Translations under genes and position numbers: made by a program
The notes under the pieces: model-generated
What the model saw: only the letters and a program-made list of their open reading frames with translations
Database searches by the model: none
Told to the model about the DNA's origin: nothing
Shown: positions 1-64,000 of the stretch, in pieces
Numbering within the stretch: the stretch's first letter is position 1
Layout: each line of letters begins with the position of its first letter
Source: Streptantibioticus rubrisoli
GTDB taxonomy: Bacteria > Actinomycetota > Actinomycetes > Streptomycetales > Streptomycetaceae
DNA: 64,000 nucleotides
Direction: 5' to 3'
Assembly: GCF_024436055.1 (NCBI RefSeq)
Contig: NZ_JANFNH010000040.1
Coordinates: 1-64,000, forward strand

Positions 1-138
1 CAGCAGGTCACCGACCCCGACACCATCGAGCGACTGGTCGCCGAGGCGCGTAGCAAGCCCTGGGCGGGCGGCGATCGCGAGCTGTGGATCCGCATCGAAC
101 CGGAACACATCACGGGTCGTCTGATCCAGGTGCGCTGA
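1..138 (+). CDS. C-terminal end of an unidentified protein (partial)
   Basis: The first 45 codons are open in frame 1 and end at TGA 136-138. The tail reads ...RELWIRIEPEHITGRLIQVR, followed by about 90 bp before the next gene. The closing strand, with an Arg-Ile-x-Pro-x-x-x-x-Gly-Arg pattern, resembles the end of pyridoxamine-phosphate-oxidase-like split barrels, but too little is present to name a family. The real start lies outside the window. Confidence 0.5.
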   Translation, partial: QQVTDPDTIERLVAEARSKPWAGGDRELWIRIEPEHITGRLIQVR

Positions 139-230
139 CGGCACCGGCAGCGGCGCCGTGCGGAACCGGTGTCGCGGTGGCGCCGCGAGGAGCAACCGAT
201 ACGCGAGACAAGCGTTGAGGAGGCGCGTCT

Positions 231-1094
231 GTGCCTGACAAGGAGCACCCGACAGGGAACGGGACGCCGCACGGCCGGATGGAAGGGCGGCTGCCCCGGC
301 CGGTGTACCAGCGGGAGCTGTTCCGCCTTCAGACGGAGCTCGTCAAGTTGCAGGAGTGGGTACGGGTCAACGGCGTTCGGCTCGTCGTTGTCTTCGAAGG
401 GCGTGACGCGGCCGGAAAGGGGGGTGTGATCAAGCGGGTCACCGAGCGGCTGAACCCGCGCGTCACCCGCATCGTGGCGCTGCCCGCACCGACGGAGCGC
501 GAACGCGGACAGTGGTACTTCCAGCGCTACGTCCGAGAGCTCCCGACGGCGGGGGAGATCGTGCTGTTCGACCGCAGCTGGTACAACCGCGCCGGTGTCG
601 AGCGCGTGATGGGGTTCTGCACCGCCGAGGAGTACGAGCGCTTCCTGTGCCAGTGCCCAGTCTTCGAGCGGATGCTGGTGCAGGACGGCATCCTGCTGCG
701 CAAGTACTGGTTCTCCGTCAGCGACGCCGTACAGGAGCAGCGGTTGCGCAACAGGCTTGAGGATCCGGTCCGCCGCTGGAAGCTCTCCGCGGTGGACCTG
801 GAATCCATCACGCACTGGGAAGCGTATTCCCGCGCCAAGGACGAGATGTTCGCGCACACCGACACCCCCGAGGCGCCCTGGTACGTCGTGGAAAGCGACG
901 ACAAACGCAGCGCCCGGATCAACATGATCGCCCATCTGCTGGCGTCGGTGCCCTACCGGGAAGTCGAGCCGGAGCCACTGCGCCTGCCAGCCCGACCACC
1001 GGCGACCGGCTATCAGCGGCCACCACGTGGTCGGCAGAGGTACGTACCCGACCACGCTGCTGCCCTGATGAATGACGAGGGAGCCGAGGAGTAG
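231..1094 (+). CDS. ppk2: Polyphosphate kinase 2 family protein (PPK2)
   Basis: Predicted cytoplasmic kinase that transfers phosphate between polyphosphate and nucleotides. The 287-residue protein has a Walker A loop GRDAAGKGG at about residues 57-65, a Walker B/lid segment VLFDRSWYNR at about 111-120, and the PPK2 pattern of aromatic and Arg residues between them (RGQWYFQRYV). The GTG start at 231 follows GAGGAGG at 217-223 with a 7-nt spacer. The core after residue 20 has the usual length for one-domain PPK2; the last 40 residues are a Pro/Arg-rich tail. Whether it favours ADP, GDP or AMP cannot be told from the sequence. The family call is secure. Confidence 0.93.
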   Translation: MPDKEHPTGNGTPHGRMEGRLPRPVYQRELFRLQTELVKLQEWVRVNGVRLVVVFEGRDAAGKGGVIKRVTERLNPRVTRIVALPAPTERERGQWYFQRYVRELPTAGEIVLFDRSWYNRAGVERVMGFCTAEEYERFLCQCPVFERMLVQDGILLRKYWFSVSDAVQEQRLRNRLEDPVRRWKLSAVDLESITHWEAYSRAKDEMFAHTDTPEAPWYVVESDDKRSARINMIAHLLASVPYREVEPEPLRLPARPPATGYQRPPRGRQRYVPDHAAALMNDEGAEE

Positions 1095-1584
1095 CGCCGC
1101 CGCTGGCTGAAGGCCGATGGCGTGCTGCGGGTGCGCGCAGCGCTCGCTCGTGGGGGTGTCCAGCAGCAGCTGCCTGCCCGTATATAGCACGCCACTTTGG
1201 GCGTAATGTCTGGTGTGGGTGGTAGGAGCATCGGGCCTGGGAGCCGGTGATCATGGTCGTGTCAGGAATCCGTGGGGTGTGCCGATCACGCGAGCGGCTT
1301 CTTGGGCAGCTCTGGCGGGACCGTCGGCTGGACCCCACGGCGTTGGCACCGGCGTCGGCTCGGAAGCGCAGCGTCAGCCGGACAACGGCGGCCAGGGCGT
1401 GGGCGCACCCGGTGCCGCTGTCGCGTGGGAAGTCATCGCTGGCCAAGGGCGTCGTGGAGCTGGTGGACTCCCGTGTCCGCGCGGCGGTCGCCGACCGGCT
1501 CACCTTCGAGGGGACTCAGAGCGGCATCGGCTCCTCCAGGCTGAGGACCACCGGGAACGGGTACCGGGGCACCGGGCGATCGTG
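1095..1584. other. Gap without a recognisable gene
   Basis: About 490 bp between the PPK2 gene and the phosphatase start. The phosphatase frame stays open upstream to 1213, but that part (residues rich in Gly, Arg and Ala, no family resemblance) looks like chance GC-rich reading. A second frame, 1247-1585, reads a short segment ELVDSRVRAAVADRLTFEG that might be an eroded gene. I could not assign it. No terminator or clear promoter was seen. Confidence 0.3.
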
Positions 1585-2919
1585 ATGGCGCGCGGCGGGA
1601 AGGGTGAGCACTCGAAGCAGTCGCGCCACCCTGACCTGCTACTGCGCCTGGACGCCGAGTTGGGCCGGATCGACGAGCAGCTACGCGCCCTGGCCGACGC
1701 CAAGGACCGGATTCAGGGTCTGTTGGACGCGGTGGTGGCGATCACCCGGGAACTGGAGTTGCCCGCGGTGCTGCACCGTGTCGTGACCACGGCCATGGAC
1801 CTGGTCGGCGCCCGCTACGGGGCACTGGGCGTACTCGACCGCTCCGGCGAGTGCCTCGCGCAGTTTGTCGCCGTCGGCCTGTCCGATGGGGAACGCGCGG
1901 CTCTGGCCGACGTGGACTTCCCCCGAGGCATGGGGGTGCTCGGACACTTGATCCGCCACCCCGAACCCCTGAGGACCGGCGACATCTCCTCCCATCCGAC
2001 CTCGGTCGGGTTCCCGACCGGCCACCCACATCTGCGCACCCTGCTCGGCGTGGCCATCAGCGTCCGCGGCGAGATCTACGGCGACCTCTATCTCTCCGAG
2101 CGACGTGACGGACAGCCCTTTGACGCCGACGACGAGAACATCGTCGTTGCCCTCGCCAGCGCCGCTGGCATCGCGATCGAAAACGTCCGCCTCTTCGAAC
2201 AGGTTCGTGCTGGATCCGAGCAGTTCCAGCGGCTCTTGCTGCCGACGCTGCCCGACATGCCGCCCTTTGACGCCGCCGCCATCTACCGGCCCGCCGCCGA
2301 GCCCAACCGACTCGGCGGGGACTGGTACGACGCCGTCCCACTGCCCGACGGCGCGGTAGCGGTCGTCATCGGCGACGTGGTCGGTCATGACCTCAATGCC
2401 GCAGCCGCCATGGCCTCCACCCGCAACATGCTGCGCGCCTTGCTGTTCGACCAGTGCACTCCGCCCAGCGCTTGCCTCGCCCGGCTGGACCGCACCCTGC
2501 AGACCATCACCGACACCCCCGTCACCACGACCAGCCTGGCACGCATCGAACCCGACGGGCCTGCCTGGAGGCTGCACTGGAGCACCGCCGGCCACGTCCC
2601 ACCTCTGCTGATCACCCCCGGCCGCCGGGCGAAATACCTCTTCGCCGAGCCGGGACCACCGCTGAACGTCATCAGCGGGCAGCACCGGCCCGACCACACC
2701 CACCCGCTGCCCCTGGACGCCACCGTGGTCTTCTTCACCGACGGCCTCATCGAACACCCCGACCACCCCATCGACGAGAGCCTGGACGAACTGGCCGAAC
2801 TCGCCACCAGGCACGCGGCCCTGCCCCTGCAGGACTTCGTGCAGGCACTGGCCGACCACCACCCCAGCGACGGCCACGACGACATGGCCATCCTCGCCCT
2901 ACGCAGCCCGCCGCGCTGA
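1585..2919 (+). CDS. GAF domain plus SpoIIE-type PP2C serine phosphatase
   Basis: Predicted soluble Ser/Thr phosphatase with a ligand-sensing module, 444 residues. A short coiled-coil-like stretch (16-50) precedes a GAF domain (about 60-205) and a SpoIIE/PP2C domain (about 225-440). Metal-binding signatures are intact: GGDWYD (Asp246), VIGDVVGHD (Asp264), FTDGLIE (Asp386) and HDDMAIL (Asp432/433). Such proteins usually dephosphorylate anti-anti-sigma factors and so switch partner proteins controlling stress or development sigma factors. GTG 1582 or ATG 1585 fit the domain start; upstream frame to 1213 carries no domain. A stand-alone MASE1 sensor lies 198 bp downstream. No anti-sigma partner is adjacent. 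Confidence 0.9.
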   Translation: MARGGKGEHSKQSRHPDLLLRLDAELGRIDEQLRALADAKDRIQGLLDAVVAITRELELPAVLHRVVTTAMDLVGARYGALGVLDRSGECLAQFVAVGLSDGERAALADVDFPRGMGVLGHLIRHPEPLRTGDISSHPTSVGFPTGHPHLRTLLGVAISVRGEIYGDLYLSERRDGQPFDADDENIVVALASAAGIAIENVRLFEQVRAGSEQFQRLLLPTLPDMPPFDAAAIYRPAAEPNRLGGDWYDAVPLPDGAVAVVIGDVVGHDLNAAAAMASTRNMLRALLFDQCTPPSACLARLDRTLQTITDTPVTTTSLARIEPDGPAWRLHWSTAGHVPPLLITPGRRAKYLFAEPGPPLNVISGQHRPDHTHPLPLDATVVFFTDGLIEHPDHPIDESLDELAELATRHAALPLQDFVQALADHHPSDGHDDMAILALRSPPR

Positions 2920-3117
2920 TCCCGCGGGCAGCCACCGCGGTGCGGCTGGCGCGCAACCTCAATGCGCGACAGCAGCCACAACCACAACCGCAACGCTCAC
3001 CTGCCGGATCCGGAACACGACGTGGCACGAGCTCATCCAGATGAGCGGTGGCGTGGTGGATCCGGCGCGGGCGGCGGAGCATGGACTACGAGGTGAAGCC
3101 GAGGGAAAGACCTCACA

Positions 3118-4134
3118 ATGGCTGTCACTGGCCGTGACAGGCTCTCACGCTGTGGCATGACGGTGGTGTGGATATGCGCCGTCGCCGCGCTGTACTACGC
3201 CTCGGGCAGGCTGGGCCTGCTCCAGCAGGTCGTGCGCGGCCAAATCACACCGCTGTGGCCACCGACCGGCATCGCCCTGGCCAGCCTGCTCCTCGTCGGT
3301 CTGCGGGTCTGGCCCGGGATCGCACTCGGTGCGCTGCTGATCAACATCCCACTCGGCCCGTCCCTGCCCGCCGTGCTCGCGATCACGGCGGGCAACACAC
3401 TCGCGCCCCTGTGCTCCTACGCGCTCCTTCGCCGTTCGGGGTTCCGCACCGAGATGAACCGCCTGCGAGACGCACTCGCACTGGTCTTCCTCGGTGCGTT
3501 CACCGGCATGCTCATCAGCGCGACGGTGGGCAGCAGCACCCTGCACCTCGCCGGTGTGCTGCCCGCAGGTGGGTACTGGACCGCGTGGTGGGTCTGGTGG
3601 ACCGGCGACGCGATGGGCGTCCTGGTGGTCGCGCCGGTGCTGTTCGTCCTCCACGCGGCGCGCTGGCCGAAGGACACACCACCATCTCGATGGGAGGAGG
3701 GATCGCTGCTTGTGGCGGCCACCATCGGCGTCGGTTTCCTGGAGACCGCTCCGGTACCGCTGACCTTCCTTGCCTTCCCCTTGCTGACCTGGGCGGCCTT
3801 CCGCTTCCAGCGCGCCGGTGCCGCACCCTGCGCGCTGGTCGTGTCCACCTTCGCGATCATCGCCGCCACCCGCAGATCGGGGCCGTTCGCCGGGCACAGC
3901 CTGCTCACCGACATGATCGCTCTGCAGGCGTTCAACGGCGCTGCCGCACTGACCGCGCTGTTGCTCGCCGCGGCCGTCACCGAGCGAAACCAGACCCATG
4001 AGGAGATCGAGCAAGCCTGCAGGCGGCTCGCCGAGATGGCGGCGAGGAACGCGTCGCAACCTGGCGGCCCACCGGTGCTTCCCGACGGCTGGGACAACGA
4101 AGGGCAAAACGGCGGGCGGGCCCGACCACCGTGA
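3118..4134 (+). CDS. MASE1-domain integral membrane sensor without output domain
   Basis: 338 residues dominated by about eight hydrophobic helices in the MASE1 pattern: LYYASGRLGLLQQVV near the start, LWPPTGIALASLLL (about 45-60), WWVWWTGDAMGVLVVAPVLF (about 154-174). MASE1 is normally an N-terminal sensory module in front of a kinase, GGDEF or SpoIIE domain. Here the protein ends after a short helical tail (NQTHEEIEQACRRLAEMAAR) and a Gly/Pro/Arg-rich end, so it carries no enzymatic output. The preceding gene encodes a GAF-SpoIIE phosphatase, which suggests a split sensor/output pair (inference). ATG at 3118; the upstream SD is weak (GAGGGAAAG at about 3100-3108). Confidence 0.8.
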   Translation: MAVTGRDRLSRCGMTVVWICAVAALYYASGRLGLLQQVVRGQITPLWPPTGIALASLLLVGLRVWPGIALGALLINIPLGPSLPAVLAITAGNTLAPLCSYALLRRSGFRTEMNRLRDALALVFLGAFTGMLISATVGSSTLHLAGVLPAGGYWTAWWVWWTGDAMGVLVVAPVLFVLHAARWPKDTPPSRWEEGSLLVAATIGVGFLETAPVPLTFLAFPLLTWAAFRFQRAGAAPCALVVSTFAIIAATRRSGPFAGHSLLTDMIALQAFNGAAALTALLLAAAVTERNQTHEEIEQACRRLAEMAARNASQPGGPPVLPDGWDNEGQNGGRARPP

Positions 4135-4325
4135 ACAATCGACAGCACCGTGGCAGGACGGGCGACACGGTGGTCGGCTGCCGTTCCATGGCGGGTCGAA
4201 TGGCCGCTTGGACGTGGCCTGGCGTCGGGAACGCGTCCGACTGCTTGGGCGTCCGGCTGATCCCACCTCGGTGCGGCCCGATGGACCTGGCCTCTCCACC
4301 GTGGGCAGAGGGGCCATCCCACGCC

Positions 4326-5516
4326 TCAGTGCTCACTGTTGAGCCCGCGGTCGGCGAAGCGCACGGCTGGCCGTAGTGTTCGTGCGGCCAGGGCCCAGCT
4401 GAGCTCTACCGCGGTGTCCGGTGCGTCCAGGCAGGTGCCGGTCAGCTCCTCGAAACGGCGCAGCCGGTAGCGGATGGTGTTGACGTGGACGTGGGAGGTT
4501 CGGGCCGCTTCAGCGATGCGCCGTCCTGCCTCGAAGTACCGCCGCACCGACTCCTCGATGAGCAGGCCGAACTCCCCTTCCGCTTCGAGCGGGCTGAGAT
4601 AGCGGTCGAGTAGCAGTTCGGCGAGTTCCGGTTCGGCGACGACCGCCACCCGCCAGGACAGATCGCCCAGGTCGTACACACCGCGCAGGCCGTAGGCGCG
4701 GGCGGCGTCCAGCAGTCGGCCGGCGGCACGGAACGAGCGGTGCACCGCACCCAGTTCCATCGGCGGGCCGAGTCCCGCCGCCGCCTCCAGGTCGCCGATC
4801 TGCGGCCTGGCCTTGACGACCCCGGCGACCCCCTCGTCCAGTACGGCGAGCAGTGCGCCGCAGCCGTGTGCCCGGCACTGCGCGTCCAGCGTCCGCTCCA
4901 GCCGGTCCACAGTGCAGTCCGCGCTCGGTACGGCTCTAAGAGCCCGGTAGGGCAGCGACGGGTCCAGTCCGTAGATCGCCGCGCCGCTGTGTACCTGCGC
5001 CGTGCTCAACGTCCCGTAGAGCAGTCCGCGCAGGAAGTCGGCACGGCGGCGGGCGTCGAACAAGGCGGCGGCGACCTCCGTCTGCCGGTGGACGGTCGCG
5101 ATCTGCAGGCTCTCGATATCGGCCAGTTCCCACAGGTTCTTGGTGCACTCCACAATGAGCCCGGGATCCAGCCCCTGGCTGGTCGCCTCGGCGATGAAGA
5201 GGTCGCGTATCGCGCTCAGCGCGTGGCGGAAGGCGCGCAGCCCGTCATCCAGTGGCACACCTCGGGAGGCCCGGTCGCGGGCCACATCGGCCTCGTCGAG
5301 CTCCTCCCGCGCAGGCACCCTGCCCTCCCGCAGTACCTCGAGTGCCCGTTGGAAGTGCCGGTGCCATATCTGGTCGAGGAGTTCGCGCGGGACGGCGCGG
5401 TAGGAGGGTACGCGGTCGGTCAGTTCGGCGTGGAGCCGTCCGCCCAGTTCCTCCTGCCGGGCGGCCATCGCCGCGATGACCTGTTCGAGGGCCACAGCGT
5501 TCGGCCGTGCGGGCAT
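4326..5516 (-). CDS. PucR/CdaR-type helix-turn-helix transcriptional regulator
   Basis: 396-residue cytoplasmic regulator. The last 64 residues form the PucR-type C-terminal HTH (RIAEAARTSHVHVNTIRYRL, followed by RRFEELTG); the central part is a GGDEF-like/CdaR ligand domain typical of the family. The ATG at 5516 follows GGGGAGG with a 5-nt spacer, and starts further upstream lack a ribosome site. It is transcribed divergently from the CMD-SDR fusion gene across 229 bp, so it is the likely local regulator of that enzyme. Effector unknown. The 3' end faces the MASE1 gene across 191 bp that hold no recognisable gene. Confidence 0.88.
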   Translation of the reverse strand: MPARPNAVALEQVIAAMAARQEELGGRLHAELTDRVPSYRAVPRELLDQIWHRHFQRALEVLREGRVPAREELDEADVARDRASRGVPLDDGLRAFRHALSAIRDLFIAEATSQGLDPGLIVECTKNLWELADIESLQIATVHRQTEVAAALFDARRRADFLRGLLYGTLSTAQVHSGAAIYGLDPSLPYRALRAVPSADCTVDRLERTLDAQCRAHGCGALLAVLDEGVAGVVKARPQIGDLEAAAGLGPPMELGAVHRSFRAAGRLLDAARAYGLRGVYDLGDLSWRVAVVAEPELAELLLDRYLSPLEAEGEFGLLIEESVRRYFEAGRRIAEAARTSHVHVNTIRYRLRRFEELTGTCLDAPDTAVELSWALAARTLRPAVRFADRGLNSEH

Positions 5517-5745
5517 CGGGCCTCCCCTCCGCACTGTGCGGCGCGCACCACCGTTGTAGAAGTGCACAATAGCCCGCCCTCGTGCGTTGGCCAGGGGGCC
5601 GTCGACATTCGCACCACCGCGAACGCACAGTGGCATCCGGCGGGATGGCCGCCCGCGACGTTTCGTACGGCAACCGTCGCGCGCCGGTCGACCCGTCCCA
5701 GCTGCCGTGCAACCGACCTTCACGACCAAACTTGCGGAGACCGCC

Positions 5746-7176
5746 ATGCCTGACGGGCACAACCGACCACGCGGCGCCGCCGTGGACACCACGCCACGCC
5801 TGACCCCACTGCCCGAGGACGGATGGGCCCCGTCCACTCGCGAGCTGCTCACCCCCATCGCCCGGGACCGCGATGGCCGGGTCGCCAACGTCTTCACCAC
5901 CCTGGTACGGCACCCGGAGCTGTTCCGGCGTTTTCTGCCGTTCGGTGGTTATCTGCTGCGCGACGGCAGACTCCCGGCCCGCACCCGGGAACTGCTGATC
6001 CTGCGCACCGCGTACAACACCGGGGCGGGGTACGAGTGGGGGCGCCATGTGCCGCTGGCCCGGGCCGCCGCGGTCACCGACGAGGAGATCCGGCGCGTCG
6101 CCGCAGGCCCGGACGCCGCGGGCTGGGCGCCTGCCGACGCCTGGCTGCTGCGCGCCGCGGACGAACTGCACCGCGGCGCAAGCCTGTCCACGGCCACCTG
6201 GTCCGCACTCGCCGCCGACCACGACGAGGCGCAGCTGATCGAGATCACCATGCTCGTCGGCCAGTACCACATGGTGGCGTTCTTCCTGAACTCCGCAGGC
6301 ACCCGGCTCGATCCCGGCTACGAGTTGCACACCCTGCCCGCCACCGTAGGCAGGGAGCACCCGGCGGCGCCTGCGGCTCAGCACCCCGCGCCCCCCTCCG
6401 TCGGCCGTCTGGCGGGGAGGAACGTGCTGGTCATCGGCGCTGGCACCCGCCCCAGCGAGGATTCGGCGGCCCCAGTGGGCAACGGTCGGGCGGTGGCCGT
6501 CCTGGCCGCACGCGAGGGAGCGGCCGTGGCCTGCGCCGACATCTCCTCGCCTGCCGCGGCGGCCACCGCCGCCCTGGTCGGCGAGGAGGGCGGCCGAGCC
6601 GTCACCGTCTCCGGTGACGCCACGGACCCCGACCAGTCCTCGGCCATGATCGCCGAGGCGCGGTGCGGACTCGGCGCACTGGACGCCATCGTGGTCAACG
6701 TCGGCATCGGCCTGGGCACGGGCCTGGCCGACACATCCGCGCAGGAGTGGGAACAGGTGATGGCAGTGAACCTGCGTGCGCCCTTCCTCGCGGCCAAGTA
6801 CGGCCTGCCGGCACTCGCCGACGGGGGCGCCATCGTCTTCGTCGGCTCGGTGGCCGGGCTGCGCGCGGCCACCAACTCGCCCGCCTACGACAGCTCCAAA
6901 GCGGGCCTGTTCGGACTGGTGCGCCATGTCGCCAAGGAGGGCGCGCCGCGCGGAATCCGCGCCAACCTCGTCGTCCCCGGCCTGATCGACACGCCCATGG
7001 GCCGCGAAGCCTCCGCCGGGCGGGCCTCGCGAACCGCCTCGTTCACCCGGATACCCCTCGGCCGCCAGGGGACCGCATGGGAAGTGGCTGAGGCCGTCAC
7101 CTTCCTGCTCTCCGACCACGCCTCCTACATCACTGGGCAGAGCCTGGTGGTGGACGGCGGATTGAGCGTCGTCTGA
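5746..7176 (+). CDS. Fusion protein: carboxymuconolactone-decarboxylase-like domain plus short-chain dehydrogenase/reductase
   Basis: 476 residues. Residues about 35-190 form an AhpD/CMD-like helical domain. It lacks the usual CxxC pair: where the cysteines belong it reads RTAYNTGAGYEWGRH (88-101). Residues about 220-476 are an SDR: cofactor loop starting NVLVIGAGTR, Ser368, Tyr381 and Lys385 (YDSSK), and a typical C-terminus ITGQSLVVDGG. The nucleotide loop has an insertion in place of the classical GxxxGxG. Start ATG 5746 with GCGGAGA just upstream. Probably an NAD(P)-dependent oxidoreductase whose CMD part may handle a carboxylated or lactone substrate; the substrate is unknown. Likely controlled by the divergent PucR-type gene. 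Confidence 0.87.
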   Translation: MPDGHNRPRGAAVDTTPRLTPLPEDGWAPSTRELLTPIARDRDGRVANVFTTLVRHPELFRRFLPFGGYLLRDGRLPARTRELLILRTAYNTGAGYEWGRHVPLARAAAVTDEEIRRVAAGPDAAGWAPADAWLLRAADELHRGASLSTATWSALAADHDEAQLIEITMLVGQYHMVAFFLNSAGTRLDPGYELHTLPATVGREHPAAPAAQHPAPPSVGRLAGRNVLVIGAGTRPSEDSAAPVGNGRAVAVLAAREGAAVACADISSPAAAATAALVGEEGGRAVTVSGDATDPDQSSAMIAEARCGLGALDAIVVNVGIGLGTGLADTSAQEWEQVMAVNLRAPFLAAKYGLPALADGGAIVFVGSVAGLRAATNSPAYDSSKAGLFGLVRHVAKEGAPRGIRANLVVPGLIDTPMGREASAGRASRTASFTRIPLGRQGTAWEVAEAVTFLLSDHASYITGQSLVVDGGLSVV

Positions 7177-7260
7177 GCTTGTGGGTGCCGGAAGGCACAT
7201 CCACGGTGGCTGACTGTATGTCGGTACTCGTGGAGGGTTCCGCCGAGTCGGTCCCGGCGC

Positions 7261-8133
7261 TCACTCTTCTAGGTGGACGGCATGCGCGATCCTGGCAGCG
7301 CCGCCCAGATGGACCGTGGTGCCGGACGGGCTGGGCTGTGCGCTGGCGGTGATCGTGGCGGGGTTGCCGAGGGAGTCGCCCATGTCGACGGCGATGCTGG
7401 TGATGCCCCGCCTGGCCAGGTGTGCGGCCAGGCAGGCGGTGCTGTTGGCATTGGCGATGTCTTCCGCGACGCCGATCGAGGGGGCGAACATACGGGCTGC
7501 GACGCGGCCGGTGGAGGTCGGTGCGGAGTAGACGTAGCAGCCCAGGATGCCGAGGCGGTCGCAGGCGGCGCGGAGCCGTTCGAGGTCGGGGACGAGGGCG
7601 GTGAGAGCGGACCGGGAAGTGAGGGGAACCAGCAGCCTTGGTCGCCCCGCGGAGGCGACGCGGGTACCCGGAGCGATCGTGTTCGAGGCCACGCCGAGTG
7701 CGGGCAGGATGAGGTCGCACTCGGCCCCAGTGGGGTCGCGCAGTTCGACGGCGCCGGTGTCGAAGGCGGCTGTGACGTGCGTCTTCTCCCGTACGGCCGA
7801 GCCGGGGAACACACGCTCCGGCGTATGGAGGGTGGCCCGGTACTCCCGGCCCCTGGAGCGGTCGGCCAGGAAGGCCAGAGCGGCGATCGTCCCGTGACCG
7901 CACGCGGGCAGTTCTCCCTTGGAGGTGAAGAAGCGCAGGGAAACCGAGGGGCCGCTGGGTTGGTCGTCGTTCACCGAGACGAAGACAGCGTGCGATGTTC
8001 CCAGCAGGACGGGCACGCGACGGCGCTCGGGGTCACTCAACGGCGCCTCGTCCAGCACCGCGGTGGGGCTGCCGCCGCTGCCGTCGCGCAGGCAGGCGTG
8101 GACGATGGCGACGGGCAGCCCGCGTCCGCTCAT
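7261..8133 (-). CDS. PhzF/diaminopimelate-epimerase-fold family protein
   Basis: 290 residues with PhzF-family landmarks: N-terminal segment ending in a GSP turn (20-23), the first catalytic half-site context FFTSKGELPACGHGTIAALA (about 68-87) and the second-half loop ANANSTACLAAHL. PhzF proteins are usually isomerases using one Glu as acid/base. At that position this protein reads GTSHAVFV with His48, so classical PhzF chemistry is doubtful. The ATG overlaps the TGA of the upstream CMD gene by 4 bp (8130-8133), so the two are translationally coupled and probably act on related substrates. Controlled with its partner from the palindrome at 8742-8770. Confidence 0.85.
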   Translation of the reverse strand: MSGRGLPVAIVHACLRDGSGGSPTAVLDEAPLSDPERRRVPVLLGTSHAVFVSVNDDQPSGPSVSLRFFTSKGELPACGHGTIAALAFLADRSRGREYRATLHTPERVFPGSAVREKTHVTAAFDTGAVELRDPTGAECDLILPALGVASNTIAPGTRVASAGRPRLLVPLTSRSALTALVPDLERLRAACDRLGILGCYVYSAPTSTGRVAARMFAPSIGVAEDIANANSTACLAAHLARRGITSIAVDMGDSLGNPATITASAQPSPSGTTVHLGGAARIAHAVHLEE

Positions 8134-8720
8134 CGTCGGCCACCCCGTGTGCTGGACGGGCGGAAGTCAGCGAACAGGGGTGCCCCCGGCTCGGGTTGGA
8201 GTCTGGTGGCCCGGGCGGTGAAGCTGACGGCGTGGTACCAGCCGCACAGCATCAGCAGGTCGAGGATCTGTTCTGTTCCGAAATGGGTGCTGATCCCGGC
8301 CCACAGCGTGTCGTTGATGTCGTGGCTGTCGTGCAGGGCGTCGGCGGTGTCGATGAGCAGGCGGTCGCGCTCGCCGGTCCAGCACGGGTCGGCGCTGGTT
8401 CCGTGGGTCAGGGAGGTGATCTGATCTGCGGTCAGTGCGGCGCGGTCGGCGAAGTGGGCGATGTGGACGCCCCATTCGTACTCGCAGCCGCACCGGGCGC
8501 AGGTGCGGTCGATGAGGATCTCCCGGTCCCGCAGGCCGAGGCTGAGCCGTCGGCTGAGCTGGTAGGAGCCCCAGCCGTGCAGCGCCTCGGCGAGGGGGAG
8601 GTTGTGGGCGAAGGTGCGGAAGAGGGCAATCGGCTCCTCCCCGTCGGGCATCATGCGCCGCAGTATCGCGGCGGTCTCGCCGGGATACGGGGCTGACAGT
8701 GGTGGGATCCGGGTGGCCAT
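8130..8720 (-). CDS. Carboxymuconolactone decarboxylase / AhpD-like family protein
   Basis: 196-residue all-helical protein with the CMD signature REILIDRTCARCGCEYEWGVH: Glu67, Cys74, Cys77 and His86, the residues used in AhpD-type thiol chemistry. Many Streptomyces proteins of this size and signature are annotated only as CMD family. ATG 8720 follows GGGGAGGAG. It is first in a two-gene operon with the PhzF-like gene (4-bp overlap) and is divergent from the HxlR regulator. A redox-responsive enzyme pair under a thiol-sensing repressor is a reasonable inference, since HxlR regulators often respond to electrophiles. Confidence 0.87.
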   Translation of the reverse strand: MATRIPPLSAPYPGETAAILRRMMPDGEEPIALFRTFAHNLPLAEALHGWGSYQLSRRLSLGLRDREILIDRTCARCGCEYEWGVHIAHFADRAALTADQITSLTHGTSADPCWTGERDRLLIDTADALHDSHDINDTLWAGISTHFGTEQILDLLMLCGWYHAVSFTARATRLQPEPGAPLFADFRPSSTRGGRR

Positions 8721-8741
8721 GGCGTTGGGCTCCTCCCCCTG

Positions 8742-8770
8742 GACGGTGCTTCGAATTTCGAAGCACCGTC
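8742..8770. promoter_or_regulatory. Perfect 29-bp palindrome, likely HxlR operator
   Basis: GACGGTGCTTCGAA at 8742-8755, one central T, then the exact reverse complement at 8757-8770. It lies 21 bp upstream of the CMD gene start and directly before the HxlR gene. A related half-site, TTCCGAAGCACC, sits at 8791-8802 inside the 5' end of the regulator frame. Position and symmetry fit a dimeric regulator controlling both directions. Confidence 0.8.
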
Positions 8771-8780
8771 AGGAAGAGTA

Positions 8781-9200
8781 GTGTTTCTGATTCCGAAGCA
8801 CCACCCCTGGCGCGCAGAGAAGGACGGCATCCTGGTGACGCCAACGCCCCGCCCTAGACGCCCAGTTCGTGGTTCCGCCACCGGGCGTCCGGTCATGGCC
8901 GCGCTCGACCTGTTCGGCCGACGGTGGATCCTGCGCATCGTGTGGGAACTGCGCGACGGCCCGCTCGGTTTCCGGCCCTTGCAGCAGCGGTGCGACGGCA
9001 TGTCGTCCAGCGTGCTGCAGCAGCGCCTCACCGAGTTGCAGGAGACCTTGCTCGTCGAACGCGATCCGGCCGGTGCGTACCGGCTGACCGCGTTGGGCCG
9101 CGATGCCTATCACGAGCTCCGGGGACTGGTGCGCTGGTCCGACCGCTGGGCGGCCGAGCTCGACCGCCAGCCGTCCGATCGGCCAGCCGCGGGGCCGTAG
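8781..9200 (+). CDS. HxlR-family winged-helix transcriptional regulator
   Basis: 139 residues by the longest reading. The HxlR core runs from ALDLFGRRWILRIVWELRDG through FRPLQQRCDGMSSSVLQQRL to the wing VERDPAGAYRLTALG. Unlike many HxlR proteins there is no N-terminal cysteine before the first helix; the only Cys is in QQRCDGMS. Two starts are possible: GTG 8781 (AGGA at 8771-8774) or GTG 8835 (AGAAGGA at 8818-8824). The later start would leave the half-site at 8791 outside the coding region. Divergent from the CMD/PhzF operon, which it probably represses along with itself. Confidence 0.88.
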   Translation: MFLIPKHHPWRAEKDGILVTPTPRPRRPVRGSATGRPVMAALDLFGRRWILRIVWELRDGPLGFRPLQQRCDGMSSSVLQQRLTELQETLLVERDPAGAYRLTALGRDAYHELRGLVRWSDRWAAELDRQPSDRPAAGP

Positions 9201-9498
9201 CCGTCTTCCGCCAGACGGCAGAAGCGAGACGGAAGCGGTCGGTCGGCAGGGTGCCACGGCGCGTCGGACCTGGTGTCCCGGGCGCTGGCGGTGAGCCGGA
9301 GGGCATAGGTGGGCCGCTCGGTCCGGTCCGTCTCGCCCAGGTACTCGTGGCCGACCAGGTGGCACCAGGTGCCCGACCCGGCAGGGCAGCGGTCGAGGGG
9401 TGGAGGCCGCAGGCCCGCTGAGCCGGGTCCGAATTTGACGGTTCGTCATCCTGGCACGCTGCTAACGTGTCGGGATAACTTGAACAGCCGGGGGAGTC

Positions 9499-10137
9499 AT
9501 GCGGGGTTGGAACAGGAACGGGCTGGCGGCCGCGGTCGCTGTGCTTGCCGTAGGTCTCGTGGGGTGTGGTCCGGATCACGCCGCGCCGAAGGCGAGCGCT
9601 AGCAGCCCAGCGCGAACCGCGTCCGCGTCAGCCACCCGGAGCGCAACGGCATCTCCCTCGACATCGACGTCTGCATCGCCATCATCCTCCTACTCGCCGT
9701 CGTCGTCGGCATCGGCGGTGGCCGACACCAAGGTGCGCACACCGCTGGACTTCTGCTCTGCGGTCCCGCTCCGGTATCAACCGCGAGACGTCCTGACCAT
9801 CGCGGGCATCGAGCCCACCGACGACCACCTCGGCGCAGCCCAGAACGACCTGGTCTGCCATAACCCGGACGGCGACGAGCCGTATTTCGACAACACGAAG
9901 TGGCCGATCGGGCCGTATTACGTCTCCCCGCAGGCCGCTGTGGCCCTGATCGACTCCACAGACGCCAGTCGATCTCGGATGGTCCCCGCAACCGTCGACG
10001 AACTGCGCGTGGTGCTGGACAAGTGCAAGCAGCACTACCCGGTGGCCCCGCCCTTCAGTTGCGGCCCGAACTACTACCACGTCGACTACAACTCGGCAGG
10101 CCTGATCATCCGCATCACGCAGCTCTGGCAGTCCTGA
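9499..10137 (+). CDS. Secreted lipoprotein of unknown function
   Basis: 212 residues. The N-terminus is a lipoprotein signal: positive MRGWNRNG, a hydrophobic run, and lipobox LVGC with Cys23. A long Ser/Ala/Thr-rich linker (about 30-75) spaces a small C-terminal domain of about 130 residues from the membrane; this domain holds four cysteines (DFCSAV, LVCHNP, DKCKQH, FSCGPN), probably two disulfides. Start ATG 9499 after GGGGGAG at 9490-9496. The general plan resembles actinobacterial DUF3558-like lipoproteins, but I do not recognise the domain. The 298 bp upstream hold no gene; a TTGACG is present but no -10 at proper distance. Confidence 0.75.
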   Translation: MRGWNRNGLAAAVAVLAVGLVGCGPDHAAPKASASSPARTASASATRSATASPSTSTSASPSSSYSPSSSASAVADTKVRTPLDFCSAVPLRYQPRDVLTIAGIEPTDDHLGAAQNDLVCHNPDGDEPYFDNTKWPIGPYYVSPQAAVALIDSTDASRSRMVPATVDELRVVLDKCKQHYPVAPPFSCGPNYYHVDYNSAGLIIRITQLWQS

Positions 10138-10282
10138 TCTCTTGGTAAGGCGACGACGCAGCACGCGGGTTGACCTCGACCGACCAACGGATTGTGTGCG
10201 CCTTGCGCGGTGACGGCTGCTCCCGAACATGGCGCGCCGGGCAGGAACCCAGGCCAGCCGCACGGGAACCCTGTGGGGCACG

Positions 10283-10510
10283 AGGGTGCGTTTCGGAAGT
10301 GCTGGTTACAGCCACTCGTTGATGGCTGCGACCAGCACGGTCGCCTCGTAGCGGACGGCGAGCTTGCCGCTTGGTGCGCACCGGTGGCCGTCCAGGCTTC
10401 TTCCCCGCTGGCAGCAGCGGCTCAAGCTTCGCCCACTGCGCATTCGTCAAGTCATGCCTCCCCATGAAGTGGATCTTCACCCATCGAGATCCACTTCTGA
10501 AACGCACCCT
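10283..10510 (-). mobile_element. MITE-like internally deleted IS5-family element
   Basis: 228 bp bounded by 18-bp terminal inverted repeats with one mismatch: AGGGTGCGTTTCGGAAGT at 10283-10300 and the complement of AGGGTGCGTTTCAGAAGT at 10493-10510. Inside, on the minus strand, the first ~35 codons of an IS5-type transposase are joined directly to its last ~20 codons. No clean target duplication is visible (flanks acg / agg). The element abuts the broken end of the Nudix gene on its right. A transposition-incompetent derivative that a full-length relative could mobilise. Confidence 0.8.
10306..10465 (-). pseudogene. Transposase remnant: N- and C-terminal ends fused by deletion
   Basis: Starts at ATG 10465 with MGRHDLTNAQWAKLEPLLPA, the classical opening of IS5-family transposases (through GKKPGRPPVRTKRQ). 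At about 10360 the frame shifts and the reading becomes GKLAVRYEATVLVAAINEWL followed by TAA at 10306-10308, the usual end of the same family. All catalytic DDE residues are missing. The junction lies in CAAGCTC, which could be shared by both original ends (microhomology, inferred). Confidence 0.75.
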
Positions 10511-10850
10511 AGGGCCCGTATCCGTGTGGGTTCGCAGGCACGTAGTCCATAAGGAGCGTTCGGCCGATCGGTACGGTGAGCCCCAGATCGGCGTGGACGG
10601 CACGCTTCAACGCGCCGCGTGGCTCCTCCACGGCACGCGCGGTGTGTTCGGGCAGGCACCACTCGCCGTCGCTGGCGCTGACGGGTCTGACCAACAGCAC
10701 GTTGGCGAACTGGTCAAGCATCAGCGCAAGGCACCCGAGGCGCGGGCGCGGATGCCGCACTCCGGCAACCTCGCCCGAACTCAGCCAGTCCGTCTCCGCC
10801 GGGGCAGTGCCGGTACCGATGGCCAGAGCGATGTGGTCACGCCCTATCAC
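10509..10850 (-). pseudogene. Truncated Nudix hydrolase
   Basis: GTG 10850 follows GGAGG at about 8 nt. The 113 residues include a Nudix core: FANVLLVRPVSASDGEWCLP, then RGALKRAVHADLGLTVPIGR and DYVPANPHGYGP. The Nudix box is degenerate: the GxxxxxEx7REUxEE pattern is largely replaced by PEHTARAVEEPRGALKRAVHADLG, so catalysis is doubtful even before truncation. The frame stops at TAG 10509-10511, created exactly where the MITE-like element begins. The missing C-terminal half is not found on the other side of the element. Confidence 0.6.
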
Positions 10851-10876
10851 CGTGCAGACCTCCGAGAATCCAGGGT

Positions 10877-10898
10877 GGTGCCCCCTGGCAGGGGCACC
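10877..10898. promoter_or_regulatory. Inverted repeat upstream of the Nudix gene
   Basis: GGTGCCCC at 10877-10884, a 6-nt spacer, and GGGGCACC at 10891-10898, 27 bp upstream of the Nudix start. It could be an operator for the now-broken gene or a small hairpin in its leader. Confidence 0.45.
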
Positions 10899-10964
10899 TT
10901 GGACAGACCGCCCCGACCCAGCGTTCCCGCAGCGGGATCGACGAGGGACGGGGCGGCCTGAGCC

Positions 10965-10991
10965 GGTCTGCCCGCCCCATCCGGGCAGACC
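10965..10991 (-). terminator. Stem-loop downstream of the 11048-11440 gene
   Basis: GGTCTGCCCG (10965-10974), 7-nt loop, CGGGCAGACC (10982-10991): a perfect 10-bp stem 57 bp past the stop of the minus-strand gene. No U-tract follows, as is common in high-GC actinobacteria. Confidence 0.55.
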
Positions 10992-11047
10992 CTTACCGCC
11001 TCTCCGGGGGGAGAGAGACGGAGCTGTGCGGCGATGGTCGGGTCGAG

Positions 11048-11440
11048 TCAGGGAGTGCGACGCAACGTGCTGGCGTCCTCGACCGCGCTCCGCAAGTCCC
11101 GCACATCGGTGGTGAGTTGGCCGTCAGTGGGGCGGATCACCCAGTGCGGTCCCGGCTTTCTGACCCGGTGCGCCGACGGCACGACCAGGTGGTGTGTCAC
11201 ACCGAGGGGGCGGGTCCCGGGGACATCCCACGCGGTGGCCGCGCCCTTGCTTATGAACCAGTAGAGGGCGGAGCCGCACGGGTCCTCGATCACGGCGCCG
11301 CTGCGTGTCCCGAGGATGGTCAGCACGACCATGCCGATGGTGCGCGGCACGCGGACGGCGTCCCAGTCGACTCCGGCGGCCATCAACCGGCAGTCGGCCA
11401 CGGTCGGCAGGGTCAACGATCTGGATCTGCGACAGTGCAT
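11048..11440 (-). CDS. Conserved-looking hypothetical protein
   Basis: 130 residues, no signal peptide, no clear membrane segment. The sequence has a natural composition (GVDWDAVRVPRTIGMVVLTI, GAVIEDPCGSALYWFISKGA, GPHWVIRPTDGQLTTDVRDL) and resembles small streptomycete proteins with an 'AGVxWDAVRVP ... LEDPxGxxLYW ... PGPHW' pattern that I recall without a function. ATG 11440 is preceded by GAGGAG at a long spacer of about 10 nt. A stem-loop follows the stop. Downstream is the broken Nudix gene on the same strand. Confidence 0.6.
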   Translation of the reverse strand: MHCRRSRSLTLPTVADCRLMAAGVDWDAVRVPRTIGMVVLTILGTRSGAVIEDPCGSALYWFISKGAATAWDVPGTRPLGVTHHLVVPSAHRVRKPGPHWVIRPTDGQLTTDVRDLRSAVEDASTLRRTP

Positions 11441-11783
11441 GTGACTCGGACTCCTCGTCGTTGTCCTCGGTGGACTCGTTCGACCACGTCGAGCAGGCGT
11501 CTTGTCACAGCTTGATTGCTGACGGCATCCCGCACAGCCTCAACGAGGGTGGCACTGCGGGCAGTCGGCCCGCCCGAAGGGGTTCCCGGGCCGTCGGCTA
11601 CCCCCGTCACGTGGGTGGCACGGAGTCGGTCACCCGATGGTGCGCGCCGAGCCGCACCTGGCGCCGCGCCGATGGCCGTTCGCAACGCCGTCCGGCGCGC
11701 GGACCCTGTGGTGGAGCGAGCTGCCCACGTACCGGGCGGCCGCGAGCACCAGGCAGGCCACAGCACACCTCTGAAAGGATCCC
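11441..11783. other. Intergenic stretch, nothing recognised
   Basis: 343 bp between divergent genes. Frames in it are open on both strands but show no family and poor codon sense. It presumably holds the promoters of the two flanking genes; I saw no strong -35/-10 pair. Confidence 0.4.
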
Positions 11784-12443
11784 ATGTTGGCCTCACGCAC
11801 CTATTTCACCGCCGTCACCGCGGCCGTCCTGCTCGCCGGTACCACCGGCACGGCGCTGGCCGCCCCGGCGCACGGCGCTCGCCGGGTGAGCCACCTGGCC
11901 GCCGCACCCAGTGCTGCCCCGGGCTTCAGCGACGGCAGCTTCGAGAACCCCAGGGTGGCGCCGAACACGCTGCGGACCTTCACCACTGGGCGGTCCATAG
12001 GCCCATGGAAAGTCACCCAGGCGACGGTCGACCTGTTGGACGGGCACTGGCAGGCAGCCGACGGCCAGCAGTCCGTGGACCTCAACGGCACCGAGAAGGA
12101 CCTCCCCAGCACCCGCCCGGGGGCCGTGTCGCAGACCTTCGCCACCACCCCGGGAGCCACGTACACGGTGACGTACGCGCTCGCCGGAAACTACGAACGA
12201 GGCCCGGCCGTGAAGACGGGCAAGGTCCTCGTCGACGGGCAGGACTTCCAGGACTTCTCCTTCGACACCACCGGGAAGTCCGCCACGAACATGGGCTGGG
12301 TGAAGCGGCAGATGACCTTCGTGGCCACCGGAGATTCCACGACCCTGACGTTTGCCAGCACCACCGCGCACACCCCGAGCGGACCGGTCCTCGACGATGT
12401 CACGGTCCACCGCTGCAAGCCCTCGTGCTGCTGCTGCGTCTGA
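11784..12443 (+). CDS. Secreted DUF642 / choice-of-anchor-C-like protein with cysteine-rich tail
   Basis: 219 residues. A signal peptide (hydrophobic 10-27, likely cleavage after ALAAPA) is followed by one beta-sandwich domain (about 47-209) with DUF642-type landmarks: DGSFENP, GPWKV, AADGQQSVDLNG, SQTFATTPGATYTVTY, and FDTTGKSATNMGW. The domain is paralogous to the outside domain of the sigma-factor fusion at 15406-17154. The last nine residues are CKPSCCCCV: all five cysteines of the protein lie there (211, 215-218). ATG 11784 follows GAAAGGA. Such domains are often carbohydrate-binding or cell-wall associated; the tail could bind metal or form disulfides (inference). A hairpin follows at 12497-12535. 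Confidence 0.82.
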   Translation: MLASRTYFTAVTAAVLLAGTTGTALAAPAHGARRVSHLAAAPSAAPGFSDGSFENPRVAPNTLRTFTTGRSIGPWKVTQATVDLLDGHWQAADGQQSVDLNGTEKDLPSTRPGAVSQTFATTPGATYTVTYALAGNYERGPAVKTGKVLVDGQDFQDFSFDTTGKSATNMGWVKRQMTFVATGDSTTLTFASTTAHTPSGPVLDDVTVHRCKPSCCCCV

Positions 12444-12496
12444 CGACGGCCGACGCGACCGCTGCCTGACACGACCCCTTGCTCAGGCTGTCGACG

Positions 12497-12535
12497 TTGA
12501 CAGTGGCCCCCGCCCCGAGCGCGGGCCACTGTCAA
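12497..12535. terminator. Long stem-loop between the secreted protein and putP
   Basis: TTGACAGTGGCCC (12497-12509) pairs perfectly with GGGCCACTGTCAA (12523-12535), with extra G/C pairs inside. A strong hairpin 53 bp after the upstream stop and 45 bp before the putP start; probably terminates the first gene. Confidence 0.7.
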
Positions 12536-12580
12536 CGCGGTCGGCGGGCTCGCCCAGCTCCACCGTCAACGGAGAAACGG

Positions 12581-14107
12581 ATGGAACTACAGACCGCACC
12601 GATAATGATCACCTTCGGGCTGTTCATGTTCGTGATGATCGGGATCGGTGTCCATCAGGGCACCGAGACGTTCGTCGAATTCGTGCTGGGCGGCCGTCGG
12701 CTCAATCCACTGGTGGCGGCCCTGTCCGCGGAGGCAAGTGACATGTCCGGCTGGCTGTTCGTGGGCCTGCCCGGAGCCGTCTACGCCGGGGGGATCAGCG
12801 CCACCTGGATCGCGGTCGGCCTCGCCATGGGAACGTACCTGAACTGGCGGCTGGTCGCCCCCCGGCTGCGCACCTACACGGAACGGGCGAACAACGCGGT
12901 GACCCTCCCCGCGTACTTGGAAGAACGCTTCGAGGACCGAGGAAGGACGCTGCGCACCATCTCGGCAACGGTCACCGTCGTGTTCTTCACCGTCTACGTG
13001 GCGAGCGGCTTCGTCGCCGGCGGCCTGCTGTTCAACCAGATATTCGGCGTGGGATTCGAATTCGGGGTCACCGTCTTCGCCGTCGTGATGGTCACCTATT
13101 CCGTGCTGGGCGGCTTCCGCGCCGTGAGCGCGTCCCATCTGCTGCAGGGCACGTTGATGCTTGTCGGGGCGCTCGCCGCTCCCGCGATCGGCGTCTGGCG
13201 GTTCGGGGGCCTGGGCGCGCTGCACCGTGCGCTGGCCCACGGGTCTGCGGCACTGCTCGACATGGGGTCGCAGGCCAGCTTTGCCAACGGCCAATGGAGC
13301 GCAGGCAGACCCCTGGGCGCCACCGCCGTGATCTCCATGTTCGCCTGGGGCCTCGGCTACTTCGGACAACCGCACATCCTGGCCCGATTCATGGCCATCC
13401 AGAATCCTGGAGACATTCCCAAAGCCCGGCGCATCAGCGCCGGTTGGGTGGTTCTCGCGCTGGTCGGCGCCAGCTTCGCGGGACTCCTGGGCACCGTTTT
13501 GATCCAGCGGCCGCTCACCGATCCCGAGACGGTGTTCATCGCGCTGGCCACGCAGCTGGCCAATCCGTGGCTCGCGGGTGTCCTGCTGGTGGCCGTGCTC
13601 GCCGCGATCAAGTCCACCGCGGACAGCCAGTTGCTGGTCACGGCGACATCGGTCACCGAGGACTTCTTCCACGCCTACGTCCACCGCCGCGCCTCGGACG
13701 CGGCGTTGTTGTGGACGGCCCGCGCGGCCGTGGTCGGGGTTGCGGGGGTCGCTTATCTGATCGCGCTGAGCGGCGGCGACGTGCTGGGCATCGTCTCCTA
13801 TGCCTGGGCGGGCTTCGGCGCCGCCTTCGGGCCGGTGCTCCTGCTGTCGCTGTACTGGCCCGGGATGACGAAGGCCGGGGCGACAGCGGGCATCGTGACG
13901 GGCGCGCTCACCGTGCTCCTGTGGGACCGGATCGATCCGCTCCTCGGCCCGCTGCGGACCGGTGTGTACGCGATGGTGCCCGGGGTGGTCGCCGCCACTG
14001 CCGCCGCGTTGTGCTTCAGCGCCTTCGTCGGCAGCCCTCCGCGGCAGCGGTTCTGCGACGACGCGGCGCATTCGGCGGCGAAACACCGCAGGTGCGACCA
14101 GACCTGA
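12581..14107 (+). CDS. putP: Sodium/proline symporter, SSS family
   Basis: 508 residues, close to E. coli PutP (502), with about 13 membrane helices. Family landmarks include YFVLGGR-type entry (EFVLGGRRLNPLVAALSAEA), ASDMSGWLFVGLPG, GFGYFGQPHIL-like GLGYFGQPHILARFMA and the C-terminal signature AAIKSTADSQLLVTATSVTED, which carries the Na+-site Ser/Thr residues of the family. Likely imports proline (or a related solute) with sodium. Start ATG 12581 with GGAG at 12571-12574; the frame is open further upstream but the hairpin at 12497-12535 argues against it. Proline specificity is by resemblance only. Confidence 0.9.
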   Translation: MELQTAPIMITFGLFMFVMIGIGVHQGTETFVEFVLGGRRLNPLVAALSAEASDMSGWLFVGLPGAVYAGGISATWIAVGLAMGTYLNWRLVAPRLRTYTERANNAVTLPAYLEERFEDRGRTLRTISATVTVVFFTVYVASGFVAGGLLFNQIFGVGFEFGVTVFAVVMVTYSVLGGFRAVSASHLLQGTLMLVGALAAPAIGVWRFGGLGALHRALAHGSAALLDMGSQASFANGQWSAGRPLGATAVISMFAWGLGYFGQPHILARFMAIQNPGDIPKARRISAGWVVLALVGASFAGLLGTVLIQRPLTDPETVFIALATQLANPWLAGVLLVAVLAAIKSTADSQLLVTATSVTEDFFHAYVHRRASDAALLWTARAAVVGVAGVAYLIALSGGDVLGIVSYAWAGFGAAFGPVLLLSLYWPGMTKAGATAGIVTGALTVLLWDRIDPLLGPLRTGVYAMVPGVVAATAAALCFSAFVGSPPRQRFCDDAAHSAAKHRRCDQT

Positions 14108-14172
14108 ATGTGCGTCAGAAAATTCTTGGTTTTCTCACGTCATAGTCCGGCACCGGATCCCACTGTGTAGAC

Positions 14173-15324
14173 GTGGACACGAACGGTGAAGCACCACGAC
14201 GAGCGAAGACGGTTGTCGATGCGCAAGGGTCCGACGCGACCGTACCCAGGGACGACTACGCAGGTGACGGAAGGGACCACCGTGGTACCGGGCCGCATGC
14301 AGTCACCACGGACTCGTTGAGTCAGGCGCTACGTACCGCTTGGGCCATCGCGGCACAGGGGGTGGACACGCCCCACGTGGAAGTCCTCCGCGCCTGGGCA
14401 CGCGAGTTCCTCACGCTGCTCCATGCCGACCAGGAACGTCAGCTCCTCCCAGCGGCTCCCGCGCACACCGCGGCGTTCGGCCCCACCGGTTGGCGGCACC
14501 CGTCCCAGCAGGAACCCAAAGTGTCGATCTGGTGTTTCGGCGGGTTCCGGATGGCCGTCGGCGAGCGGTTGATCGACTGGACGAAGGTGCGCCCGCGTGC
14601 TCGCGCCGCCATGCGACTGCTCGCCGTGCGCGCAGGGCAGCCGGTGCACCGGGAGACCCTGATCGAGGCACTGTGGCCCGACGCGCCCGCCGATTCGGCC
14701 ACGGCCAACCTCCAGGTGGCCATCTCCAGTCTGCGCAACCTGCTGGAGCCGGACCGGGAGCGGCGCAAGCCCCGACTGGTGATCCGCGACGGCGACGCGT
14801 ACCTGCTCAACCTCCCGGCCGGCGCCCACCTCGACACCCTCGCGTTCCAGGCCGCACTGGCCTACGGGCGACGAGCGAGAGCTGCCGGGAACACCGCGAT
14901 GACCCGGCAAGGCCTGCGCGACGCGCTCGCCGTCTACCGCGGTGAGCTGCTGCCCGAGGACGGCCCCGCCGAATGGCTGCAACAGGACCGGGAGATGTAC
15001 CGGTACCAGGCGGCCAACGCCGCGGCTGACCTCGCGGCTCTGGAACTCGAGGTCGGCAACCCGCAGGAGGCGGTGACCGCGGCGGAGAATTGCCTGGCCA
15101 TCGATCCTTGCCGGGACCAGGGTTGGCATCTGCTGATCAACGCCTACCAGCGCATCGGCGCACCCGCCGCGGCCGAGCGGGCTCGGCGCCGCTACACCGC
15201 CATGCTCGCCTCACTCGGCATCAGCACCGACCGGCCAGTCGTCACGTCGCTGAACGCCCCATATCCCGTCACCGGACGGCGAGTTGGGGAGGGACGGCGG
15301 CACGTGGGCCGGGTCGCCCGCTAG
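14173..15324 (+). CDS. SARP-like (BTAD domain) transcriptional regulator
   Basis: 383 residues. An extended N-terminal segment (1-115) precedes an OmpR-like winged helix (about 117-215: WCFGGFRMAVGERLIDWTKV, RETLIEALWPDAPADSATANL) and a bacterial transcriptional activation domain of TPR-like helices (about 220-365, through CRDQGWHLLINAYQRIGAPAA). SARPs usually activate secondary-metabolite or developmental genes. The GTG at 14173 has no obvious SD; a later start inside the N-terminal extension is possible. Convergent with the sigma fusion gene across a bidirectional-looking hairpin. No biosynthetic cluster is adjacent, so its target is open. Confidence 0.85.
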   Translation: MDTNGEAPRRAKTVVDAQGSDATVPRDDYAGDGRDHRGTGPHAVTTDSLSQALRTAWAIAAQGVDTPHVEVLRAWAREFLTLLHADQERQLLPAAPAHTAAFGPTGWRHPSQQEPKVSIWCFGGFRMAVGERLIDWTKVRPRARAAMRLLAVRAGQPVHRETLIEALWPDAPADSATANLQVAISSLRNLLEPDRERRKPRLVIRDGDAYLLNLPAGAHLDTLAFQAALAYGRRARAAGNTAMTRQGLRDALAVYRGELLPEDGPAEWLQQDREMYRYQAANAAADLAALELEVGNPQEAVTAAENCLAIDPCRDQGWHLLINAYQRIGAPAAAERARRRYTAMLASLGISTDRPVVTSLNAPYPVTGRRVGEGRRHVGRVAR

Positions 15325-15342
15325 CCGGTGATCCGAGGAATC

Positions 15343-15366
15343 CGGCGGTGTCCACGGACACCGCCG
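15343..15366. terminator. Hairpin between convergent genes
   Basis: CGGCGGTGTCC (15343-15353) and GGACACCGCCG (15356-15366) are exact complements; the fully paired loop would be too small, so the tip opens. Followed by CCCCGCCCCTTT. It sits between the SARP gene and the sigma fusion gene and can serve both. Confidence 0.75.
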
Positions 15367-15405
15367 CCCCGCCCCTTTCAGGGGAAGAGGCGGCACGGCG
15401 GTGCG

Positions 15406-17154
15406 TTACGCCGGTACGACCTTCACGCCGTCGATGGTCGGCCCGCATCTGCTGTTCGGGTCGGTGGTGCTGATGAAGCGCACTGTGCTCCGCGCACCCG
15501 TCGCGGTGAACCGTACGGTCTCCGGCCGCCAGCCCATGTTGTTCGCGGAGTGCCCCGTGGTGTCGAAGGTGAAGTTGCTTGTGGTCTGGGCGGCTTGGAG
15601 CGTCATGGTCTTGATCGCTGGCGCGCAGGTGAAGTTGCCTGCGAAGAAGAAGCTGACGATGTAGTGCTGACCGGCGGTGGTGTTGAAGGTCTGGGCGAGC
15701 GCCCCGTTGATGGGAGCGGGAGGGTCGCCGTTCAGGTCGATCGACTGCTTGCCATCGGCGGCCTGGAAGGCGTCCGACCGTGTGATGTTCACCGAGCCCT
15801 GGGCGACCTGCCACGGCCCGATGAACTGTCCCGCCCGGTAGAGGACCACGGGGGCGTTGACCACCGGAGTCTCGAAGTCACCGTCGAACACCACTGAAGT
15901 GGGGTTGGGAGGTTTGGACACGGGCGCCGAGGGGCTCACGCCGGACTGCGACGGCTTGGCGCTCCGCGCCGAGGCGACCGGCGACGGGTTCGCGTGAGGC
16001 CGCCCCGGACTGCCGCCCGGCTGGGGCCCCAGGGGCTCAGACGGCGTCGTGCCGGGCGAAACCGGCGACGGCGACGGTGAGGGTGACGGGGGTACGGACG
16101 GAGACACGGGCACACGGCCTTCGGCGTGCGGGCGCGCGGCGGATCCCTCCGGCGGTAGCACGGAGGCGGCCACGGCGACGAGGAACAGGCCGGATGCCAT
16201 CGAGACGCCCATGGCACTGGCGGCCACCCTGGCCCCCTTGCCGCCCGCCAGCCTCCGCCAGGCCCATCTCCGGTTGTGCGACTGGGAAGTTCGCCCCGTC
16301 CGGCCCGGCGATCCATGTGCCGGTCCGGTGCCGACCAGCGAGGCGAAGTAGCCGGCGAACGCCGGTCCCAGGAGCAGCGGAGCCAGTATGCCGCGCAGGC
16401 CGTCGGAGACCTCTCGAAGTTCCACCAGCAGTCCGGTACACCGCTCGCACCGGGCGAGGTGCTCCTCGACTCGGCGGCGATGTCGTTCCGCCAGGGACCC
16501 ACGCAGGTAGGCGGCGAGTTTCGAGGCGCACTTGCGGCACTCGTGATCCATGTCCAGCTCGGGCAGATGCGCTTGGAGGTACTCCTTGCGTAACCCTTCG
16601 CGAGCACGACAGGCAAGTGCGGCAACGGCGTTGGCGGACAGTCCCAGCCGTGGCGCGACCTCGGCCGGGCTCTCCTCTTCCACCTCGGTGTGCCATAACA
16701 CGGTCTGCCAGCGTTCGGGCAGCGCGGCGAAGGCCCGCCCGACCATTGACGCTTCCAGATCGGCCAGCACCGGGTCCTCGAAGGGGACCGCGCAGGCGTA
16801 GTCCTCCACTTCCGGCGTCGGCGTGGACCGCTTTCCGCGCACCGCCGCGTTGGTGGCGATCCGTCGTACAACCGTCAACAGATAGGGGCGAAACGCCTGT
16901 TTGGGTCCGCCACCGGCACGGATCGCGCCGAGCACCTGGGTGAACCCCTCGGAGGCCATGTCCTCCGCGTCCGCCGGACTGGGCGCGTAGAGCCGGGCCA
17001 GACAACAGGCTGGCCCGAAGTGCCGCTGGTAGAGAAGACCGAAGGCGGCGTCGTCCCCCTTCCTGGCCCGTCTTATGAGTTCCTCATCGGGTGGTTCCGC
17101 TGGTGCGCCGTCCTGCTGGCTCCCAAGCCCCTCGGGCCTCGGCCTGCCTGCCAT
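15406..17154 (-). CDS. Membrane-anchored ECF-like sigma factor with anti-sigma zinc finger and external DUF642-like domain
   Basis: 582 residues in one chain: sigma region 2 (about 22-108), sigma region 4 (about 135-195, HTH SPAEVAPRLGLSANAVAALA), an anti-sigma-like zinc finger (about 201-250; Cys206, Cys209, His232, Cys236, Cys239), one membrane helix (about 311-333), a Pro/Ser linker (340-418) and a beta-sandwich sensor outside the cell (421-582). The sensor shares AADGKQSIDLNG and FDTTGHSANNMGW with the secreted protein at 11784-12443. ATG 17154 follows GGAGGAG at 17164-17170; an ATG at 17181 has no such site. The layout implies a signal read outside the cell that frees or activates the sigma part, perhaps by proteolysis (inference). 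Fused sigma/anti-sigma ECF groups are known; this sensor pairing I do not recall. Confidence 0.87.
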   Translation of the reverse strand: MAGRPRPEGLGSQQDGAPAEPPDEELIRRARKGDDAAFGLLYQRHFGPACCLARLYAPSPADAEDMASEGFTQVLGAIRAGGGPKQAFRPYLLTVVRRIATNAAVRGKRSTPTPEVEDYACAVPFEDPVLADLEASMVGRAFAALPERWQTVLWHTEVEEESPAEVAPRLGLSANAVAALACRAREGLRKEYLQAHLPELDMDHECRKCASKLAAYLRGSLAERHRRRVEEHLARCERCTGLLVELREVSDGLRGILAPLLLGPAFAGYFASLVGTGPAHGSPGRTGRTSQSHNRRWAWRRLAGGKGARVAASAMGVSMASGLFLVAVAASVLPPEGSAARPHAEGRVPVSPSVPPSPSPSPSPVSPGTTPSEPLGPQPGGSPGRPHANPSPVASARSAKPSQSGVSPSAPVSKPPNPTSVVFDGDFETPVVNAPVVLYRAGQFIGPWQVAQGSVNITRSDAFQAADGKQSIDLNGDPPAPINGALAQTFNTTAGQHYIVSFFFAGNFTCAPAIKTMTLQAAQTTSNFTFDTTGHSANNMGWRPETVRFTATGARSTVRFISTTDPNSRCGPTIDGVKVVPA

Positions 17155-17311
17155 CGCCCCTACTCCTCCAACCCCCGCCATAGACTCTGGCTGGTGGACG
17201 CACGGGTCTCAACGACCTCGGTGGCATCCGAGGGAAGGAACACTAGCCGCCTCGCGCATCGACGTTCGCCGGTTCGCAGAATCGTGCCCACAACGATTGC
17301 CGTACGCTCCG

Positions 17312-17935
17312 TCAGATGAGTCCATGACGCATGGCGTAGGCAACGGCATGGCAGCGGTTGCGGAGTTGGTAGCGGTTCTGGATGTCGTGCAGCACCTGCT
17401 TGACGGTACGCGGTGAGTAGGCGACCTTGGCCGCGATCTCGGCGGTGTCGAACCCTTCGGCGACCAGCCGCAGCACCTCGACCTCCCGGTCCGTGAGGTT
17501 GTTGAAGTTCAGCCCGCGCGGCCCCAGCACCTGCCGCTGCACACGGCCGACCTGGCCGAGCAGCCGTCCCAGCAGATCCGGCGGTACCGCCCCTTCTCCA
17601 GCCGCGGCCGATTTGACCACGCTGACCAGCCGTTCGGGGGTGGCTTCCCCGCGCCGAACCACCCCGACCACCCCGGCCTCCGCCACCGACACCAGGTCGG
17701 ACTCGTCGATCTGCGCGGTGACGAGCACCAGCCGAGCCGCGCTCGCCTGAGCCACCGATCGCAGAACCCGCAGGCTGTCTTCGGACACCGCACCGGTGAC
17801 GACCAAGGCGACCTTCGCCTGTTCCAACTCCGCATCAGCCAGAACCTCCACCTCCGGCCGGGGCTTGAGCGCCCCGGCCACACCGACCTGCGAGATGGGA
17901 TCATCCGCGCGAACGCAGACGGGAATGCGCTCCAT
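17312..17935 (-). CDS. LuxR-type HTH regulator with degenerate receiver-like domain
   Basis: 207 residues. The N-terminal ~125 residues fold like a receiver (VCVRADDPISQVGVAGALKP, then LVLVTAQIDESDLV, GVVGVVRRGEATPERLV) but no clear phospho-acceptor Asp site is evident at the end of strand 3 (VALVVTGAV). The C-terminal LuxR HTH is intact: LTDREVEVLRLVAEGFDTAE, then VKQVLHDIQNRYQL. ATG 17935 follows GGGGAGGAG; the longer frame has no SD. It lies upstream of the sigma fusion gene on the same strand with 157 bp between, so it could share signals with it but probably not a transcript start. Confidence 0.85.
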   Translation of the reverse strand: MERIPVCVRADDPISQVGVAGALKPRPEVEVLADAELEQAKVALVVTGAVSEDSLRVLRSVAQASAARLVLVTAQIDESDLVSVAEAGVVGVVRRGEATPERLVSVVKSAAAGEGAVPPDLLGRLLGQVGRVQRQVLGPRGLNFNNLTDREVEVLRLVAEGFDTAEIAAKVAYSPRTVKQVLHDIQNRYQLRNRCHAVAYAMRHGLI

Positions 17936-18173
17936 CCGTGCTCCTCCCCAGCGCACTGACGCCACGAGGACGTGGCGTCCTGTGAAACAACTCTGCGCTC
18001 GGCGCTGTGCGTGGACTGAACATGGACCTAACGCCGGTACGCCTGTCATGACGCGCTTAATGGTCGGCTCCGTAAACAGGTTGACTGTGGAGTGCGTTGT
18101 GTGTGGTGCGGGGACAGAGGCTGGGGTCGGTGAGGTAGAGGCCGCAGCGAACCCAGTCGGTCAGGCTTCCTTG

Positions 18174-18731
18174 TCAGCGAATCTGGCCGCTCTTCGGCCC
18201 GATGCCTTTGATCGTGGTCGGAGTTCCGTCCGGAGCGAACGAGTCGTGGAAGTGGAAGGCGTGCGGCCCGGAGCCATGGTCGTGGAGGTGCTCCAGCCTG
18301 GAAACCCCGTCCTGCCAGGTGGGTATCACGCCGTCGGCGACCCACCAGAACACGTAATTTGGCTGTCGTGTCCTCTCGAACCAGTCGTAACGCCTGTTCA
18401 GCGCCTCACGGTGCAGACCGGTGTAGACGGCGTCGAAGGCGGGGCGCAGGTCGGTCCAGAGTGAGAGGGTCGCGGCCAAGGCGGTGGTTTCCGGCGTATG
18501 GCCCTTGCCATACCAGGTCGGTACGGCGAACTCTCCCCATGCACCCCAGTCCGCCTCGAAGAGCGCGCCCCGGTCACCGTCTGCCGCTTCAGCACGCGCG
18601 AGGAACCCGGGGTGCTGACTGATCTGCCGGTAGACGGCCTCACCGATGTCGTAGAACTCGCGCGTGAGCGGTGCGGGAGCGGCGAGAGGTGACTTCAGGA
18701 CGCCGAATGTGTACAGAGCAAGATGGGGCAT
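18174..18731 (-). CDS. DUF3291-domain protein
   Basis: 185 residues, soluble. Landmarks are MPHLALYTFGVLKSPL at the start, AVPTWYGKGHTPETTALAAT, HREALNRRYDWFERTRQPNY and a hydrophobic, aromatic C-terminal half (VFWWVADGVIPTWQDGVSRL, AFHFHDSF). This matches the DUF3291 pattern, related in fold to dimeric alpha-beta barrel proteins. Function unknown. It stands alone, minus strand, with 124 bp to the upstream end of the LuxR gene region. Confidence 0.78.
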   Translation of the reverse strand: MPHLALYTFGVLKSPLAAPAPLTREFYDIGEAVYRQISQHPGFLARAEAADGDRGALFEADWGAWGEFAVPTWYGKGHTPETTALAATLSLWTDLRPAFDAVYTGLHREALNRRYDWFERTRQPNYVFWWVADGVIPTWQDGVSRLEHLHDHGSGPHAFHFHDSFAPDGTPTTIKGIGPKSGQIR

Positions 18732-19119
18732 GCGTCTCTTTCTGGTTGGGGCTGCCTGGCGTGGACCGGGTTCGGTGGCTTACGCATGGGGGCGAGGGTT
18801 CGTGGGGCGTGACCGACTCATCCCGTCGCGACTGGCCCAGCCTGAAGGACCCCTGTGCGACCGTGGGCGACCACCGAGGACCAGATGAAGGTAGCTGCCT
18901 CTGCGGGCCATGTCGAAGTTGCGTTTTCCCTGGCCAAGTGGCCTCTTGCACCGGTCATTGCGGGGGCTGGGGCCGTGACGGGCGGCGCAGGCTGCGGGGT
19001 ACCAGTGATCCACTTCGGCCCAGCCAGCGACGAGGGTCGACGCCGACACGAACGGGGCGATGCCCCGCCGGGCGGCTTCGCGGGCCGGTTCCGGGCACGA
19101 CCAGCGTGAGAGCGGTACT
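18732..19119. other. Gap, nothing recognised
   Basis: 388 bp with open frames on both strands but no recognisable family, no convincing SD-start pair and no repeats. It borders a regulator pseudogene, so it may also be eroded coding DNA. Confidence 0.35.
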
Positions 19120-19385
19120 TCACTTGGCTCGGGCGACGTGCTGCTCCACAGTCCGCGGGGACAGGTGCAGCGTGGCCGTGATCTCGCGGTTGGTCAGTCC
19201 GGTGCCGGCGAGTGCCGCCACTTCCTGTTCGCGCGGTGACAGCCGGTTGCCGTAGCTGGGCCGACCCGGTGGGCGCCGAGGGGTGCGGCGGTGGGCCCGC
19301 AGTTCCGCCCGTACGCGCGCCATTCCCAGGACGCGCCGAGACCCTCCAACTCGTGAGCAGCAGCCTCCAGTTCGGCGATGCCCGT
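19120..19385 (-). pseudogene. Fragment of a large LuxR-family regulator
   Basis: Minus strand. One frame reads GIAELEAAAHELEGLGASWE; at about 19323 a frameshift moves to RVRAELRAHRRTPRRPPGRP, then NRLSPREQEVAALAGTGLTN and REITATLHLSPRTVEQHVAR, and the frame stops at 19120 about ten residues short of the family end. This is the C-terminal end of an AAA/TPR-type LuxR regulator. The rest of the gene is absent. Confidence 0.7.
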
Positions 19386-19593
19386 GGTGTCACATGTGCC
19401 CTTAGAACGTGGCCGCCCCGCGCCCGACCCCAACCCACCCGGACCCAGGCGGAGGTGGCGCTGGAGGACGACCGGGATGCCACAAGTTCCTTGCCGCTAA
19501 GCACGGTTGAGGCGCGCGACTGGCACGCCGCGTGTCGCCGCCCAGTCACCGGCGCCTGACGACGTACCCGCCGGCCTGAGGAAGCGGTCATGC

Positions 19594-19629
19594 CACGGCC
19601 CCCGCCCGGTGATCCGGGCGGGGGCCGTG
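19594..19629 (-). terminator. Strong stem-loop after the S53 peptidase gene
   Basis: CACGGCCCCCGCCCGG (19594-19609), loop TGAT, and the exact complement at 19614-19629: a 16-bp perfect stem 15 bp past the peptidase stop codon. Confidence 0.85.
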
Positions 19630-19643
19630 CTACCGGGTGGCCC

Positions 19644-20996
19644 TCAGAAGGCGCCGGTGCCGTTCGGTGTGCCGAGCCCGGTGGGACCGTCGTAGCCGGG
19701 GCCCGCCGTGCACAGATAGCTGCCACCGCAGACGCCGTTGGAGCCCGAGGTGACATCGTTCAGCGCCGAGGTGTGGGCGTACGGGTACGAACCGTACTTC
19801 ACCGCGGCCGTGTTGCCTGCCAGCGCGTACACACTGGCGATGATCGGCGAGGCCGCGCTGGTGCCGCCGACCTGGAGCCAGCCGTCCGCGCCCTGGTTGA
19901 TCCCGAGCGAGAGCAGCGTGTCGCACAAGGCGCCGGTACCGCAGCTGTTGTACGTGTCGTACACCGCGACACCGGTGTTCGGGTCGGCGACCGCGGAGAC
20001 ATCGGCGACCGTGCGCTTGGCACAACCGGCGTCCTTCTGCCAGGACGGCTTGGGTTCGTACGCCGAGCAGCCGGAGCCCGCACCGCTGGTCCCGGTCGTG
20101 GAGCCCCACGCAGTCTCGCTCCAGCCACGGGAATTGGACGCCTGCTTCAGCGACGTACCCCCGACGGCCGTGACGTACTGCGAGGACGCGGGCCACAGGA
20201 CCCCGTAGCCGGAGTCGCCCGAGCTGGCCGTTATGGCGATCCCGGGGTGGTTGAAGTGGCTGTCTGCGGCCAGGATCGTGTTGTCCTCGCTGCCGCCCCA
20301 GCTGTTGGATATCGAGACGACGCCGGGTGTGGCGGCGGCCGTGTCCTCGGCCTTGCCCAGATCGTCCGTCGTGGGCGAGTTGGCCTCGACGAGCTGGATG
20401 TGGCAGTCGGGGCAGGTGGCCGAGACCATGTCCAGGTCGAGGCTGATCTCCTCGGCCCAGCCGTAGTCCGCGGTCGGCATCGGCGAGGCCTGGCCGTCCT
20501 GGTTGACCTTGTGGAAGCAGCCGTTGGCGGTGGTGCACGCTGGCAGGCCGTACGCCTTGCGGTAGGCCGCGAGGTCGGACTCCGCGTTCGGATCGTCCTG
20601 GGCATCGACGATAGCCACCGTGCGACCGCCGCCCGAGGTCCCGCCGAGGTGGTAGGCGGAACGCAGGTCGGAGGGCACATAGCCGACCGACGTGGGGGAG
20701 CCGGTGGTCAGCGGTGCCAGTCGGCCCGATGAGGTGCGGTGCGCCCGCATCTCGCCGAAACAGTGGACCTGTCCGGCCTGGAGGGGGTGTGCGCAGCCGA
20801 AGCCCATTGTCGCGGACGGGGATTTGGCGGCAGTCGTGGCGGCCTGGGCGCCGGTGGCGGCCACCCCGGTGGTCAGCGTCGTGACCGCGAATGTGAGGGT
20901 CGCGGTCAGCGCCGCCGCCATCCGCCGGGTGCGGCGTCTGCCCGGCTCCGGGGGGTCGTCAACTGGCTTGGGATTTCGTTCTATTTGACGTTCCAT
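19644..20996 (-). CDS. Secreted S53-family serine peptidase (sedolisin type)
   Basis: 450 residues. Signal sequence with hydrophobic core about 26-50 ending at AQA-A. The catalytic set of sedolisins is visible: Glu183 and Asp187 (WAEEISLDLDM), oxyanion Asp261 (SSGDSGYG) and Ser380 (GGTSAASP), with a C-terminal calcium-site-like GYDGPTGLGTP. The region between signal and catalytic core is short, so it lacks the ~170-residue N-terminal prodomain of classical sedolisins. Several cysteine pairs (about 155/160, 195/198, 310/325, 352/358) point to disulfides outside the cell. ATG 20996 with AGGA at 7 nt. Extracellular proteolysis is the likely role. Confidence 0.92.
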   Translation of the reverse strand: MERQIERNPKPVDDPPEPGRRRTRRMAAALTATLTFAVTTLTTGVAATGAQAATTAAKSPSATMGFGCAHPLQAGQVHCFGEMRAHRTSSGRLAPLTTGSPTSVGYVPSDLRSAYHLGGTSGGGRTVAIVDAQDDPNAESDLAAYRKAYGLPACTTANGCFHKVNQDGQASPMPTADYGWAEEISLDLDMVSATCPDCHIQLVEANSPTTDDLGKAEDTAAATPGVVSISNSWGGSEDNTILAADSHFNHPGIAITASSGDSGYGVLWPASSQYVTAVGGTSLKQASNSRGWSETAWGSTTGTSGAGSGCSAYEPKPSWQKDAGCAKRTVADVSAVADPNTGVAVYDTYNSCGTGALCDTLLSLGINQGADGWLQVGGTSAASPIIASVYALAGNTAAVKYGSYPYAHTSALNDVTSGSNGVCGGSYLCTAGPGYDGPTGLGTPNGTGAF

Positions 20997-21239
20997 CAGC
21001 CATCCTGAGGGTGGGGCACTCTTGCGGCTCTGCGCACTTGAAAGGGTCCGGGAGGGGGGAAAGTCCGGACCGCGATTACGTGCTGTCAGGCTTGGGCCCT
21101 GTCACCTTGCAGCCTTGTTACTGGATCGTCAAGACCATGACAACAGGCGATGTCCGGCAAGCGGGCATTCGTCGCCCGAGCTGCGGCGATGAGTTTCGAC
21201 GGGCTCGACTGGGCTGCACCCTGTGAGCGAAGTGGAGGC

Positions 21240-21613
21240 GTCTTGTGCCCGTCCGATGAGGACCGGGGCGGACAGGCGCTGGAGTGAGATGGTGTCCAGA
21301 TGGAGGAAGTCGGCGGTGGCGATCCGTGGGCTTCGGCGGTGAGGAGTCGGAGGCAGGTCGGCCCGGAGCGCTGTGGGTGGGGTCGATGCCGACGGCGTGC
21401 GGGATCGCCCATGCCGTGGAGGGGCGATCGGGTAGCCGACGCGGGGGAGTTCGCGTTGTGTCCGGCGGTCGCCCCAGGTGCTGCTCTCCCGGGCCACCAG
21501 GCGCAGGATGAACTGCTTGACGACGGGAGCGGTAGCAGGTCGGCCGGGACGGCGGCGGTGAGTGAACGTCCACTTGCGCGCGTTGAGTTACGGTGCCACG
21601 CCAGAAGCGTGGT
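21240..21613 (-). pseudogene. Degenerate integrase-core transposase fragment (copy B)
   Basis: Read on the minus strand over several frames: TTLLAWHRN (21613 downward), then from 21497 MARESSTWGDRRTQRELPRVGYPIAP, ending near RIATADFLHLDTISLQRLSAPVL at about 21255. This follows the order of Streptomyces rve-type transposases (LLAWHR ... ENPRWGHRRIQGEL ... AADFLHLDTI). Frameshifts break it repeatedly and the C-terminal half is gone. Confidence 0.65.
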
Positions 21614-21621
21614 GGGGTGAC

Positions 21622-21756
21622 GGCAGAGACTTTGGCGCGGACGGTGGCCGTGCTGGTGGCGTGGCCGAGGCGGCGTGGTTCGCCAGGCACGCGGCCGAAG
21701 CCCCACGGCGGATTCCCGGTGCCGAGCCGGATGTTCAGGTCGCGGACTTCTTCGGA
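21622..21756 (-). pseudogene. Degenerate integrase-core transposase fragment (copy A)
   Basis: About 45 codons reading SEEVRDLNIRLGTGNPPWGF then GRVPGEPRRLGHATSTATVR, the helix-turn-helix-to-catalytic linker of a second rve-type transposase related to copy B. Because this motif occurs again in copy B, two different elements meet here. The remaining DNA between 20997 and 21997 shows no gene. Confidence 0.6.
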
Positions 21757-21997
21757 TAGCGACGCGCGCCCCGAAGAGGTCGCCTCCCCGCCGGTGCGCG
21801 GCCGAACCCCGGTCCGGTGCGCAGCCGAACCCGGACCAGCCCCCTGACGACATGCCTGTCCGTGCGGCCTCCTAATATCGTTTCGCATTCTTCGGCGGAC
21901 GCTCATGCCAACTTGGCGGTGCCCGCCGCCCAACGCCCAACACGGCACAACGCCTTCACCGCACGGCGGTGGAGTCGTGCATCGGGGAGGAACGTTC

Positions 21998-23542
21998 ATG
22001 CACGCCCGGAGAATCGGCGCGGCCGCCGCAACAGCGGTAGCGCTTCTGGCTGCCCGCGACCTCATTCAGAAGAGGCACGCACTGCTCCGGAACTTCCCGG
22101 TGATCGGGCACGCCCGGTACCTGTTGGAGACGATCGGGCCGGAGCTGCGGCAGTACATAGTGACGTCCAACGAGGAGGAGCGCCCGTTCAGTCGTGACCA
22201 GCGCACCTGGATCTACGCGTCGGCGAAGGAGGAGAACAACTACTTCGGGTTCGGAACCGAAGTCGACGTCGAGCACGTGCAGGGGCACGCCTACCTGAAG
22301 CAGCGCACGTTCGCCAGCACTCTGCCCGACGCGCACGACCCGCAGGCACCGCTGCCCTCGGCCAAGGTGCTGGGCGGGCCGCGCGGGCGCGCCAAGGCGT
22401 TTCGACCGGCGAGCGTGGTGAACATCTCGGCGATGAGCTTCGGATCGCTCTCCGGCGCGGCCATCACGGCGCTCAACAAGGGGGCGGCGCTGGCGGGCAC
22501 GATGCACAACACGGGCGAGGGCGGCCTCTCGCCGTACCACCGCAACGGCGGTGACCTCGTCCTCCAGATCGGCACGGCCTACTTCGGGTGCCGCAACGAG
22601 GACGGCAGCTTCAACCTCGACAAGCTCAAGGACGTGGTCGCCAGTGCGCCGGTCAAGGCGATAGAGATCAAACTCTCGCAGGGGGCCAAGCCAGGGCTGG
22701 GCGGGATGCTGCCGGGCGCGAAGGTGACCCAGGAGATCGCCGGGATCCGCGGCATCCCGGTCGGCAAGGACTGCGCCTCTCCTTCGCGGCACACCGCGTT
22801 CAGCGACGTTGACTCGATGCTCGACTTCGTCGAACTGCTCGCCACCGAGACCGGTCTGCCCGTCGGGGTCAAGAGCGCGGTCGGAGATATGGGCTTCTGG
22901 CAGGAGTTGGCCTCGCTGATGGCGCGTGGTGACCGTGGTGTCGACTTCGTGACCATCGATGGCGGCGAGGGCGGCACCGGGGCGGCGCCGCGGATCTTCG
23001 CCGACTCGGTGTCGCTGCCGTTCCGGATGGGCTTCTCCCGGGTCTACGGAATCTTCGCCGAGTTGGGGCTGACCGACGACCTGACCTTCATCGGCTCCGG
23101 CAAGCTCGGCCTGCCAGAGAACGCCGCGGTCGCCTTCGCTCTGGGTGCCGACATGATCAACGTGGCCCGTGAGGCGATGTTGTCCATCGGCTGTATCCAG
23201 TCGCAGAAGTGCCACACCGACAAGTGCCCCACCGGCATCGCCACCCAGAGCCCGTGGCTGGCGCGTGGCCTGGACCCGGCCTCGAAGGCAACCCGGGCCG
23301 CCGTCTATCTGCGCACCCTGCGCAGGGAGTTGATGAAGGTCTCGTCGGCCGTCGGCGTCGCCCACCCGGCACTCATCACCGCCAACGACATCGAGATCAT
23401 GAACGGTGACTACGAGGCTCGCACCCTGGCCGGCGTCTACGGCTATAAGGACGGCTGGGGCGAGCTCGGGCCGCACCTGGCCGATGAGATCACGGCACTG
23501 CTCGCCACCAAGCCGACCGCCCCGCAGCGGCCGAGCGTCTGA
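21998..23542 (+). CDS. FMN-binding glutamate synthase family protein
   Basis: 514 residues: an N-terminal hydrophobic helix (about 5-17) and then a glutamate-synthase FMN barrel (GltB domain 2 type): SFGSLSGAAITALNKGAAL, NTGEGGLSPYHR, IEIKLSQGAKPGLGG, IDGGEGGTGAAP. The 3Fe-4S ligand set is intact: Cys399, Cys405, Cys410 (GCIQSQKCHTDKCPTG). No glutaminase domain is present, so it is not a full glutamate synthase; family members are uncharacterised membrane-tethered oxidoreductases, some linked to methylamine-glutamate metabolism. ATG 21998 follows GGGGAGGAAC. It starts a run of plus-strand genes with unrelated products. Confidence 0.9.
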   Translation: MHARRIGAAAATAVALLAARDLIQKRHALLRNFPVIGHARYLLETIGPELRQYIVTSNEEERPFSRDQRTWIYASAKEENNYFGFGTEVDVEHVQGHAYLKQRTFASTLPDAHDPQAPLPSAKVLGGPRGRAKAFRPASVVNISAMSFGSLSGAAITALNKGAALAGTMHNTGEGGLSPYHRNGGDLVLQIGTAYFGCRNEDGSFNLDKLKDVVASAPVKAIEIKLSQGAKPGLGGMLPGAKVTQEIAGIRGIPVGKDCASPSRHTAFSDVDSMLDFVELLATETGLPVGVKSAVGDMGFWQELASLMARGDRGVDFVTIDGGEGGTGAAPRIFADSVSLPFRMGFSRVYGIFAELGLTDDLTFIGSGKLGLPENAAVAFALGADMINVAREAMLSIGCIQSQKCHTDKCPTGIATQSPWLARGLDPASKATRAAVYLRTLRRELMKVSSAVGVAHPALITANDIEIMNGDYEARTLAGVYGYKDGWGELGPHLADEITALLATKPTAPQRPSV

Positions 23543-23667
23543 CGCACCGACAGCGACACGCACCGCGCTCAGTGCTCCACTGCGCGCGCAGGCGTGGCAC
23601 CACCCGGTCTCGCCCCCGCCCACCTGCCCTTGCCCCCACAACCCGTCCGTGCCGAGGCGATCACAAC

Positions 23668-24459
23668 ATGACTGAAGAAGTGAGATTCAAGAGCGTCGTC
23701 GGCCCCGAACTGGCCGGATCGATTGACCTGCCAGAAGGCGAGATCCGGGGCTGGGGGATCTTCGTCCACGGATTCACGCTCGGCAAGAACTCGCCGGCCG
23801 CCTCGCGTATCAGCAAGCAGCTGGCACGCGAGGGGATCGGGATGCTGCGCTACGACAACCTCGGGATCGGAGACTCCGACGGCGACTGGGGGGACGGTTC
23901 GTTCACCGTCAAGGTCCAGGACACCGTCCGTGCGGCAACCTTGATGGCAGAGCGGGGGACCCCGGCAGACCTGCTGGTGGGGCACTCGTGGGGAGGCGCC
24001 GCCGCCATCGCCGCAGCGGCCGAGGCAACCGGCGTCCGCGCGGTCGCCACGATCGGGGCGCCTGCCAACCCCAGCCACGTCGAGAGACAGTACGACGCGG
24101 TCATGGACCGTGTTCTCAGTGAGGGATCGCACGAGTGGTTCGTCGGCGGGAGGACCCTGGTCCTCAAGCGGGCCTTCGTCGAGGACGTCCACCAAGCTCG
24201 CCTGCAGGACCGGATACGCGAGTTGCACCTGCCGCTACTCGTCATGCATTCGCCCACCGACGACACCGTCGACATCGCCAACGCCGGGGAGATCTTCCGC
24301 GAGGCACGACACCCGCGAAGCTTCGTCTCGCTCGAAGGAGCGGACCACCTCATGACCGCACGAGGACAGGCGCAGCGAGCCGCCCACATCATCAGCGCCT
24401 GGGCCGACCAGTACATCCACCAGTCACGGCCCGGAGGACCCGGCACGCACAGCGGGTGA
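23668..24459 (+). CDS. Alpha/beta hydrolase
   Basis: 263 residues, cytoplasmic. Nucleophile elbow GHSWGG with Ser107, acid in the HSPTDDTVD segment and base in GADHLM near the end complete a hydrolase triad. The opening (ELAGSIDLPEGEIRGWGIFV, then HGFTLGKNSPAASRI) is like the hydrolase half of alpha/beta-hydrolase-OsmC fusion proteins, but no OsmC domain follows. ATG 23668, SD GAGGCGA. Gap of 125 bp to the glutamate-synthase-like gene. Substrate unknown. Confidence 0.87.
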   Translation: MTEEVRFKSVVGPELAGSIDLPEGEIRGWGIFVHGFTLGKNSPAASRISKQLAREGIGMLRYDNLGIGDSDGDWGDGSFTVKVQDTVRAATLMAERGTPADLLVGHSWGGAAAIAAAAEATGVRAVATIGAPANPSHVERQYDAVMDRVLSEGSHEWFVGGRTLVLKRAFVEDVHQARLQDRIRELHLPLLVMHSPTDDTVDIANAGEIFREARHPRSFVSLEGADHLMTARGQAQRAAHIISAWADQYIHQSRPGGPGTHSG

Positions 24460-24699
24460 CGCGGCGAGCGGCCCACCAGGGTGCCCCCGGCCGGGCCAGG
24501 ACGCCGCGACGGGCCAGCCCTCGGGGGACGTGTTGCGTTGCTGTGACGCTGTACGGACGGTTCCTGGATCATGGGCTGCCAGGCTGGTCCCCGTCGATCA
24601 GAGCGGCGAGCGGTCGAGTGGCCAGCAAGGTCCGGGGGAGGCGGCGGCGCGGCTCTGGCATCAGGCTTCACCGACTCGATGTCCCTGGGGGGATACACC

Positions 24700-25617
24700 A
24701 TGTCAGAACGCGATCGCAGAACCGCTGCCGCCATCGCTCTCGCCGCCGCGGTCACCGGTACCGCGCTGCTGGGTGCCACCGGCTCCGCCACGGCCGCACC
24801 GGCGGCCAAAGGCAGCTCGCACGGAACCCTGACGATCAGCAACGGCACGAAGAAGGTGTTCATCAACGGCCGTTGGGTGGACTTCGGGGTGAAGGTCACC
24901 GACCTCGCCTGGTCGCCGAACGGCGCCAAGGCGGCCTTCATCGACGGCTCGGGCAACCTGGACGTGGCCAACCCCGACGGCAGCGGTCGCGTCGTCGTCG
25001 CCAAGAACCCCGGCGGTTGGACCTGGTCCCACCCCACCTGGCAGGTGTCCCCGGGCGACCGCCGGGTAGGCATTCCAGCGAAGGACAACCTCATCTTCGC
25101 CTCCTACGCCAAGGGCACGGCCCGCCTGGAGTACGTGTCAGCCACCGCCGTGCACGGCACGCCGAAGGCGCTGAGCCTCTTCGGCTACCCCGGCCCCGGT
25201 GGCGGCTCGGTGCCGCAGACTGGCAATGTGTGGCCCAACGCGGCTGGTTCTCATGGAACGTCTGTCTACGCGAACGTGAACACGGGCGATGTCTACATCC
25301 GCGACGACTACCTGCGTCAGATGGGTGGTGTGGTCACCAAGGGCCGGGAGCCCGCTCTGTCGCCCAACGAGGAGGAGATCGTCTTCGTGCGATCCGTGGC
25401 GGGCCACGACCACATCCTCGAGGAGGACCTCAACAACCACTCCGTCAGGGACCTTACCCCGCACGCCACCACCGACTACACCACGCCCGCCTGGTCTTCC
25501 GACGGCACCACGATCGCCGCGCGGACCCACAACGGCACGGTGACCGTTCCGGCCAATGGCTCCGCAGATCCGACCAAGGTCACCTCGGCCGTCGGCATGC
25601 CTGCGTACCGCCGCTGA
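24700..25617 (+). CDS. Secreted TolB/WD40-like beta-propeller protein
   Basis: 305 residues. Signal peptide (hydrophobic 10-32, ATAAPAA cleavage region), then repeated beta-propeller blade motifs: DLAWSPNGAKAAFIDGSGNL, PALSPNEEEIVFVRSVAGHD, TPAWSSDGTTIAARTHNG, as in TolB-like and PD40 repeats. ATG 24700 follows GGGGGGA with a 6-7-nt spacer; earlier in-frame starts are less good. No enzyme motif. Probably an extracellular binding scaffold. The 240 bp upstream hold no gene. Confidence 0.8.
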   Translation: MSERDRRTAAAIALAAAVTGTALLGATGSATAAPAAKGSSHGTLTISNGTKKVFINGRWVDFGVKVTDLAWSPNGAKAAFIDGSGNLDVANPDGSGRVVVAKNPGGWTWSHPTWQVSPGDRRVGIPAKDNLIFASYAKGTARLEYVSATAVHGTPKALSLFGYPGPGGGSVPQTGNVWPNAAGSHGTSVYANVNTGDVYIRDDYLRQMGGVVTKGREPALSPNEEEIVFVRSVAGHDHILEEDLNNHSVRDLTPHATTDYTTPAWSSDGTTIAARTHNGTVTVPANGSADPTKVTSAVGMPAYRR

Positions 25618-25659
25618 CCCCGTCCGCCGCAACCGGCCGGGCTCCCCTGGCGGGTGGCG

Positions 25660-26244
25660 TCACCGCGCCGCCCGGGCGAGCTCGGCCCGCAGTTCGTCCA
25701 GGTGCGCGTCGGACGTCTCGTGCGGCAGGAACTCGACCACGTCAAGGAAGCGGAAGAGGACCTGGCTGCTGGTGATGGCGTACTCGTACTCCGCGAATCC
25801 CACCACCGCCCCCGTCGCGCCGCGGACCGCGCCACGGACAACATGCGCGGTGATGTCATCCGGCTGATCGGCCGTCAGTCCGCGTCGAGCATTCGGCCTG
25901 GCCAGGTAGGGGCAGACCATCGAGGCGTACAGCATGCACGCCCGGTGTCCCGGGCCCTCCAGGGTCGGTGTGAGATTGCGGTACGGCCGCCCGGCGGCCA
26001 ACGCCTCACCGATCGCGGCGGATTCGTTGGCACCCACCACACGCCACACCGGACCCTGCGGCATCACCGTGTCGCACACCGAGCACAGCCGCTCGCGGGC
26101 ACACTCGGCACTGCGTTCGTAGTCGGTGAGGGCGAACCGGGGCTCGTCTCCCTCCCACGGTGTGATCGCCGGGACAGGATAGCCACGGACATCACGCGGC
26201 CGGGCCTCAACGGTCGACGGCATGGGAACCTTCTCGAAGCGCAT
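25660..26244 (-). CDS. Hypothetical protein with CxxC motifs
   Basis: 194 residues with no signal peptide. Two cysteine clusters stand out: CARERLCSVCDTVMPQG (about 49-65) and HRACMLYASMVCPYL, spacing suggestive of a metal or zinc-ribbon site. The C-terminal third is helical (TSSQVLFRFLDVVEFLPHET). Family not recognised. ATG 26244 is used here (GGTAGG 8 nt before); ATG 26223 with AGAAGG is an equally good start. Convergent with the beta-propeller gene, 42 bp apart. Confidence 0.6.
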   Translation of the reverse strand: MRFEKVPMPSTVEARPRDVRGYPVPAITPWEGDEPRFALTDYERSAECARERLCSVCDTVMPQGPVWRVVGANESAAIGEALAAGRPYRNLTPTLEGPGHRACMLYASMVCPYLARPNARRGLTADQPDDITAHVVRGAVRGATGAVVGFAEYEYAITSSQVLFRFLDVVEFLPHETSDAHLDELRAELARAAR

Positions 26245-26404
26245 GACCCATGCCTACCAGGCCCCAACTCACCATGCCACGGCCGGTCGTGTGGGTTTCG
26301 TCGCTCTGGCCGGGCAGCCGGGCCTTGGGCGAATGCGCCGGAAGCCTCTGCGGATGCGGGCAGGGTGAGGCCGTTCGGTACCCGCCCGGGTCTCCGGGGG
26401 CTCC

Positions 26405-27091
26405 TCACCATGCCCGGTACCGGTGCTCCGGTCGGCCCGTTGCGCCGTACCGCAGTTCGAGCCGGGCATGCCCTGCCCGTACGAGGTAGGACAGGTAGCG
26501 GTGGGCGGTCGCCCGGGACACACCCGTCGCCTCCGCGACCTCGGCCGCGGACAGGTCCCGTTGGGCCGACCGCACCACGTCCCGTACCAGTGCGAGCGTC
26601 GGTGCCGAGTGGCCATGGGCCGACCCGGCGGGCAGGGCGCTCGGCCGGGCGGCGTTGAACAGCGCGTCCACCTCGGCCTGTTCGGTCTCCGCCTGCGGGT
26701 CCAGTGCGTCCACCCGGTGGCGCAACTCCCTGTAGGAGGTGAGCCGTTCGGCGAGTGCGGCGAGTCCGAAGGGCTTGACGAGATACCCCACGGCACCCAG
26801 TTGCATCGCCGTCCGCACCGACGCGACATCGCGCGCCGCTGTCGTCATGATCGCGTCGGGGCGCGTTCCGGCCGAGTCGCCGGTGAGCCGCCGAAGCACA
26901 TCCAGTCCGCTGCCGTCGGGCAGATACACATCGAGCAGCATCAGGTCCGGTTTCAGCGAATTGACCGCCGCCAGCGCGTCGGCGACCGTCCCCGACCGTC
27001 CCACCACTTCGAACCCCGGCACACGACTGACGTAACCGGCGTGGATGCCGCTGACTCGGAAGTCGTCCTCCACGACGAGGGTTTTGATCAC
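26405..27091 (-). CDS. CitB/DcuR-type response regulator
   Basis: 228 residues. Receiver domain with acidic pair Asp9/Asp10 (VVEDD), phospho-acceptor Asp54 (LMLLDVYLPDGSG) and Lys in YLVKPFG. The C-terminal half has the helix-turn-helix of CitB-family regulators (SAAEVAEATGVSRATAHRYL, then SYLVRAGHARLELRYGATGR). Its ATG overlaps the kinase stop by 4 bp (27088-27091), so the pair is co-translated. Likely activates the divergent ABC importer operon (inference from position). Confidence 0.92.
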   Translation of the reverse strand: MIKTLVVEDDFRVSGIHAGYVSRVPGFEVVGRSGTVADALAAVNSLKPDLMLLDVYLPDGSGLDVLRRLTGDSAGTRPDAIMTTAARDVASVRTAMQLGAVGYLVKPFGLAALAERLTSYRELRHRVDALDPQAETEQAEVDALFNAARPSALPAGSAHGHSAPTLALVRDVVRSAQRDLSAAEVAEATGVSRATAHRYLSYLVRAGHARLELRYGATGRPEHRYRAW

Positions 27092-28764
27092 CAGTCTGCT
27101 CCCTTCTCGGCCAGTCCGGCCGCGGGCAGCGTCCGCGGGGCGGAGGCGGCGTCCGGCCCTGTCCCGTGGGGCTGCGGCAGGACGACGGTGAAGACCGCAC
27201 CTGGGCCTTCGCTGACGTCGATCGTTCCCCCGTGCCGCTGCACCAGCCGGTGTACCAGGGCGAGCCCGAGCCCGCGACGCGCGGTGCCGCGGTCGGGACG
27301 GGTCGACCAGCCGTCCTCGAAGATCCGCTCCCGTACCACGGCTGGTACGCCGGGACCGCTGTCCGCCACCCGTACCGTCACCTGCGTGGCGTCCTCGGCC
27401 ATCGAAAGGCGCACCTCGGGCGGTCCCTCGCCGCCGGAGGCCGCCGCATCCACCGCGTTGTCCACCAGATTGCCGACGATCGTCAGCAGCCGGTCCAGGT
27501 GGGGTGGCCGCTCGCCCAGTTCGGAGTCCCGGCTGAGCACAAGACGCACCCCGCGCTCCGCCGCGACCATGGTCTTCGCCATCACCAGGCCGACCATCAA
27601 CGGATTGCCGATCCGCTCACGCACCGACTCGGCGAGCGACGGGTTCGCCCCGGCCGATCCGACCGCGAACTCGAACGCCGCGTCGTGCTCGCCCAACTCC
27701 AGCAGACCGGCGAGGATGTGCATGCGGTTGGAGAACTCGTGCTGCTGGGCACGGAGCGCGTCGGTGAGGCCGCGCACCGAGTCCAACTCACGTAGCAGTC
27801 CCACGAGTTCGGTTTGGTCGCGTACGGTGACCACAGCGCCGAGTTCACGGCCGTGCAGGGTCACCGGCATCCGGTTGAGCACAAGGCAGTGGCTGTCGGT
27901 GACCACGGTTATGTCGCTGCCGGTGAGGGTGCCGTCCAGGGCGCGGCGCAGCCGTCCGTCCGGCAGCGTCTCGTCCAGCCGCGACCCCAGCCCGGCGCTC
28001 AACCCGAGCAGTTGGCGCGCCTCGGCGTTGACGACCGTGATCCTGCCGAGCGGATCGAAGGCGACCACGCCTTCGCGGATGCCATGCAGCATCGCCTCGC
28101 GGTCCTGCAGCAGTCCGGCGATGTCGTCGAGTTCCAGGCCGAACGTCGACTTCTTGAGCCGACGGGCGAGCAGGGACGCGGCGCTGGCACCCACCGTAAG
28201 GGCAATTCCGGCATAAAGGGCAAAGGTTGGCAGCTCTCCCCAGAGTTGTCTGGCGACCTGTTTCTCCGAGATGCCGACCGAGACCTCGCCGAGGAGTGTG
28301 CCGCTGGGTGTGCGCAGTGGGGCCTTGCCGTTGGCGGAACGGCCGGTGAACCCCACGTCGATCCCCACGTGCGTCCTGCCGTCGGGTCGCGCACCCCCGT
28401 CACGCTTGCCGATGAGGGCCGGGTTGGGGTGCGAGTGCCGGATTCCGCGCAGGTCGAACACCACGACGTAGCGGGCACCCGAGGCCGCCCTGATCCGTTC
28501 CGCGATCCGCTGCACCGCGTCGCCGCGTCCGCCGAGTTCCATGGCCCGCACCAGCTGCGGGTCGGAGGCGGTGGTCGAGGCGATGGCGAGCGCCTGGTTC
28601 TCGTACTGCCGGTCCAGCTGAGCGCTTTGCGCGAAGGCAAGCAGAACGAAGCCGATGGCGCTGGTCAGAGCGAGGATGGCCAGTTGCCACACAAGAATGC
28701 GGGCATACAGCTTCCTGTTGCGGCCGCGCCACCCGCCGAGCCGATTCAACGCGCGAGTGGGCAT
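27088..28764 (-). CDS. CitA/DcuS-type sensor histidine kinase
   Basis: 558 residues. Two membrane helices (about 24-46 and 178-200) enclose an extracytoplasmic PAS/Cache-like sensor; a cytoplasmic PAS follows (about 218-325), then the H-box QQHEFSNRMH with His342 and an HATPase with N-box NLVDNAVDA, DSGPGVP and RRGLGLALV. Kinases of this type usually sense small carboxylates. ATG 28764 has a weak SD. Divergent from the importer genes over 201 bp that contain interleaved inverted repeats. Confidence 0.92.
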   Translation of the reverse strand: MPTRALNRLGGWRGRNRKLYARILVWQLAILALTSAIGFVLLAFAQSAQLDRQYENQALAIASTTASDPQLVRAMELGGRGDAVQRIAERIRAASGARYVVVFDLRGIRHSHPNPALIGKRDGGARPDGRTHVGIDVGFTGRSANGKAPLRTPSGTLLGEVSVGISEKQVARQLWGELPTFALYAGIALTVGASAASLLARRLKKSTFGLELDDIAGLLQDREAMLHGIREGVVAFDPLGRITVVNAEARQLLGLSAGLGSRLDETLPDGRLRRALDGTLTGSDITVVTDSHCLVLNRMPVTLHGRELGAVVTVRDQTELVGLLRELDSVRGLTDALRAQQHEFSNRMHILAGLLELGEHDAAFEFAVGSAGANPSLAESVRERIGNPLMVGLVMAKTMVAAERGVRLVLSRDSELGERPPHLDRLLTIVGNLVDNAVDAAASGGEGPPEVRLSMAEDATQVTVRVADSGPGVPAVVRERIFEDGWSTRPDRGTARRGLGLALVHRLVQRHGGTIDVSEGPGAVFTVVLPQPHGTGPDAASAPRTLPAAGLAEKGADW

Positions 28765-28772
28765 TGCGCCGA

Positions 28773-28832
28773 TTGTGCATAGCCGAAAGCGTTCTGCCTA
28801 CCCCCTTCGGCTGCGAGCACAATGCGCAGAAC
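28773..28832. promoter_or_regulatory. Interleaved inverted repeats between kinase and ABC operon
   Basis: Three pairs in order a-b-c / b'-a'-c': TTGTGC 28773-28778 with GCACAA 28817-28822; AGCCGAA 28781-28787 with TTCGGCT 28806-28812; GTTCTGC 28791-28797 with GCAGAAC 28826-28832. The nesting could be operator sites for the response regulator or a leader-RNA fold. Confidence 0.5.
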
Positions 28833-28965
28833 TCTTCTTAACGCGGGAAAGCCGCGCAACGCGCGCAAGGCTCGTCGGCCCGCCGTACCCGCCCTATGGT
28901 CTCGTCACCCGCTTGAAACCCCCGCGAAACGCATGGGTGCCCGGGGCTGAAAGGAGACAGATGTG

Positions 28966-29826
28966 ATGGCTGCTGTGAGCAACCATACGGCGAGCCGGAG
29001 GGCGGACCGAGCCGAGCGGGAGGACGCCCGGATCGAGATCTCCGGGCTCACGAAGCGGTTCCTGACACCCGGCGGTGAGCTGTTCACAGCGTTGCGTGAC
29101 GTTACGTTCACGGTTGAGCCGGGCCAGTTCTGCGCGGTGGTGGGCCCGACCGGCTGCGGCAAGTCGACGACACTGAGCATGGTCTCCGGGCTCGACCGGC
29201 CGAGCGAGGGCTCGGTCAAGGTCGGCGGCCGCGAAGTCGACGGCATCACCGACGGTGTCAGCTTCATGTTCCAAGCGGACGCTCTGCTGCCGTGGAAGAC
29301 CGTCCTCGGCAACGTGCTGATGGGCCCGGTCTTCCGTGGCGTCCCCAAGCAGGAGGCCCACGCGTCGGCGCGCGACTGGCTGCGCCGCGTGGGCCTGACG
29401 GGGTTCGAGGACCGCTACCCCCACCAGTTGTCGGGCGGTATGCGCAAGCGGGTGGCGATGGCCGCCGCGCTGATCAACGAGCCGAAGATACTGATCATGG
29501 ACGAGCCCTTCGGTGCTCTGGACGTGCAGACCAAGGCGATCATGTCGACCGAACTGCTGAGCCTGTGGGAACAGATCCGCCCGTCGGTCATCTTCATCAC
29601 CCACGACCTCGACGAGGCCGTGGCGCTCGCCGACCGCGTCGTCGTCATGACGTCCAGCCCCGGTTCGGTCAAGGCGGTCTTCGACATCGACCTGCCGCGT
29701 CCGCGCGGTTCGGTCCAGGAGATCCGCTTCCAGCCCCGCTTCACCGAACTCCAGCACCAGATCTGGGACACGCTGCGCGAAGAAGTGGAGCGCGCCTACG
29801 CACGCACCGCAGGAGGTACGGCATGA
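28966..29826 (+). CDS. NitT/TauT-type ABC transporter ATP-binding protein
   Basis: 286 residues. Walker A GPTGCGKST, Q-loop MFQADALLPW, signature LSGGMRKRVAMA, Walker B ILIMDEP and H-switch ITHDLDEA are all present, in the nitrate/sulfonate/taurine subfamily pattern (DALLPWKTVLGNV). AAGGAGA at 28951-28957 serves GTG 28963 or ATG 28966. Its stop overlaps the permease start by 4 bp (29823-29826). Energises uptake of a small, probably anionic, solute by the next two gene products. Confidence 0.94.
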   Translation: MAAVSNHTASRRADRAEREDARIEISGLTKRFLTPGGELFTALRDVTFTVEPGQFCAVVGPTGCGKSTTLSMVSGLDRPSEGSVKVGGREVDGITDGVSFMFQADALLPWKTVLGNVLMGPVFRGVPKQEAHASARDWLRRVGLTGFEDRYPHQLSGGMRKRVAMAAALINEPKILIMDEPFGALDVQTKAIMSTELLSLWEQIRPSVIFITHDLDEAVALADRVVVMTSSPGSVKAVFDIDLPRPRGSVQEIRFQPRFTELQHQIWDTLREEVERAYARTAGGTA

Positions 29827-30695
29827 GCATGACGTCCACCACCACCGCCGCGGTCCCCGAAAGCGCGCAGGCGTCAGCCGCGGCCGCCAAGCGAGCCGCA
29901 CGGCGGCGCATCGCGTCGGTGTGGGCGGGCCGCATCGGTCTCGCGGTCATCGCCATCGGCGGCTGGCAGGCATGCACCACCTGGGGAGTCGTCGACCCCT
30001 TCTTCTTCGGGCAGCCGTCCGGCATCGCCAAGCGGCTGGTCGACCTCTTCCAGCACGGCACCGAGTTCGGGTCCTTCTACTCCAACATCTGGACCACGAT
30101 CCAGGAGGCGCTCATCGGCTTCGCCGTCGGCGCGCTCGCCGGAGTCGTCTTCGGCGTCGCGCTGGGCCAGAGCCGCTTCCTGTCCGATGTGCTCGGTCCC
30201 TACATCAAGATGGTGAACGCGATTCCGCGCATCGTCCTCGGTTCGATCTTCATCGTCGCCTTCGGCATCGGTGTCCTGCCGAAGATCCTGCTCGCCGCGG
30301 TGCTGGTGTTCTTCATCGTCTTCTTCAACGCGTTCCAGGGCGTGCGGGAGGTCGACCGCAACATCCTCGCCAACGCCAAGGTGCTCGGCGCCTCGCAGAC
30401 GCAGATCATCCGTCACGTCATCGTGCCCTCCGCCCTCACCTGGATCATCGCCAGCCTGCACTCCGCCTTCGGCTTCGCCATCGTCGGCGCGCTCGTCGGC
30501 GAGGTGCTCGGCGCGCAGAGCGGTCTCGGCCTGGTCATCAAGACCGCACAGAACAACTTCGACCCCAACGGCGTGTTCGCGACCATGCTCGTCATCTCGG
30601 TCATCGTGCTCGGCGCCGAGTGGCTGATCGGCAAGCTCGAACGCCGACTGCTGGCCTGGCGCCCGCCAGCCCCGTCCGAGTCCAACGTCCTGTGA
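29823..30695 (+). CDS. NitT/TauT-type ABC transporter permease
   Basis: 290 residues with six predicted membrane helices after a basic N-terminus (AAAAKRAARRRIASVWAG). The EAA-type coupling loop is EVDRNILANAKVLGASQTQI. SD AGGAGG lies inside the upstream ATPase gene. The permease belongs with the ATPase before it and the lipoprotein after it. Confidence 0.93.
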   Translation: MSMTSTTTAAVPESAQASAAAAKRAARRRIASVWAGRIGLAVIAIGGWQACTTWGVVDPFFFGQPSGIAKRLVDLFQHGTEFGSFYSNIWTTIQEALIGFAVGALAGVVFGVALGQSRFLSDVLGPYIKMVNAIPRIVLGSIFIVAFGIGVLPKILLAAVLVFFIVFFNAFQGVREVDRNILANAKVLGASQTQIIRHVIVPSALTWIIASLHSAFGFAIVGALVGEVLGAQSGLGLVIKTAQNNFDPNGVFATMLVISVIVLGAEWLIGKLERRLLAWRPPAPSESNVL

Positions 30696-30784
30696 CCACC
30701 ACTGTCCCCTCCTCACCCTCTCCTCACCCCCACCCCTGCCCCGGGTTGCGTTTCCCAGAAATCCCGAAAGGAGCCTGGCACGCC

Positions 30785-31864
30785 ATGCTCAAGAGATCCC
30801 TCACCGCGTCCCTCGTCACCGTCCTCGCCCTTGGCGCGGCCACCGCGTGTTCCAGCAGCTCCGGCACTTCGTCCAACGCCAGCGGTACGCCGACGGTGAC
30901 GCTCATGGTCGGCGGCATCGACAAGCAGATCTACCTGCCCTACCAACTGGCGCAGGACCTGGGCTTCTACAAGAAGTACGGCGTCAACGTGAAGTTGAGC
31001 ACCGAGACCGACGGTGGCGTCGGCGCCGAGGACGCGATGGCCTCGGGACAGGTCGACATGGCAGGCGCCTGGTACAACCACACCATCGACTTCCAGGCGA
31101 AGGGCAAGTCGGTCGAGGACGTGGTCCAGCTCTCCGGTGCGCCGGGCGAGCGTGAGATGTGCGCCACCAAATCGGGCGTCCACTCGGCGGCGGACTTCCG
31201 CGGCAAGACCCTCGGCGTCACCGACCTCGGTTCGGGCACCGACACCCTGACCAAGTTCCTGGCCGCCAACAAGGGGATCAAGCCGGACCAGTTGACCCGG
31301 ATCGGCGTCGGCGCGGGCTCGACCGCGGTCGCCGCACTGCAGAACGGCAAGGCGGCGTGCGTGATGACAACGCAGCCAACGGTCACCGCGATTGAGAAGA
31401 AGGGCATCGGCTACTCGGCCATCGACCTGGCCAGCACCCAGGGTGCCCAGTCCGCGATGGGCGGGGCCTGGCCTGCGGCTGGCGTCCTGGCCCGCACCGA
31501 CTGGGTCAACTCCCACAAGGACACGGTGCAGAAGGTCGTCGACGCGCTGGTGGCCACCATGCACTGGATCAACACGCACTCCGCGGCCGACATCGCCGAC
31601 AAACTGCCGCCGTCGTTCGTGAACAACGCCCTGGTCACCAAGGCCGATTACATCGCCGCGCTGAACCAGGACAAGGGTCAGTTCCTCCCCGACGGCATCA
31701 TGCCCGCGAGCGGACCCAAGACTGCCCTGGCGACGGAGGAACTGGCGGGCAACGCCACCTCCTCGATCAACCTGGGCACGACGTTCACCAACGACTTCGC
31801 CATCAAGGCCAACAAGCTCGAGGGCTTCACCATCAAGACGACCGCGGCCGGACCCAACGGCTGA
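30785..31864 (+). CDS. NitT/TauT-type ABC transporter substrate-binding lipoprotein
   Basis: 359 residues; lipobox ends at Cys22 (ALGAATAC), followed by a Ser-rich spacer and a SsuA/THI5-like periplasmic-binding fold (YLPYQLAQDLGFYKKYGVNV, then GVGAEDAMASGQVDMAGAWY). ATG 30785 with AAAGGAG upstream; 89 bp after the permease. Substrate is not evident: the nitrate, sulfonate, thiamine-precursor and aromatic-acid branches share this fold. A 14-bp-stem terminator follows. Confidence 0.92.
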   Translation: MLKRSLTASLVTVLALGAATACSSSSGTSSNASGTPTVTLMVGGIDKQIYLPYQLAQDLGFYKKYGVNVKLSTETDGGVGAEDAMASGQVDMAGAWYNHTIDFQAKGKSVEDVVQLSGAPGEREMCATKSGVHSAADFRGKTLGVTDLGSGTDTLTKFLAANKGIKPDQLTRIGVGAGSTAVAALQNGKAACVMTTQPTVTAIEKKGIGYSAIDLASTQGAQSAMGGAWPAAGVLARTDWVNSHKDTVQKVVDALVATMHWINTHSAADIADKLPPSFVNNALVTKADYIAALNQDKGQFLPDGIMPASGPKTALATEELAGNATSSINLGTTFTNDFAIKANKLEGFTIKTTAAGPNG

Positions 31865-31883
31865 ACTGAGGCACACGACCACA

Positions 31884-31919
31884 CGGGCGCCCAGGTGACA
31901 ACGGCCACCTGGGCGCCCG
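31884..31919 (+). terminator. Terminator of the NitT/TauT operon
   Basis: CGGGCGCCCAGGTG (31884-31897), 8-nt loop, exact complement at 31906-31919, 19 bp after the last stop codon of the operon. Confidence 0.88.
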
Positions 31920-32045
31920 CCGACCGAGCCCCCAAGGCATTTCTCAAGTGTGAACGGCCTGACTACGTTCGGGATACGGCGAAAGGTATGTATCCGGCTC
32001 GGGTTGGAAGTCCCCGAGCCGACAAAGAAGTCAGGAGCGATCGGC

Positions 32046-32338
32046 ATGGCAAAGGGATATCTGGTCGGCACGTACCGATCGGTGCGCGCACCGGAAAGGC
32101 TTGCCGCGTACGGGGAGTTGGCGAAGCCCGCGCTGGAGGCGGCTGGCGGCCGGATTCTGACCCGCGGCGGCAGGGGGACCGTATTCGAGCCGGGGGTGCC
32201 CGAGCGCACGGTCCTGGTGGAGTTCCCCAGCTACGCTGCCGCGGTCACGGCCGACGAGAGTGAGGACTACCGCGGGCCATCGCGGTGCTGGACGACGGTG
32301 CGGAGCGGGATGTGCGGATCGTGGAGGGGCTTGACTGA
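32046..32338 (+). pseudogene. DUF1330 family protein broken by a frameshift
   Basis: ATG 32046 follows AGGAG at 8 nt. The frame reads MAKGYLVGTYRSVRAPERLA and FPSYAAAVTADESEDYR, typical DUF1330, then derails at about 32272. One base later the expected end resumes in another frame: AIAVLDDGAERDVRIVEGLD and TGA at 32336-32338. A single missing base in CGCGGGCC explains it: either a true mutation or a sequencing error. An intact protein would have about 97 residues. Confidence 0.75.
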
Positions 32339-32474
32339 GCGCCCCGGCCATCGGCGTGGTCCCGCAGGCAACGGTGAGGAACCCGTATGCCGCGTGTCGC
32401 GGCGGCGTAACCGCGTTCCGCCCGCAGGGCTCGCGCCCGCAGGCACGGGTGACCGGGCGTGCTAGGTTCTGGCC

Positions 32475-33575
32475 ATGGCGAGAGAACAGCGCCAGGCCAC
32501 GATGGCGGATGTGGCGCGCAAGGCTGGGGTCTCGGTCTCCACGGTCTCGCGGGCGCTGAGGGGTTTGCCGACGGTGTCCCCCGATGCCAGGGACCGAGTG
32601 GAGCGGGCGGCCCGCGAGTTGTCGTTCGCCCTTTCCCGTAGCGCGTCGAGCCTGGTGACGGGGAAGACCGGTCGCGTCGCCGTGCTCATGCCCGGTCTGG
32701 AGCGCGCGCCCTGGTTCCTCGGTACCGCCCTGACCGGCATGGCGAGCGGGCTCAGCGAGGCTGGTCTGGACCTGCTGGTCTATGTGGTCACCAACGAGGC
32801 GGAACGCGCGGAGTTCTTCGATAGGCTCCCGGCCCGCCGCAACGCGGACGCGTTGATGGTGACGTCGTTCATCCTCACCGAGGAGGAGCGGGAGCGCCTG
32901 GACGACCTCGGCGTGCCGGTGGTCTTCGCCAGCCAGCACGCCCCCGGCCGCGCCAGCGTCTATGTCGACGACGTGGCAGCCGCCCACCAGGGCGTCCGGC
33001 ACCTGATCAACCTCGGGCACCGGCACATCGCCCATCTGCGCCTGGCGGTCGAGGACTCGTTCGTATGGAGCGCACAGGACCGGCTCGTCGGCTACCGGCG
33101 CGCACTGAAGGAAGCCGGGCTGCCCTGGGACGACTCCCTCGTGGTGCACGCCGAGTACGGCCGTGGCGGCGTCCGCCGGGCGGTCGGCTGGTTGCTGAGC
33201 CTGCCCCAGTTGCCCACCGCCGTCTTTGTCGAGTCCGACGAGATGGCCTTCGAGGTGCTCGGCGTGCTGCGTTCCTGCGGGATCGACGTGCCCGGCCGGA
33301 TGTCCGTTCTCGGCTTCGACGACCACCCTCTGGCGGAGGCCATGGACCTGTCGACCATCGCGCAGTCGGCGTGGGACACCGGGCGTGAGGCCGCCGGGCT
33401 CGTCTCCTCCATCCTCGCCGAGCCATGCGGCGACCCGGCCCGGCACGTGGTGATCCCCACCCGGTTCATCCCACGCGGGACCACGGCCGCGCCTCCGCAG
33501 GACGCCGCAGCGGTGTCCTCGGGCGGCGGGACTCAGTGGGGAGCGGCGTCGGCGGACCCCACTGAGGGGTTCTGA
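32475..33575 (+). CDS. LacI-family transcriptional regulator (copy 1)
   Basis: 366 residues. LacI HTH at 8-30 (ATMADVARKAGVSVSTVSRA), hinge, then a sugar-sensing PBP-like domain (VSVLGFDDHPLAEAMDLST near the end). It is a close paralog of the convergent gene at 33533-34621: they share SVSTVSRALRG, AARELSF, SRSASSLVTGKTGRVAVL and QDRLVGYRRAL. The 3' ends overlap by 43 bp. ATG 32475 has only a weak SD. No LacI-type operator was found upstream of this copy. Confidence 0.92.
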   Translation: MAREQRQATMADVARKAGVSVSTVSRALRGLPTVSPDARDRVERAARELSFALSRSASSLVTGKTGRVAVLMPGLERAPWFLGTALTGMASGLSEAGLDLLVYVVTNEAERAEFFDRLPARRNADALMVTSFILTEEERERLDDLGVPVVFASQHAPGRASVYVDDVAAAHQGVRHLINLGHRHIAHLRLAVEDSFVWSAQDRLVGYRRALKEAGLPWDDSLVVHAEYGRGGVRRAVGWLLSLPQLPTAVFVESDEMAFEVLGVLRSCGIDVPGRMSVLGFDDHPLAEAMDLSTIAQSAWDTGREAAGLVSSILAEPCGDPARHVVIPTRFIPRGTTAAPPQDAAAVSSGGGTQWGAASADPTEGF

Positions 33576-34621
33576 GCCGTCGGTGGCCGGTGATCCGCCC
33601 GGCGCTCGGGCGGCGGGGCCGTGGTGGCCCGCGGTATGAGCCGCGTGGGGAGCACCACGTGCCGGGCCGGGTCACACTCGGGATCGCTGATGATCGCCTG
33701 GGCCAGCCGTGCCGCCGCTCGACCGATCTCCTCGGCGGGCTGAGCGATCGTCGACAGGCCCATGGGCTCGGCGAGGTCCTGGTCGTCGAAGCCGAGAACG
33801 GACATCTGGTGAGGCACGCGAATACCGCAGGAGCGCAGGACGGCGAGGGTCTCTATGGCCATCTGATCGTCCTCGACGAAGATCGCCGTCGGCGGTTGCG
33901 GCAGGCTCAGCAGCTGGCCGACGGCCTCGCGGATGCCACGGCGGCCGCGGCCGCGGACCACCAGGCTCTCGTCGTAGGGTGATTCGGCCTCCTCCAACGC
34001 CCGCCGGTAACCCACCAGTCTGTCCTGTGAGCTCCAGGCGAAGGCGGTGTCGTCCTGTGACTGCAGGAAGGCGATGCGCCGGTGCCCGAGGTTGAGCAGG
34101 TGCCGGGTGCCGCTTCGGGCGCCCGCGATGTCGTCCACGTAGACGCTGGCCCGGTCCGGGGCGTGCTGGCTGACGTAGACCACGGGCATCCCCAACGCGT
34201 CGAGGCGCTCGCGTTCCTCGCGCTTCAGGGCGAAGGAGACGACGAGCAGGGCATCGGCATTGCGCTGGGCGGGCAGGCGCCGGAAGAACTCGGTGCGCTC
34301 GCGCATGTCCGTCACGCAGTAGACCAGCAGGTCCAGCTCGCACTCCCGCAACACCGAGGCGACGCCGGACACCGCGGCACCGAGGAACCACGCCTCGACC
34401 CCCGGCGTGAGCACGGCGACCCTGCCGGTCCTGCCCGTCACCAGACTCGACGCGCTGCGGGAGACGGCGAACGACAGCTCGCGGGCGGCATGTTCAACGC
34501 GGCGGCGGGCCTCCGGCGACACCGACGCCATGCCACGCAGGGCCCGCGAGACCGTGGACACCGAGACTCCGGCCACGCGTGCCACGTCCGCCATGGTGGC
34601 TTGGGGTCGGGCTTCGGGCAT
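33533..34621 (-). CDS. LacI-family transcriptional regulator (copy 2)
   Basis: 362 residues with the same layout as copy 1 (HTH ATMADVARVAGVSVSTVSRA, core ending SVLGFDDQDLAEPMGLSTIA). Its promoter region contains the palindrome CAAGCGCTTG at 34646-34655, 24 bp before the ATG, so it probably represses itself. It is divergent from the alpha-glucoside operon, whose promoter carries a related site, and is the best candidate for its sugar-responsive repressor. Confidence 0.92.
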   Translation of the reverse strand: MPEARPQATMADVARVAGVSVSTVSRALRGMASVSPEARRRVEHAARELSFAVSRSASSLVTGRTGRVAVLTPGVEAWFLGAAVSGVASVLRECELDLLVYCVTDMRERTEFFRRLPAQRNADALLVVSFALKREERERLDALGMPVVYVSQHAPDRASVYVDDIAGARSGTRHLLNLGHRRIAFLQSQDDTAFAWSSQDRLVGYRRALEEAESPYDESLVVRGRGRRGIREAVGQLLSLPQPPTAIFVEDDQMAIETLAVLRSCGIRVPHQMSVLGFDDQDLAEPMGLSTIAQPAEEIGRAAARLAQAIISDPECDPARHVVLPTRLIPRATTAPPPERRADHRPPTAQNPSVGSADAAPH

Positions 34622-34645
34622 AGCGGGAACCTAGCACGATCCGTG

Positions 34646-34655
34646 CAAGCGCTTG
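34646..34655. promoter_or_regulatory. LacI-type operator (autoregulatory)
   Basis: CAAGCGCTTG, a perfect palindrome within TGCAAGCGCTTGAA, the classical LacI/GalR-family centre, lying just upstream of the copy-2 regulator start. Confidence 0.8.
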
Positions 34656-34841
34656 AATGCCTGTGCGCCAAGGGATTTGGCGAAGCGTGCACCACGGGCA
34701 TCAAGGTAGGGGTCCGCGCAGGGCCGAGCACCTGCGGTGACATCGCTGTCATCCTGGGCCGCCGAGGGTCTGACGCGCCGTTTCACCGGTGCCAGCAGGG
34801 CCTTCGGTGATAACGGTGGTAAATCAGCTGGACACACTGTC

Positions 34842-34870
34842 TTGACAGGGCGTTTACGCGAACCTACGTT
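34842..34870 (+). promoter_or_regulatory. Vegetative promoter of the alpha-glucoside operon
   Basis: TTGACA at 34842-34847 and TACGTT at 34865-34870 with a 17-bp spacer, an excellent housekeeping-sigma match. An imperfect LacI operator overlaps the region just downstream of the -10. Confidence 0.75.
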
Positions 34871-34871
34871 G

Positions 34872-34880
34872 CAAGCGTTG
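34872..34880. promoter_or_regulatory. LacI-type operator of the alpha-glucoside operon
   Basis: CAAGCGTTG, one base short of the palindrome at 34646, placed one base after the -10 box where a bound repressor would block initiation. Confidence 0.7.
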
Positions 34881-35204
34881 TCACGCGCTGCTCGGCCAAC
34901 ACCTGGGCCTTGGGCCGCCTTCCCCGTTCCCCAACAGAGCAGCTCAGCCGGTTTGGGCTGATCCCCGAGCACCGGCATGACTTCCGCCCGTCCACCCGTC
35001 GACCAAGCCGGATGAGTCGGGGCCGCAATCGTGGTCACCGACACGACCGAGGCCACCGAACTTCCGAGCACCGGGACGGATCCAGCGCCACTGGTACCCG
35101 TCCACGGACACGATCCCTCCCCCTCCCTCACCGCCTACCGCGCCCGACGCCGCCCGCGCCCCGCCGGTGCCGCACGTCGGCCCCCGAACCCCAGGAGGCT
35201 TCCC
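34881..35204 (+). other. Leader of the alpha-glucoside operon
   Basis: About 320 bp between the promoter and the TTG start. The frame of the binding protein is open back to 35031, but that part has Pro/Arg-rich low-complexity composition. No riboswitch or hairpin was recognised. Confidence 0.4.
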
Positions 35205-36521
35205 TTGACTCTTCGCAGACCTCGAGCCCTGACGGCGGCCGCCGCGGGACTGCTCGTGCTGGCGGGCGCTACGGCGTGCTCGTCCGGCGGCCAGTCGGCC
35301 TCGGCGGACGCCTCCTCGGCGACCGGAACGATCACCTGGATGTCCGCCCCGCTCGGGCCGAGCGGTACCGACGCCCGCAAGGACCTGGTCGCCGCCTTCG
35401 AGAAGGCCAACCCGAAGATCACCGTCAAGCTGGTGAACGCCCCCACCGACACGGACACCATCCGCTCCACCCTGACCACCCAGATCTCCGGAGGGGCCGA
35501 GACCCCGGACGTCTACGACGGCGACGTGGTGTGGCCCGCCCAGTTCGGTCAGGCCGGACTGGCCGTCCCACTCAGCGACCACCTGCCGTCCGACTTCTGG
35601 AACCGCTTCACACCCGGTCTGGTCAAGTCCATGACCTACCAGGGCAAGGTGCTGGCCGCGCCCTTCTTCAACGACCAGGCGTTCCTGTACTACCGCAAGG
35701 ACCTGCTGGACAAGGCGCATCTGCCGGTGCCGACCACCTGGGAACAGGTGCAGAAGGAAGCCGCGCAGCTACAGGCGGACCACCAGGTCAAGTACGGCTA
35801 CGTGGGCCAGGGCTCCTCTTACGAAGGGCTCACCTGCGACTGGACCGAGATGATGACCGACGCGGGCGGCACCACGCTGGACGCCGCCGGGAAGCATGCC
35901 GCGATCGACTCGCCGCAGTCGCAGCACGCACTGGAGTTCATGCGGTCCCTGATCAGCGGTGGCGTCGCCCCACAGGCAATGACGTCCTTTCAGGAACCGC
36001 AGTCGGAGCAGCTGTTCACCAGCGGCCAGGTCGCGTTCCTGAGGAACTGGGCCTACGCCTACGCCGACGCCAACTCCTCGGCCTCGCAGGTCTCCGGCAA
36101 GGTTGGGGTGACCACCCTGCCCACCTTCTCCGGTCGGCCCGGTACCGGGCACTCGACGATCGGCGGCTGGAACCTCTACGTCAACCCGCACACCAAACAC
36201 CTGGGCGCGGACCTGGCGTTCATCAAGTTCATGACCGGGTCCGAGGCTCAGCGCATCCTGGCGACCAAGGCGGGGATGATCCCCACCAACGCCGCCGTGC
36301 TCTCCGACCGCAGTGTGCAGGCAGGCAACCCGACGCTTGCGGTCGCGGCGAAGAACCAGCTGGTCGCCCGCCCGTCCTCGGTGCCGAACTACCCCCAGGT
36401 GAGTCAGGCCGTCTACACCAACATCAACGCGGCGCTCGCCGGGTCGACGTCACCACAGGCGGCGCTGAAGGCAGCGGCCTCCCAGATCGACAGCGCTCTG
36501 TCCAAGGGCGGCGGGCTCTAG
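35205..36521 (+). CDS. Sugar ABC transporter substrate-binding lipoprotein
   Basis: 438 residues from a TTG start chosen because AGGAGG stands 6 nt before it and the lipoprotein signal then begins at once (TLRRPRALTAAAAGLLVLAG, lipobox to Cys25 in GATAC). The body is a cluster B carbohydrate-binding fold (ITWMSAPLGPSGTDARKDLV, FNDQAFLYYRKDLLDKAHLP, STIGGWNLYVNPHTKHLGAD). With the GH13 gene it most likely binds an alpha-glucoside such as maltose, isomaltose or trehalose. First gene of a four-gene operon. Confidence 0.92.
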   Translation: MTLRRPRALTAAAAGLLVLAGATACSSGGQSASADASSATGTITWMSAPLGPSGTDARKDLVAAFEKANPKITVKLVNAPTDTDTIRSTLTTQISGGAETPDVYDGDVVWPAQFGQAGLAVPLSDHLPSDFWNRFTPGLVKSMTYQGKVLAAPFFNDQAFLYYRKDLLDKAHLPVPTTWEQVQKEAAQLQADHQVKYGYVGQGSSYEGLTCDWTEMMTDAGGTTLDAAGKHAAIDSPQSQHALEFMRSLISGGVAPQAMTSFQEPQSEQLFTSGQVAFLRNWAYAYADANSSASQVSGKVGVTTLPTFSGRPGTGHSTIGGWNLYVNPHTKHLGADLAFIKFMTGSEAQRILATKAGMIPTNAAVLSDRSVQAGNPTLAVAAKNQLVARPSSVPNYPQVSQAVYTNINAALAGSTSPQAALKAAASQIDSALSKGGGL

Positions 36522-36611
36522 CCCGAATCCCGCACGGGCCCGCCATCGCCGACCGGCCTGCCGGGCCCGTGCACCGCCCCCGCACCGCCGCCGACCACGC
36601 AGGAGCTTGCC

Positions 36612-37628
36612 ATGACACCCGTACCGCACAGCGTCCCGACCGCCGACCGAGCCTCACCACCACCGCTGCCACCGCGCGCCCGCGCGGCGCACCGGGCCCC
36701 GACCGCGTCCGGCGGGCGGCCGCGATCCCGGCCATCGCTGCGCCGCCGGTACGCGCGGCTGGGGTGGCTGTTCGCGTCACCAGCCCTGCTGGTGATCCTC
36801 GGCGTGACGATCTTCCCGATCGTCTTCTCCGTCATGATGAGCGTCAGTCACGTCACCGTCCTCGGCGGGGGTTTCCAGCTCTCCGGCATCACCGGTGACA
36901 ACTACGCGGTGCTGCTGCGCTCGGACCGCTGGTTCCACGCCCTCGGGTTCACCGTTGTCTACACCGTCGTCACCGTGGCCGCCGAGGTGGTCCTCGGTAC
37001 CGCGGTCGCCCTCGTCCTGGAGCGGCTGACCGCGGGGCGCAGTTGGATGATGGCGCTGCTCCTGCTGCCCTGGTCGATGATCACCGTCATCTCCGGCGAA
37101 CTGTGGGACTACATCTACAACGGCGTCTACGGCGTGCTCAACGCCATCGTGGAACCGCTGCTCGGCCACGGCGTCAACGTGCTCGGCACCCCGCTGCTCG
37201 CCGGTATCGCCATGGGGGCCGCCGACGTGTGGAAGACCACCCCCTTCGTGGCGATCATCGTGCTGGCCGGTCTGGTCATGCTGCCCGGCGATGTGACCGA
37301 AGCGGCGCGGATGGACGGAGCGGGCGGCTGGACCATCTTCTGGCGGATCCGGCTGCCGCTGCTGCGGCCCACCATCGCCATCGCCGTGCTCTTCCGCATC
37401 CTGCAGGCGTTCGGCATCTTCGACCTGCCGTTCGTGCTCACCGGCGGCGGGCCGGGGGACTCGACCGAGTCGCTCGCCATGCTCGGGTGGCGCGCGATGT
37501 TCCAGGACCTGAAGTTCGGGCCAGGGGCCGCCGTCGCCACCAGCACCGCGGCCATCGTGCTCATCGGCTGCCTGCTGTTTCTGAAGGTCTTCCGCTCCCA
37601 GGTCGGTAACGAGGAGGTGGGCATATGA
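36612..37628 (+). CDS. Sugar ABC transporter permease (MalF/UgpA type)
   Basis: 338 residues: an unstructured basic N-terminus, then six helices; coupling loop VTEAARMDGAGGWTIFWRIR. ATG 36612 with AGGAG 6 nt upstream. The end overlaps the next permease by 4 bp (37625-37628). Forms the channel with it. Confidence 0.93.
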   Translation: MTPVPHSVPTADRASPPPLPPRARAAHRAPTASGGRPRSRPSLRRRYARLGWLFASPALLVILGVTIFPIVFSVMMSVSHVTVLGGGFQLSGITGDNYAVLLRSDRWFHALGFTVVYTVVTVAAEVVLGTAVALVLERLTAGRSWMMALLLLPWSMITVISGELWDYIYNGVYGVLNAIVEPLLGHGVNVLGTPLLAGIAMGAADVWKTTPFVAIIVLAGLVMLPGDVTEAARMDGAGGWTIFWRIRLPLLRPTIAIAVLFRILQAFGIFDLPFVLTGGGPGDSTESLAMLGWRAMFQDLKFGPGAAVATSTAAIVLIGCLLFLKVFRSQVGNEEVGI

Positions 37629-38476
37629 CCACCAGCACACGAAGCTCCCGCGGTCGGCGTCGCCTGTTCACCGGCACCCATCTCGCGGCCCTGCTGGTGG
37701 CACTGTTCACCGCGGCCCCGCTGTACTGGATGGTGGCCGGTTCCCTGAAGAGTCCACGGGAACTGGGCGCGGTGCCACCCACACTGTGGCCGCACAAGCC
37801 GACGCTGAACAACTATTCCGACGCCTTCAGCCACTACGGCTTCGCCACCTACTTGGAGAACTCCGCGCTGGTATCGGTGGTTTCTACCGTGCTGGTACTG
37901 CTGCTCGGGACGTTCGCCGGATACGCCCTGGGGCGGCTGCCGGTACGAGGCAAGTCAAACATCATGGTCGTCCTGCTGATGATCTCGCTGTTCCCCACCG
38001 TCGCGGTGGCCGCTCCGCTGTACCTGCTGTTGCGCGACATCGGCTGGCTCAACAGCTACCAGGGACTGATCCTTGCCTACACCGCGTTCAACCTCCCGTT
38101 CGCCATCTGGATCCTGCGCAACTACTTCCTGTCGATCCCCAAGGAGATGGAGGAGGTCGCGTGGATGGACGGGGCGTCTCCGCTGCGCACGGTGTTCTCG
38201 GTGATCCTGCCGCAGGCGAAACCGGGACTGTTCACCGCGGGCATCTTCACCTTCGTCTCCTGCTGGACCGAGTTCCTGCTCGCCCTCACCCTCAACAACA
38301 GCGACCGCTACCGCACCATTGCCGTCGGCATAGCGCTCTTCAACGGCCAGTTCACCATCCCCTACGGCGACATCTTCGCCGCCGCCATCGTCAGCATGCT
38401 GCCCGTCGCCATCCTCGTCCTCGTCTTCCGGCGCGCCGTGGTCTCCGGCCTGACCGCCGGAGCGGTCAAGGGATGA
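37625..38476 (+). CDS. Sugar ABC transporter permease (MalG/UgpE type)
   Basis: 283 residues, six helices, coupling loop EEVAWMDGASPLRTVFSVIL. Starts inside the stop of the preceding permease. No ATPase gene follows; in Streptomyces the shared MsiK-type ATPase usually powers such importers (family knowledge). Confidence 0.93.
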   Translation: MTTSTRSSRGRRRLFTGTHLAALLVALFTAAPLYWMVAGSLKSPRELGAVPPTLWPHKPTLNNYSDAFSHYGFATYLENSALVSVVSTVLVLLLGTFAGYALGRLPVRGKSNIMVVLLMISLFPTVAVAAPLYLLLRDIGWLNSYQGLILAYTAFNLPFAIWILRNYFLSIPKEMEEVAWMDGASPLRTVFSVILPQAKPGLFTAGIFTFVSCWTEFLLALTLNNSDRYRTIAVGIALFNGQFTIPYGDIFAAAIVSMLPVAILVLVFRRAVVSGLTAGAVKG

Positions 38477-38537
38477 CTTCCGCACTCACCGACGCCTGCT
38501 TTCACCACCCTCACAACCAGGAAAGGAACCCCCTCAC

Positions 38538-40187
38538 GTGACTCGGCCTTGGTGGCGCGACGCCGTCATCTACCAGGTGTACCTACGGTCCTTCGCGGAC
38601 GCGAGCGGCGACGGCATCGGCGACCTGGCGGGCCTTCGCTCCCGCCTGGACTACCTCACCGAACTCGGCGTGGACGGCATCTGGCTCAACCCCTGCTACC
38701 CCTCACCGCAGAAGGACCATGGCTACGACGTCGCCGACTACACGGGAATCGAACCGGACTACGGCGACCTGAAGGCCTTCGACGCCTTCGTCTCCGATGC
38801 CCACGCCCGGGGCCTGAAGGTGCTCATGGACCTTGTGCCCAACCACTGCTCCAGCGCCCACCCGTGGTTCCAGGCCGCGTTGGCCGCGGGGCCCGGCTCG
38901 CCCGAGCGCGACCGCTTCCTGTTCCGCGACGGCCGCGGCGCCGACGGTGAACTGCCGCCCAACAACTGGCGCGGCCAGTTCGGCGGTTCGGCCTGGACCC
39001 GAGTCACCGAGCAGGACGGCAGCCCCGGCCAGTGGTACCTGCACTTCTTCGACGCCGGCCAACCCGACTTCAACTGGCGTCACCCGGACGTCATCACGAT
39101 GTTCGACGACGTGCTGCGCTTCTGGTTCGACCGCGGCGTGGACGGCTTCCGCATCGACGTCGCCCACGGCCTGTACAAGCACACCGACCTTCCCGACTGG
39201 GACGGCGACCACTTCAACGCCCACGCCTGGAACCAGCCAGAAGTCCATGACGTGTACCGGCGCTGGCGGCGCATCGCCACCGAGTACGCTCCCGACCGGG
39301 AACTGACCTTCGTCGGTGAGGTGTGGGCCCCGACCGTCACCGACCTCGCCGCCTACCTGCGCCCCGACGAACTGCCGCAGGCCTTCTACTTCGACCTGCT
39401 GATGCAGCCGTGGGACGCGGCACTCTTCCGCTCCTCCATCGACCGGGCGTTCGCCGAGATCGGATCCACCGGCGCCACCATCACCTGGACCCTCGCCAAC
39501 CACGACGTCCACCGCGCCGTGACGCGCTACGGCATGGTGACCCCCGAGGCCTACCACGCCTCCGTCGACCCGACGGTCGCCGTGGTCCGCCCACGCGGAC
39601 AGGTGGACGTCTCGCTGGGCGAACGGCGCGCGCGAGCCGCGGCCATGCTCCTGCTCGCGCTGCCCGGATCACCCTTCCTCTACCAGGGAGAGGAACTCGG
39701 ACTCCCCGAGGTACTCGACCTGCCCGACCACGCCCGCCAGGACCCCACCTGGTTCCGCTCCGAGCAGCTCGACCCCGGGCGCGACGGCTGCCGAGTGCCG
39801 CTGCCGTGGACACCGCAGCCACCGAACCACGGATTCTCACCCCCGGGCACGCGGGCGCAGCCGTGGCTGCCGCAACCGGAGTGGTTCGCCAAGTACGCGG
39901 TCTGCGAGCAACTCCAAGACGCCACCTCAACGCTGTCGTTGCACCGCGCGGCGCTGCGCCTGCGGCGAACGGCCTTCCCGGGCGAGGCGGAGACGCTCGT
40001 CTGGCTGGACGTTCCCGGCCGCGACGACGTCCTTGCCTTCCGGCGCGGCGAGGTCACCTGTGTCGTCGTCTTCGGCGACGCGCCGTTGCCACTGCCCGCG
40101 GAATGGGGAGCGGTCCTGCTCTCCTCGGCCCCGGTGGAGGCGGGCCAACTCCCCGGCAACGCCACGGCGTGGCTGAGCGCCTCCTGA
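38538..40187 (+). CDS. GH13 alpha-glucosidase
   Basis: 549 residues, no signal peptide, so it works on imported sugar in the cytoplasm. GH13 regions are intact: DLVPNHCS (region I), GFRIDVAH with nucleophile Asp207, GEVWAP with acid/base Glu261, and ANHDVHR with Asp323. The pattern PQKDHGYDVADYTGIEPDYG is that of oligo-1,6-glucosidase/alpha-glucosidase members. GTG 38538 follows GAAAGGA; 61 bp after the permease. It would split alpha-glucosides to glucose. A strong terminator lies 84 bp past the stop. Confidence 0.93.
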   Translation: MTRPWWRDAVIYQVYLRSFADASGDGIGDLAGLRSRLDYLTELGVDGIWLNPCYPSPQKDHGYDVADYTGIEPDYGDLKAFDAFVSDAHARGLKVLMDLVPNHCSSAHPWFQAALAAGPGSPERDRFLFRDGRGADGELPPNNWRGQFGGSAWTRVTEQDGSPGQWYLHFFDAGQPDFNWRHPDVITMFDDVLRFWFDRGVDGFRIDVAHGLYKHTDLPDWDGDHFNAHAWNQPEVHDVYRRWRRIATEYAPDRELTFVGEVWAPTVTDLAAYLRPDELPQAFYFDLLMQPWDAALFRSSIDRAFAEIGSTGATITWTLANHDVHRAVTRYGMVTPEAYHASVDPTVAVVRPRGQVDVSLGERRARAAAMLLLALPGSPFLYQGEELGLPEVLDLPDHARQDPTWFRSEQLDPGRDGCRVPLPWTPQPPNHGFSPPGTRAQPWLPQPEWFAKYAVCEQLQDATSTLSLHRAALRLRRTAFPGEAETLVWLDVPGRDDVLAFRRGEVTCVVVFGDAPLPLPAEWGAVLLSSAPVEAGQLPGNATAWLSAS

Positions 40188-40271
40188 GCGAGGCGTCGCA
40201 CAGGGGCGCCCCGGCGGACCGAAATCCCTGGCATGTGGTCAGCTGCGTGGCCGGACTTCTTGGCGCCCAAA

Positions 40272-40306
40272 GGCCGGGGCCCGCGGACCATCCGCGGGCC
40301 CCGGCC
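40272..40306. terminator. Bidirectional terminator between convergent genes
   Basis: GGCCGGGGCCCGCGGA (40272-40287), loop CCA, exact complement 40291-40306: a 16-bp perfect stem between the GH13 gene and the CHRD gene. Confidence 0.9.
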
Positions 40307-40311
40307 CACGG

Positions 40312-41292
40312 CTAGCCCTTGATGAAGACGTAGTCCGCGTGGTACGGCACCGCGGTCTTCGGCTGGGTGTAGGGGGCGCAGCTCCCGGTCGGCGCCGTTC
40401 CGCCAAGGGTGTTGAGCCGCAGCACCTCGTGCGTGCCGGAGAGCACTCCGTGCGCCCTGCCCTCCCGGGTCGCCTTCAGGTCCAGCTCGGGTACGTTGCC
40501 CGTGCCGTTCGCCGTCTTGCTGAGCACCTTGCCGGTGACCGCGCTGCCGTCGGCTGCGACCCACTGCGGCGGGCCCGCGTTCGGCCTGACGAACGAGTGG
40601 TAAATGCCGTGGCCGAGCCGGGCGTCGACGTTGTGCTGGGTGAACGCCCAACCGCCGCCTGGCTGCTTGGTGCAGGCGTAGATCTGCTGGCCGCTGATGA
40701 CCGACGCCTCGATGCTGGTGAGCGCCTTGCCGAACGTGAAGGGGCGCACCTTGTGCAGTTGGCCGCGCACCGCGCCACCGGGGAACTGGGCGGTGTGCAC
40801 ATTGACGTAGAAGTCGCCAGGATTGGCGCTGATCTCCTTGAGCAGCTTGGCGTCCTTGACAGTCACCGAGCCGGTGACCGCGTGGAGGCTGCCGGGCAGC
40901 GCCTGCTCGAAGAACGCCACCTTCACCTCGCCGTTGACCCCCCGCGCACCGGCGTGGATGTGCGCCATGGTCGGCGCGCCGATCCCCGACCACTTGATGG
41001 CGAACTGCACTTTGTCACCCTCGATCCGCAGGAACTCCAGCGCGCGGCCATGCGGGTCGCCGACTTTGGGGCCGCCGGGTTTTTGCACCTCGTTGGCGCC
41101 GACGAGACTGGCCACGTAGTAGGTACCGGTGGAGCGATGGGATTCCGTGGCGGTGGTGGCGGTGGTGGTGCGGTCGTTCGGCTCGGCCGAGGCCGAGGTG
41201 GTGGAGAGCACCACACCGACCGCCGTGGCAATGGCCGCGATGACCGTGGTCGACAGGCCGCTGGCGGCGCGGCGGCTCTTGACGCCGTTCAT
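40312..41292 (-). CDS. Secreted CHRD plus DUF3455 protein
   Basis: 326 residues. Signal peptide (hydrophobic about 14-33, ASA-EP), a CHRD domain (about 45-170: YVASLVGANEVQKPGG, IHAGARGVNGEV, FYVNVHTAQFPGGAVRGQL) and a DUF3455-like C-terminal domain (about 185-320: QQIYACTKQPGGGWAFTQ, HNVDARLGHGIYHSF). CHRD domains bind partners or crosslink outside the cell; DUF3455 has unknown function. ATG 41292 follows GGAGGG. Confidence 0.85.
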   Translation of the reverse strand: MNGVKSRRAASGLSTTVIAAIATAVGVVLSTTSASAEPNDRTTTATTATESHRSTGTYYVASLVGANEVQKPGGPKVGDPHGRALEFLRIEGDKVQFAIKWSGIGAPTMAHIHAGARGVNGEVKVAFFEQALPGSLHAVTGSVTVKDAKLLKEISANPGDFYVNVHTAQFPGGAVRGQLHKVRPFTFGKALTSIEASVISGQQIYACTKQPGGGWAFTQHNVDARLGHGIYHSFVRPNAGPPQWVAADGSAVTGKVLSKTANGTGNVPELDLKATREGRAHGVLSGTHEVLRLNTLGGTAPTGSCAPYTQPKTAVPYHADYVFIKG

Positions 41293-41489
41293 GTTCTTAC
41301 CCTCCGCTGGGCGTCCGGCGCTGTGGTGCACCGGTCTCTTGCCATGCAGTACGTGCCGGACGCCCCATTCGTCTCACTCCAAGAGTGGGGCGACCATCAC
41401 ACCGGATCCGTTGAACGCAACGGCCCGTCGAGCCGTAGCGCGTGCGGGGGAGGGCGGAGGGTCAGTCAGCTGCTCACTCTGAGTTGGTG

Positions 41490-41831
41490 TCAGAGCGGAA
41501 CGCCGCCGAAACCGAACTCGTTACCGTCCGGATCGTGGTACGTGATCTTCCGCACGCCGTTTGGATAGGTCTCGCGTCTCGTGGGCTCCAGTCCCCGCTC
41601 AGCGATCTGGGCGACGCGGGTGTCGAGGTCGTCGATGATGACGGTGTGCATGCCGTTACCGGCCCGCTCGGGCCGCCGCACGACGTACACGTACCGATGT
41701 TCCGCAAGTTCCCATACGGCTTCCGTGTCGTGTGGGTAGAACGTTGGCGGGGAGCCAAGCAGCCGCTCGTACCAGGCCAGCGCCCTTGTGAAGTCGGTGA
41801 CTGGGATACCTGCGAAGAGGTCGAGGGCCAT
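41490..41831 (-). CDS. VOC-family (glyoxalase-like) protein
   Basis: 113 residues forming two beta-alpha-beta-beta-beta halves: FAGIPVTDFTRALAWYERLL and HTVIIDDLDTRVAQIAERGL, ending YHDPDGNEFGFGG with the usual Glu metal ligand. Enzymatic role (isomerase, dioxygenase or resistance) cannot be told. ATG 41831 has a weak SD. The small single-domain size is normal for the family. Confidence 0.87.
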   Translation of the reverse strand: MALDLFAGIPVTDFTRALAWYERLLGSPPTFYPHDTEAVWELAEHRYVYVVRRPERAGNGMHTVIIDDLDTRVAQIAERGLEPTRRETYPNGVRKITYHDPDGNEFGFGGVPL

Positions 41832-42391
41832 GCCGACATGGTAGGTCCGCCGATGCGTGAATCTTGACGCAGTCCACGTTCCGCCAGTGTCGAGTCACAA
41901 GATCGTGTGACAGCTCTAACACGCGGGCTGGCTACGGCAGTTCACAGGCTTCGGGGATGGCTGGGGGGGGGGGACCGCCGATACCGCACGGCAATCAACT
42001 CAGGCAGTCCCGACCGCCGTTACTACTGCGGCCGGATGGGCGCCATCGGCCAGAGGGGACCCGGCGCACTCGGCGCGCGCCGCAGTGGGCTCCGATCACA
42101 GCCTGGAAGTTGTTCGACTCGTTCCCGTGCCTGATCGCAGCGAGCCGGAACTGGCCGAGTAAGTGACGGGCATGGCAGCCTGGTTGTGTCAGTACCGGTA
42201 ACAAGATGCTCTGGCTGCCAGTTTCGGTGTCACCCATGCTGTCCGCATGACGATCACTGCGGAAACCATCGCTCTGGCACGGCCACGGTCCGCGCGTTGG
42301 CCAGGTCCGTGATGTGAGCGCGTGCCTTCACCGGTACCGGGACGACCAGAAGGACAGTCCTTCGGGAACTGTGAAGGCGAACACCGCGGAC
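41832..42391. other. Gap with a long G tract
   Basis: 560 bp with no recognisable gene. It contains a run of 11 G at 41963-41973. No operator, RNA or transposase signature was found. Confidence 0.4.
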
Positions 42392-43339
42392 TCACGCCCG
42401 GAACGTGCGGCGGTAGGTGTCCGGCGGTACGCCGATCGTGCGGTGGAAGTGGCGGCGCAGTGTCGCCGCCGTGCCCATGCCCGCGGCCGAGGCGATGGCC
42501 TCGACGCTGTCGTTCGTGGTCTCCAGCAGTTCCTGCGCGCGGCGGATCCGCTGCGTCAGCAGCCACTGCAGCGGGGTGGTGCCGGTTACCGAGCGGAAGT
42601 GGCGGCTCAGGTGCCGCGAGCTCATGTTCGCCTCGCGGGCGAGATCCTCCACGGTGAGCGGCTGGTCCAGCCGCCGCATCACCCAGGGGAGCAGCTCGGC
42701 CAGGGGATGGCCGTCCTGGGCGGGCACCGGCGTGGTCACGAACTGGGCCTGACCACCGGCCCGGTGGGGCGGCACGACCAGGTAGCGGGCGACCACGTTG
42801 GCGATCGCCGAGCCGTGGTCGCGGCGGACCAGATGCAGGCACAGGTCCATCGCTGCGGCCTTGCCCGCAGACGTGAGCACGCTGCCGTTGTCGACGTAGA
42901 GCACGTCCGGGTCGACCTTCACCCGGGGATAGCGTGCGGCCAGTTCCTCGGCGTGGGCCCAGTGCGCGGTCGCGCTCAGCCCGTCCAACAGCCCGGCGGC
43001 GGCCAGCACGAACACGCCGGTGCACAGGGAGACCACCCGCGCACCCGACTCGTGCGCCGCACGCACCGCCTCGACCAGGTCGGCTGGCGGGTCCTGCTCC
43101 ACGTCAGCCAAGGCGGGGACGATCACGGTGTCGGCGTGCGTCAGCCCGTCGAGCCCGCAGTCCGGCTCCAGCAGGAACCGGCCGACCCGGACGGGGTGCG
43201 TGCCGCACACCCTGACGTCGTACCAGGGGCCTGGCAGGGCGGCCGGGGCGGAGCCGAAGACCTCGTAGGCCAGGGCTAGTTCGAAGTGCAGCATCCCGTC
43301 GGTGGCTGCGATCGCGACGGAGCGCGGGACAGAACTCAT
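42392..43339 (-). CDS. GlxA/AraC-family transcriptional regulator
   Basis: 315 residues: an N-terminal DJ-1/PfpI-type amidotransferase-like domain (about 10-185, with Cys in VVSLCTGVFVLAAAGLLDG) and two C-terminal AraC helix-turn-helices (LTVEDLAREANMSSRHLSRH, VEAIASAAGMGTAATLRRHF). The ATG 43339 has no SD and may be leaderless. Divergent from a reductase gene over 127 bp, which it probably controls. Confidence 0.9.
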   Translation of the reverse strand: MSSVPRSVAIAATDGMLHFELALAYEVFGSAPAALPGPWYDVRVCGTHPVRVGRFLLEPDCGLDGLTHADTVIVPALADVEQDPPADLVEAVRAAHESGARVVSLCTGVFVLAAAGLLDGLSATAHWAHAEELAARYPRVKVDPDVLYVDNGSVLTSAGKAAAMDLCLHLVRRDHGSAIANVVARYLVVPPHRAGGQAQFVTTPVPAQDGHPLAELLPWVMRRLDQPLTVEDLAREANMSSRHLSRHFRSVTGTTPLQWLLTQRIRRAQELLETTNDSVEAIASAAGMGTAATLRRHFHRTIGVPPDTYRRTFRA

Positions 43340-43466
43340 GTCGGTAACTGTACGGGTCTTGTCGTTCCGGACACTGGGCGCCGATGGGCCAAGGAGGACA
43401 GGATTGCCGAAGTGGATCACGTAGTGGGATTCCGCAGTGGATTACTTCAGGCACGTGGGAGCGGGT

Positions 43467-44489
43467 ATGGGAGCGGGTCGGAACGTGGCGGTGTTCGGCG
43501 CCTATGGGCACACTGGGCGGTTCGTGGTCGCGGAGCTGCGCGAACGCGGGTACGTCCCGCTGCTCCTCGGCCGTGACCAGGACAAGCTGCTGACGCTGGC
43601 GAAGGCACACCCCGGGCTTGAGGCGCGGCAGGCGTCGGTCGACGATCCGGCCTCGCTCGACCGCGCGCTCAACGGCGCGGCCGCTGTGGTCAACTGCGCC
43701 GGGCCCTTCGCCACGACCGCCGCCCCGCTGGTCGAGGCGGCGCTGCGCGCTGGCGTCCCGTATGTCGACGTCGCGGCCGAAATCGAGGCGAACCTCGACA
43801 CGTTCGCGCACTTCGCGGAGCGCGCCCGCGCCGCAGGCACCGTGGTGGTCCCGGCGATGGCCTTCTTCGGCGGTCTCGGCGACCTGTTGGTCACCACCGC
43901 GATGGGCGACTGGACTGCGGCGGACGAGGCGCACATCGCCTACGGCCTGAGCAGCTGGCACCCCACTGCGGGAACCCTCGCCGCGGGCGTGGTCTCGCGG
44001 CAGCGACGGGGTGGCCGCCGTGTCCGCTACACCGGCGGACGGCTGGAGTACCACGACGGAGCTCTGCCGACCCTGGAGTGGACCTTCCCGCCTCCGCTCG
44101 GCCCCCAGAGCGTCATCGCAGAGTTCACCATGGCCGACGTCGTCACCGTTCCCAGCCACCTGGCGGTTCCGGAGGTGCGCACCTACATGACCGCCAAGGC
44201 GGCCGCGGACCTGTCCGCTCCTGACGCCTCGGCACCGACCGCCGTCGACGAGCGCGGCCGCTCCGCGCAGACCTTCCTCGTCGATGTCCTCGTCCGCTCG
44301 GGCCACACGGAACGCCGCGTGGTCGCCGCCGGTCAGGACATCTACGCCATCAGCGCGCCGCTCGCGGTGGAGGCCGTCGACCGTATCCTCACCGGCCGCA
44401 CCAGGACCACCGGCGTCGCCTCCGCGGGCGCGGTCTTCGATGCCCCGGACTTCCTGCGCGCCCTGTCCTCGCACCTCTCGCTACGCTGA
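43467..44489 (+). CDS. Saccharopine-dehydrogenase-like NAD(P)-binding reductase
   Basis: 340 residues. N-terminal Rossmann fold NVAVFGAYGHTGRFVVAELR, then GAAAVVNCAGPF, typical of saccharopine-dehydrogenase-like and trans-acting enoyl reductase proteins. The C-terminal half is a substrate domain without a known motif. ATG 43467 with GGGAG 5 nt before it; the GTG at 43437 lacks a site. Paired divergently with the GlxA/AraC-type regulator. Confidence 0.87.
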   Translation: MGAGRNVAVFGAYGHTGRFVVAELRERGYVPLLLGRDQDKLLTLAKAHPGLEARQASVDDPASLDRALNGAAAVVNCAGPFATTAAPLVEAALRAGVPYVDVAAEIEANLDTFAHFAERARAAGTVVVPAMAFFGGLGDLLVTTAMGDWTAADEAHIAYGLSSWHPTAGTLAAGVVSRQRRGGRRVRYTGGRLEYHDGALPTLEWTFPPPLGPQSVIAEFTMADVVTVPSHLAVPEVRTYMTAKAAADLSAPDASAPTAVDERGRSAQTFLVDVLVRSGHTERRVVAAGQDIYAISAPLAVEAVDRILTGRTRTTGVASAGAVFDAPDFLRALSSHLSLR

Positions 44490-44701
44490 CCCGACCGCAC
44501 CGCCACCGTACCGGCGGGCAGTCCGTGGGTACGGTGGCGGCGCCGTGGCTGCGAGGCTTGCCACCGAGAACGCGTCACGTCGAGTGGATGGCGCGCCACG
44601 CCTCGCCCGCTGGGCGGAGCATGTCGTCGGCGCCGGTGGGAAGGCGTATAACACGCGCACCCGGCCGTGGGGTCCTCGGGGCGCGTCATGGAGGTCTTGT
44701 C

Positions 44702-46189
44702 ATGGCGAGTGCGCACCTACGTCCCGAGGGAACGGCGACGATCACCACCTCCGTGCCCGCGCGGCTCGACCGGCTGCCGTGGTCGCGGTGGCACTGGATG
44801 GTCGTGGTCGGGCTGGGCACGGTGTGGATCCTCGACGGCCTGGAAGTGACGGTGGTGGGCAACATCGCCTCCCGGCTGTCGGAGAAGGGCAGTGGACTGG
44901 CCATCACCAGTGCCCAGGTCACCGGTGTGGCCGCGGCGCTGTATGTGGCGGGCGCCTGCGCGGGCGCGCTGTTCTTCGGCTGGCTCACCGACCGCTACGG
45001 ACGCAAGCGGCTCTTCCTCGTCACTCTCGCGCTCTACCTCGGGGCCACCGCGCTGACCGGAATCTCCTTCCACGCCTGGTGGTTCTTCCTCTTCCGCTTC
45101 CTGACCGGCTGCGGCATCGGCGGCGAGTACGCCGCGATCAATTCGGCCATCGACGAGCTGATCCCGGCGACCTACCGCGGTCGGGTCGACCTGATCATCA
45201 ACGGCAGTTTCTGGGTCGGGGCGGTCGGCGGCTCACTGCTGTCGATCCTCATGCTGAACAAGGCTCTGTTCCCGGCCGACCTCGGCTGGCGGTTGACCTT
45301 CGCCCTCGGAGTGGTGCTGGGCCTGGTCATCCTGTTGGTCCGGCGCAACGTGCCCGAGTCGCCGCGCTGGCTGTTCATCCACGGCCGCAAGGCGGAGGCC
45401 GAGGAACTGGTCGCCTCGATCGAGGCCGAGGTCGCCGCCCAGGTCGGCCACGACCTCGAACCCGTGGACCGCGAGATCACCATCCACCAACGCAAGAGCA
45501 TCGGGTTCGGCAAGATCGCGGGAACAGTCTTCCGCCGCTATCCGCGCCGGGCCGTGCTGGGGCTCTCCCTCTTCATCGGCCAAGCCTTCCTCTACAACGC
45601 CATCACCTTCGGCTTCGGCGCCATCCTGACCACCTTCTACCGGGTCCCATCGGGCAGTACCGGCTACTACTTCGTGGTCATCGCGATCGGCAACTTCCTC
45701 GGGCCGCTGCTGCTCGGCCACCTCTTCGACACCGTGGGCCGCCGCCCGATGATCAGCGGGACGTATGTGCTCAGCGGACTGCTGCTGTTCGCCACCGCCT
45801 GGCTGTTCGGCCGGGGCTCGTTGACCGCGGTCACGCTCACCGCGTGCTGGTGCGTGGTCCTCTTCTTCGCCTCCGCGGGCGCGAGCAGCGCGTACCTGAC
45901 CGTCAGCGAGATCTTCCCGATGGAGACCCGGGCCATGGCGATCGCCTTCTTCTACGCGGTCGGCACCGCCGCTGGCGGTATCACCGGCCCGCTGCTGTTC
46001 TCCCAGTTGACCACCACGGGGGTCGCGTCCGACACCGTGCTGGCGTTCCAGATCGGTGCCGCGCTCATGACGGCCGCCGGTGTCGTCTCCGCCTTCCTCG
46101 CCGTGCCCGCCGAACGCCGGTCTCTGGAGGACATCGCCACCCCGTTGACGGCGACGAGCGGCCTCGCCACGCGAAGCGCCGCTGGCTAG
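44702..46189 (+). CDS. MFS transporter
   Basis: 495 residues, 12 helices. Signature GWLTDRYGRKRLFLVTLA after helix 2, RFLTGCGIGGEYAAINSAID in helix 4-5, PESPRWLFIHGR after helix 6 and FDTVGRRPMI mid-loop mark the sugar/metabolite:H+ symporter group. The substrate is unknown. ATG 44702 follows GGAGGT at a 6-nt spacer; the frame open upstream to 44525 lacks a site. Confidence 0.9.
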   Translation: MASAHLRPEGTATITTSVPARLDRLPWSRWHWMVVVGLGTVWILDGLEVTVVGNIASRLSEKGSGLAITSAQVTGVAAALYVAGACAGALFFGWLTDRYGRKRLFLVTLALYLGATALTGISFHAWWFFLFRFLTGCGIGGEYAAINSAIDELIPATYRGRVDLIINGSFWVGAVGGSLLSILMLNKALFPADLGWRLTFALGVVLGLVILLVRRNVPESPRWLFIHGRKAEAEELVASIEAEVAAQVGHDLEPVDREITIHQRKSIGFGKIAGTVFRRYPRRAVLGLSLFIGQAFLYNAITFGFGAILTTFYRVPSGSTGYYFVVIAIGNFLGPLLLGHLFDTVGRRPMISGTYVLSGLLLFATAWLFGRGSLTAVTLTACWCVVLFFASAGASSAYLTVSEIFPMETRAMAIAFFYAVGTAAGGITGPLLFSQLTTTGVASDTVLAFQIGAALMTAAGVVSAFLAVPAERRSLEDIATPLTATSGLATRSAAG

Positions 46190-46201
46190 CCGTGGCTAGC
46201 C
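46184..46201. terminator. Possible short stem-loop at the MFS stop
   Basis: GGCTAGCC (46184-46191), GT, GGCTAGCC (46194-46201); the octamer is self-complementary so the two copies can pair. It includes the TAG stop of the MFS gene. The tip would open, leaving a short stem. Confidence 0.3.
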
Positions 46202-46363
46202 GACAGGGTCGCGTCGTGCCGCCGCCTTCCGGGAGTGCGTGCCCGGGGGAATGTGCGACTCGACAGCCACCGCCACCGGCCTCGACCAGTCATTCGTGAG
46301 CGGGTCATCACGCCCTCGGCCGATGCCGTGGCGGACTGACCACCAAGATCTGCCTAGCCTGCG

Positions 46364-47119
46364 TCAGACCGCGAAGCCACCGTCCACCGCCAGCTCCGCG
46401 CCTGTGACGTATCGGGCGCTCTCGCCGACCAGGTACGAGACGGCGTCCGCGACCTCTGCCGCCGTGCCGTAGCGGCCGAGCGCGGTGAAGCCGCGCTGGA
46501 AGTCGGCGGAATCGCCGTCGCCTGGGTTCATGTCGGTGTCGGTCGGGCCCGGGTGGACCAGGTTGACGGTGACGCCGCGCGGGCCGAGCTCCCGGGCCAT
46601 GCCCTTGGTGAAGCCGATCAGCGCGGCCTTGCTGGTCGCGTAGAGCGCGCTTCCGGGGAAGGCCACGCGCTGGGCGATGCAGCTGCCGATGCTCACGATC
46701 CGTCCGCCCTCGGCCAGGTGCCGCACCGCCGCCTGGGCGTAGAGGTAGGGCGCGCGAACGTTCACCGCCAGCACCCGGTCGATCTGGTCGAGTGCCACCG
46801 CCTCGATCGGCCCGACGGCGCCGACACCCGCGTTGTTCACCAGGATGTCCAGCCGCCCGAACCGTTCGGCGACCCCCGCCACCGCACCGCACACCGCTTC
46901 CGGGTCGGCGCTGTCCGCGCGGACGGCCCAGCCAGTGCGCCCCATCGCGGTGATCTTGGCGACCACCTCCTTGGCCAACTCGGCCGAGCCCTGGTAGGTC
47001 AGCGCGACGTCTGCGCCGTCCTCGGCCAGCCGCAGCGCGACCGCTGCCCCGATCCCTCGGCTGCCGCCGGTCACCAGCGCCACCTTGCCGTCGAGCGCCG
47101 TCGCCCCGTTCATCGTCAT
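46364..47119 (-). CDS. Short-chain dehydrogenase/reductase
   Basis: 251 residues, classical SDR: TGGSRGIGAAVALRLAEDGA, NNAGVG, Ser in IVSIGSCIA, Tyr-Ser-Lys in SALYATSKAAL and the end VTGAELAVDGGFAV. Arg/Ser after the glycine loop suggests NADPH. Start at ATG 47119 (AAGGAG at 10 nt) or ATG 47113 (GGAG at 6 nt). Substrate unknown; it stands alone between unrelated genes. Confidence 0.9.
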   Translation of the reverse strand: MTMNGATALDGKVALVTGGSRGIGAAVALRLAEDGADVALTYQGSAELAKEVVAKITAMGRTGWAVRADSADPEAVCGAVAGVAERFGRLDILVNNAGVGAVGPIEAVALDQIDRVLAVNVRAPYLYAQAAVRHLAEGGRIVSIGSCIAQRVAFPGSALYATSKAALIGFTKGMARELGPRGVTVNLVHPGPTDTDMNPGDGDSADFQRGFTALGRYGTAAEVADAVSYLVGESARYVTGAELAVDGGFAV

Positions 47120-47380
47120 CTCCGTAGAACTCCTTGTTCCGGTCTTGGACACGGCTAAATCCTCAACCGGAACGCCCTGCGGTTCTGGCGGTATTAAGAC
47201 GTCGCGTTTGAGCGTCATCGACGAGTCCTGGATTAGCGCAGTTGACAGGCCGTTACTGACTTTGTTGGCGTGATGTCGTAGCCGACAGGTGGTGATCGTC
47301 GCAGTACGCCTTGAACGCGAAGACAAATGAACGGTGCTAGGGCGCATCCAACGGGTCGGTGCAGACCCACCGGATTCGGC

Positions 47381-47728
47381 CTAGGTGCGAGGCCCTCGAT
47401 AGTGACGCAGTTGGTGTGGTGTTCTGCGGCGGCCGTCCTGGGGGACTGCTTCGGGGTCGCAACTGGCGTTCTCGGAGCCGACGGCTTGGGGTTTCGGGTC
47501 GCCTTTGCTGTGGTCAGGCGGTTCGGTTGACTCGCGTTCCTGGGGCGTCTGCCAAGCTCCACGCCGCGGTTGGGGATCGCGGGTTGGAGTGGGCTCGCGG
47601 CTGCGTAGCCGGTATCCGTACACGACGGCGGCGGTCAGGATGATGACGATGGCGACGCCCATGATGGCGGGGCCGATTGCGGCGCCCAGATCTCGTGCCG
47701 GTCCAGCGCTCGTGGTGACGATTCGCAT
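47381..47728 (-). CDS. Small single-helix membrane protein (DUF6479-like)
   Basis: 115 residues: one membrane helix (about 15-40, IGPAIMGVAIVIILTAAVVY), then a hydrophilic Pro/Arg/Glu-rich tail with PRRGAWQTPQERES and AVPQDGRRRTPHQL. The arrangement matches small streptomycete DUF6479-type proteins as I recall them. Weak SD GGTAGG. No function known. Confidence 0.65.
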   Translation of the reverse strand: MRIVTTSAGPARDLGAAIGPAIMGVAIVIILTAAVVYGYRLRSREPTPTRDPQPRRGAWQTPQERESTEPPDHSKGDPKPQAVGSENASCDPEAVPQDGRRRTPHQLRHYRGPRT

Positions 47729-47893
47729 GGCGGTCGCCTACCCGGCAGCGGGCCGTGCATCCGGATACGTCGGCTGTGATGCGGGAGGTGGCCTGGACCG
47801 GCGGGGCCGACTCGCCGGGTTGATCACCGGCGGGGTGCGTGGGCCGGTCCAGGCGTATCTCGATGAGGCGTTACGGGTGGTTGCCGTGGTGGG

Positions 47894-48064
47894 TTAGCGG
47901 CGTGTGGCTGTCCGGGCGCGGGTGTGTCGGACGGCTGCCGCGAGTCCGATCATGCCGAGCATCCACATCTGGCAGCCCTGCTTCGGGTTCCTGCCGCGAA
48001 CGTTGGTGCCGCGGACCCAGGTGCCGTCTTTGCGCCGGTATCCCTTGCGGTGGTGTCGCGCCAT
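47894..48064 (-). CDS. Small basic hypothetical protein
   Basis: 56 residues: MARHHRKGYRRKDGTWVRGT, then a GCQMWMLGMIGLAAA hydrophobic patch and a basic end. ATG 48064 follows GAGGGGGG closely, which supports expression. Similar 'RKGYxRKDGTxVRG' small proteins occur in streptomycetes, of unknown role. Confidence 0.6.
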   Translation of the reverse strand: MARHHRKGYRRKDGTWVRGTNVRGRNPKQGCQMWMLGMIGLAAAVRHTRARTATRR

Positions 48065-48113
48065 GTTCCCCCCTCGTGTTGGGATGTGCCCTCCCACGAT
48101 CAGGGCTGGCTGC

Positions 48114-48179
48114 TGGGCCGTGGTAGCCGCATTCCGGTCGGGTGCCGTGGTCGCGCAGGTTCGAACCCTGTCGGCCCGA
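48114..48179 (+). tRNA. tRNA-like sequence lacking a D-arm (probable pseudo-tRNA or tRNA 3' fragment)
   Basis: A textbook T-arm, GCAGG-TTCGAAC-CCTGT (48155-48171), is followed by CGGCCCG (48172-48178), which pairs with TGGGCCG at 48114-48120, and by A48179. Between them GCATT/GGTGC can form an anticodon-like stem around CCGGTCG, but U33 is absent and no D-arm exists. Alternatively GTCGGG (48137-48142) pairs with CCCGAC (48175-48180). The 3' half resembles actinobacterial tRNA-Pro. Probably not a working tRNA; could be an attachment-site scar. Confidence 0.4.
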
Positions 48180-48186
48180 CTTGCCA

Positions 48187-48709
48187 GGCCACAGGTCGAA
48201 GGCCGTTTCCTGTGGGGTGCTTGTGTCGTGGTGCTTGAGGGCTGTGGCGACGGGTGGGGAGACCCTCACTTCGCGGTGCGCGCGGTTCCAGGTGGTGGAG
48301 CAGGCAGGGCGGCGAGGAAAGTGCGATCCTCGGGCGCGAAGCGGGGGCGAGAGCTCCGCGGAGCTGGCGCTGCGACGTCCGGTGGCCCGGTGTCGCTACC
48401 CGCTACGAGAAGAGCGCGACACCTACCTGGCCGACATCCATGCCGCAGGCATCTTCCTCCGGTTCGCCGATGATCCGAAACTGCCAAGTTGGCCCCCGCG
48501 TGGCCCGTCATCCCGGGACTGACGGGCCGGCTCCCCGAAGGGAGCCGTCGCGAGGTAAACCGGAACGTACGCCTCTTCCGGCCGCATCGGAAGACCCACA
48601 CTAATGTGCTCCAGCTCACACCTGCTCGGTCGGGTTGCGGGCCTCAAGACGTCACGATGACGCTGGCCACGCTACGGAGGCCGTGGATACGTTGCCGCTC
48701 GTCAGGATG
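48187..48709. other. Gap without recognised gene
   Basis: 523 bp. A plus frame ending at 48522 (RPVARCRYPLREERDTYLAD then IHAAGIFLRFADDPKLPSWP) has protein-like composition near its end but no start I trust and no recognised family; it may be an eroded gene. Two hairpins follow it. Confidence 0.35.
48502..48546. terminator. Two adjacent stem-loops
   Basis: GGCCCGTCA / TGACGGGCC (48502-48510 and 48520-48528), then directly GGCTCCC-CGAA-GGGAGCC (48529-48546). Tandem terminator-like hairpins lying 164 bp beyond the minus-strand glycoside hydrolase end and at the end of the unassigned plus frame. Confidence 0.55.
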
Positions 48710-49954
48710 TCAGCGGTGGAGATGGGCGATGGCTTGCTTCATGGCCGCCAGGGCTGGCTTCGCAGTCCCGTTGGCGCGCAGCAGGCCGAAGTAGTTCTCG
48801 CTGGAACTCGGGTCGTCTTTCAGGTCCTCACCGGAGTACCAGATGTACGCGCCGATGTCCGGGTCACCAGTTGCTGTCGCGACACCGTCCGCGGCGATCT
48901 GCGCCTACCTGCCTTCGGTGACGTGTGTCGTCGATGGGGTGATGGTTTTGGGGCTGCCGTCCGACGCGGTGCCAGGTCCGCCGGTCGGGGCACCGAATTC
49001 GGTCACCCAGATCGGTAGGTGGGGGAAGCCGTTTCCTACCAGGACGCTGTGGAGGCTGACGCGGCTGCGGTCGATCTTTTCCCACGAGGTGCCCCACGCG
49101 CTATGCGTGCTGGCGAGGTACGGGTAGGTGTACGGGTGATACCCAACGGCGTTGACGGCGCGGAGGGCTCCGGTCTTCGCGACAGCTGACAGGAAGTCGG
49201 TCGGGGAGATGCGTCCGGGTCCGGTGTTCGTGGCTGCCAGGCCACCGAGAACGACACGAGCGGTGGGGTCCGCTGCGTGAAGCGCGGCACTGGTCTGGCG
49301 CAGCAGGGTCGCGTAAGCGGAGGGATTTGGGGCTGGCTTCCAGAAGCCGAGGTTCTCTTCGTTCCAGACTTCCCAGGTGTGGATGCCCTGAGGCGCGTAC
49401 CGCTTCGCGGCTGCTGCCGCGAAGGCGGCGAACGTGGTGGGATCGGCGGGGGCGCATGTCGGTACGGTGCAGCCCGCCGTTCTGGCCCACGGCGGGGTGT
49501 AGGCGATGACGGGCAGAACCGTCAGGTGGTGGGCGCGTGCGGCGGCGACGACGTGGTCGAAGCGTTGCCAGTCGTAGGAGTTTGCCCGGTCTGGCTGGAT
49601 GTCGTACCAGCTGAGGTCTGCGCGGATCCAGGTAGCCCCCACCGTGGTGGCGATGTTGAGTGCCTTGGTGATTTGCTGCTGGTTGTCCCATGTCAGGGTG
49701 TCGCCGTAGGCGATGCCGATGGGCAGCGGTGCCTTGGCTGCCGTGGACTTCGCGGTCAGTTGGACTGCCGCGGCAGTGGGTTTGCTGCCGGACGTGGTGT
49801 GACCGGAGGGCAGGGCCACGGTGGTGATCAGTGTGGCGGCGGCGAGGGCGAGACTCAGCCCGAGGGCTCGGCGCAGGCCTCTGAGGGTTCTGTGGGGCAC
49901 GGTTCTCCATGGAGTGTGCAGCAGTGGGATCACGGCTTGAAAGGCGGAAGGCAT
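48710..49954 (-). pseudogene. Secreted GH39/GH5-like glycoside hydrolase interrupted by an in-frame TAG
   Basis: A signal-anchor region (TLRGLRRALGLSLALAAATL) is followed by a TIM-barrel glycosidase: WIRADLSWYDIQPD, acid/base in HTWEVWNEENLGFW, nucleophile in IWVTEFGAPTGG. The frame meets TAG at 48905-48907 (...VTEGR-stop) but continues without shift as AQIAADGVATATGDPDIGAY, IWYSGEDLKDDPSSSENYFG and KPALAAMKQAIAHLHR to TGA at 48710, the normal barrel end. CAG to TAG is the likely change. The truncated product keeps both catalytic Glu but loses the last barrel strand and helix. Start uncertain: ATG 49954 or GTG 49900 (GGAG close by). Confidence 0.8.
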
Positions 49955-50002
49955 CGAGTAGCTGATGGACTGCCTGATGCGAAAGCCCCATGGGGCATCC
50001 AC

Positions 50003-50418
50003 AACTGGGCGTTCACAAAGCCATCGTCACTCCGTTCATGCGACGTCAGCCTACGAGCCCCGTGCATGGTGGGGTGTGGGGCCATCAGGGAGTGCGTGCC
50101 CGCTCACAACGCCGAACGGTGGAAGGCGGGTTGGTGCTGAGGGCCAATGTGGAGCGGCGCGGTTAGGCGTTAGCCGGATCGGTGCTTGCTCAGTCACCGT
50201 GAGCACGTTCGGTCTGGGGCCGGTGCGTGAGCTCGCAGTGGTGCCGACGAAGCTGCGGGTGCGGATCCGTCATCCGTCCTGCTGGCGAACTCGATGAGTT
50301 CGAGCCCGTTTGCCAACGGTTGTCCGGCCTATCACGCAGGCCGCCAGGTTGCTTCTTCCGCTGGGCTGGAAGGGGCGGTTGTGGCGGTGCTGGCTCTGCT
50401 GAGCCAACAGCCGCGAGT
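50003..50418. other. Gap, nothing recognised
   Basis: 416 bp between the glycoside hydrolase and the MerR gene end. One small hairpin, CGAACTC-GAT-GAGTTCG at 50286-50302, could end the MerR transcript. No gene family seen. Confidence 0.35.
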
Positions 50419-51168
50419 TCAACCGCGTTCGCGGAGGTACGCCTCCAACTCGGCGGCCCCGGTCAGCATTGCCCGTCCGCGGGCGGACAGCCGACCATGC
50501 CAGTCGCGCAGTGCGGCCTCCAGCGGCTCCAAGCCGCCCGCGGCCCGGACCTGGGCGATCAGCGGGGCGATCTGCTCCAGCAGGTAGCCGCCCCGCCTGA
50601 GCTGGTGGGCCAGCCGGGCGTCCCGCACGGCGGCCTCGTCGTAGACGCGGTACCCGGTCAGTGGGTCGCGGCGCGGGCTTACCAGCCCGGCGCGTTCCCA
50701 TTTGCGCAGCGTCGCGGGCCGGATACCGAGTTCGTTCGCCAGCGGCCCGATGAACGTGCTGCCGGGCCTGGACACCGCGGCTGGCTCGGACCCCACACCG
50801 GGGTCGCCCGCCGTGCTGGGCTCCAGGTCGCGCAGGGCGCTCTGTACGGCCTGGAGGGTCCGCCGGTCGTCGAGGAGCTGGGCGTGGCTGGCGTCGATGA
50901 GACGGAACGCCTCATCGACCGCGCCCTCGTTCACGGCCCGCATGATCGACGTCGCCGTCTGGTGGCCGTGGCCGGGCACCAGGGCAAGGAACGCGCGCAG
51001 GGCCCCCGCGTGCAGCGAGGTGTAGGTGCGGTAGCCGTGGGGTGTGCGATCGGCGCGCGGAAGGATTCCGGCTTCCTCGTAGTTCCTGATCGCCTGCGTG
51101 GACAGACCGTGTCCGCGTGCCAGGTCAACCGGCCTGAGCCGTCCACCGCTTTGAAGGTTCCGCCCCAT
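50419..51168 (-). CDS. TioE-like MerR-family regulator with two MerR helix-turn-helices
   Basis: 249 residues. First MerR HTH RPVDLARGHGLSTQAIRNYE with PHGYRTYT wing (about 10-55); helical sensor part (FLALVPGHGHQTATSIMRAV); second HTH GPLANELGIRPATLRKWERA with TGYRVYDEAAVRDARLAHQL (about 150-195). This double layout is that of TioE-family regulators. ATG 51168 has no strong SD. Divergent from the erythromycin-esterase-like gene, sharing a 58-bp intergenic region with inverted repeats. Confidence 0.88.
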   Translation of the reverse strand: MGRNLQSGGRLRPVDLARGHGLSTQAIRNYEEAGILPRADRTPHGYRTYTSLHAGALRAFLALVPGHGHQTATSIMRAVNEGAVDEAFRLIDASHAQLLDDRRTLQAVQSALRDLEPSTAGDPGVGSEPAAVSRPGSTFIGPLANELGIRPATLRKWERAGLVSPRRDPLTGYRVYDEAAVRDARLAHQLRRGGYLLEQIAPLIAQVRAAGGLEPLEAALRDWHGRLSARGRAMLTGAAELEAYLRERG

Positions 51169-51192
51169 GCGACCGACGATATCGCGGAAAAG

Positions 51193-51223
51193 TCTCAACC
51201 GAAGGTTCAACGATACCGTTGAA
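51193..51223. promoter_or_regulatory. Probable MerR operator between regulator and esterase
   Basis: TTCAACG (51206-51212), ATAC, CGTTGAA (51217-51223) form an exact inverted repeat, preceded by CTCAACC at 51194-51200 that repeats the CAAC element. It fills the short gap between the two starts and ends 3 bp before the esterase ATG. Confidence 0.65.
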
Positions 51224-51226
51224 GGC

Positions 51227-52429
51227 ATGGCGACTGATATCAAGGACACCGCCCATGCCGTCGAGGCCGCCGCCGTCATGAGGCTGCTCCCGACCCGGCC
51301 CCGGCTGCTGGCCCTGGGCGAACCCACCCACTGCGAGGACACCTTGCTCGACCTGCGCAACGAGCTCTTCCGGCAGCTCGTCGAGCAGGAGGGCTACCGG
51401 ACGATCGCGATCGAGAGCGACTGCATGATGGGCCTGGTCGTGGACGACCACGTCACCTCGGGCACGGGCACTCTCGACGAGGCCATGGAGCACGGATTCA
51501 GCCACGGCTGGGGCACCTTGGCGGCCAATCGCGAGCTCGTGCGCTGGATGCGCGCCTACAACGACGGTCGGCCCGAGTCCGAGCGGCTGCGCTTCGCCGG
51601 TTTCGACGGCCCACTGGAGATCACCGGCGCCGCGAGCCCCCGTCAGGCGCTCACCGCACTCCACGGCTACCTCGCGGCCCAGGTGGACGCGGACCTGCTC
51701 CCGTGCACCGGGGAAACGCTCGACCGCCTGCTCGGCGCCGACGACCGGTGGACCAATCCCGCCGCGATGATGGACCCGGCTCAGTCCGTGGGACGGTCGG
51801 CCGAGGCCGGAAGGTTGCGGCTGCTCGCCGACGACCTGGTGGCGCTGCTCGACGCGCAGACGCCGCACCTGCTCGCGGTGACATCGCCGGACGCCTGGGA
51901 CCGGGCGCGCCTGTACGGCCGCACCGCGACCGGCCTGCTGCGCTACCACTACTGGATGGCCGACACCTCACCGGCCCGCATGACGCGGCTGTGCGCACTG
52001 CGGGATGTGATGATGGCCCACAACCTCCTTGCCGTCGCCGCTCGGGGCCCGGCACTCATCCACGCCCACAACTCCCACCTCCAGCGGGAGAAGAGCACGA
52101 TGCAGCTGTGGGAGGGCTCGGTGGAGTGGTGGAGCGCCGGTTCGCTGGTGAGCGCCCAACTCGGCCGGGAGTACGCCTTCGTGGCCACTGCCCTCGGCAC
52201 GATCCCGCACCAGGGAGTGGACACCCCGCCCCCGGACACCGTCGAAGGGCTCCTGTACGCGCTCCCGGAGGACCGCTGCGTCATCGACGCCCCGCGGCTG
52301 GCCACCGCCCTCGGCGACACGCGGCCCGCGCCCCGGAGGTCACCCTGGTTCGGCTACTCCCCGCTCGACCCGGCACACTTGGCGGACAGCGATGGGATCG
52401 TGTTCGTCAAGGACCTCTCGCGGACATAG
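51227..52429 (+). CDS. Erythromycin esterase family protein
   Basis: 400 residues. The EreA-like fold is seen in LLALGEPTHCEDTLLDLRNE (catalytic-site His), YRTIAIESDCMMGLVVDDHV, RFAGFDGPLEITGAASPRQA and LIHAHNSHLQREKSTMQLWE. Members hydrolyse macrolide lactones or other esters, and many streptomycete ones are of unknown substrate. The ATG 51227 has GAAGG only 1 nt before it, too close to act as an SD, so a leaderless transcript is likely. Controlled probably by the divergent TioE-like gene. Confidence 0.88.
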   Translation: MATDIKDTAHAVEAAAVMRLLPTRPRLLALGEPTHCEDTLLDLRNELFRQLVEQEGYRTIAIESDCMMGLVVDDHVTSGTGTLDEAMEHGFSHGWGTLAANRELVRWMRAYNDGRPESERLRFAGFDGPLEITGAASPRQALTALHGYLAAQVDADLLPCTGETLDRLLGADDRWTNPAAMMDPAQSVGRSAEAGRLRLLADDLVALLDAQTPHLLAVTSPDAWDRARLYGRTATGLLRYHYWMADTSPARMTRLCALRDVMMAHNLLAVAARGPALIHAHNSHLQREKSTMQLWEGSVEWWSAGSLVSAQLGREYAFVATALGTIPHQGVDTPPPDTVEGLLYALPEDRCVIDAPRLATALGDTRPAPRRSPWFGYSPLDPAHLADSDGIVFVKDLSRT

Positions 52430-52452
52430 CGCTCCTGGCACTGGCTCCGCAG

Positions 52453-52522
52453 AGGCTGCCGCCCGCCTACTCGCCCGACGTTGAACCTGGTCGAAGGAGT
52501 GCCGGTGCACGTCAAGGCGATG
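52453..52522 (+). pseudogene. Small IS630-type transposase remnant
   Basis: RLPPAYSPD (52453-52479) and, one frame over from 52478, TLNLVEGVPVHVKAM, together recall the catalytic end LPAYxPDLNPVEGxWxxxK of IS630-family transposases. Only about 23 codons remain. A 7-C run follows at 52526-52532. Confidence 0.45.
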
Positions 52523-52570
52523 TCACCCCCCCAACGAGGCAAGTGGAAAGGCTAGTTGGCGGACCCCGCC

Positions 52571-52613
52571 GAAAGGGCTGTCAGTCCTCGCAGAAAGGAA
52601 TGTCAGTCCTTGC
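52571..52613. repeat. Imperfect tandem duplication at the desaturase 3' end
   Basis: GAAAGGGCTGTCAGTCCTCGC (52571-52591) is repeated as GAAAGGAATGTCAGTCCTTGC (52593-52613), 18 of 21 bases alike. The second copy contains the last codons and stop of the desaturase gene. Confidence 0.75.
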
Positions 52614-53565
52614 GGCGGCGGGCGAGCAGCGCGGCTCGCCGTTCGTCGAACTGCGCCGCCTGGCCTGCCAGTCCGTCCATGTAGAGGCCGATTTCCTCCT
52701 GCGCCTTGAGGCCCTCGGCGCCGAGTCCGGAGATCTCCAGGACCTTCAAGTGGCGCAGCACCGGCTGCAATACGTCGTCGTGGTGGATGCGCAGGTTGTA
52801 AATGCCGCCGATGGCGATCCTTGCGGCTGCTCGTTCGAAGCCGGGCATCGCGTGGCCAGGCATCCGGAATCCGATCACCACGTCGGCGATGGCCCGCATC
52901 GCCTGGTCCGGGGCGAGTTCCAGCGACGCCGCCAGCAGGTTGCGGTAGAAGACCATGTGCAGGTTTTCGTCGGTGGCGATCCGGGCCAGCATCCGCTCAC
53001 ACACCGGGTCACCGGACTCGCGGCCGGTGTTGCGGTGCGAGACCCGGGTGGCCAGCTCCTGGAAGGCGACGTACGCGACCGAGTGCAGCACGCTGTGGCT
53101 GTTGTCGGCCTCGAAACCGGTTGACGTGTGCTGCATGCGGAACCGTTCGAGCTCGACCGGATCGACCGCCCGGGAGGTCAACAGGTAGTCCCGCATGACG
53201 ATCGCGTGCCGACCCTCCTCGGCGGTCCACCGGTGCACCCAGGTTCCCCAGGCGCCGTCGCGGCCGAAAAGGGTGGCGATTTCGTGGTGGTAGCTGGGCA
53301 GGTTGTCCTCGGTGAGCAGGTTGACCACCAGCGCGGTGCGTCCCACGTCCGTCACCTTGGACTGCTCCGGCGACCATGCCTCGCCGCCCAGTACGCCGTC
53401 GAAGTTCCGGCCGTCGCTCCACGGCACGTACTCGTGGGGCATCCATTCCCTGGCGACTTTCAGGTGGCGGTTGAGCTCGGTCTCCACGACCTCTTCGAGG
53501 GCGTGCAGGAGCTGGACGTCGCTCCACGCCTGCGCGGTGCTGGGACGAGTGGGGGCAGTGGTCAC
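52603..53565 (-). CDS. Acyl-ACP desaturase (type 2 fatty acid desaturase)
   Basis: 320 residues, soluble di-iron enzyme that introduces a double bond into acyl-ACP. Metal ligands are in place: Glu86 (LTEDNLP), EEGRH with Glu117 and His120, Glu170 (FQELATR) and DENLH with Glu200 and His203. The GTG 53565 follows AGGAG at 6 nt. A perfect TetR-type operator lies 26 bp upstream, so transcription is probably repressed by a TetR regulator encoded elsewhere. The end of the gene lies in a tandem duplication. Confidence 0.93.
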   Translation of the reverse strand: MTTAPTRPSTAQAWSDVQLLHALEEVVETELNRHLKVAREWMPHEYVPWSDGRNFDGVLGGEAWSPEQSKVTDVGRTALVVNLLTEDNLPSYHHEIATLFGRDGAWGTWVHRWTAEEGRHAIVMRDYLLTSRAVDPVELERFRMQHTSTGFEADNSHSVLHSVAYVAFQELATRVSHRNTGRESGDPVCERMLARIATDENLHMVFYRNLLAASLELAPDQAMRAIADVVIGFRMPGHAMPGFERAAARIAIGGIYNLRIHHDDVLQPVLRHLKVLEISGLGAEGLKAQEEIGLYMDGLAGQAAQFDERRAALLARRRKD

Positions 53566-53591
53566 GGCGGCTCCTGATGGGGCGATACGTT

Positions 53592-53609
53592 ACCTACGGA
53601 ACCGTAGGT
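53592..53609. promoter_or_regulatory. TetR-type operator upstream of the desaturase
   Basis: ACCTACGG-AA-CCGTAGGT, 8-bp perfect arms, the pattern used by many TetR repressors of lipid genes. A weaker repeat CTACA-GGT-TGTAG lies at 53625-53637. Confidence 0.8.
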
Positions 53610-53779
53610 TGGATCGCGAAGCTACTACAGGTTGTAGAGACCTGGGAACCGGGGGTCTGCCGTGGAGTGGACTCGGCCGCCTCACGCAGTAGACCCGGTT
53701 CCGCGCCGCCTGCGCGACCCACGCCGGGGTGGATGCGACGGTTCGTGGCCGATGGGGGAGCTGGGCGCTCACCGCTTGA

Positions 53780-54451
53780 TCAAGTCTGGGTGCGGCGAGC
53801 GCTGTTGCTGTTGTGTCGCAGCCGGTCGGTGTGGTCTGTGAGCCGGTTGATCCTTGCGGCCAGCTTGGGGTGGCTGGCGCGCAGGTGTGGCTCGGCGTCG
53901 CTGAGCGGGGCGAGCAGTAGGGCGGCGTCGTTGTCGGCGAGGGCGTGGGCGAGTCGGTGCAGGGGCGACTGGGCGGTGTCCGGGAGGTCGGACAGGGCGG
54001 TGATCTGGCCAGCGAGCTGGCGGAGTTCACCGGCGTTGTCCCGGGCCCAGGCGATGACCGCGCGGTCGGCGGCCCGCCGGTCGCGGGTGGCCTTCACGCG
54101 CTGTTCGCCGGTGCTGTCGGCAGCTCCGGGGCGGAGTCGGAGATAGCGGCGCTCGGCGGCCTGGCGGCTTGCGACGCCCAGTGGCGCGGCCAGATCCGCC
54201 CAGCTCGCGCCCGCCGCGCGGGCCGCCTCGATCAGTCCCGGCTCCCACCCGGCGAGCTGGTGGCGTACCTCGCGCAGCAGGAGCAGTACGGACAACGCCT
54301 GCTCGCGGCCGGGCGGGTCGGTGGCGTCGGGCTCGCCGGGCGGGTCGGTGCGGGCGGTACGGACGGCGTCGTCGATGGCGCGCAGAGCCGCCTCCGCGGC
54401 GAGGACGGACGCCGGGGGCAGGTTCCGGGGCTGCTCGTCGGCCGAGGTCAC
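53780..54451 (-). CDS. rheA: RheA-like repressor of hsp18
   Basis: 223 residues. A helical N-terminal half with an HTH-like segment (RAAGASWADLAAPLGVASRQ, then AAERRYLRLRP) is followed by a helical C-terminal half. Streptomyces RheA, about this size, is the autoregulated thermosensing repressor divergent from hsp18, and its published operator TGTCATC-N5-GATGACA is present between the two genes here. The GTG 54451 follows GAGGAGG. Identity rests on gene order and operator more than on protein motifs. Confidence 0.85.
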   Translation of the reverse strand: MTSADEQPRNLPPASVLAAEAALRAIDDAVRTARTDPPGEPDATDPPGREQALSVLLLLREVRHQLAGWEPGLIEAARAAGASWADLAAPLGVASRQAAERRYLRLRPGAADSTGEQRVKATRDRRAADRAVIAWARDNAGELRQLAGQITALSDLPDTAQSPLHRLAHALADNDAALLLAPLSDAEPHLRASHPKLAARINRLTDHTDRLRHNSNSARRTQT

Positions 54452-54494
54452 GTAAATCCTCCTCGCTGCGTCGTCGCTCGGACGACAGGATATT

Positions 54495-54513
54495 TGTCAT
54501 CGTTCCGATGACA
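54495..54513. promoter_or_regulatory. RheA operator
   Basis: TGTCATC (54495-54501), GTTCC, GATGACA (54507-54513): an exact match to the RheA site known from Streptomyces albus, 71 bp before hsp18 and 43 bp before rheA. Confidence 0.93.
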
Positions 54514-54584
54514 TGTTACAACGGGATACAGAGGCAGCGCATTGGCAGCAGTCACTGCTCGTCACTCACTGGAGGTGTTTCGTG

Positions 54585-55019
54585 ATGTTGATGCGCACCG
54601 ACCCGTTCCGCGAGCTTGACCGGCTCACCCAGCAACTCCTCGGGACGACTGGCACCTGGTCGCGGCCGTCCACGATGCCGATGGACGCCTACCGGGAAGG
54701 CGATGTCTATGTGATCGCGCTGGACATCCCCGGAGTGAGCACCGACGCCATCGACATCGACGTCGAACGGAACATGCTGACCGTCAAGGCCGAGCGACGT
54801 CCGACGGCCAAGGACAAGGACGTCCAGATGGAGCTGTCCGAGCGGCCGCTGGGGGTCTTCTCCCGCCAGCTGATGCTCGCCGACACCCTTGACACCGAGC
54901 ACATCGAGGCCGACTACGAGGCAGGTGTGCTGACCCTACGCATCCCGATCGCGGAGCGCGCCAAGCCCCGCAAGATCTCCATCGGCGGATCGTCCGACCG
55001 CAAGCAGATCAGCGGCTGA
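54585..55019 (+). CDS. hsp18: Small heat-shock protein Hsp18 (Hsp20/alpha-crystallin)
   Basis: 144 residues, the length of Streptomyces Hsp18. Opening MLMRTDPFRELDRLTQQLLG, alpha-crystallin domain (about 40-132: YVIALDIPGVSTDAIDIDVE to YEAGVLTLRIPIAERAKPRK) with the conserved AGVLTL. It is a holdase chaperone that binds unfolding proteins at high temperature. GGAGG at 54571-54575; ATG 54585 matches the family start. Heat induction through loss of RheA binding is expected. Confidence 0.95.
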   Translation: MLMRTDPFRELDRLTQQLLGTTGTWSRPSTMPMDAYREGDVYVIALDIPGVSTDAIDIDVERNMLTVKAERRPTAKDKDVQMELSERPLGVFSRQLMLADTLDTEHIEADYEAGVLTLRIPIAERAKPRKISIGGSSDRKQISG

Positions 55020-55095
55020 CCCGCTGCGGTCCGCAGCAACAGCGCAGGCGGGCGCGCCTCCCCGGCGTTCCCGCCTCCCTCCCCTGGAGGAGAGG

Positions 55096-55500
55096 GTGGC
55101 CATGGCAGCCATCGGTTTGGAAGAGTTCCTGGAGCACGTCCGGGAACGCGGCGAGTACGACACCCGGCAGGAGGCCGAACGCGCCGCCCGAGTGGTGCTC
55201 GCTCTGCTCGGCGCGCACATATTCGGCGAGGAGCGGTCCGAGCTCGCCGCTCGACTGCCGGAGACCTTCGCCCTGATCCTGCTCAATCCGTTGCCCGCGG
55301 CCGAACCGCTGGATCCCGAACGGTTCGTCCGGGCCACCGCGGCCTGGATCGAGGGTGCCACTGAGGAGACCGCCAAGTGGGACGTCGGCGCGGTCCTCAG
55401 CGTCGTGGCCGAATCCGCGGGCGATGACCTCACCCAGCGGCTGCTGCTCCAGCTCCCGGTCGGCTACGACCTGCTCTTCGGCCGTCCCCAGCTGGCCTGA
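55096..55500 (+). CDS. DUF2267 protein (copy 1)
   Basis: 134 residues: one helical DUF2267 domain (FLEHVRERGEYDTRQEAERA to VGYDLLFG). GTG 55096 or ATG 55102, with GGAGGAG upstream. 76 bp after hsp18, so probably in the same transcript. DUF2267 proteins often sit beside heat-shock and stress genes, but have no established function. Confidence 0.85.
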   Translation: MAMAAIGLEEFLEHVRERGEYDTRQEAERAARVVLALLGAHIFGEERSELAARLPETFALILLNPLPAAEPLDPERFVRATAAWIEGATEETAKWDVGAVLSVVAESAGDDLTQRLLLQLPVGYDLLFGRPQLA

Positions 55501-55624
55501 GCCGACCCGCGGCGGACAACCCCCGACGTCCCAAGCCCCCCCGCCCGCCAGCCACCGCCCCGCCACGCCCGGCGCGGGCGGGGCCGACGGGCGCCATGTC
55601 GACCCGAAAGGCATACCACCCGCC

Positions 55625-56101
55625 ATGATCGACCAGCGCCACCTGGACCGTACCGATGTCGCCTGTCCCGACGTCGCGATGACCTTCGACGCCCTGCTCG
55701 CGAAAGTCCGGTACGAAGGCGCCTACCCCACCAAGGAACGGGCCAAGGAGGTCACCTTCCAGGTACTCGCCGCGCTCGGCCGCCAGCTGACCGGTGAGGA
55801 ACGCGTCGCGCTGGCCGCCCGCCTGCCGCTGGAGGCGGCACGGGAATTCACCGGACAGGTGCCCAGCACCCAGCAGTTGACCGGCTGGGGCTTCGTCAAG
55901 GACCTCGCGCGGCGATCAGGCACTACGCCCGCAGTCGCCCGCTGGAACACCGGGACGGTCCTGTCTGTCCTTGCCCAGCTGACCGGGCCGGACTTGCTGG
56001 ACCAGATCCTCGACCAACTCCCTGAGGGCTACGCCCTGTTGTTCGGTCAGCCCGAACTCCGTCCCCGGCCACGGCAGGCGGCACCCCGGAAGGCGGCCTA
56101 G
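55625..56101 (+). CDS. DUF2267 protein (copy 2)
   Basis: 158 residues, paralog of the upstream gene: FDALLAKVRYEGAYPTKERA, QLTGEERVALAARLP and DQLPEGYALLFGQPEL. A longer N-terminus and a Pro/Arg-rich end distinguish it. ATG 55625 with AAAGG about 14 nt upstream. The two copies may form a heteromer (inference). Confidence 0.85.
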   Translation: MIDQRHLDRTDVACPDVAMTFDALLAKVRYEGAYPTKERAKEVTFQVLAALGRQLTGEERVALAARLPLEAAREFTGQVPSTQQLTGWGFVKDLARRSGTTPAVARWNTGTVLSVLAQLTGPDLLDQILDQLPEGYALLFGQPELRPRPRQAAPRKAA

Positions 56102-56248
56102 GTCTCCGGGCCTGCGCTCGGCGGACTTGCTTCGGTTCGAACCCTGGCCAATCAGCCAGCTGATGCGGGCCGAAGTCACGTTCCCTGGCCACTTGCCCCT
56201 CCCCGAGGGGTCGTCGGACACTCAGTCGCGCGCGGAACACGCGAGCCC

Positions 56249-56530
56249 TCAGGCTCTCAACACGTTGGTGACCGGGTCTGACAGTTCACTCCAGGCCCTC
56301 GCCTGCCGCAACGTTGGGAGCCTGAACTGACCCTGCTTGGTGTGGAGTTGGATGGCCGACTGATCCGCCGGAGCGGTCTGTGCCGACCCTACGAGAGCGC
56401 CGCTCACCGCGAGCGCGGCCGCGAGCCAGCGCCCCTGGCCGCGCCGACGAGATCGGTGCCTACGCAGTCCCTCGCGCCTCCAGTCTTCGGCAGAACACCT
56501 CCACGATCCCGTCCAGGAAGGCCCGGGCAT
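56249..56530 (-). CDS. Candidate small secreted protein (doubtful)
   Basis: Minus-strand frame running past the XRE stop: basic RRHRSRRRGQGR, hydrophobic WLAAALAVSGALVGS, likely cleavage near AQTA, then about 40 residues ending SELSDPVTNVLRA. It looks like a signal peptide plus a short mature part, but the only ATG (56530) lies inside the XRE gene; a CTG or other start near 56480 would be needed. Reported because the signal pattern is clear; could still be chance. Confidence 0.3.
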   Translation of the reverse strand: MPGPSWTGSWRCSAEDWRREGLRRHRSRRRGQGRWLAAALAVSGALVGSAQTAPADQSAIQLHTKQGQFRLPTLRQARAWSELSDPVTNVLRA

Positions 56531-57185
56531 CCTCGCCCGGGCTCAGCGTGATCGTGCCGGCGCCCCAGTCGAGGGCGCCGGTGAGGGACTGGTAGTCGGC
56601 GTGCAGGTGGTGGAGGGCGCCTTCGATGCGCGGGCGCGGGCGGGGCACCAGGCGGTGCACCGGGCGCACGTAACCCTGCCAGCGGGTGGTGACCGCGCGG
56701 CACAGGAGTTCGGCCAGCCGCCCGGCCTGGCCGGTCACTTCCAGGTGAGCCGCGAGTGGCAGCGCCAGCATCTCGGTGAGCAGGGCTGCCTGACGCTGAG
56801 TCAGGTGCCAGCGGCCGCTTCGTTCCATCTCGTCGTAGGCAGCCGACGGGATCCCCAGCCGCAGCGCGACGTCGCCGACGGCGGCCCCACGGGCGATCCG
56901 GTGCTCGCGCGTGGTGCGCGGCGCGGCCATGAGGTCGCCGACCGAACACCACAGCGCCCCCGCCAGGGCGGTCAGTTCCCGCTCGGTCGGTGCCTCCTCG
57001 CCCGACTCCCAGCGCGTCACGGTCAGCGGTGTCACGTGCAGGGCGTACGCGGCCCCGATCACGGCCGCCACCTGTGCGGGGTGCATTCGCAGCAGCAGGC
57101 GTGCCCGGTGCGCCGCGTCCGGGTCGAAGGGGGGTCTGTCGGCCGCCCCCGGCGTCACCGCTCGCTCCGTGGCCAGGGCAGGCAT
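56460..57185 (-). CDS. XRE-type helix-turn-helix regulator
   Basis: 241 residues. HTH in the first third (AAYALHVTPLTVTRWESGEEAPTE, about 45-68), then helical parts (LTQRQAALLTEMLALPLAAH) and a C-terminal domain (SPGEDARAFLDGIVEVFCRR). Start ATG 57185 lies inside the end of the ATP-binding gene (31-bp overlap), so it is co-translated with the lactate operon. Partnering of an XRE gene with an HATPase gene is common in streptomycete developmental loci. Confidence 0.82.
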   Translation of the reverse strand: MPALATERAVTPGAADRPPFDPDAAHRARLLLRMHPAQVAAVIGAAYALHVTPLTVTRWESGEEAPTERELTALAGALWCSVGDLMAAPRTTREHRIARGAAVGDVALRLGIPSAAYDEMERSGRWHLTQRQAALLTEMLALPLAAHLEVTGQAGRLAELLCRAVTTRWQGYVRPVHRLVPRPRPRIEGALHHLHADYQSLTGALDWGAGTITLSPGEDARAFLDGIVEVFCRRLEARGTA

Positions 57186-57694
57186 GCCCAGGCGCAGGTG
57201 CCTACCAGGGTGTGGTGCACGCCGTAGTCGGTGGCGTGCGCGTGCACCAGGTGCAGGCCGCGTCCGTTCTCGGCGAGTTGTCCGGCCTGGTCGTCCCGGT
57301 ACGCGGTGGTCCGCTCCCGCCAGGTCCCGTCGTCCTCGACGCGGATCACGATCTCCTCCGCGGTGCGGTCCAGCCGCAGGCTCACCCCGGTCGCTCCGCT
57401 GTGCAGCACCGCGTTGGTGACCAGCTCGGAGACCACGATGAGGGCGGCGTCCGCCACCTCCTGCCCCGCGTGCCACCGGTTGAGCTGGGCGTCGGTGAAC
57501 GACCGGGCCAGCGCGGCCGCGCGGCACTCGGCGCGCAGCGCGCACACCGCCACGCTGTGCGAGGGCGGATCGCCACGGGACCTTCGCCGTCTACGCGACG
57601 GCCGGGGTGGCCGGGCGGTCGGCTCGACTCTCGAGGTCGGCTCGGGCCGGGCCGCGACTGGTACGAGGTGACGCACAAGATGACGCATGGACAT
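57155..57694 (-). CDS. ATP-binding protein, anti-sigma-regulatory-factor-like (HATPase)
   Basis: 179 residues. HATPase motifs of the RsbW-like group: ADAALIVVSELVTNAVLHSG (N-box), IRVEDDGTW and NGRGLHLVHAHATDYGVHH. A basic N-terminal tail precedes it. Its ATG overlaps the lutC stop by one base. Such single-domain proteins act as anti-sigma kinases or regulators; none of the usual anti-anti-sigma partners is adjacent. Confidence 0.87.
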   Translation of the reverse strand: MSMRHLVRHLVPVAARPEPTSRVEPTARPPRPSRRRRRSRGDPPSHSVAVCALRAECRAAALARSFTDAQLNRWHAGQEVADAALIVVSELVTNAVLHSGATGVSLRLDRTAEEIVIRVEDDGTWRERTTAYRDDQAGQLAENGRGLHLVHAHATDYGVHHTLVGTCAWACLPWPRSER

Positions 57695-58416
57695 CACGAC
57701 TCCGCGGGGTCGTCGATGGGCCGGTGGTCTTCGGGCGGCGGCTCGGCGGCGACGACCAGGACCTCCAGGGTGCGTGGGCCGTGCACACCCTCCACCCGCT
57801 TCATCTCGATGTCGCTGGTGGCCGACGGACCGGAGACCAAGGTCAGTGGCCGGACCGGATCGAGGCGGGCCAGGGCCTGGGGCACCGAGCGCACGATCCG
57901 GTCGGCCGGGATCACGCACAGGTGGTAGTCGGGCACCAGGGTCAGCGCCCGGCGACCCTGACCCGGGCCGCCGTCGAGGACGAACGTGCCAGTTGCTGCC
58001 GCGGCGATCGCCGCGGTGGTGACGGCGCCGTCGACGGCGTCCAGCGCGTCCAGGCCCACGGGCGGGTCGTCGCCGAGCACCCGAACCCCGGCCAGACCGG
58101 CGCGCCACTGCTCGGGGAACCCGTGGGGCACCACCACCGTGCTGGCGCTCCGCCCGGCGAGCGCCTCGGCGATCGCGGAGGGCGCCGCGCTCGCGTCGAC
58201 CAGGCGTGCCGACGCGCCGTAGTCGGCGAGGCGTTCCAGGAAGAGCGCGACCGTCTGCGGCGCCCCGGCCTCCCACGGGCGTTCCCCGCCGCCCGCGTCC
58301 CGGTAGCCGCGCGGCACCTGCGCGTACGACTGCTCGACCGCGGACGAGTCGCCTACCGCGCTGCGGACGCGGGCCAGTACCTCCTCGCGGGCAGCGGAAC
58401 GGGATGAAACCGTCAT
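57694..58416 (-). CDS. lutC: LutC-like lactate utilization protein (YkgG family)
   Basis: 240 residues, LUD-domain protein: STVVVPHGFPEQW, TGTFVLDGGPGQGRRALTLV and IVRSVPQALARLDPVRPLTL, then SGPSATSDIEMKRVEGVHGP, which holds the family's conserved end. Third component of the LutABC iron-sulfur lactate dehydrogenase complex. GGAGGAGG precedes ATG 58416, which overlaps lutB by 4 bp. Confidence 0.93.
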   Translation of the reverse strand: MTVSSRSAAREEVLARVRSAVGDSSAVEQSYAQVPRGYRDAGGGERPWEAGAPQTVALFLERLADYGASARLVDASAAPSAIAEALAGRSASTVVVPHGFPEQWRAGLAGVRVLGDDPPVGLDALDAVDGAVTTAAIAAAATGTFVLDGGPGQGRRALTLVPDYHLCVIPADRIVRSVPQALARLDPVRPLTLVSGPSATSDIEMKRVEGVHGPRTLEVLVVAAEPPPEDHRPIDDPAES

Positions 58417-59870
58417 GGGTGTGTCCTCCTCCACCAGGTACGGAAGCTCTCGGGGGCGGGAACCGGCAGGTCGCGCGCGTCGGTCCACCCCGCGAGGGGG
58501 CCGGGCAGGCGGCGGATCGGCCTGTCACGGCGCAGCAGCCGGGCCGCGGCGGCCGCCATGCGCTGCGCCCCGGCCAGCCGACGTGGTGACGACAGCGCCC
58601 AGCGCGCCACCGCCATTGCCAGCCCTTCCAGCCGCGGGAGTGGGCGCCGACGGCTGTCGTCCACCACGCGGGCGCGCAGGTGGACCAGGACCTCCGGGAT
58701 GTTGATCTTGACCGGGCAGACCTCGTAGCAGGCACCGCACAGCGTCGAGGCGTAAGGCAGCGAGCGGTCCACCGCGGAGGCGGTGCCGCGCAGTTGGGGG
58801 CCGAGGATCGCGCCGATCGGGCCGGGGTAGACAGAACCGTAGGCATGGCCGCCCACCCGCTCGTAGACCGGGCAGACATTGAGGCAGGCCGAGCAGCGGA
58901 TGCAGTTGAGCGCCTGTCGGCCGATCGGGTCGGCCAGGGTTGCGGTGCGCCCGCCGTCGAGGAGGACGACGTGGAACTCCCGGGGCCCGTCGCGGTCGGC
59001 CGTCCCGGTCCAGGTCGAGGTGTAGGGGTTCATCCGCTCGCCCGTGGCGGAGCGGGGCAGCAGTTGGAGGAAGACCTCCAGGTCCTGCCAGCGCGGGACG
59101 ACCTTCTCGATACCGGCCAGGCAGATGAGGGTCTCCGGGAGGCTCACGCACATGCGCCCGTTGCCCTCCGACTCGGCCACCACGACCGTCCCGGTCTCGG
59201 CCACCAGGAAGTTGGCGCCGCAGATGCCCACCTCGGCGCGCAGGAACTTCTCCCGCAGGTGCCGCCGGGCCGCCTCCGCGAGTTCGTGCGGGTCGTCACC
59301 GAGGGCGTCGGTGTCGGCCGGGTCGTCGCCGACTGCGCCCGTGCCCATCTCGCGGCGGAAGATCTCCCGGATCTCCGCGCGGTTGCGGTGGATGGCGGGC
59401 ACCAGGATGTGCGAGGGCCGGTCCTGGCCGAGCTGCACGATCAGTTCGGCCAGGTCCGTCTCGTACGCCCGGACGCCGGCCTGCTCCAACGCGGTGTTGA
59501 GGCCGGTCTCCTGGGTGGCCATCGACTTGACCTTGACCACCTCGCTCCGGCCGGTCCGCCGTACCAGGTCCGCGACGATGCGGTTGGCCTCCGCCGCGTC
59601 GCGGGCCCAGTGCACCGTTCCGCCCGCGGCGGTGACCCGCTCCTCGAACTGCAGCAGGTAGCGATCCAGGTGACGCAGGGTGTGCTCCTTGAGTACCCGC
59701 CCGGCCTCGCGCAGTTCCTCCCAGTCAGGCAGTTCGCCGACCGCCTCGGCGCGCTTGTCGCGGATGGTGCGGGTCGCCTCGGCGAGGTTGCGGCGCAGTT
59801 GCGCGTCGCCGAGGGCGTCCCGCGCCGCCCGGGGGAATGCGGGCATGCCGAGGAACGTCGTGCCGTTCAC
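58413..59870 (-). CDS. lutB: LutB-like iron-sulfur lactate utilization protein
   Basis: 485 residues: an N-terminal LUD domain, then two 4Fe-4S motifs CIRCSACLNVCPVY and CGACYEVCPVKINIP. GTG 59870 overlaps the lutA stop as GTGA. It is the core of the lactate-oxidising complex that passes electrons from L-lactate to the respiratory chain with LutA and LutC. Confidence 0.93.
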   Translation of the reverse strand: MNGTTFLGMPAFPRAARDALGDAQLRRNLAEATRTIRDKRAEAVGELPDWEELREAGRVLKEHTLRHLDRYLLQFEERVTAAGGTVHWARDAAEANRIVADLVRRTGRSEVVKVKSMATQETGLNTALEQAGVRAYETDLAELIVQLGQDRPSHILVPAIHRNRAEIREIFRREMGTGAVGDDPADTDALGDDPHELAEAARRHLREKFLRAEVGICGANFLVAETGTVVVAESEGNGRMCVSLPETLICLAGIEKVVPRWQDLEVFLQLLPRSATGERMNPYTSTWTGTADRDGPREFHVVLLDGGRTATLADPIGRQALNCIRCSACLNVCPVYERVGGHAYGSVYPGPIGAILGPQLRGTASAVDRSLPYASTLCGACYEVCPVKINIPEVLVHLRARVVDDSRRRPLPRLEGLAMAVARWALSSPRRLAGAQRMAAAAARLLRRDRPIRRLPGPLAGWTDARDLPVPAPESFRTWWRRTHP

Positions 59871-60640
59871 CGGTGGGTCGCTCCTTCCGCGGTACGGGGC
59901 GCGGACGCCGGCTCGTCCTCGGTGGACGCCAGGATCTCGGCGAGGTGGAGGGTGCGCACGCCGGTGCGCAGCCGGGACAGGGCGCCGCCGATGTGCATCA
60001 GGCAGGAGTTGTCCGTGGCGCACAGCACCTCGGCTCCGGTGCCGAGGACGTGCCGGACCTTGTCCGCGCACATGGCCACCGAGGTGTCGGCGTTCTTCAG
60101 TGCGAAGGTGCCGCCGAAGCCGCAGCACTCCGTGGCCGAGGGCAGCTCCACCAGGTCGATGCCGCGTACCGCCCGCAGCAGCGCCAGGGGTTGGCGGACC
60201 GCCTTGAGCATGCGCAGCGTGTGGCAGGTGGGGTGGTAGGTGACCCGGTGCGGGAAGTACGCCCCGACGTCCACCACGCCGAGAACGTCCACCAGGAACT
60301 CAGACAGCTCGTACACCGGCGGGGTGCGGCGCACCGCAGCCGCCAGCCGGGAGTCACCGGCCACCTCGGCCACCCGCCCGTGGTATTCACGGACCATGGC
60401 GGCGCACGAGCCGGAGGGAGTCACGACGGCGTCGTAGCCGTCGAAGACCTCCGTGAAGCGGCGGACCAGCGGTACGCACTCGCGCTGGTAGCCGGTGTTG
60501 AAGTGCATCTGGCCGCAGCAGGTCTGCCCGAGCGGGAAGTCCACGGTGCAGCCCAGCCGTTCCAGCAGCCTGACCATCGCCCGGCCGGTGTTGGGGAAGA
60601 GGGTGTCGTTGAAACAGGTGACGAACAAGGCGGTGCGCAT
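59867..60640 (-). CDS. lutA: LutA-like CCG-domain lactate utilization protein
   Basis: 257 residues with two cysteine-rich CCG domains (QTCCGQMHFNTGY; ECCGFGGTFALKN) typical of heterodisulfide-reductase-like subunits. ATG 60640 follows AGGAGA. First of the three lut genes after the permease, 20 bp past it. Confidence 0.93.
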   Translation of the reverse strand: MRTALFVTCFNDTLFPNTGRAMVRLLERLGCTVDFPLGQTCCGQMHFNTGYQRECVPLVRRFTEVFDGYDAVVTPSGSCAAMVREYHGRVAEVAGDSRLAAAVRRTPPVYELSEFLVDVLGVVDVGAYFPHRVTYHPTCHTLRMLKAVRQPLALLRAVRGIDLVELPSATECCGFGGTFALKNADTSVAMCADKVRHVLGTGAEVLCATDNSCLMHIGGALSRLRTGVRTLHLAEILASTEDEPASAPRTAEGATHR

Positions 60641-60660
60641 GGTCTCTCCTGTACGGAAGT

Positions 60661-62376
60661 TCACGGAAGCATCCCGGCCAGGACGCCGGATTGCAGGTAG
60701 ACGAGCGCGCACAGTGCCAGCAGCAGGCCCAGACTCCATCTGACCGCCCCGCGCAGCAGGTCCGACTCGCGGCCCGCCAGGCCCACGGCGGTGGCCGCGA
60801 TGGTGAGGTTCTGCGGGCTGATCATCTTGCCGAGGACGCCGCCGGAGGTGTTGGCGGCGACCAGCAGCGTGGGCGACAGGCCAGCCTTGGCTGCGGCGGT
60901 CTGCTGCAGCGTGGCGAAGAGCGCGTTGGCGGAGGTGTCCGACCCGGTGACGGCGGTGCCCAGCCAGCCGAGTACCGGGGAGAGGAACGCGAAGGCGGTG
61001 CCGGTGCCGGCGATCCACGATCCGATGCTGATGGTCTGGCCGGAGAGGTTCATCACGTAGGCGAGGGCGAGCACCGCCGCGATGGTGAGCACGGCCCAGC
61101 GCAGTTTGACGAGCGTGGCGCCGAATTCTCTAGCGGCCGCGGCCGGGGTGATGCGGTAGGCGGCGGTGACGAGCAGGCCGGCCAGGAGCAGCAGGGTGCC
61201 CGGGGAGGACAGCCACGGAAGGTGGTAGACGGTGGTCGCGCTGACCTTGCCGGCGACGGTGCGGACCTGCCCGTCGAGACCCGGCCAAGGGATGTCGGTG
61301 GTGGTTGCGGCCAGCGCCCGCTGCACCGGCTTGACCAGGTTGGCGACCGAGAATACGGCGATCACCACGAGGTAGGGCAGGAAGGCCATGAACAGGCGCG
61401 GACCGGCGATCACCGCCCGCGGTGCCTGCGCGGTGCCGGACGCCGCCGACCGGATGCGGGTGCCCACCGCGGCTGGGCCGGGGTCGGGCGCGGAGCCTGC
61501 CGGATCGTCGGGAGTCTGTTGGTCGTGGGCGGCGCTCAGTTCGGCGCGGGCCTGCTCGCCGCCGCGCGGCTGCCACAGGCGCAGGAAGACAACGACGGCG
61601 GCCAGGGCGGCGAGCGAGGCGATGATGTCGGTGAGTTCGACCGACAGGAAGTTGGAGCTGGTGAACTGAGCCAGCGCGAAGACCGCCCCGCACACCAGGG
61701 CCACCGGCCAGGTCTGGCGGACGCCGCGCCGACCGTCGACCAGCGCGACCAACAGCAGCGGCACGAAGAGCGCGAGCAGCGGTGTCTGCCGCCCCACGTA
61801 CGCGCCGATCTCGGTGTAGGGGATCTTCGTCAGATCGCCGGCGGTGATGATCGGGATGCCGATGGCGCCGAAGGCGACGGGGGCGGTGTTGGCCACCAGG
61901 ACGGTGAGCGCGGCGCGGAACGGCGAGAAGCCGAGGGCCATGAGCATCACGCCGGTGATCGCCACCGGGGCGCCGAACCCCGCGAGCGCCTCCAGCAGGC
62001 CGCCGAAGCAGAACGCGATGATCATCGCTTGGACCCGAGGATCATCGCTGATCAGGTGGAACGCCTGACGTAGATCCTCGAAGCGCCCGGTGACGACGGT
62101 CAGCTGGTACAGCCAGATGGCGGTGACCAGGATCCACACGATCGGGAAGATGCCGAACGCCGCGCCCTCGCCAGCGGAGAGCAGCGCGAGCCGGGCGGGC
62201 ATGTGGTAACCCGCGACCGCGACACCGACCGCTACGGCGACGGAGGCGAGCCCGGCCCAGTGGGCGCGCAACCGCACGCCGCCGAGCAGCACGAACAAGG
62301 TGAGCAGAGGCAGAGCGGCCACGAGAGCGGACAACGCGAGGCTGCCTGCGATGGGCGAGACGTGGGGCTGGTACAT
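60661..62376 (-). CDS. lctP: L-lactate permease, LctP family
   Basis: 571 residues, about 14 membrane helices; LctP landmarks GGLLEALAGFGAPVAITGVM, NTAPVAFGAIGIPIITAGDL, and GSDTSANALFATLQQTAAAK, NTSGGVLGKMISPQN. Imports lactate (or glycolate) for LutABC. ATG 62376 with GTGAGGG at 6 nt. Two FadR-type operators lie upstream (62398-62409 and 62478-62490). The central cytoplasmic loop is longer and less hydrophobic than in enteric LctP. Confidence 0.94.
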   Translation of the reverse strand: MYQPHVSPIAGSLALSALVAALPLLTLFVLLGGVRLRAHWAGLASVAVAVGVAVAGYHMPARLALLSAGEGAAFGIFPIVWILVTAIWLYQLTVVTGRFEDLRQAFHLISDDPRVQAMIIAFCFGGLLEALAGFGAPVAITGVMLMALGFSPFRAALTVLVANTAPVAFGAIGIPIITAGDLTKIPYTEIGAYVGRQTPLLALFVPLLLVALVDGRRGVRQTWPVALVCGAVFALAQFTSSNFLSVELTDIIASLAALAAVVVFLRLWQPRGGEQARAELSAAHDQQTPDDPAGSAPDPGPAAVGTRIRSAASGTAQAPRAVIAGPRLFMAFLPYLVVIAVFSVANLVKPVQRALAATTTDIPWPGLDGQVRTVAGKVSATTVYHLPWLSSPGTLLLLAGLLVTAAYRITPAAAAREFGATLVKLRWAVLTIAAVLALAYVMNLSGQTISIGSWIAGTGTAFAFLSPVLGWLGTAVTGSDTSANALFATLQQTAAAKAGLSPTLLVAANTSGGVLGKMISPQNLTIAATAVGLAGRESDLLRGAVRWSLGLLLALCALVYLQSGVLAGMLP

Positions 62377-62397
62377 AGCGAACCCTCACAGCAGATC

Positions 62398-62409
62398 TTG
62401 GTCAGACCA
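62398..62409. promoter_or_regulatory. FadR/LldR-type operator 1
   Basis: TTGGTCAGACCA; the TGGTCNGACCA core is the usual GntR/FadR-subfamily site. It is 22 bp upstream of the lctP start. Confidence 0.85.
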
Positions 62410-62477
62410 TTGCCTGGACAGTTCAAAGTTAGGTACATCACCCTCTGCGCGTCCAGGGGTGCGGCGCGGAATTTTCT

Positions 62478-62490
62478 TTGGTCAGACCAA
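62478..62490. promoter_or_regulatory. FadR/LldR-type operator 2
   Basis: TTGGTCAGACCAA, a perfect 13-bp palindrome, 80 bp from operator 1 and 78 bp before the regulator start. The pair could support DNA looping. Confidence 0.88.
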
Positions 62491-62568
62491 GCGATGGGCG
62501 CATCGACTACCATTGAGTCCGGGCGGGCGGACACCACCTCGTGCCCCACCTCGACGAGAAGGGCTTTC

Positions 62569-63360
62569 ATGGCTGAGCCGACGATCTGGGAACCTGTGCC
62601 GCGCTCGCGGACCTACGAACTGGTCCTCGCGCGGATCGAGGAGCAGATCCTGGCTGGCAAGCTGCGCGTCGGGGACCGGCTGCCGCCCGAACGGGAACTC
62701 GTCGAGCTGCTCGGGGTCAGCCGCGCCGCGATCCGCGAGGCCTTGCGAGTGCTGGAGGCCCAGGGAGTCCTGCGGGCCCGGGTGGGCACCGGCCCCGACT
62801 CCGGCAGCGTCATCGCCGCCATGCCCAGCGCGGGCCTCACCCAGCTGCTGCGGCTGCACATCGCGCTGGCGAACTTCCCCCTCAAGGACGTCGTGGAGGC
62901 CCGCGCCACGCTGGAGCGGTCGAGCGCCCGCCTCGCCGCCGACCAGGCCACCGAAGCGGACCTGGCCCGGATGGCCGAATGCCTGGAACACATGGATGCC
63001 CCCGAGATCTCCCGCGAGGAGTTCAACGACCATGACACCCGCTTCCACGTCGCCATCGCCGAGGCCGGGGGCAACCGCCTGGTCGCCGATCTGACCGTCG
63101 CGGTACGCAACGCGGTGCGACACACCCTCTTGACGGCCTTTCACCGGCTGGAGGACTGGGAGGACGAACGGGACCGCCTGCGCGCGGAACACCACGCCGT
63201 CCACGACGCCATCGCGGCCGGGGACGCCGAACGCGCCGGCGACCTGGTCGAGTCCCACATCCGGCGCTTCCACCACGACGTGGTGCGCGCGGTCCTTCAG
63301 TCCCCCGACGGCGCCTCCGCCCAGTCGGCGGTCTGGGACGGCGCCCCCCGGGAGCAATAA
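62569..63360 (+). CDS. lldR: FadR-family GntR regulator (LldR/LutR-like)
   Basis: 263 residues: winged helix (about 12-85, QILAGKLRVGDRLPPERELV, GVSRAAIREALRVLEAQGVL) and an FCD ligand domain (about 105-235) with metal-ligand pattern DHDTRFHVAIAEAGGN and HHAVHDAIAAGD. ATG 62569 follows GAGAAGG. Divergent from the lactate operon and, with two matching operators between, its evident lactate-responsive repressor. Confidence 0.92.
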   Translation: MAEPTIWEPVPRSRTYELVLARIEEQILAGKLRVGDRLPPERELVELLGVSRAAIREALRVLEAQGVLRARVGTGPDSGSVIAAMPSAGLTQLLRLHIALANFPLKDVVEARATLERSSARLAADQATEADLARMAECLEHMDAPEISREEFNDHDTRFHVAIAEAGGNRLVADLTVAVRNAVRHTLLTAFHRLEDWEDERDRLRAEHHAVHDAIAAGDAERAGDLVESHIRRFHHDVVRAVLQSPDGASAQSAVWDGAPREQ

Positions 63361-63361
63361 C

Positions 63362-63440
63362 GTACGGCGGAAGCCGTGAAGCCAGGCGTTCGTCCGCTCC
63401 ACGACCCACCGTTGGACACCCGGGCCGAAGCCATGTGGGA
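63362..63440 (-). pseudogene. IS5-type transposase C-terminal fragment
   Basis: Minus strand, just past the regulator stop: HGFGPGVQRWVVERTNAWLH then GFRR, the typical RWVVERTxAWLxxFRR region that holds the last catalytic Glu of IS5-family transposases. Only about 25 codons survive. Confidence 0.75.
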
Positions 63441-63472
63441 CGCCACGGCAGGGGAAGGCTTGCCCGGAGGTG

Positions 63473-63508
63473 AGCGCTGCTGCGGGCTGCCGGGCCCGCA
63501 GCAGCGCT
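63473..63508. terminator. Long stem-loop downstream of the FadR-type gene
   Basis: AGCGCTGCTGCGGGC (63473-63487), 6-nt loop, exact complement 63494-63508. A 15-bp perfect stem, 113 bp past the regulator and before the polyketide synthase gene. Confidence 0.7.
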
Positions 63509-63640
63509 GATTCACGTCGTCTGCAGGGAATCGTCGATTTACGCCGCACGCAGCGGGCACCCGTGTGAGGACAGGTCGCCTTGATGCCGTGATCAGACCA
63601 GCGGCATTGCCCGAATTCCCGGGGACACCGGAGGTGCGAC

Positions 63641-64000
63641 GTGAGCTGGACGCCATCGCCTGTCGCGGGGTCCGGAGAGCTGTGGGAGCCGCCGCGGGTC
63701 GCCTCGGTTCGCGGGGTCCTGCCGAAGAACCGGTACGAGCAGGCAACGCTCACCGACGCGCTGATCGACTGGACCCTGCTGGGCGAGGAGCGGCGCAGAC
63801 TGCTCCGACAGTTCCACGCCAACTCGGCAGTGCGCAGCCGTCACCTGGCGCTCCCGCTGGAGGAGTACCCCAAGCTCACAGGGCTGGGGCAGGCGAACGA
63901 CGCCTACCTTGCCGCCGCCCTGGAACTGGTGGAAGAGGCCGTGACCGGCGCGCTCGATGAAGCCAGCCTCAAGGCGGCCGACATTGACTTCGTCGTCTGC
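63641..64000 (+). CDS. Type III polyketide synthase, N-terminal part (cut by window end)
   Basis: GTG 63641 with GGAGG at 63630-63634 opens 120 codons with no stop to the window end. The reading PPRVASVRGVLPKNRYEQAT, RRRLLRQFHANSAVRSRHLA, then LPLEEYPKLTGLGQANDAYL and ASLKAADIDFVVC fits the N-terminal thiolase half of bacterial chalcone-synthase-like enzymes. The catalytic Cys, His and Asn lie beyond the window. Such enzymes build small aromatic or pyrone products from malonyl-CoA. Confidence 0.85.
   Translation, partial: MSWTPSPVAGSGELWEPPRVASVRGVLPKNRYEQATLTDALIDWTLLGEERRRLLRQFHANSAVRSRHLALPLEEYPKLTGLGQANDAYLAAALELVEEAVTGALDEASLKAADIDFVVC

Follow-up and report, generated by a model that had tools for sequence, protein, structure and literature searches.

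Genes and domains at the sigma-DUF642 locus

The window, a 64,000-nt stretch of a Streptantibioticus rubrisoli contig (NZ_JANFNH010000040.1), carries a compact group of genes around a fused sigma factor gene, here called sigma-DUF642 (Table 1). Gene calls rest on open reading frame (ORF) length and codon-position G+C, and starts may be off; the chosen sigma-DUF642 start at 17154 has GGAGGAG immediately upstream, and the start MAGRPRPEGLG is also common to the S. ferralitis ortholog. The architecture claimed for the 582-residue protein in a preliminary description, in which two sigma regions and an anti-sigma-like zinc finger are followed by a membrane helix, a Pro/Ser-rich linker and a DUF642 domain, was recovered.

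Table 1. Genes, domains and candidate regulatory elements around the sigma-DUF642 gene (window coordinates)
Feature	Position	Strand	Evidence or remark
Small orphan protein, 130 aa	11048..11440	-	in 7/7 clusters; no Pfam match
Secreted 219-aa DUF642/TIGR04362 protein, Cys-rich C-terminal tail	11784..12443	+	Pfam, NCBIfam
PutP, sodium/proline symporter	12581..14107	+	TIGR02121 530.5 bits (cut-off 515.5); genome's only match at E 1e-30
M1, conserved ECF-promoter-like element AGAAA-N16-CGTCATAG, 27 nt ahead of SARP start	14114..14145	+	
SARP regulator	14173..15324	+	Trans_reg_C and BTAD (Pfam)
Sigma-DUF642 gene, 582 aa from likely start	15406..17154	-	ORF up to 17181 = 591 aa
DUF642/TIGR04362 sensor domain, CBM-like jelly-roll model	15418..15888	-	Pfam, NCBIfam, predicted structure
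Pro/Ser-rich linker	15907..16137	-	read off translation
Putative membrane helix, residues 324-342 of 591-aa ORF	16156..16212	-	hydropathy alone, 2.04 (strongest segment); Pro/Ser-rich stretch next
zf-HC2 anti-sigma-like zinc finger, residues 215-248	16438..16539	-	33.3 bits, over cut-off (Pfam)
Sigma-70 region 4, residues 147-195 of 591-aa ORF	16597..16743	-	Sigma70_r4_2 28.0 bits, over cut-off (Pfam)
Sigma-70 region 2, residues 50-117 of 591-aa ORF	16831..17034	-	Sigma70_r2 33.1 bits, over cut-off (Pfam)
LuxR/NarL-type regulator	17312..17935	-	GerE; no receiver domain by Pfam
Inverted repeat GACGCC...GGCGTC in luxR leader	17958..17979	-	
M2, SARP-operator-like direct repeat, 11-bp period (GTTAGGTCCATGTTCAG here, GTTAAGTCCGTGTTAAG in relatives), 80 nt before luxR	18016..18032	-	

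Sigma-DUF642 is an ECF sigma factor by its TIGR02937 score of 50.3 (cut-off 42.9), its regions 2 and 4 and its region 2.2 core-binding pattern. Both alignments show this pattern, D-x3-E-x-F, without variation, and it matches DVVQEAF of E. coli sigma-E (aligned to 1or7), so the residues for binding core RNA polymerase, on which the earlier proposal was made to depend, are intact. The zinc ligands C215, H241, C245 and C248 are likewise invariant (alignments of 5 and 7 proteins); the structure model of the sigma and zinc-finger part was poor (pTM 0.38). The sensor domain scores 67.8 bits for DUF642 (Pfam cut-off 27) and 123.6 for TIGR04362 (NCBIfam cut-off 120).

A second hydrophobic segment of the window protein lies at residues 265-283 (hydropathy 1.81), and all eight sigma-DUF642 proteins have such a stretch, less pronounced than the helix, immediately after the zinc finger (0.95-1.83). 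The loop that separates it from the helix at residues 324-342 is basic in the window protein and acidic in five relatives. Judged by hydropathy, the protein is likely to span the membrane by one helix; if the chain passed through it twice, the sensor would sit inside the cell, and our confidence in the model proposed below is lowered because of this second segment.

The secreted 219-aa protein has an N-terminus that resembles a signal peptide by eye, and it scores 158.7 bits for TIGR04362 (cut-off 120) and 84.8 for DUF642 (cut-off 27). Its domain and the sensor are 43% identical (E 3e-32) and are the sole two matches in the genome (E 0.001); the PutP and SARP genes occupy the 2.96 kb between the two genes. 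The earlier view of the pair as paralogs was confirmed, including both motifs quoted as common to them (AADGKQSIDLNG / AADGQQSVDLNG and FDTTGHSANNMGW / FDTTGKSATNMGW).

Conservation of the gene set in related genomes

Seven clusters from Streptantibioticus and Streptomyces were compared: the window, S. ferralitis, Streptomyces sp. CT34, NBC_01481, S. piniterrae, NRRL S-337 and G232. Genes counted as present lay no more than about 10 kb from the sensor domain; for G232 the stretch covered was 16 kb in total. Every cluster holds the LuxR regulator, sigma-DUF642, the SARP, the small orphan protein and PutP, with varying order and strand; these clusters are mutually related, and the counts are not independent events. 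PutP is present in NBC_01481 only as a 161-aa ORF, and the LuxR gene of CT34 is interrupted by a stretch of N. The secreted paralog was found in five of the seven, which are spread over both main sigma-tree branches. The neighbourhood conservation on which the preliminary description staked its proposal was thus found in relatives. A second S. ferralitis copy of sigma-DUF642 sits outside any such cluster and was excluded from the cluster counts; with it, eight sigma-DUF642 proteins enter the trees.

TIGR04362 proteins without a sigma part greatly outnumber the fused form: matches over the cut-off were obtained in 48 of 394 family genomes, and the sigma form was seen in 4 of these. Long frames with weak TIGR04362 matches lay outside the comparison (G027, G160, G164 and G194, and in a further search G437, G464, G468, G474, G536, G539 and G641). 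A 541-aa frame of G072 was rejected as a further fused protein, being a secreted-type domain within a long frame, and no match to the sigma part was found at the loci of G072, G141, G049, G347 and G330.

Candidate promoter and operator sites

The M1 box CGTCATAG is identical in the seven clusters and lies 26-27 nt ahead of the SARP start; a GAAA-like, A-rich box stands 21 nt further upstream. A matrix built from only two sites (S. piniterrae and G232; one site when either was omitted) ranked the SARP site first in 7/7 loci, at 28-46 bits, the next best being at most 13.9. In genome-wide searches the M1 pattern was found at 3, 4, 6 and 6 places in G000, G001, G103 and G232, compared with 1, 0, 1 and 4 in reversed controls, and the SARP promoter was matched in all four genomes. 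The motif proposed for SCO4117 is missing from the 120 nt upstream of the SARP start in four of the seven clusters. From position and ECF-like layout alone, we infer that M1 belongs to sigma-DUF642. Of the two targets suggested earlier, the SARP gene gains support from this ECF-promoter-like element, present ahead of it in all seven clusters, and PutP remains unsupported, with no shared site ahead of its gene.

Predicted SARP-type heptamer direct repeats of 11-bp period (M2) precede luxR in 7/7 clusters. A matrix made from six of these sites recovered the seventh, that of CT34, at 32.3 bits (next, 11.1), and genome-wide counts with 2 mismatches were above the reversed control in three genomes, though not in G103. 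No M1 or M2 site was found ahead of putP, the secreted gene or the sigma gene, and the upstream alignments of these three and of the small gene displayed no shared motif beyond the close Streptantibioticus pair.

Relationship to ECF52 sigma factors

The sigma part was compared with 200 family genomes and matched in 173 of them at E 1e-40. After the DUF642 type, its next matches among those listed are long ORFs with 37-49% identity; Pfam NPCBM is present in four of the six long-ORF relatives scanned and is missing from G026, the nearest single homolog outside the sigma-DUF642 group (47%). According to the available parts of PMC5826349 and PMC8999054, the ECF52 build unites in one chain a sigma factor, a zinc finger, a membrane part, a Pro-rich linker and a sugar-binding module. 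SCO4117 of Streptomyces coelicolor, compared here by its description in the accessible text of PMC5826349, shares this fusion with the window protein, but its sensor is NPCBM and that of the window protein is DUF642/TIGR04362; Pfam detected no NPCBM in the latter up to E = 1. The nearest sigma relatives have the SCO4117-like build, and we therefore read sigma-DUF642 as ECF52-like in its switch but distinct in its sensor, a DUF642/TIGR04362 domain of predicted CBM-like fold taking the place of NPCBM. Consequently, the earlier suggestion of an undescribed signalling system did not hold: the build is that of the published ECF52 type, as far as those two sources describe it, and the nearest homologs share it.

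The sigma-DUF642 proteins form a separate, rare clade with its own SARP/LuxR/PutP set. All eight lie on one side of a branch, supported at 99/96 in the sigma tree and 100/100 in the sensor tree, with the same inner order. In the sensor tree, made from 54 domains (of L009-L038, L013, L017, L028 and L031 were omitted), the sensors are separated from 46 free domains; the window pair groups with CT34/G232 at 92/76, and the joining of NBC_01481 and S. piniterrae is unsupported (85/0). In the sigma tree, which carries a warning of long branches and was computed with SCO4117 and ECF53 sequences outside the comparison, homologs of ECF52 build are nearest yet grouped apart.

Predicted sensor fold and likely ligand

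The sensor model (pLDDT 87.6) has a CBM-type fold, and its best matches among solved structures include CBM61, CBM4 and CBM16 (VIA-align, Z 13.2-14.6; the top Z of 14.6 is CBM61). By Foldseek E-value the top match of the model was the insecticidal protein Cry1Ca, and a sequence search of the PDB with the sensor gave nothing significant (best E 0.066). Sugar-related genes are found nearby: a solute-binding protein near 4/7 clusters (the G232 gene runs off the end of the fetched stretch), a rhamnosidase in the S. piniterrae cluster, and a GH43-like protein, slightly below the Pfam cut-off, in that of G232. In the mechanism proposed below, a plant-wall-type polysaccharide would be the most likely ligand, and a polymer of this class is also what the secreted paralog most probably binds, for capture or adhesion.

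Proposed mechanism and alternative explanations

We propose that sigma-DUF642 is a one-component, membrane-tethered ECF52-like switch, to which we assign a probability of about 0.5. At rest, the zinc-finger part would keep the sigma domains at the membrane. Binding of a polymer by the outer domain, most likely a plant-wall-type polysaccharide, would trigger cleavage within the membrane helix or close to it and free the sigma part, which may then transcribe the SARP gene from M1. The SARP in turn would bind the M2 repeats and switch on luxR, and LuxR, with the SARP, would govern local functions. The domain order, the single clade of eight fused proteins, the five-gene set and the conserved M1 and M2 are the parts of this model that the sequences support.

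The sensor might instead read a protein or a component of the cell's own envelope rather than a foreign polysaccharide. In plants, the DUF642 protein BIIDXI reportedly regulates pectin methylesterase activity (PMC9694414, available part), and jelly rolls of the sensor's shape are found also outside sugar-binding modules, in Stig cyclases and meprin. However, by Z the sensor comes closest to sugar-binding modules, and a putative module of this kind is part of ECF52 relatives according to the accessible part of PMC5826349, so we consider this reading rather doubtful. It is also unlikely that the genes were transferred together as an island without forming one pathway, and that the DUF642 pair is adjacent for that reason only. 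A patchy distribution (4 of 394 genomes sampled in the family show the sigma form), the variable gene order, the putP and secreted genes without a shared upstream site and the reduced PutP of NBC_01481 would be consistent with such an island, but the set is retained in 7/7 loci despite reshuffled order and strand, and M1 and M2 are conserved ahead of two regulator genes. In addition, no other member of the set lies beside the LuxR paralogs (14 loci opened) or the small-protein paralogs (10 loci), some of which are short of flanking sequence on one side (L069, L114).

The preliminary description had suggested that the free domain competes for the ligand, delivers it or pairs with the sensor. 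If the secreted protein were the true sensor partner in one of these ways, the cell would read the density of its own protein. The two domains are the only ones of their kind in the genome and lie 3 kb apart with common motifs, and the linkage in five clusters extends over both main sigma-tree branches. Nevertheless, the free protein is absent from two of the seven clusters: the genome of G232, which carries the five-gene cluster, contains no TIGR04362 match besides the sensor, and NRRL S-337 lacks a free copy within its 20-kb locus; two are present in S. piniterrae. Members of the free family are also common without the sigma form, and the separation of sensors from free domains in the tree is accompanied by a Cys pair found in 6/7 sensors and in none of the 19 free domains compared, and by the lack in the sensors of the Cys-rich tail of the free proteins. 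The suggestion thus obtained no direct support, and we regard it as quite improbable. A self-reading pair, in which a matrix-held or Cys-tail-crosslinked secreted protein and the sensor bind one another or a common polymer, and sigma gauges the ratio of coated polymer to set the SARP-LuxR switch, seems to us no less improbable. In the preferred reading of a polymer-responsive sigma switch, the secreted paralog is most likely a co-inherited companion and not an obligate part.

Significance and comparison with known systems

ECF52-like long sigma proteins occur in most sampled family genomes, and the available portions of the literature consulted on them name no external signal for any. Here the same cytoplasmic switch is found with another sensor, within a compact group of genes for which we predict the SARP promoter (M1) as direct target and luxR, through M2, as second step; therefore, the signal of the sensor and the release of sigma could be tested with few genes. 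The replacement suggests that the outer module of ECF52-like sigma factors is exchangeable in evolution.

The second step resembles the PimR to PimM cascade of Streptomyces natalensis, where, as published, a SARP activates a luxR-type gene by way of heptamer repeats with 4-bp spacers (11-bp period); the heptamer there is CGGCAAG, and the accessible part of that report does not describe a sigma factor upstream of the SARP (PMC5930380). IutY of Pseudomonas putida is similarly a sigma factor fused to a membrane anti-sigma part and released by proteolysis, but it belongs to ECF243 and responds to aerobactin, as stated in the available text of PMC8999054. In the RsgI/SigI biomass sensors of Clostridium thermocellum, as presented in the available parts of PMC4711584 and PMC12203970, the regulator that holds the sigma factor also spans the membrane and carries an outer sugar-binding module; the sigma factor (SigI type) and anti-sigma factor are separate genes there, whereas the window protein has an ECF sigma domain in one chain. 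A secreted scaffold protein of that system likewise bears a sugar-binding module.

Domain architecture of the two DUF642 proteins

The preliminary description had proposed that a 582-residue sigma factor with an anti-sigma-like zinc finger, a membrane helix and an external DUF642-like domain lies near a secreted protein carrying the same domain, and Pfam and NCBIfam searches bore this out. Sigma region 2, region 4, zf-HC2 and DUF642/TIGR04362 were detected in the product of the longer ORF, and DUF642/TIGR04362 in that of the shorter one. The 582-residue form begins at 17154, immediately preceded by GGAGGAG, and its first residues are also found in the Streptantibioticus ferralitis ortholog. 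A genome-wide search showed that the sensor and its secreted paralog (43% identity) are the only two copies of the domain, named "choice-of-anchor C" by NCBI (TIGR04362), in the window's own genome.

Coordinates of features in the window
Feature	Position	Strand	Length
Sigma-DUF642 ORF	15406-17181	minus	591 aa
Secreted DUF642 ORF	11784-12443	plus	219 aa
Small orphan protein gene	11048-11440		130 aa
Inverted repeat in luxR leader	17958-17979

Distribution and conserved neighbourhood

TIGR04362 matched in 66 of 394 family genomes (over the cut-off in 48), and the sigma-fused form was present in four among those opened: the window's own genome, S. ferralitis (twice), S. piniterrae and the genome G232. 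A pattern-led scan of one genome per species (84,980 species) returned 19 loci, six of them sigma-fused: two in S. ferralitis and one each in Streptomyces sp. CT34, NBC_01481, S. piniterrae and NRRL S-337. Including the window and G232, there are eight sigma-DUF642 proteins and seven clusters.

Genes for LuxR, sigma-DUF642, SARP, the small orphan protein and PutP were identified in all seven clusters by phmmer and all-against-all BLAST, PutP in the NBC_01481 cluster being a 161-aa ORF only. The secreted DUF642 gene is present in five clusters, with two copies in S. piniterrae, and a solute-binding protein gene in four. Strands and gene order vary, from small, secreted, PutP, SARP, sigma, LuxR in the window to LuxR, sigma, SARP, small, PutP, secreted (twice) in S. 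piniterrae. None of the other cluster genes adjoined the LuxR paralogs (56-63% identity; 14 loci opened) or the small-protein paralogs (41-67%; 10 loci opened). The expectation of a conserved neighbourhood thus holds in the relatives checked, because the five-gene set is kept throughout the seven clusters and the paralog loci are without it. A link between sigma and SARP is also seen away from the cluster, because the second S. ferralitis sigma-DUF642 gene (L040:4073-7123) is transcribed divergently from a different SARP gene (BTAD, 146.6 bits).

The small orphan protein, for which Pfam returned nothing, is part of a protein family represented in 122 of 200 family genomes. Beside the cluster, an ORF at 10115-10603 resembles the start of an IS5-type transposase. 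Further along (32475-40187), judged from protein starts only, two LacI-like regulators lie back to back, adjoining apparent genes for an alpha-glucosidase and for an ABC transporter of sugars.

Relatives and origin of the fusion

With the sigma and zinc-finger part as query, 173 of 200 family genomes gave a match at E 1e-40. Ranked by the sigma part, the DUF642 type came first (63-91% identical), followed by long ORFs at 37-49%, mostly one per genome among the matches listed. NPCBM was found in four of six scanned long-ORF relatives; no known C-terminal domain was found in the other two, including that of genome G026, the best-scoring among the matches listed. The long-ORF relatives with NPCBM are built like SCO4117, the sole ECF52 member in S. 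coelicolor, a protein that activates differentiation and antibiotic production and whose sigma domain by itself is able to modulate development (PMC5826349). Predicted glycosyl hydrolase and carbohydrate-binding domains have been described, without experiments, on some ECF52 and ECF53 proteins (PMC10766802). The window's genome has its own paralog of ECF52-like build (G000:C90, 43% identity), interrupted by a contig edge.

A branch (99/96) sets the eight DUF642-type proteins apart in the tree built on 29 sigma parts, their nearest neighbour being unsure because the tree program warns of long branches. The sensor-domain tree separates the sensors from 46 free domains (100/100). Both trees have the same inner order, pairing the window with S. 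ferralitis and CT34 with G232, grouping NRRL S-337, NBC_01481 and S. piniterrae, and leaving the second copy of S. ferralitis outside. Most simply, these sequences would reflect one fusion event and joint inheritance of sigma and sensor afterwards. The sigma-DUF642 proteins are a variant among the ECF52-like one-component sigma factors, set apart by a different sensor. A text search of mostly open-access literature gave, as judged by title, no description of DUF642/TIGR04362 joined to a sigma factor; the form may possibly be mentioned elsewhere, for example in ECF-group surveys.

Membrane topology and sensor fold

The strongest hydrophobic segment (residues 324-342 in the window) scores 1.9-2.6 across all eight proteins, and a second, milder segment follows the zinc finger in each (0.95-1.83; LLLGPAFAGYFASL in the window). 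In the window, the loop between them carries eight Lys/Arg and lacks Asp/Glu, as would suit one membrane pass; the loops of CT34, NBC_01481, S. piniterrae, NRRL S-337 and G232 are acidic. The secreted paralogs and the ECF52 model tip the balance towards one membrane pass with the sensor outside.

The AlphaFold model of the sensor, built on 26 sequences, is all-beta (pLDDT 87.6, pTM 0.86). The best solved matches by VIA-align were CBM61 with galactotriose (Z 14.6, 2.5 A over 136 residues), CBM4-2 (14.3) and CBM16 (13.2); Stig cyclases (Z 13.8) and meprin (13.1) were also near. Foldseek E-values ranked Cry1 insecticidal proteins on top and CBM4 next. The modelled fold suggests that the sensor likely binds sugar.

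Six of seven aligned sensors share two cysteines, which in the window lie in TCAP ... RCGP; both Cys are absent from the second S. ferralitis sensor copy and from all 19 aligned free domains. An unlinked free domain of S. ferralitis, outside that alignment, has cysteines at similar places. At a position where all 19 free domains have Trp, six of seven sensors have Trp, Phe or Tyr, and the ligands of sensor and free domain may therefore be alike, not necessarily identical.

Candidate sites before the SARP and luxR genes

ECF promoters combine a GGAAC-like -35 element and a CGTC-like -10 element, 16 bp apart. The element before the window SARP gene, AGAAAATTCTTGGTTTTCTCACGTCATAG, has this spacing. 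CGTCATAG is invariant in all seven clusters, 26-27 nt upstream of the SARP start. A five-base stretch 21 nt further upstream reads AGAAA in three clusters and AGAAG, AAAAA, GGAAA and CGGAA in the rest. The consensus proposed for SCO4117, CSGYN-17-SRHA (PMC5826349), is missing from the 120 nt upstream of the SARP start in four clusters and present at shifted positions in three.

Before luxR, GTTAAGTCCGTGTTAAG and its variants recur with an 11-bp period in all seven clusters, 80-82 nt from the luxR start in the six measured. The classical SARP site consists of heptamers separated by 4 bp. Through repeats of this kind, the SARP-type PimR of S. natalensis acts on luxR-type pimM (PMC5930380). The exact repeat tops the genome list once each in the window's genome and S. 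ferralitis, at luxR. Allowing two mismatches, counts against reversed controls were 96 vs 68 and 114 vs 83 in these genomes, 86 vs 88 in S. piniterrae and 89 vs 72 in G232; therefore, no clear wider regulon emerges. A second repeat in S. piniterrae (L078:3371) lies inside a diverged luxR-leader copy, which also has the inverted repeat and stands immediately 5' of the solute-binding-protein gene (L078:3310-3480), as if that gene had taken its promoter from luxR.

The inverted repeat of the luxR leader, GACGCC...GGCGTC, was found as a pattern in six of seven clusters, with variants in CT34 (first arm GGCGCC) and S. ferralitis (GGTGTC). It may serve as an operator or form an RNA hairpin.

Proposed cascade and role of the secreted protein

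The sigma-DUF642 observation is real and conserved, and the system is suited to experiment. Sequence analysis shows the fusion, the conserved residues, the set of genes, the sites and the predicted fold, and a sigma-SARP-LuxR cascade is likely. The outer domain would bind a polymer, the zinc-finger part would release sigma after cleavage at the membrane, the freed sigma would initiate transcription of the SARP gene, and SARP would switch on luxR. Membrane cleavage is expected for ECF48, ECF52 and ECF53 (PMC8999054). The working parts are likely PutP, the sole match of its kind in the window's genome at E 1e-30, the secreted DUF642 protein and, in some strains, the solute-binding protein and glycosidases; no shared site was found that would connect the cascade with putP or with the gene of the secreted protein.

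The secreted protein may, by analogy, bind the same polymer as the sensor; in C. thermocellum, RsgI sensors and the secreted scaffoldin likewise both carry sugar-binding modules (PMC4711584). Pairing of the secreted protein with the sensor is possible at low probability, and is dispensable in at least one genome: no second TIGR04362 match was found in the G232 genome, and no free TIGR04362 gene in the 20-kb locus of NRRL S-337.

In Streptomyces and Kitasatospora, free TIGR04362 proteins finish with a short tail rich in Cys, such as CKPCCG, CCTCCC or SPCSC (L081, L083-L093), with at least two Cys within the last ten residues in all 12 tails printed. The tail is CKPSCCCC in the window's secreted protein (12411-12443) and is lacking in the sigma-fused sensors. 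It may be a novel anchor or crosslink.
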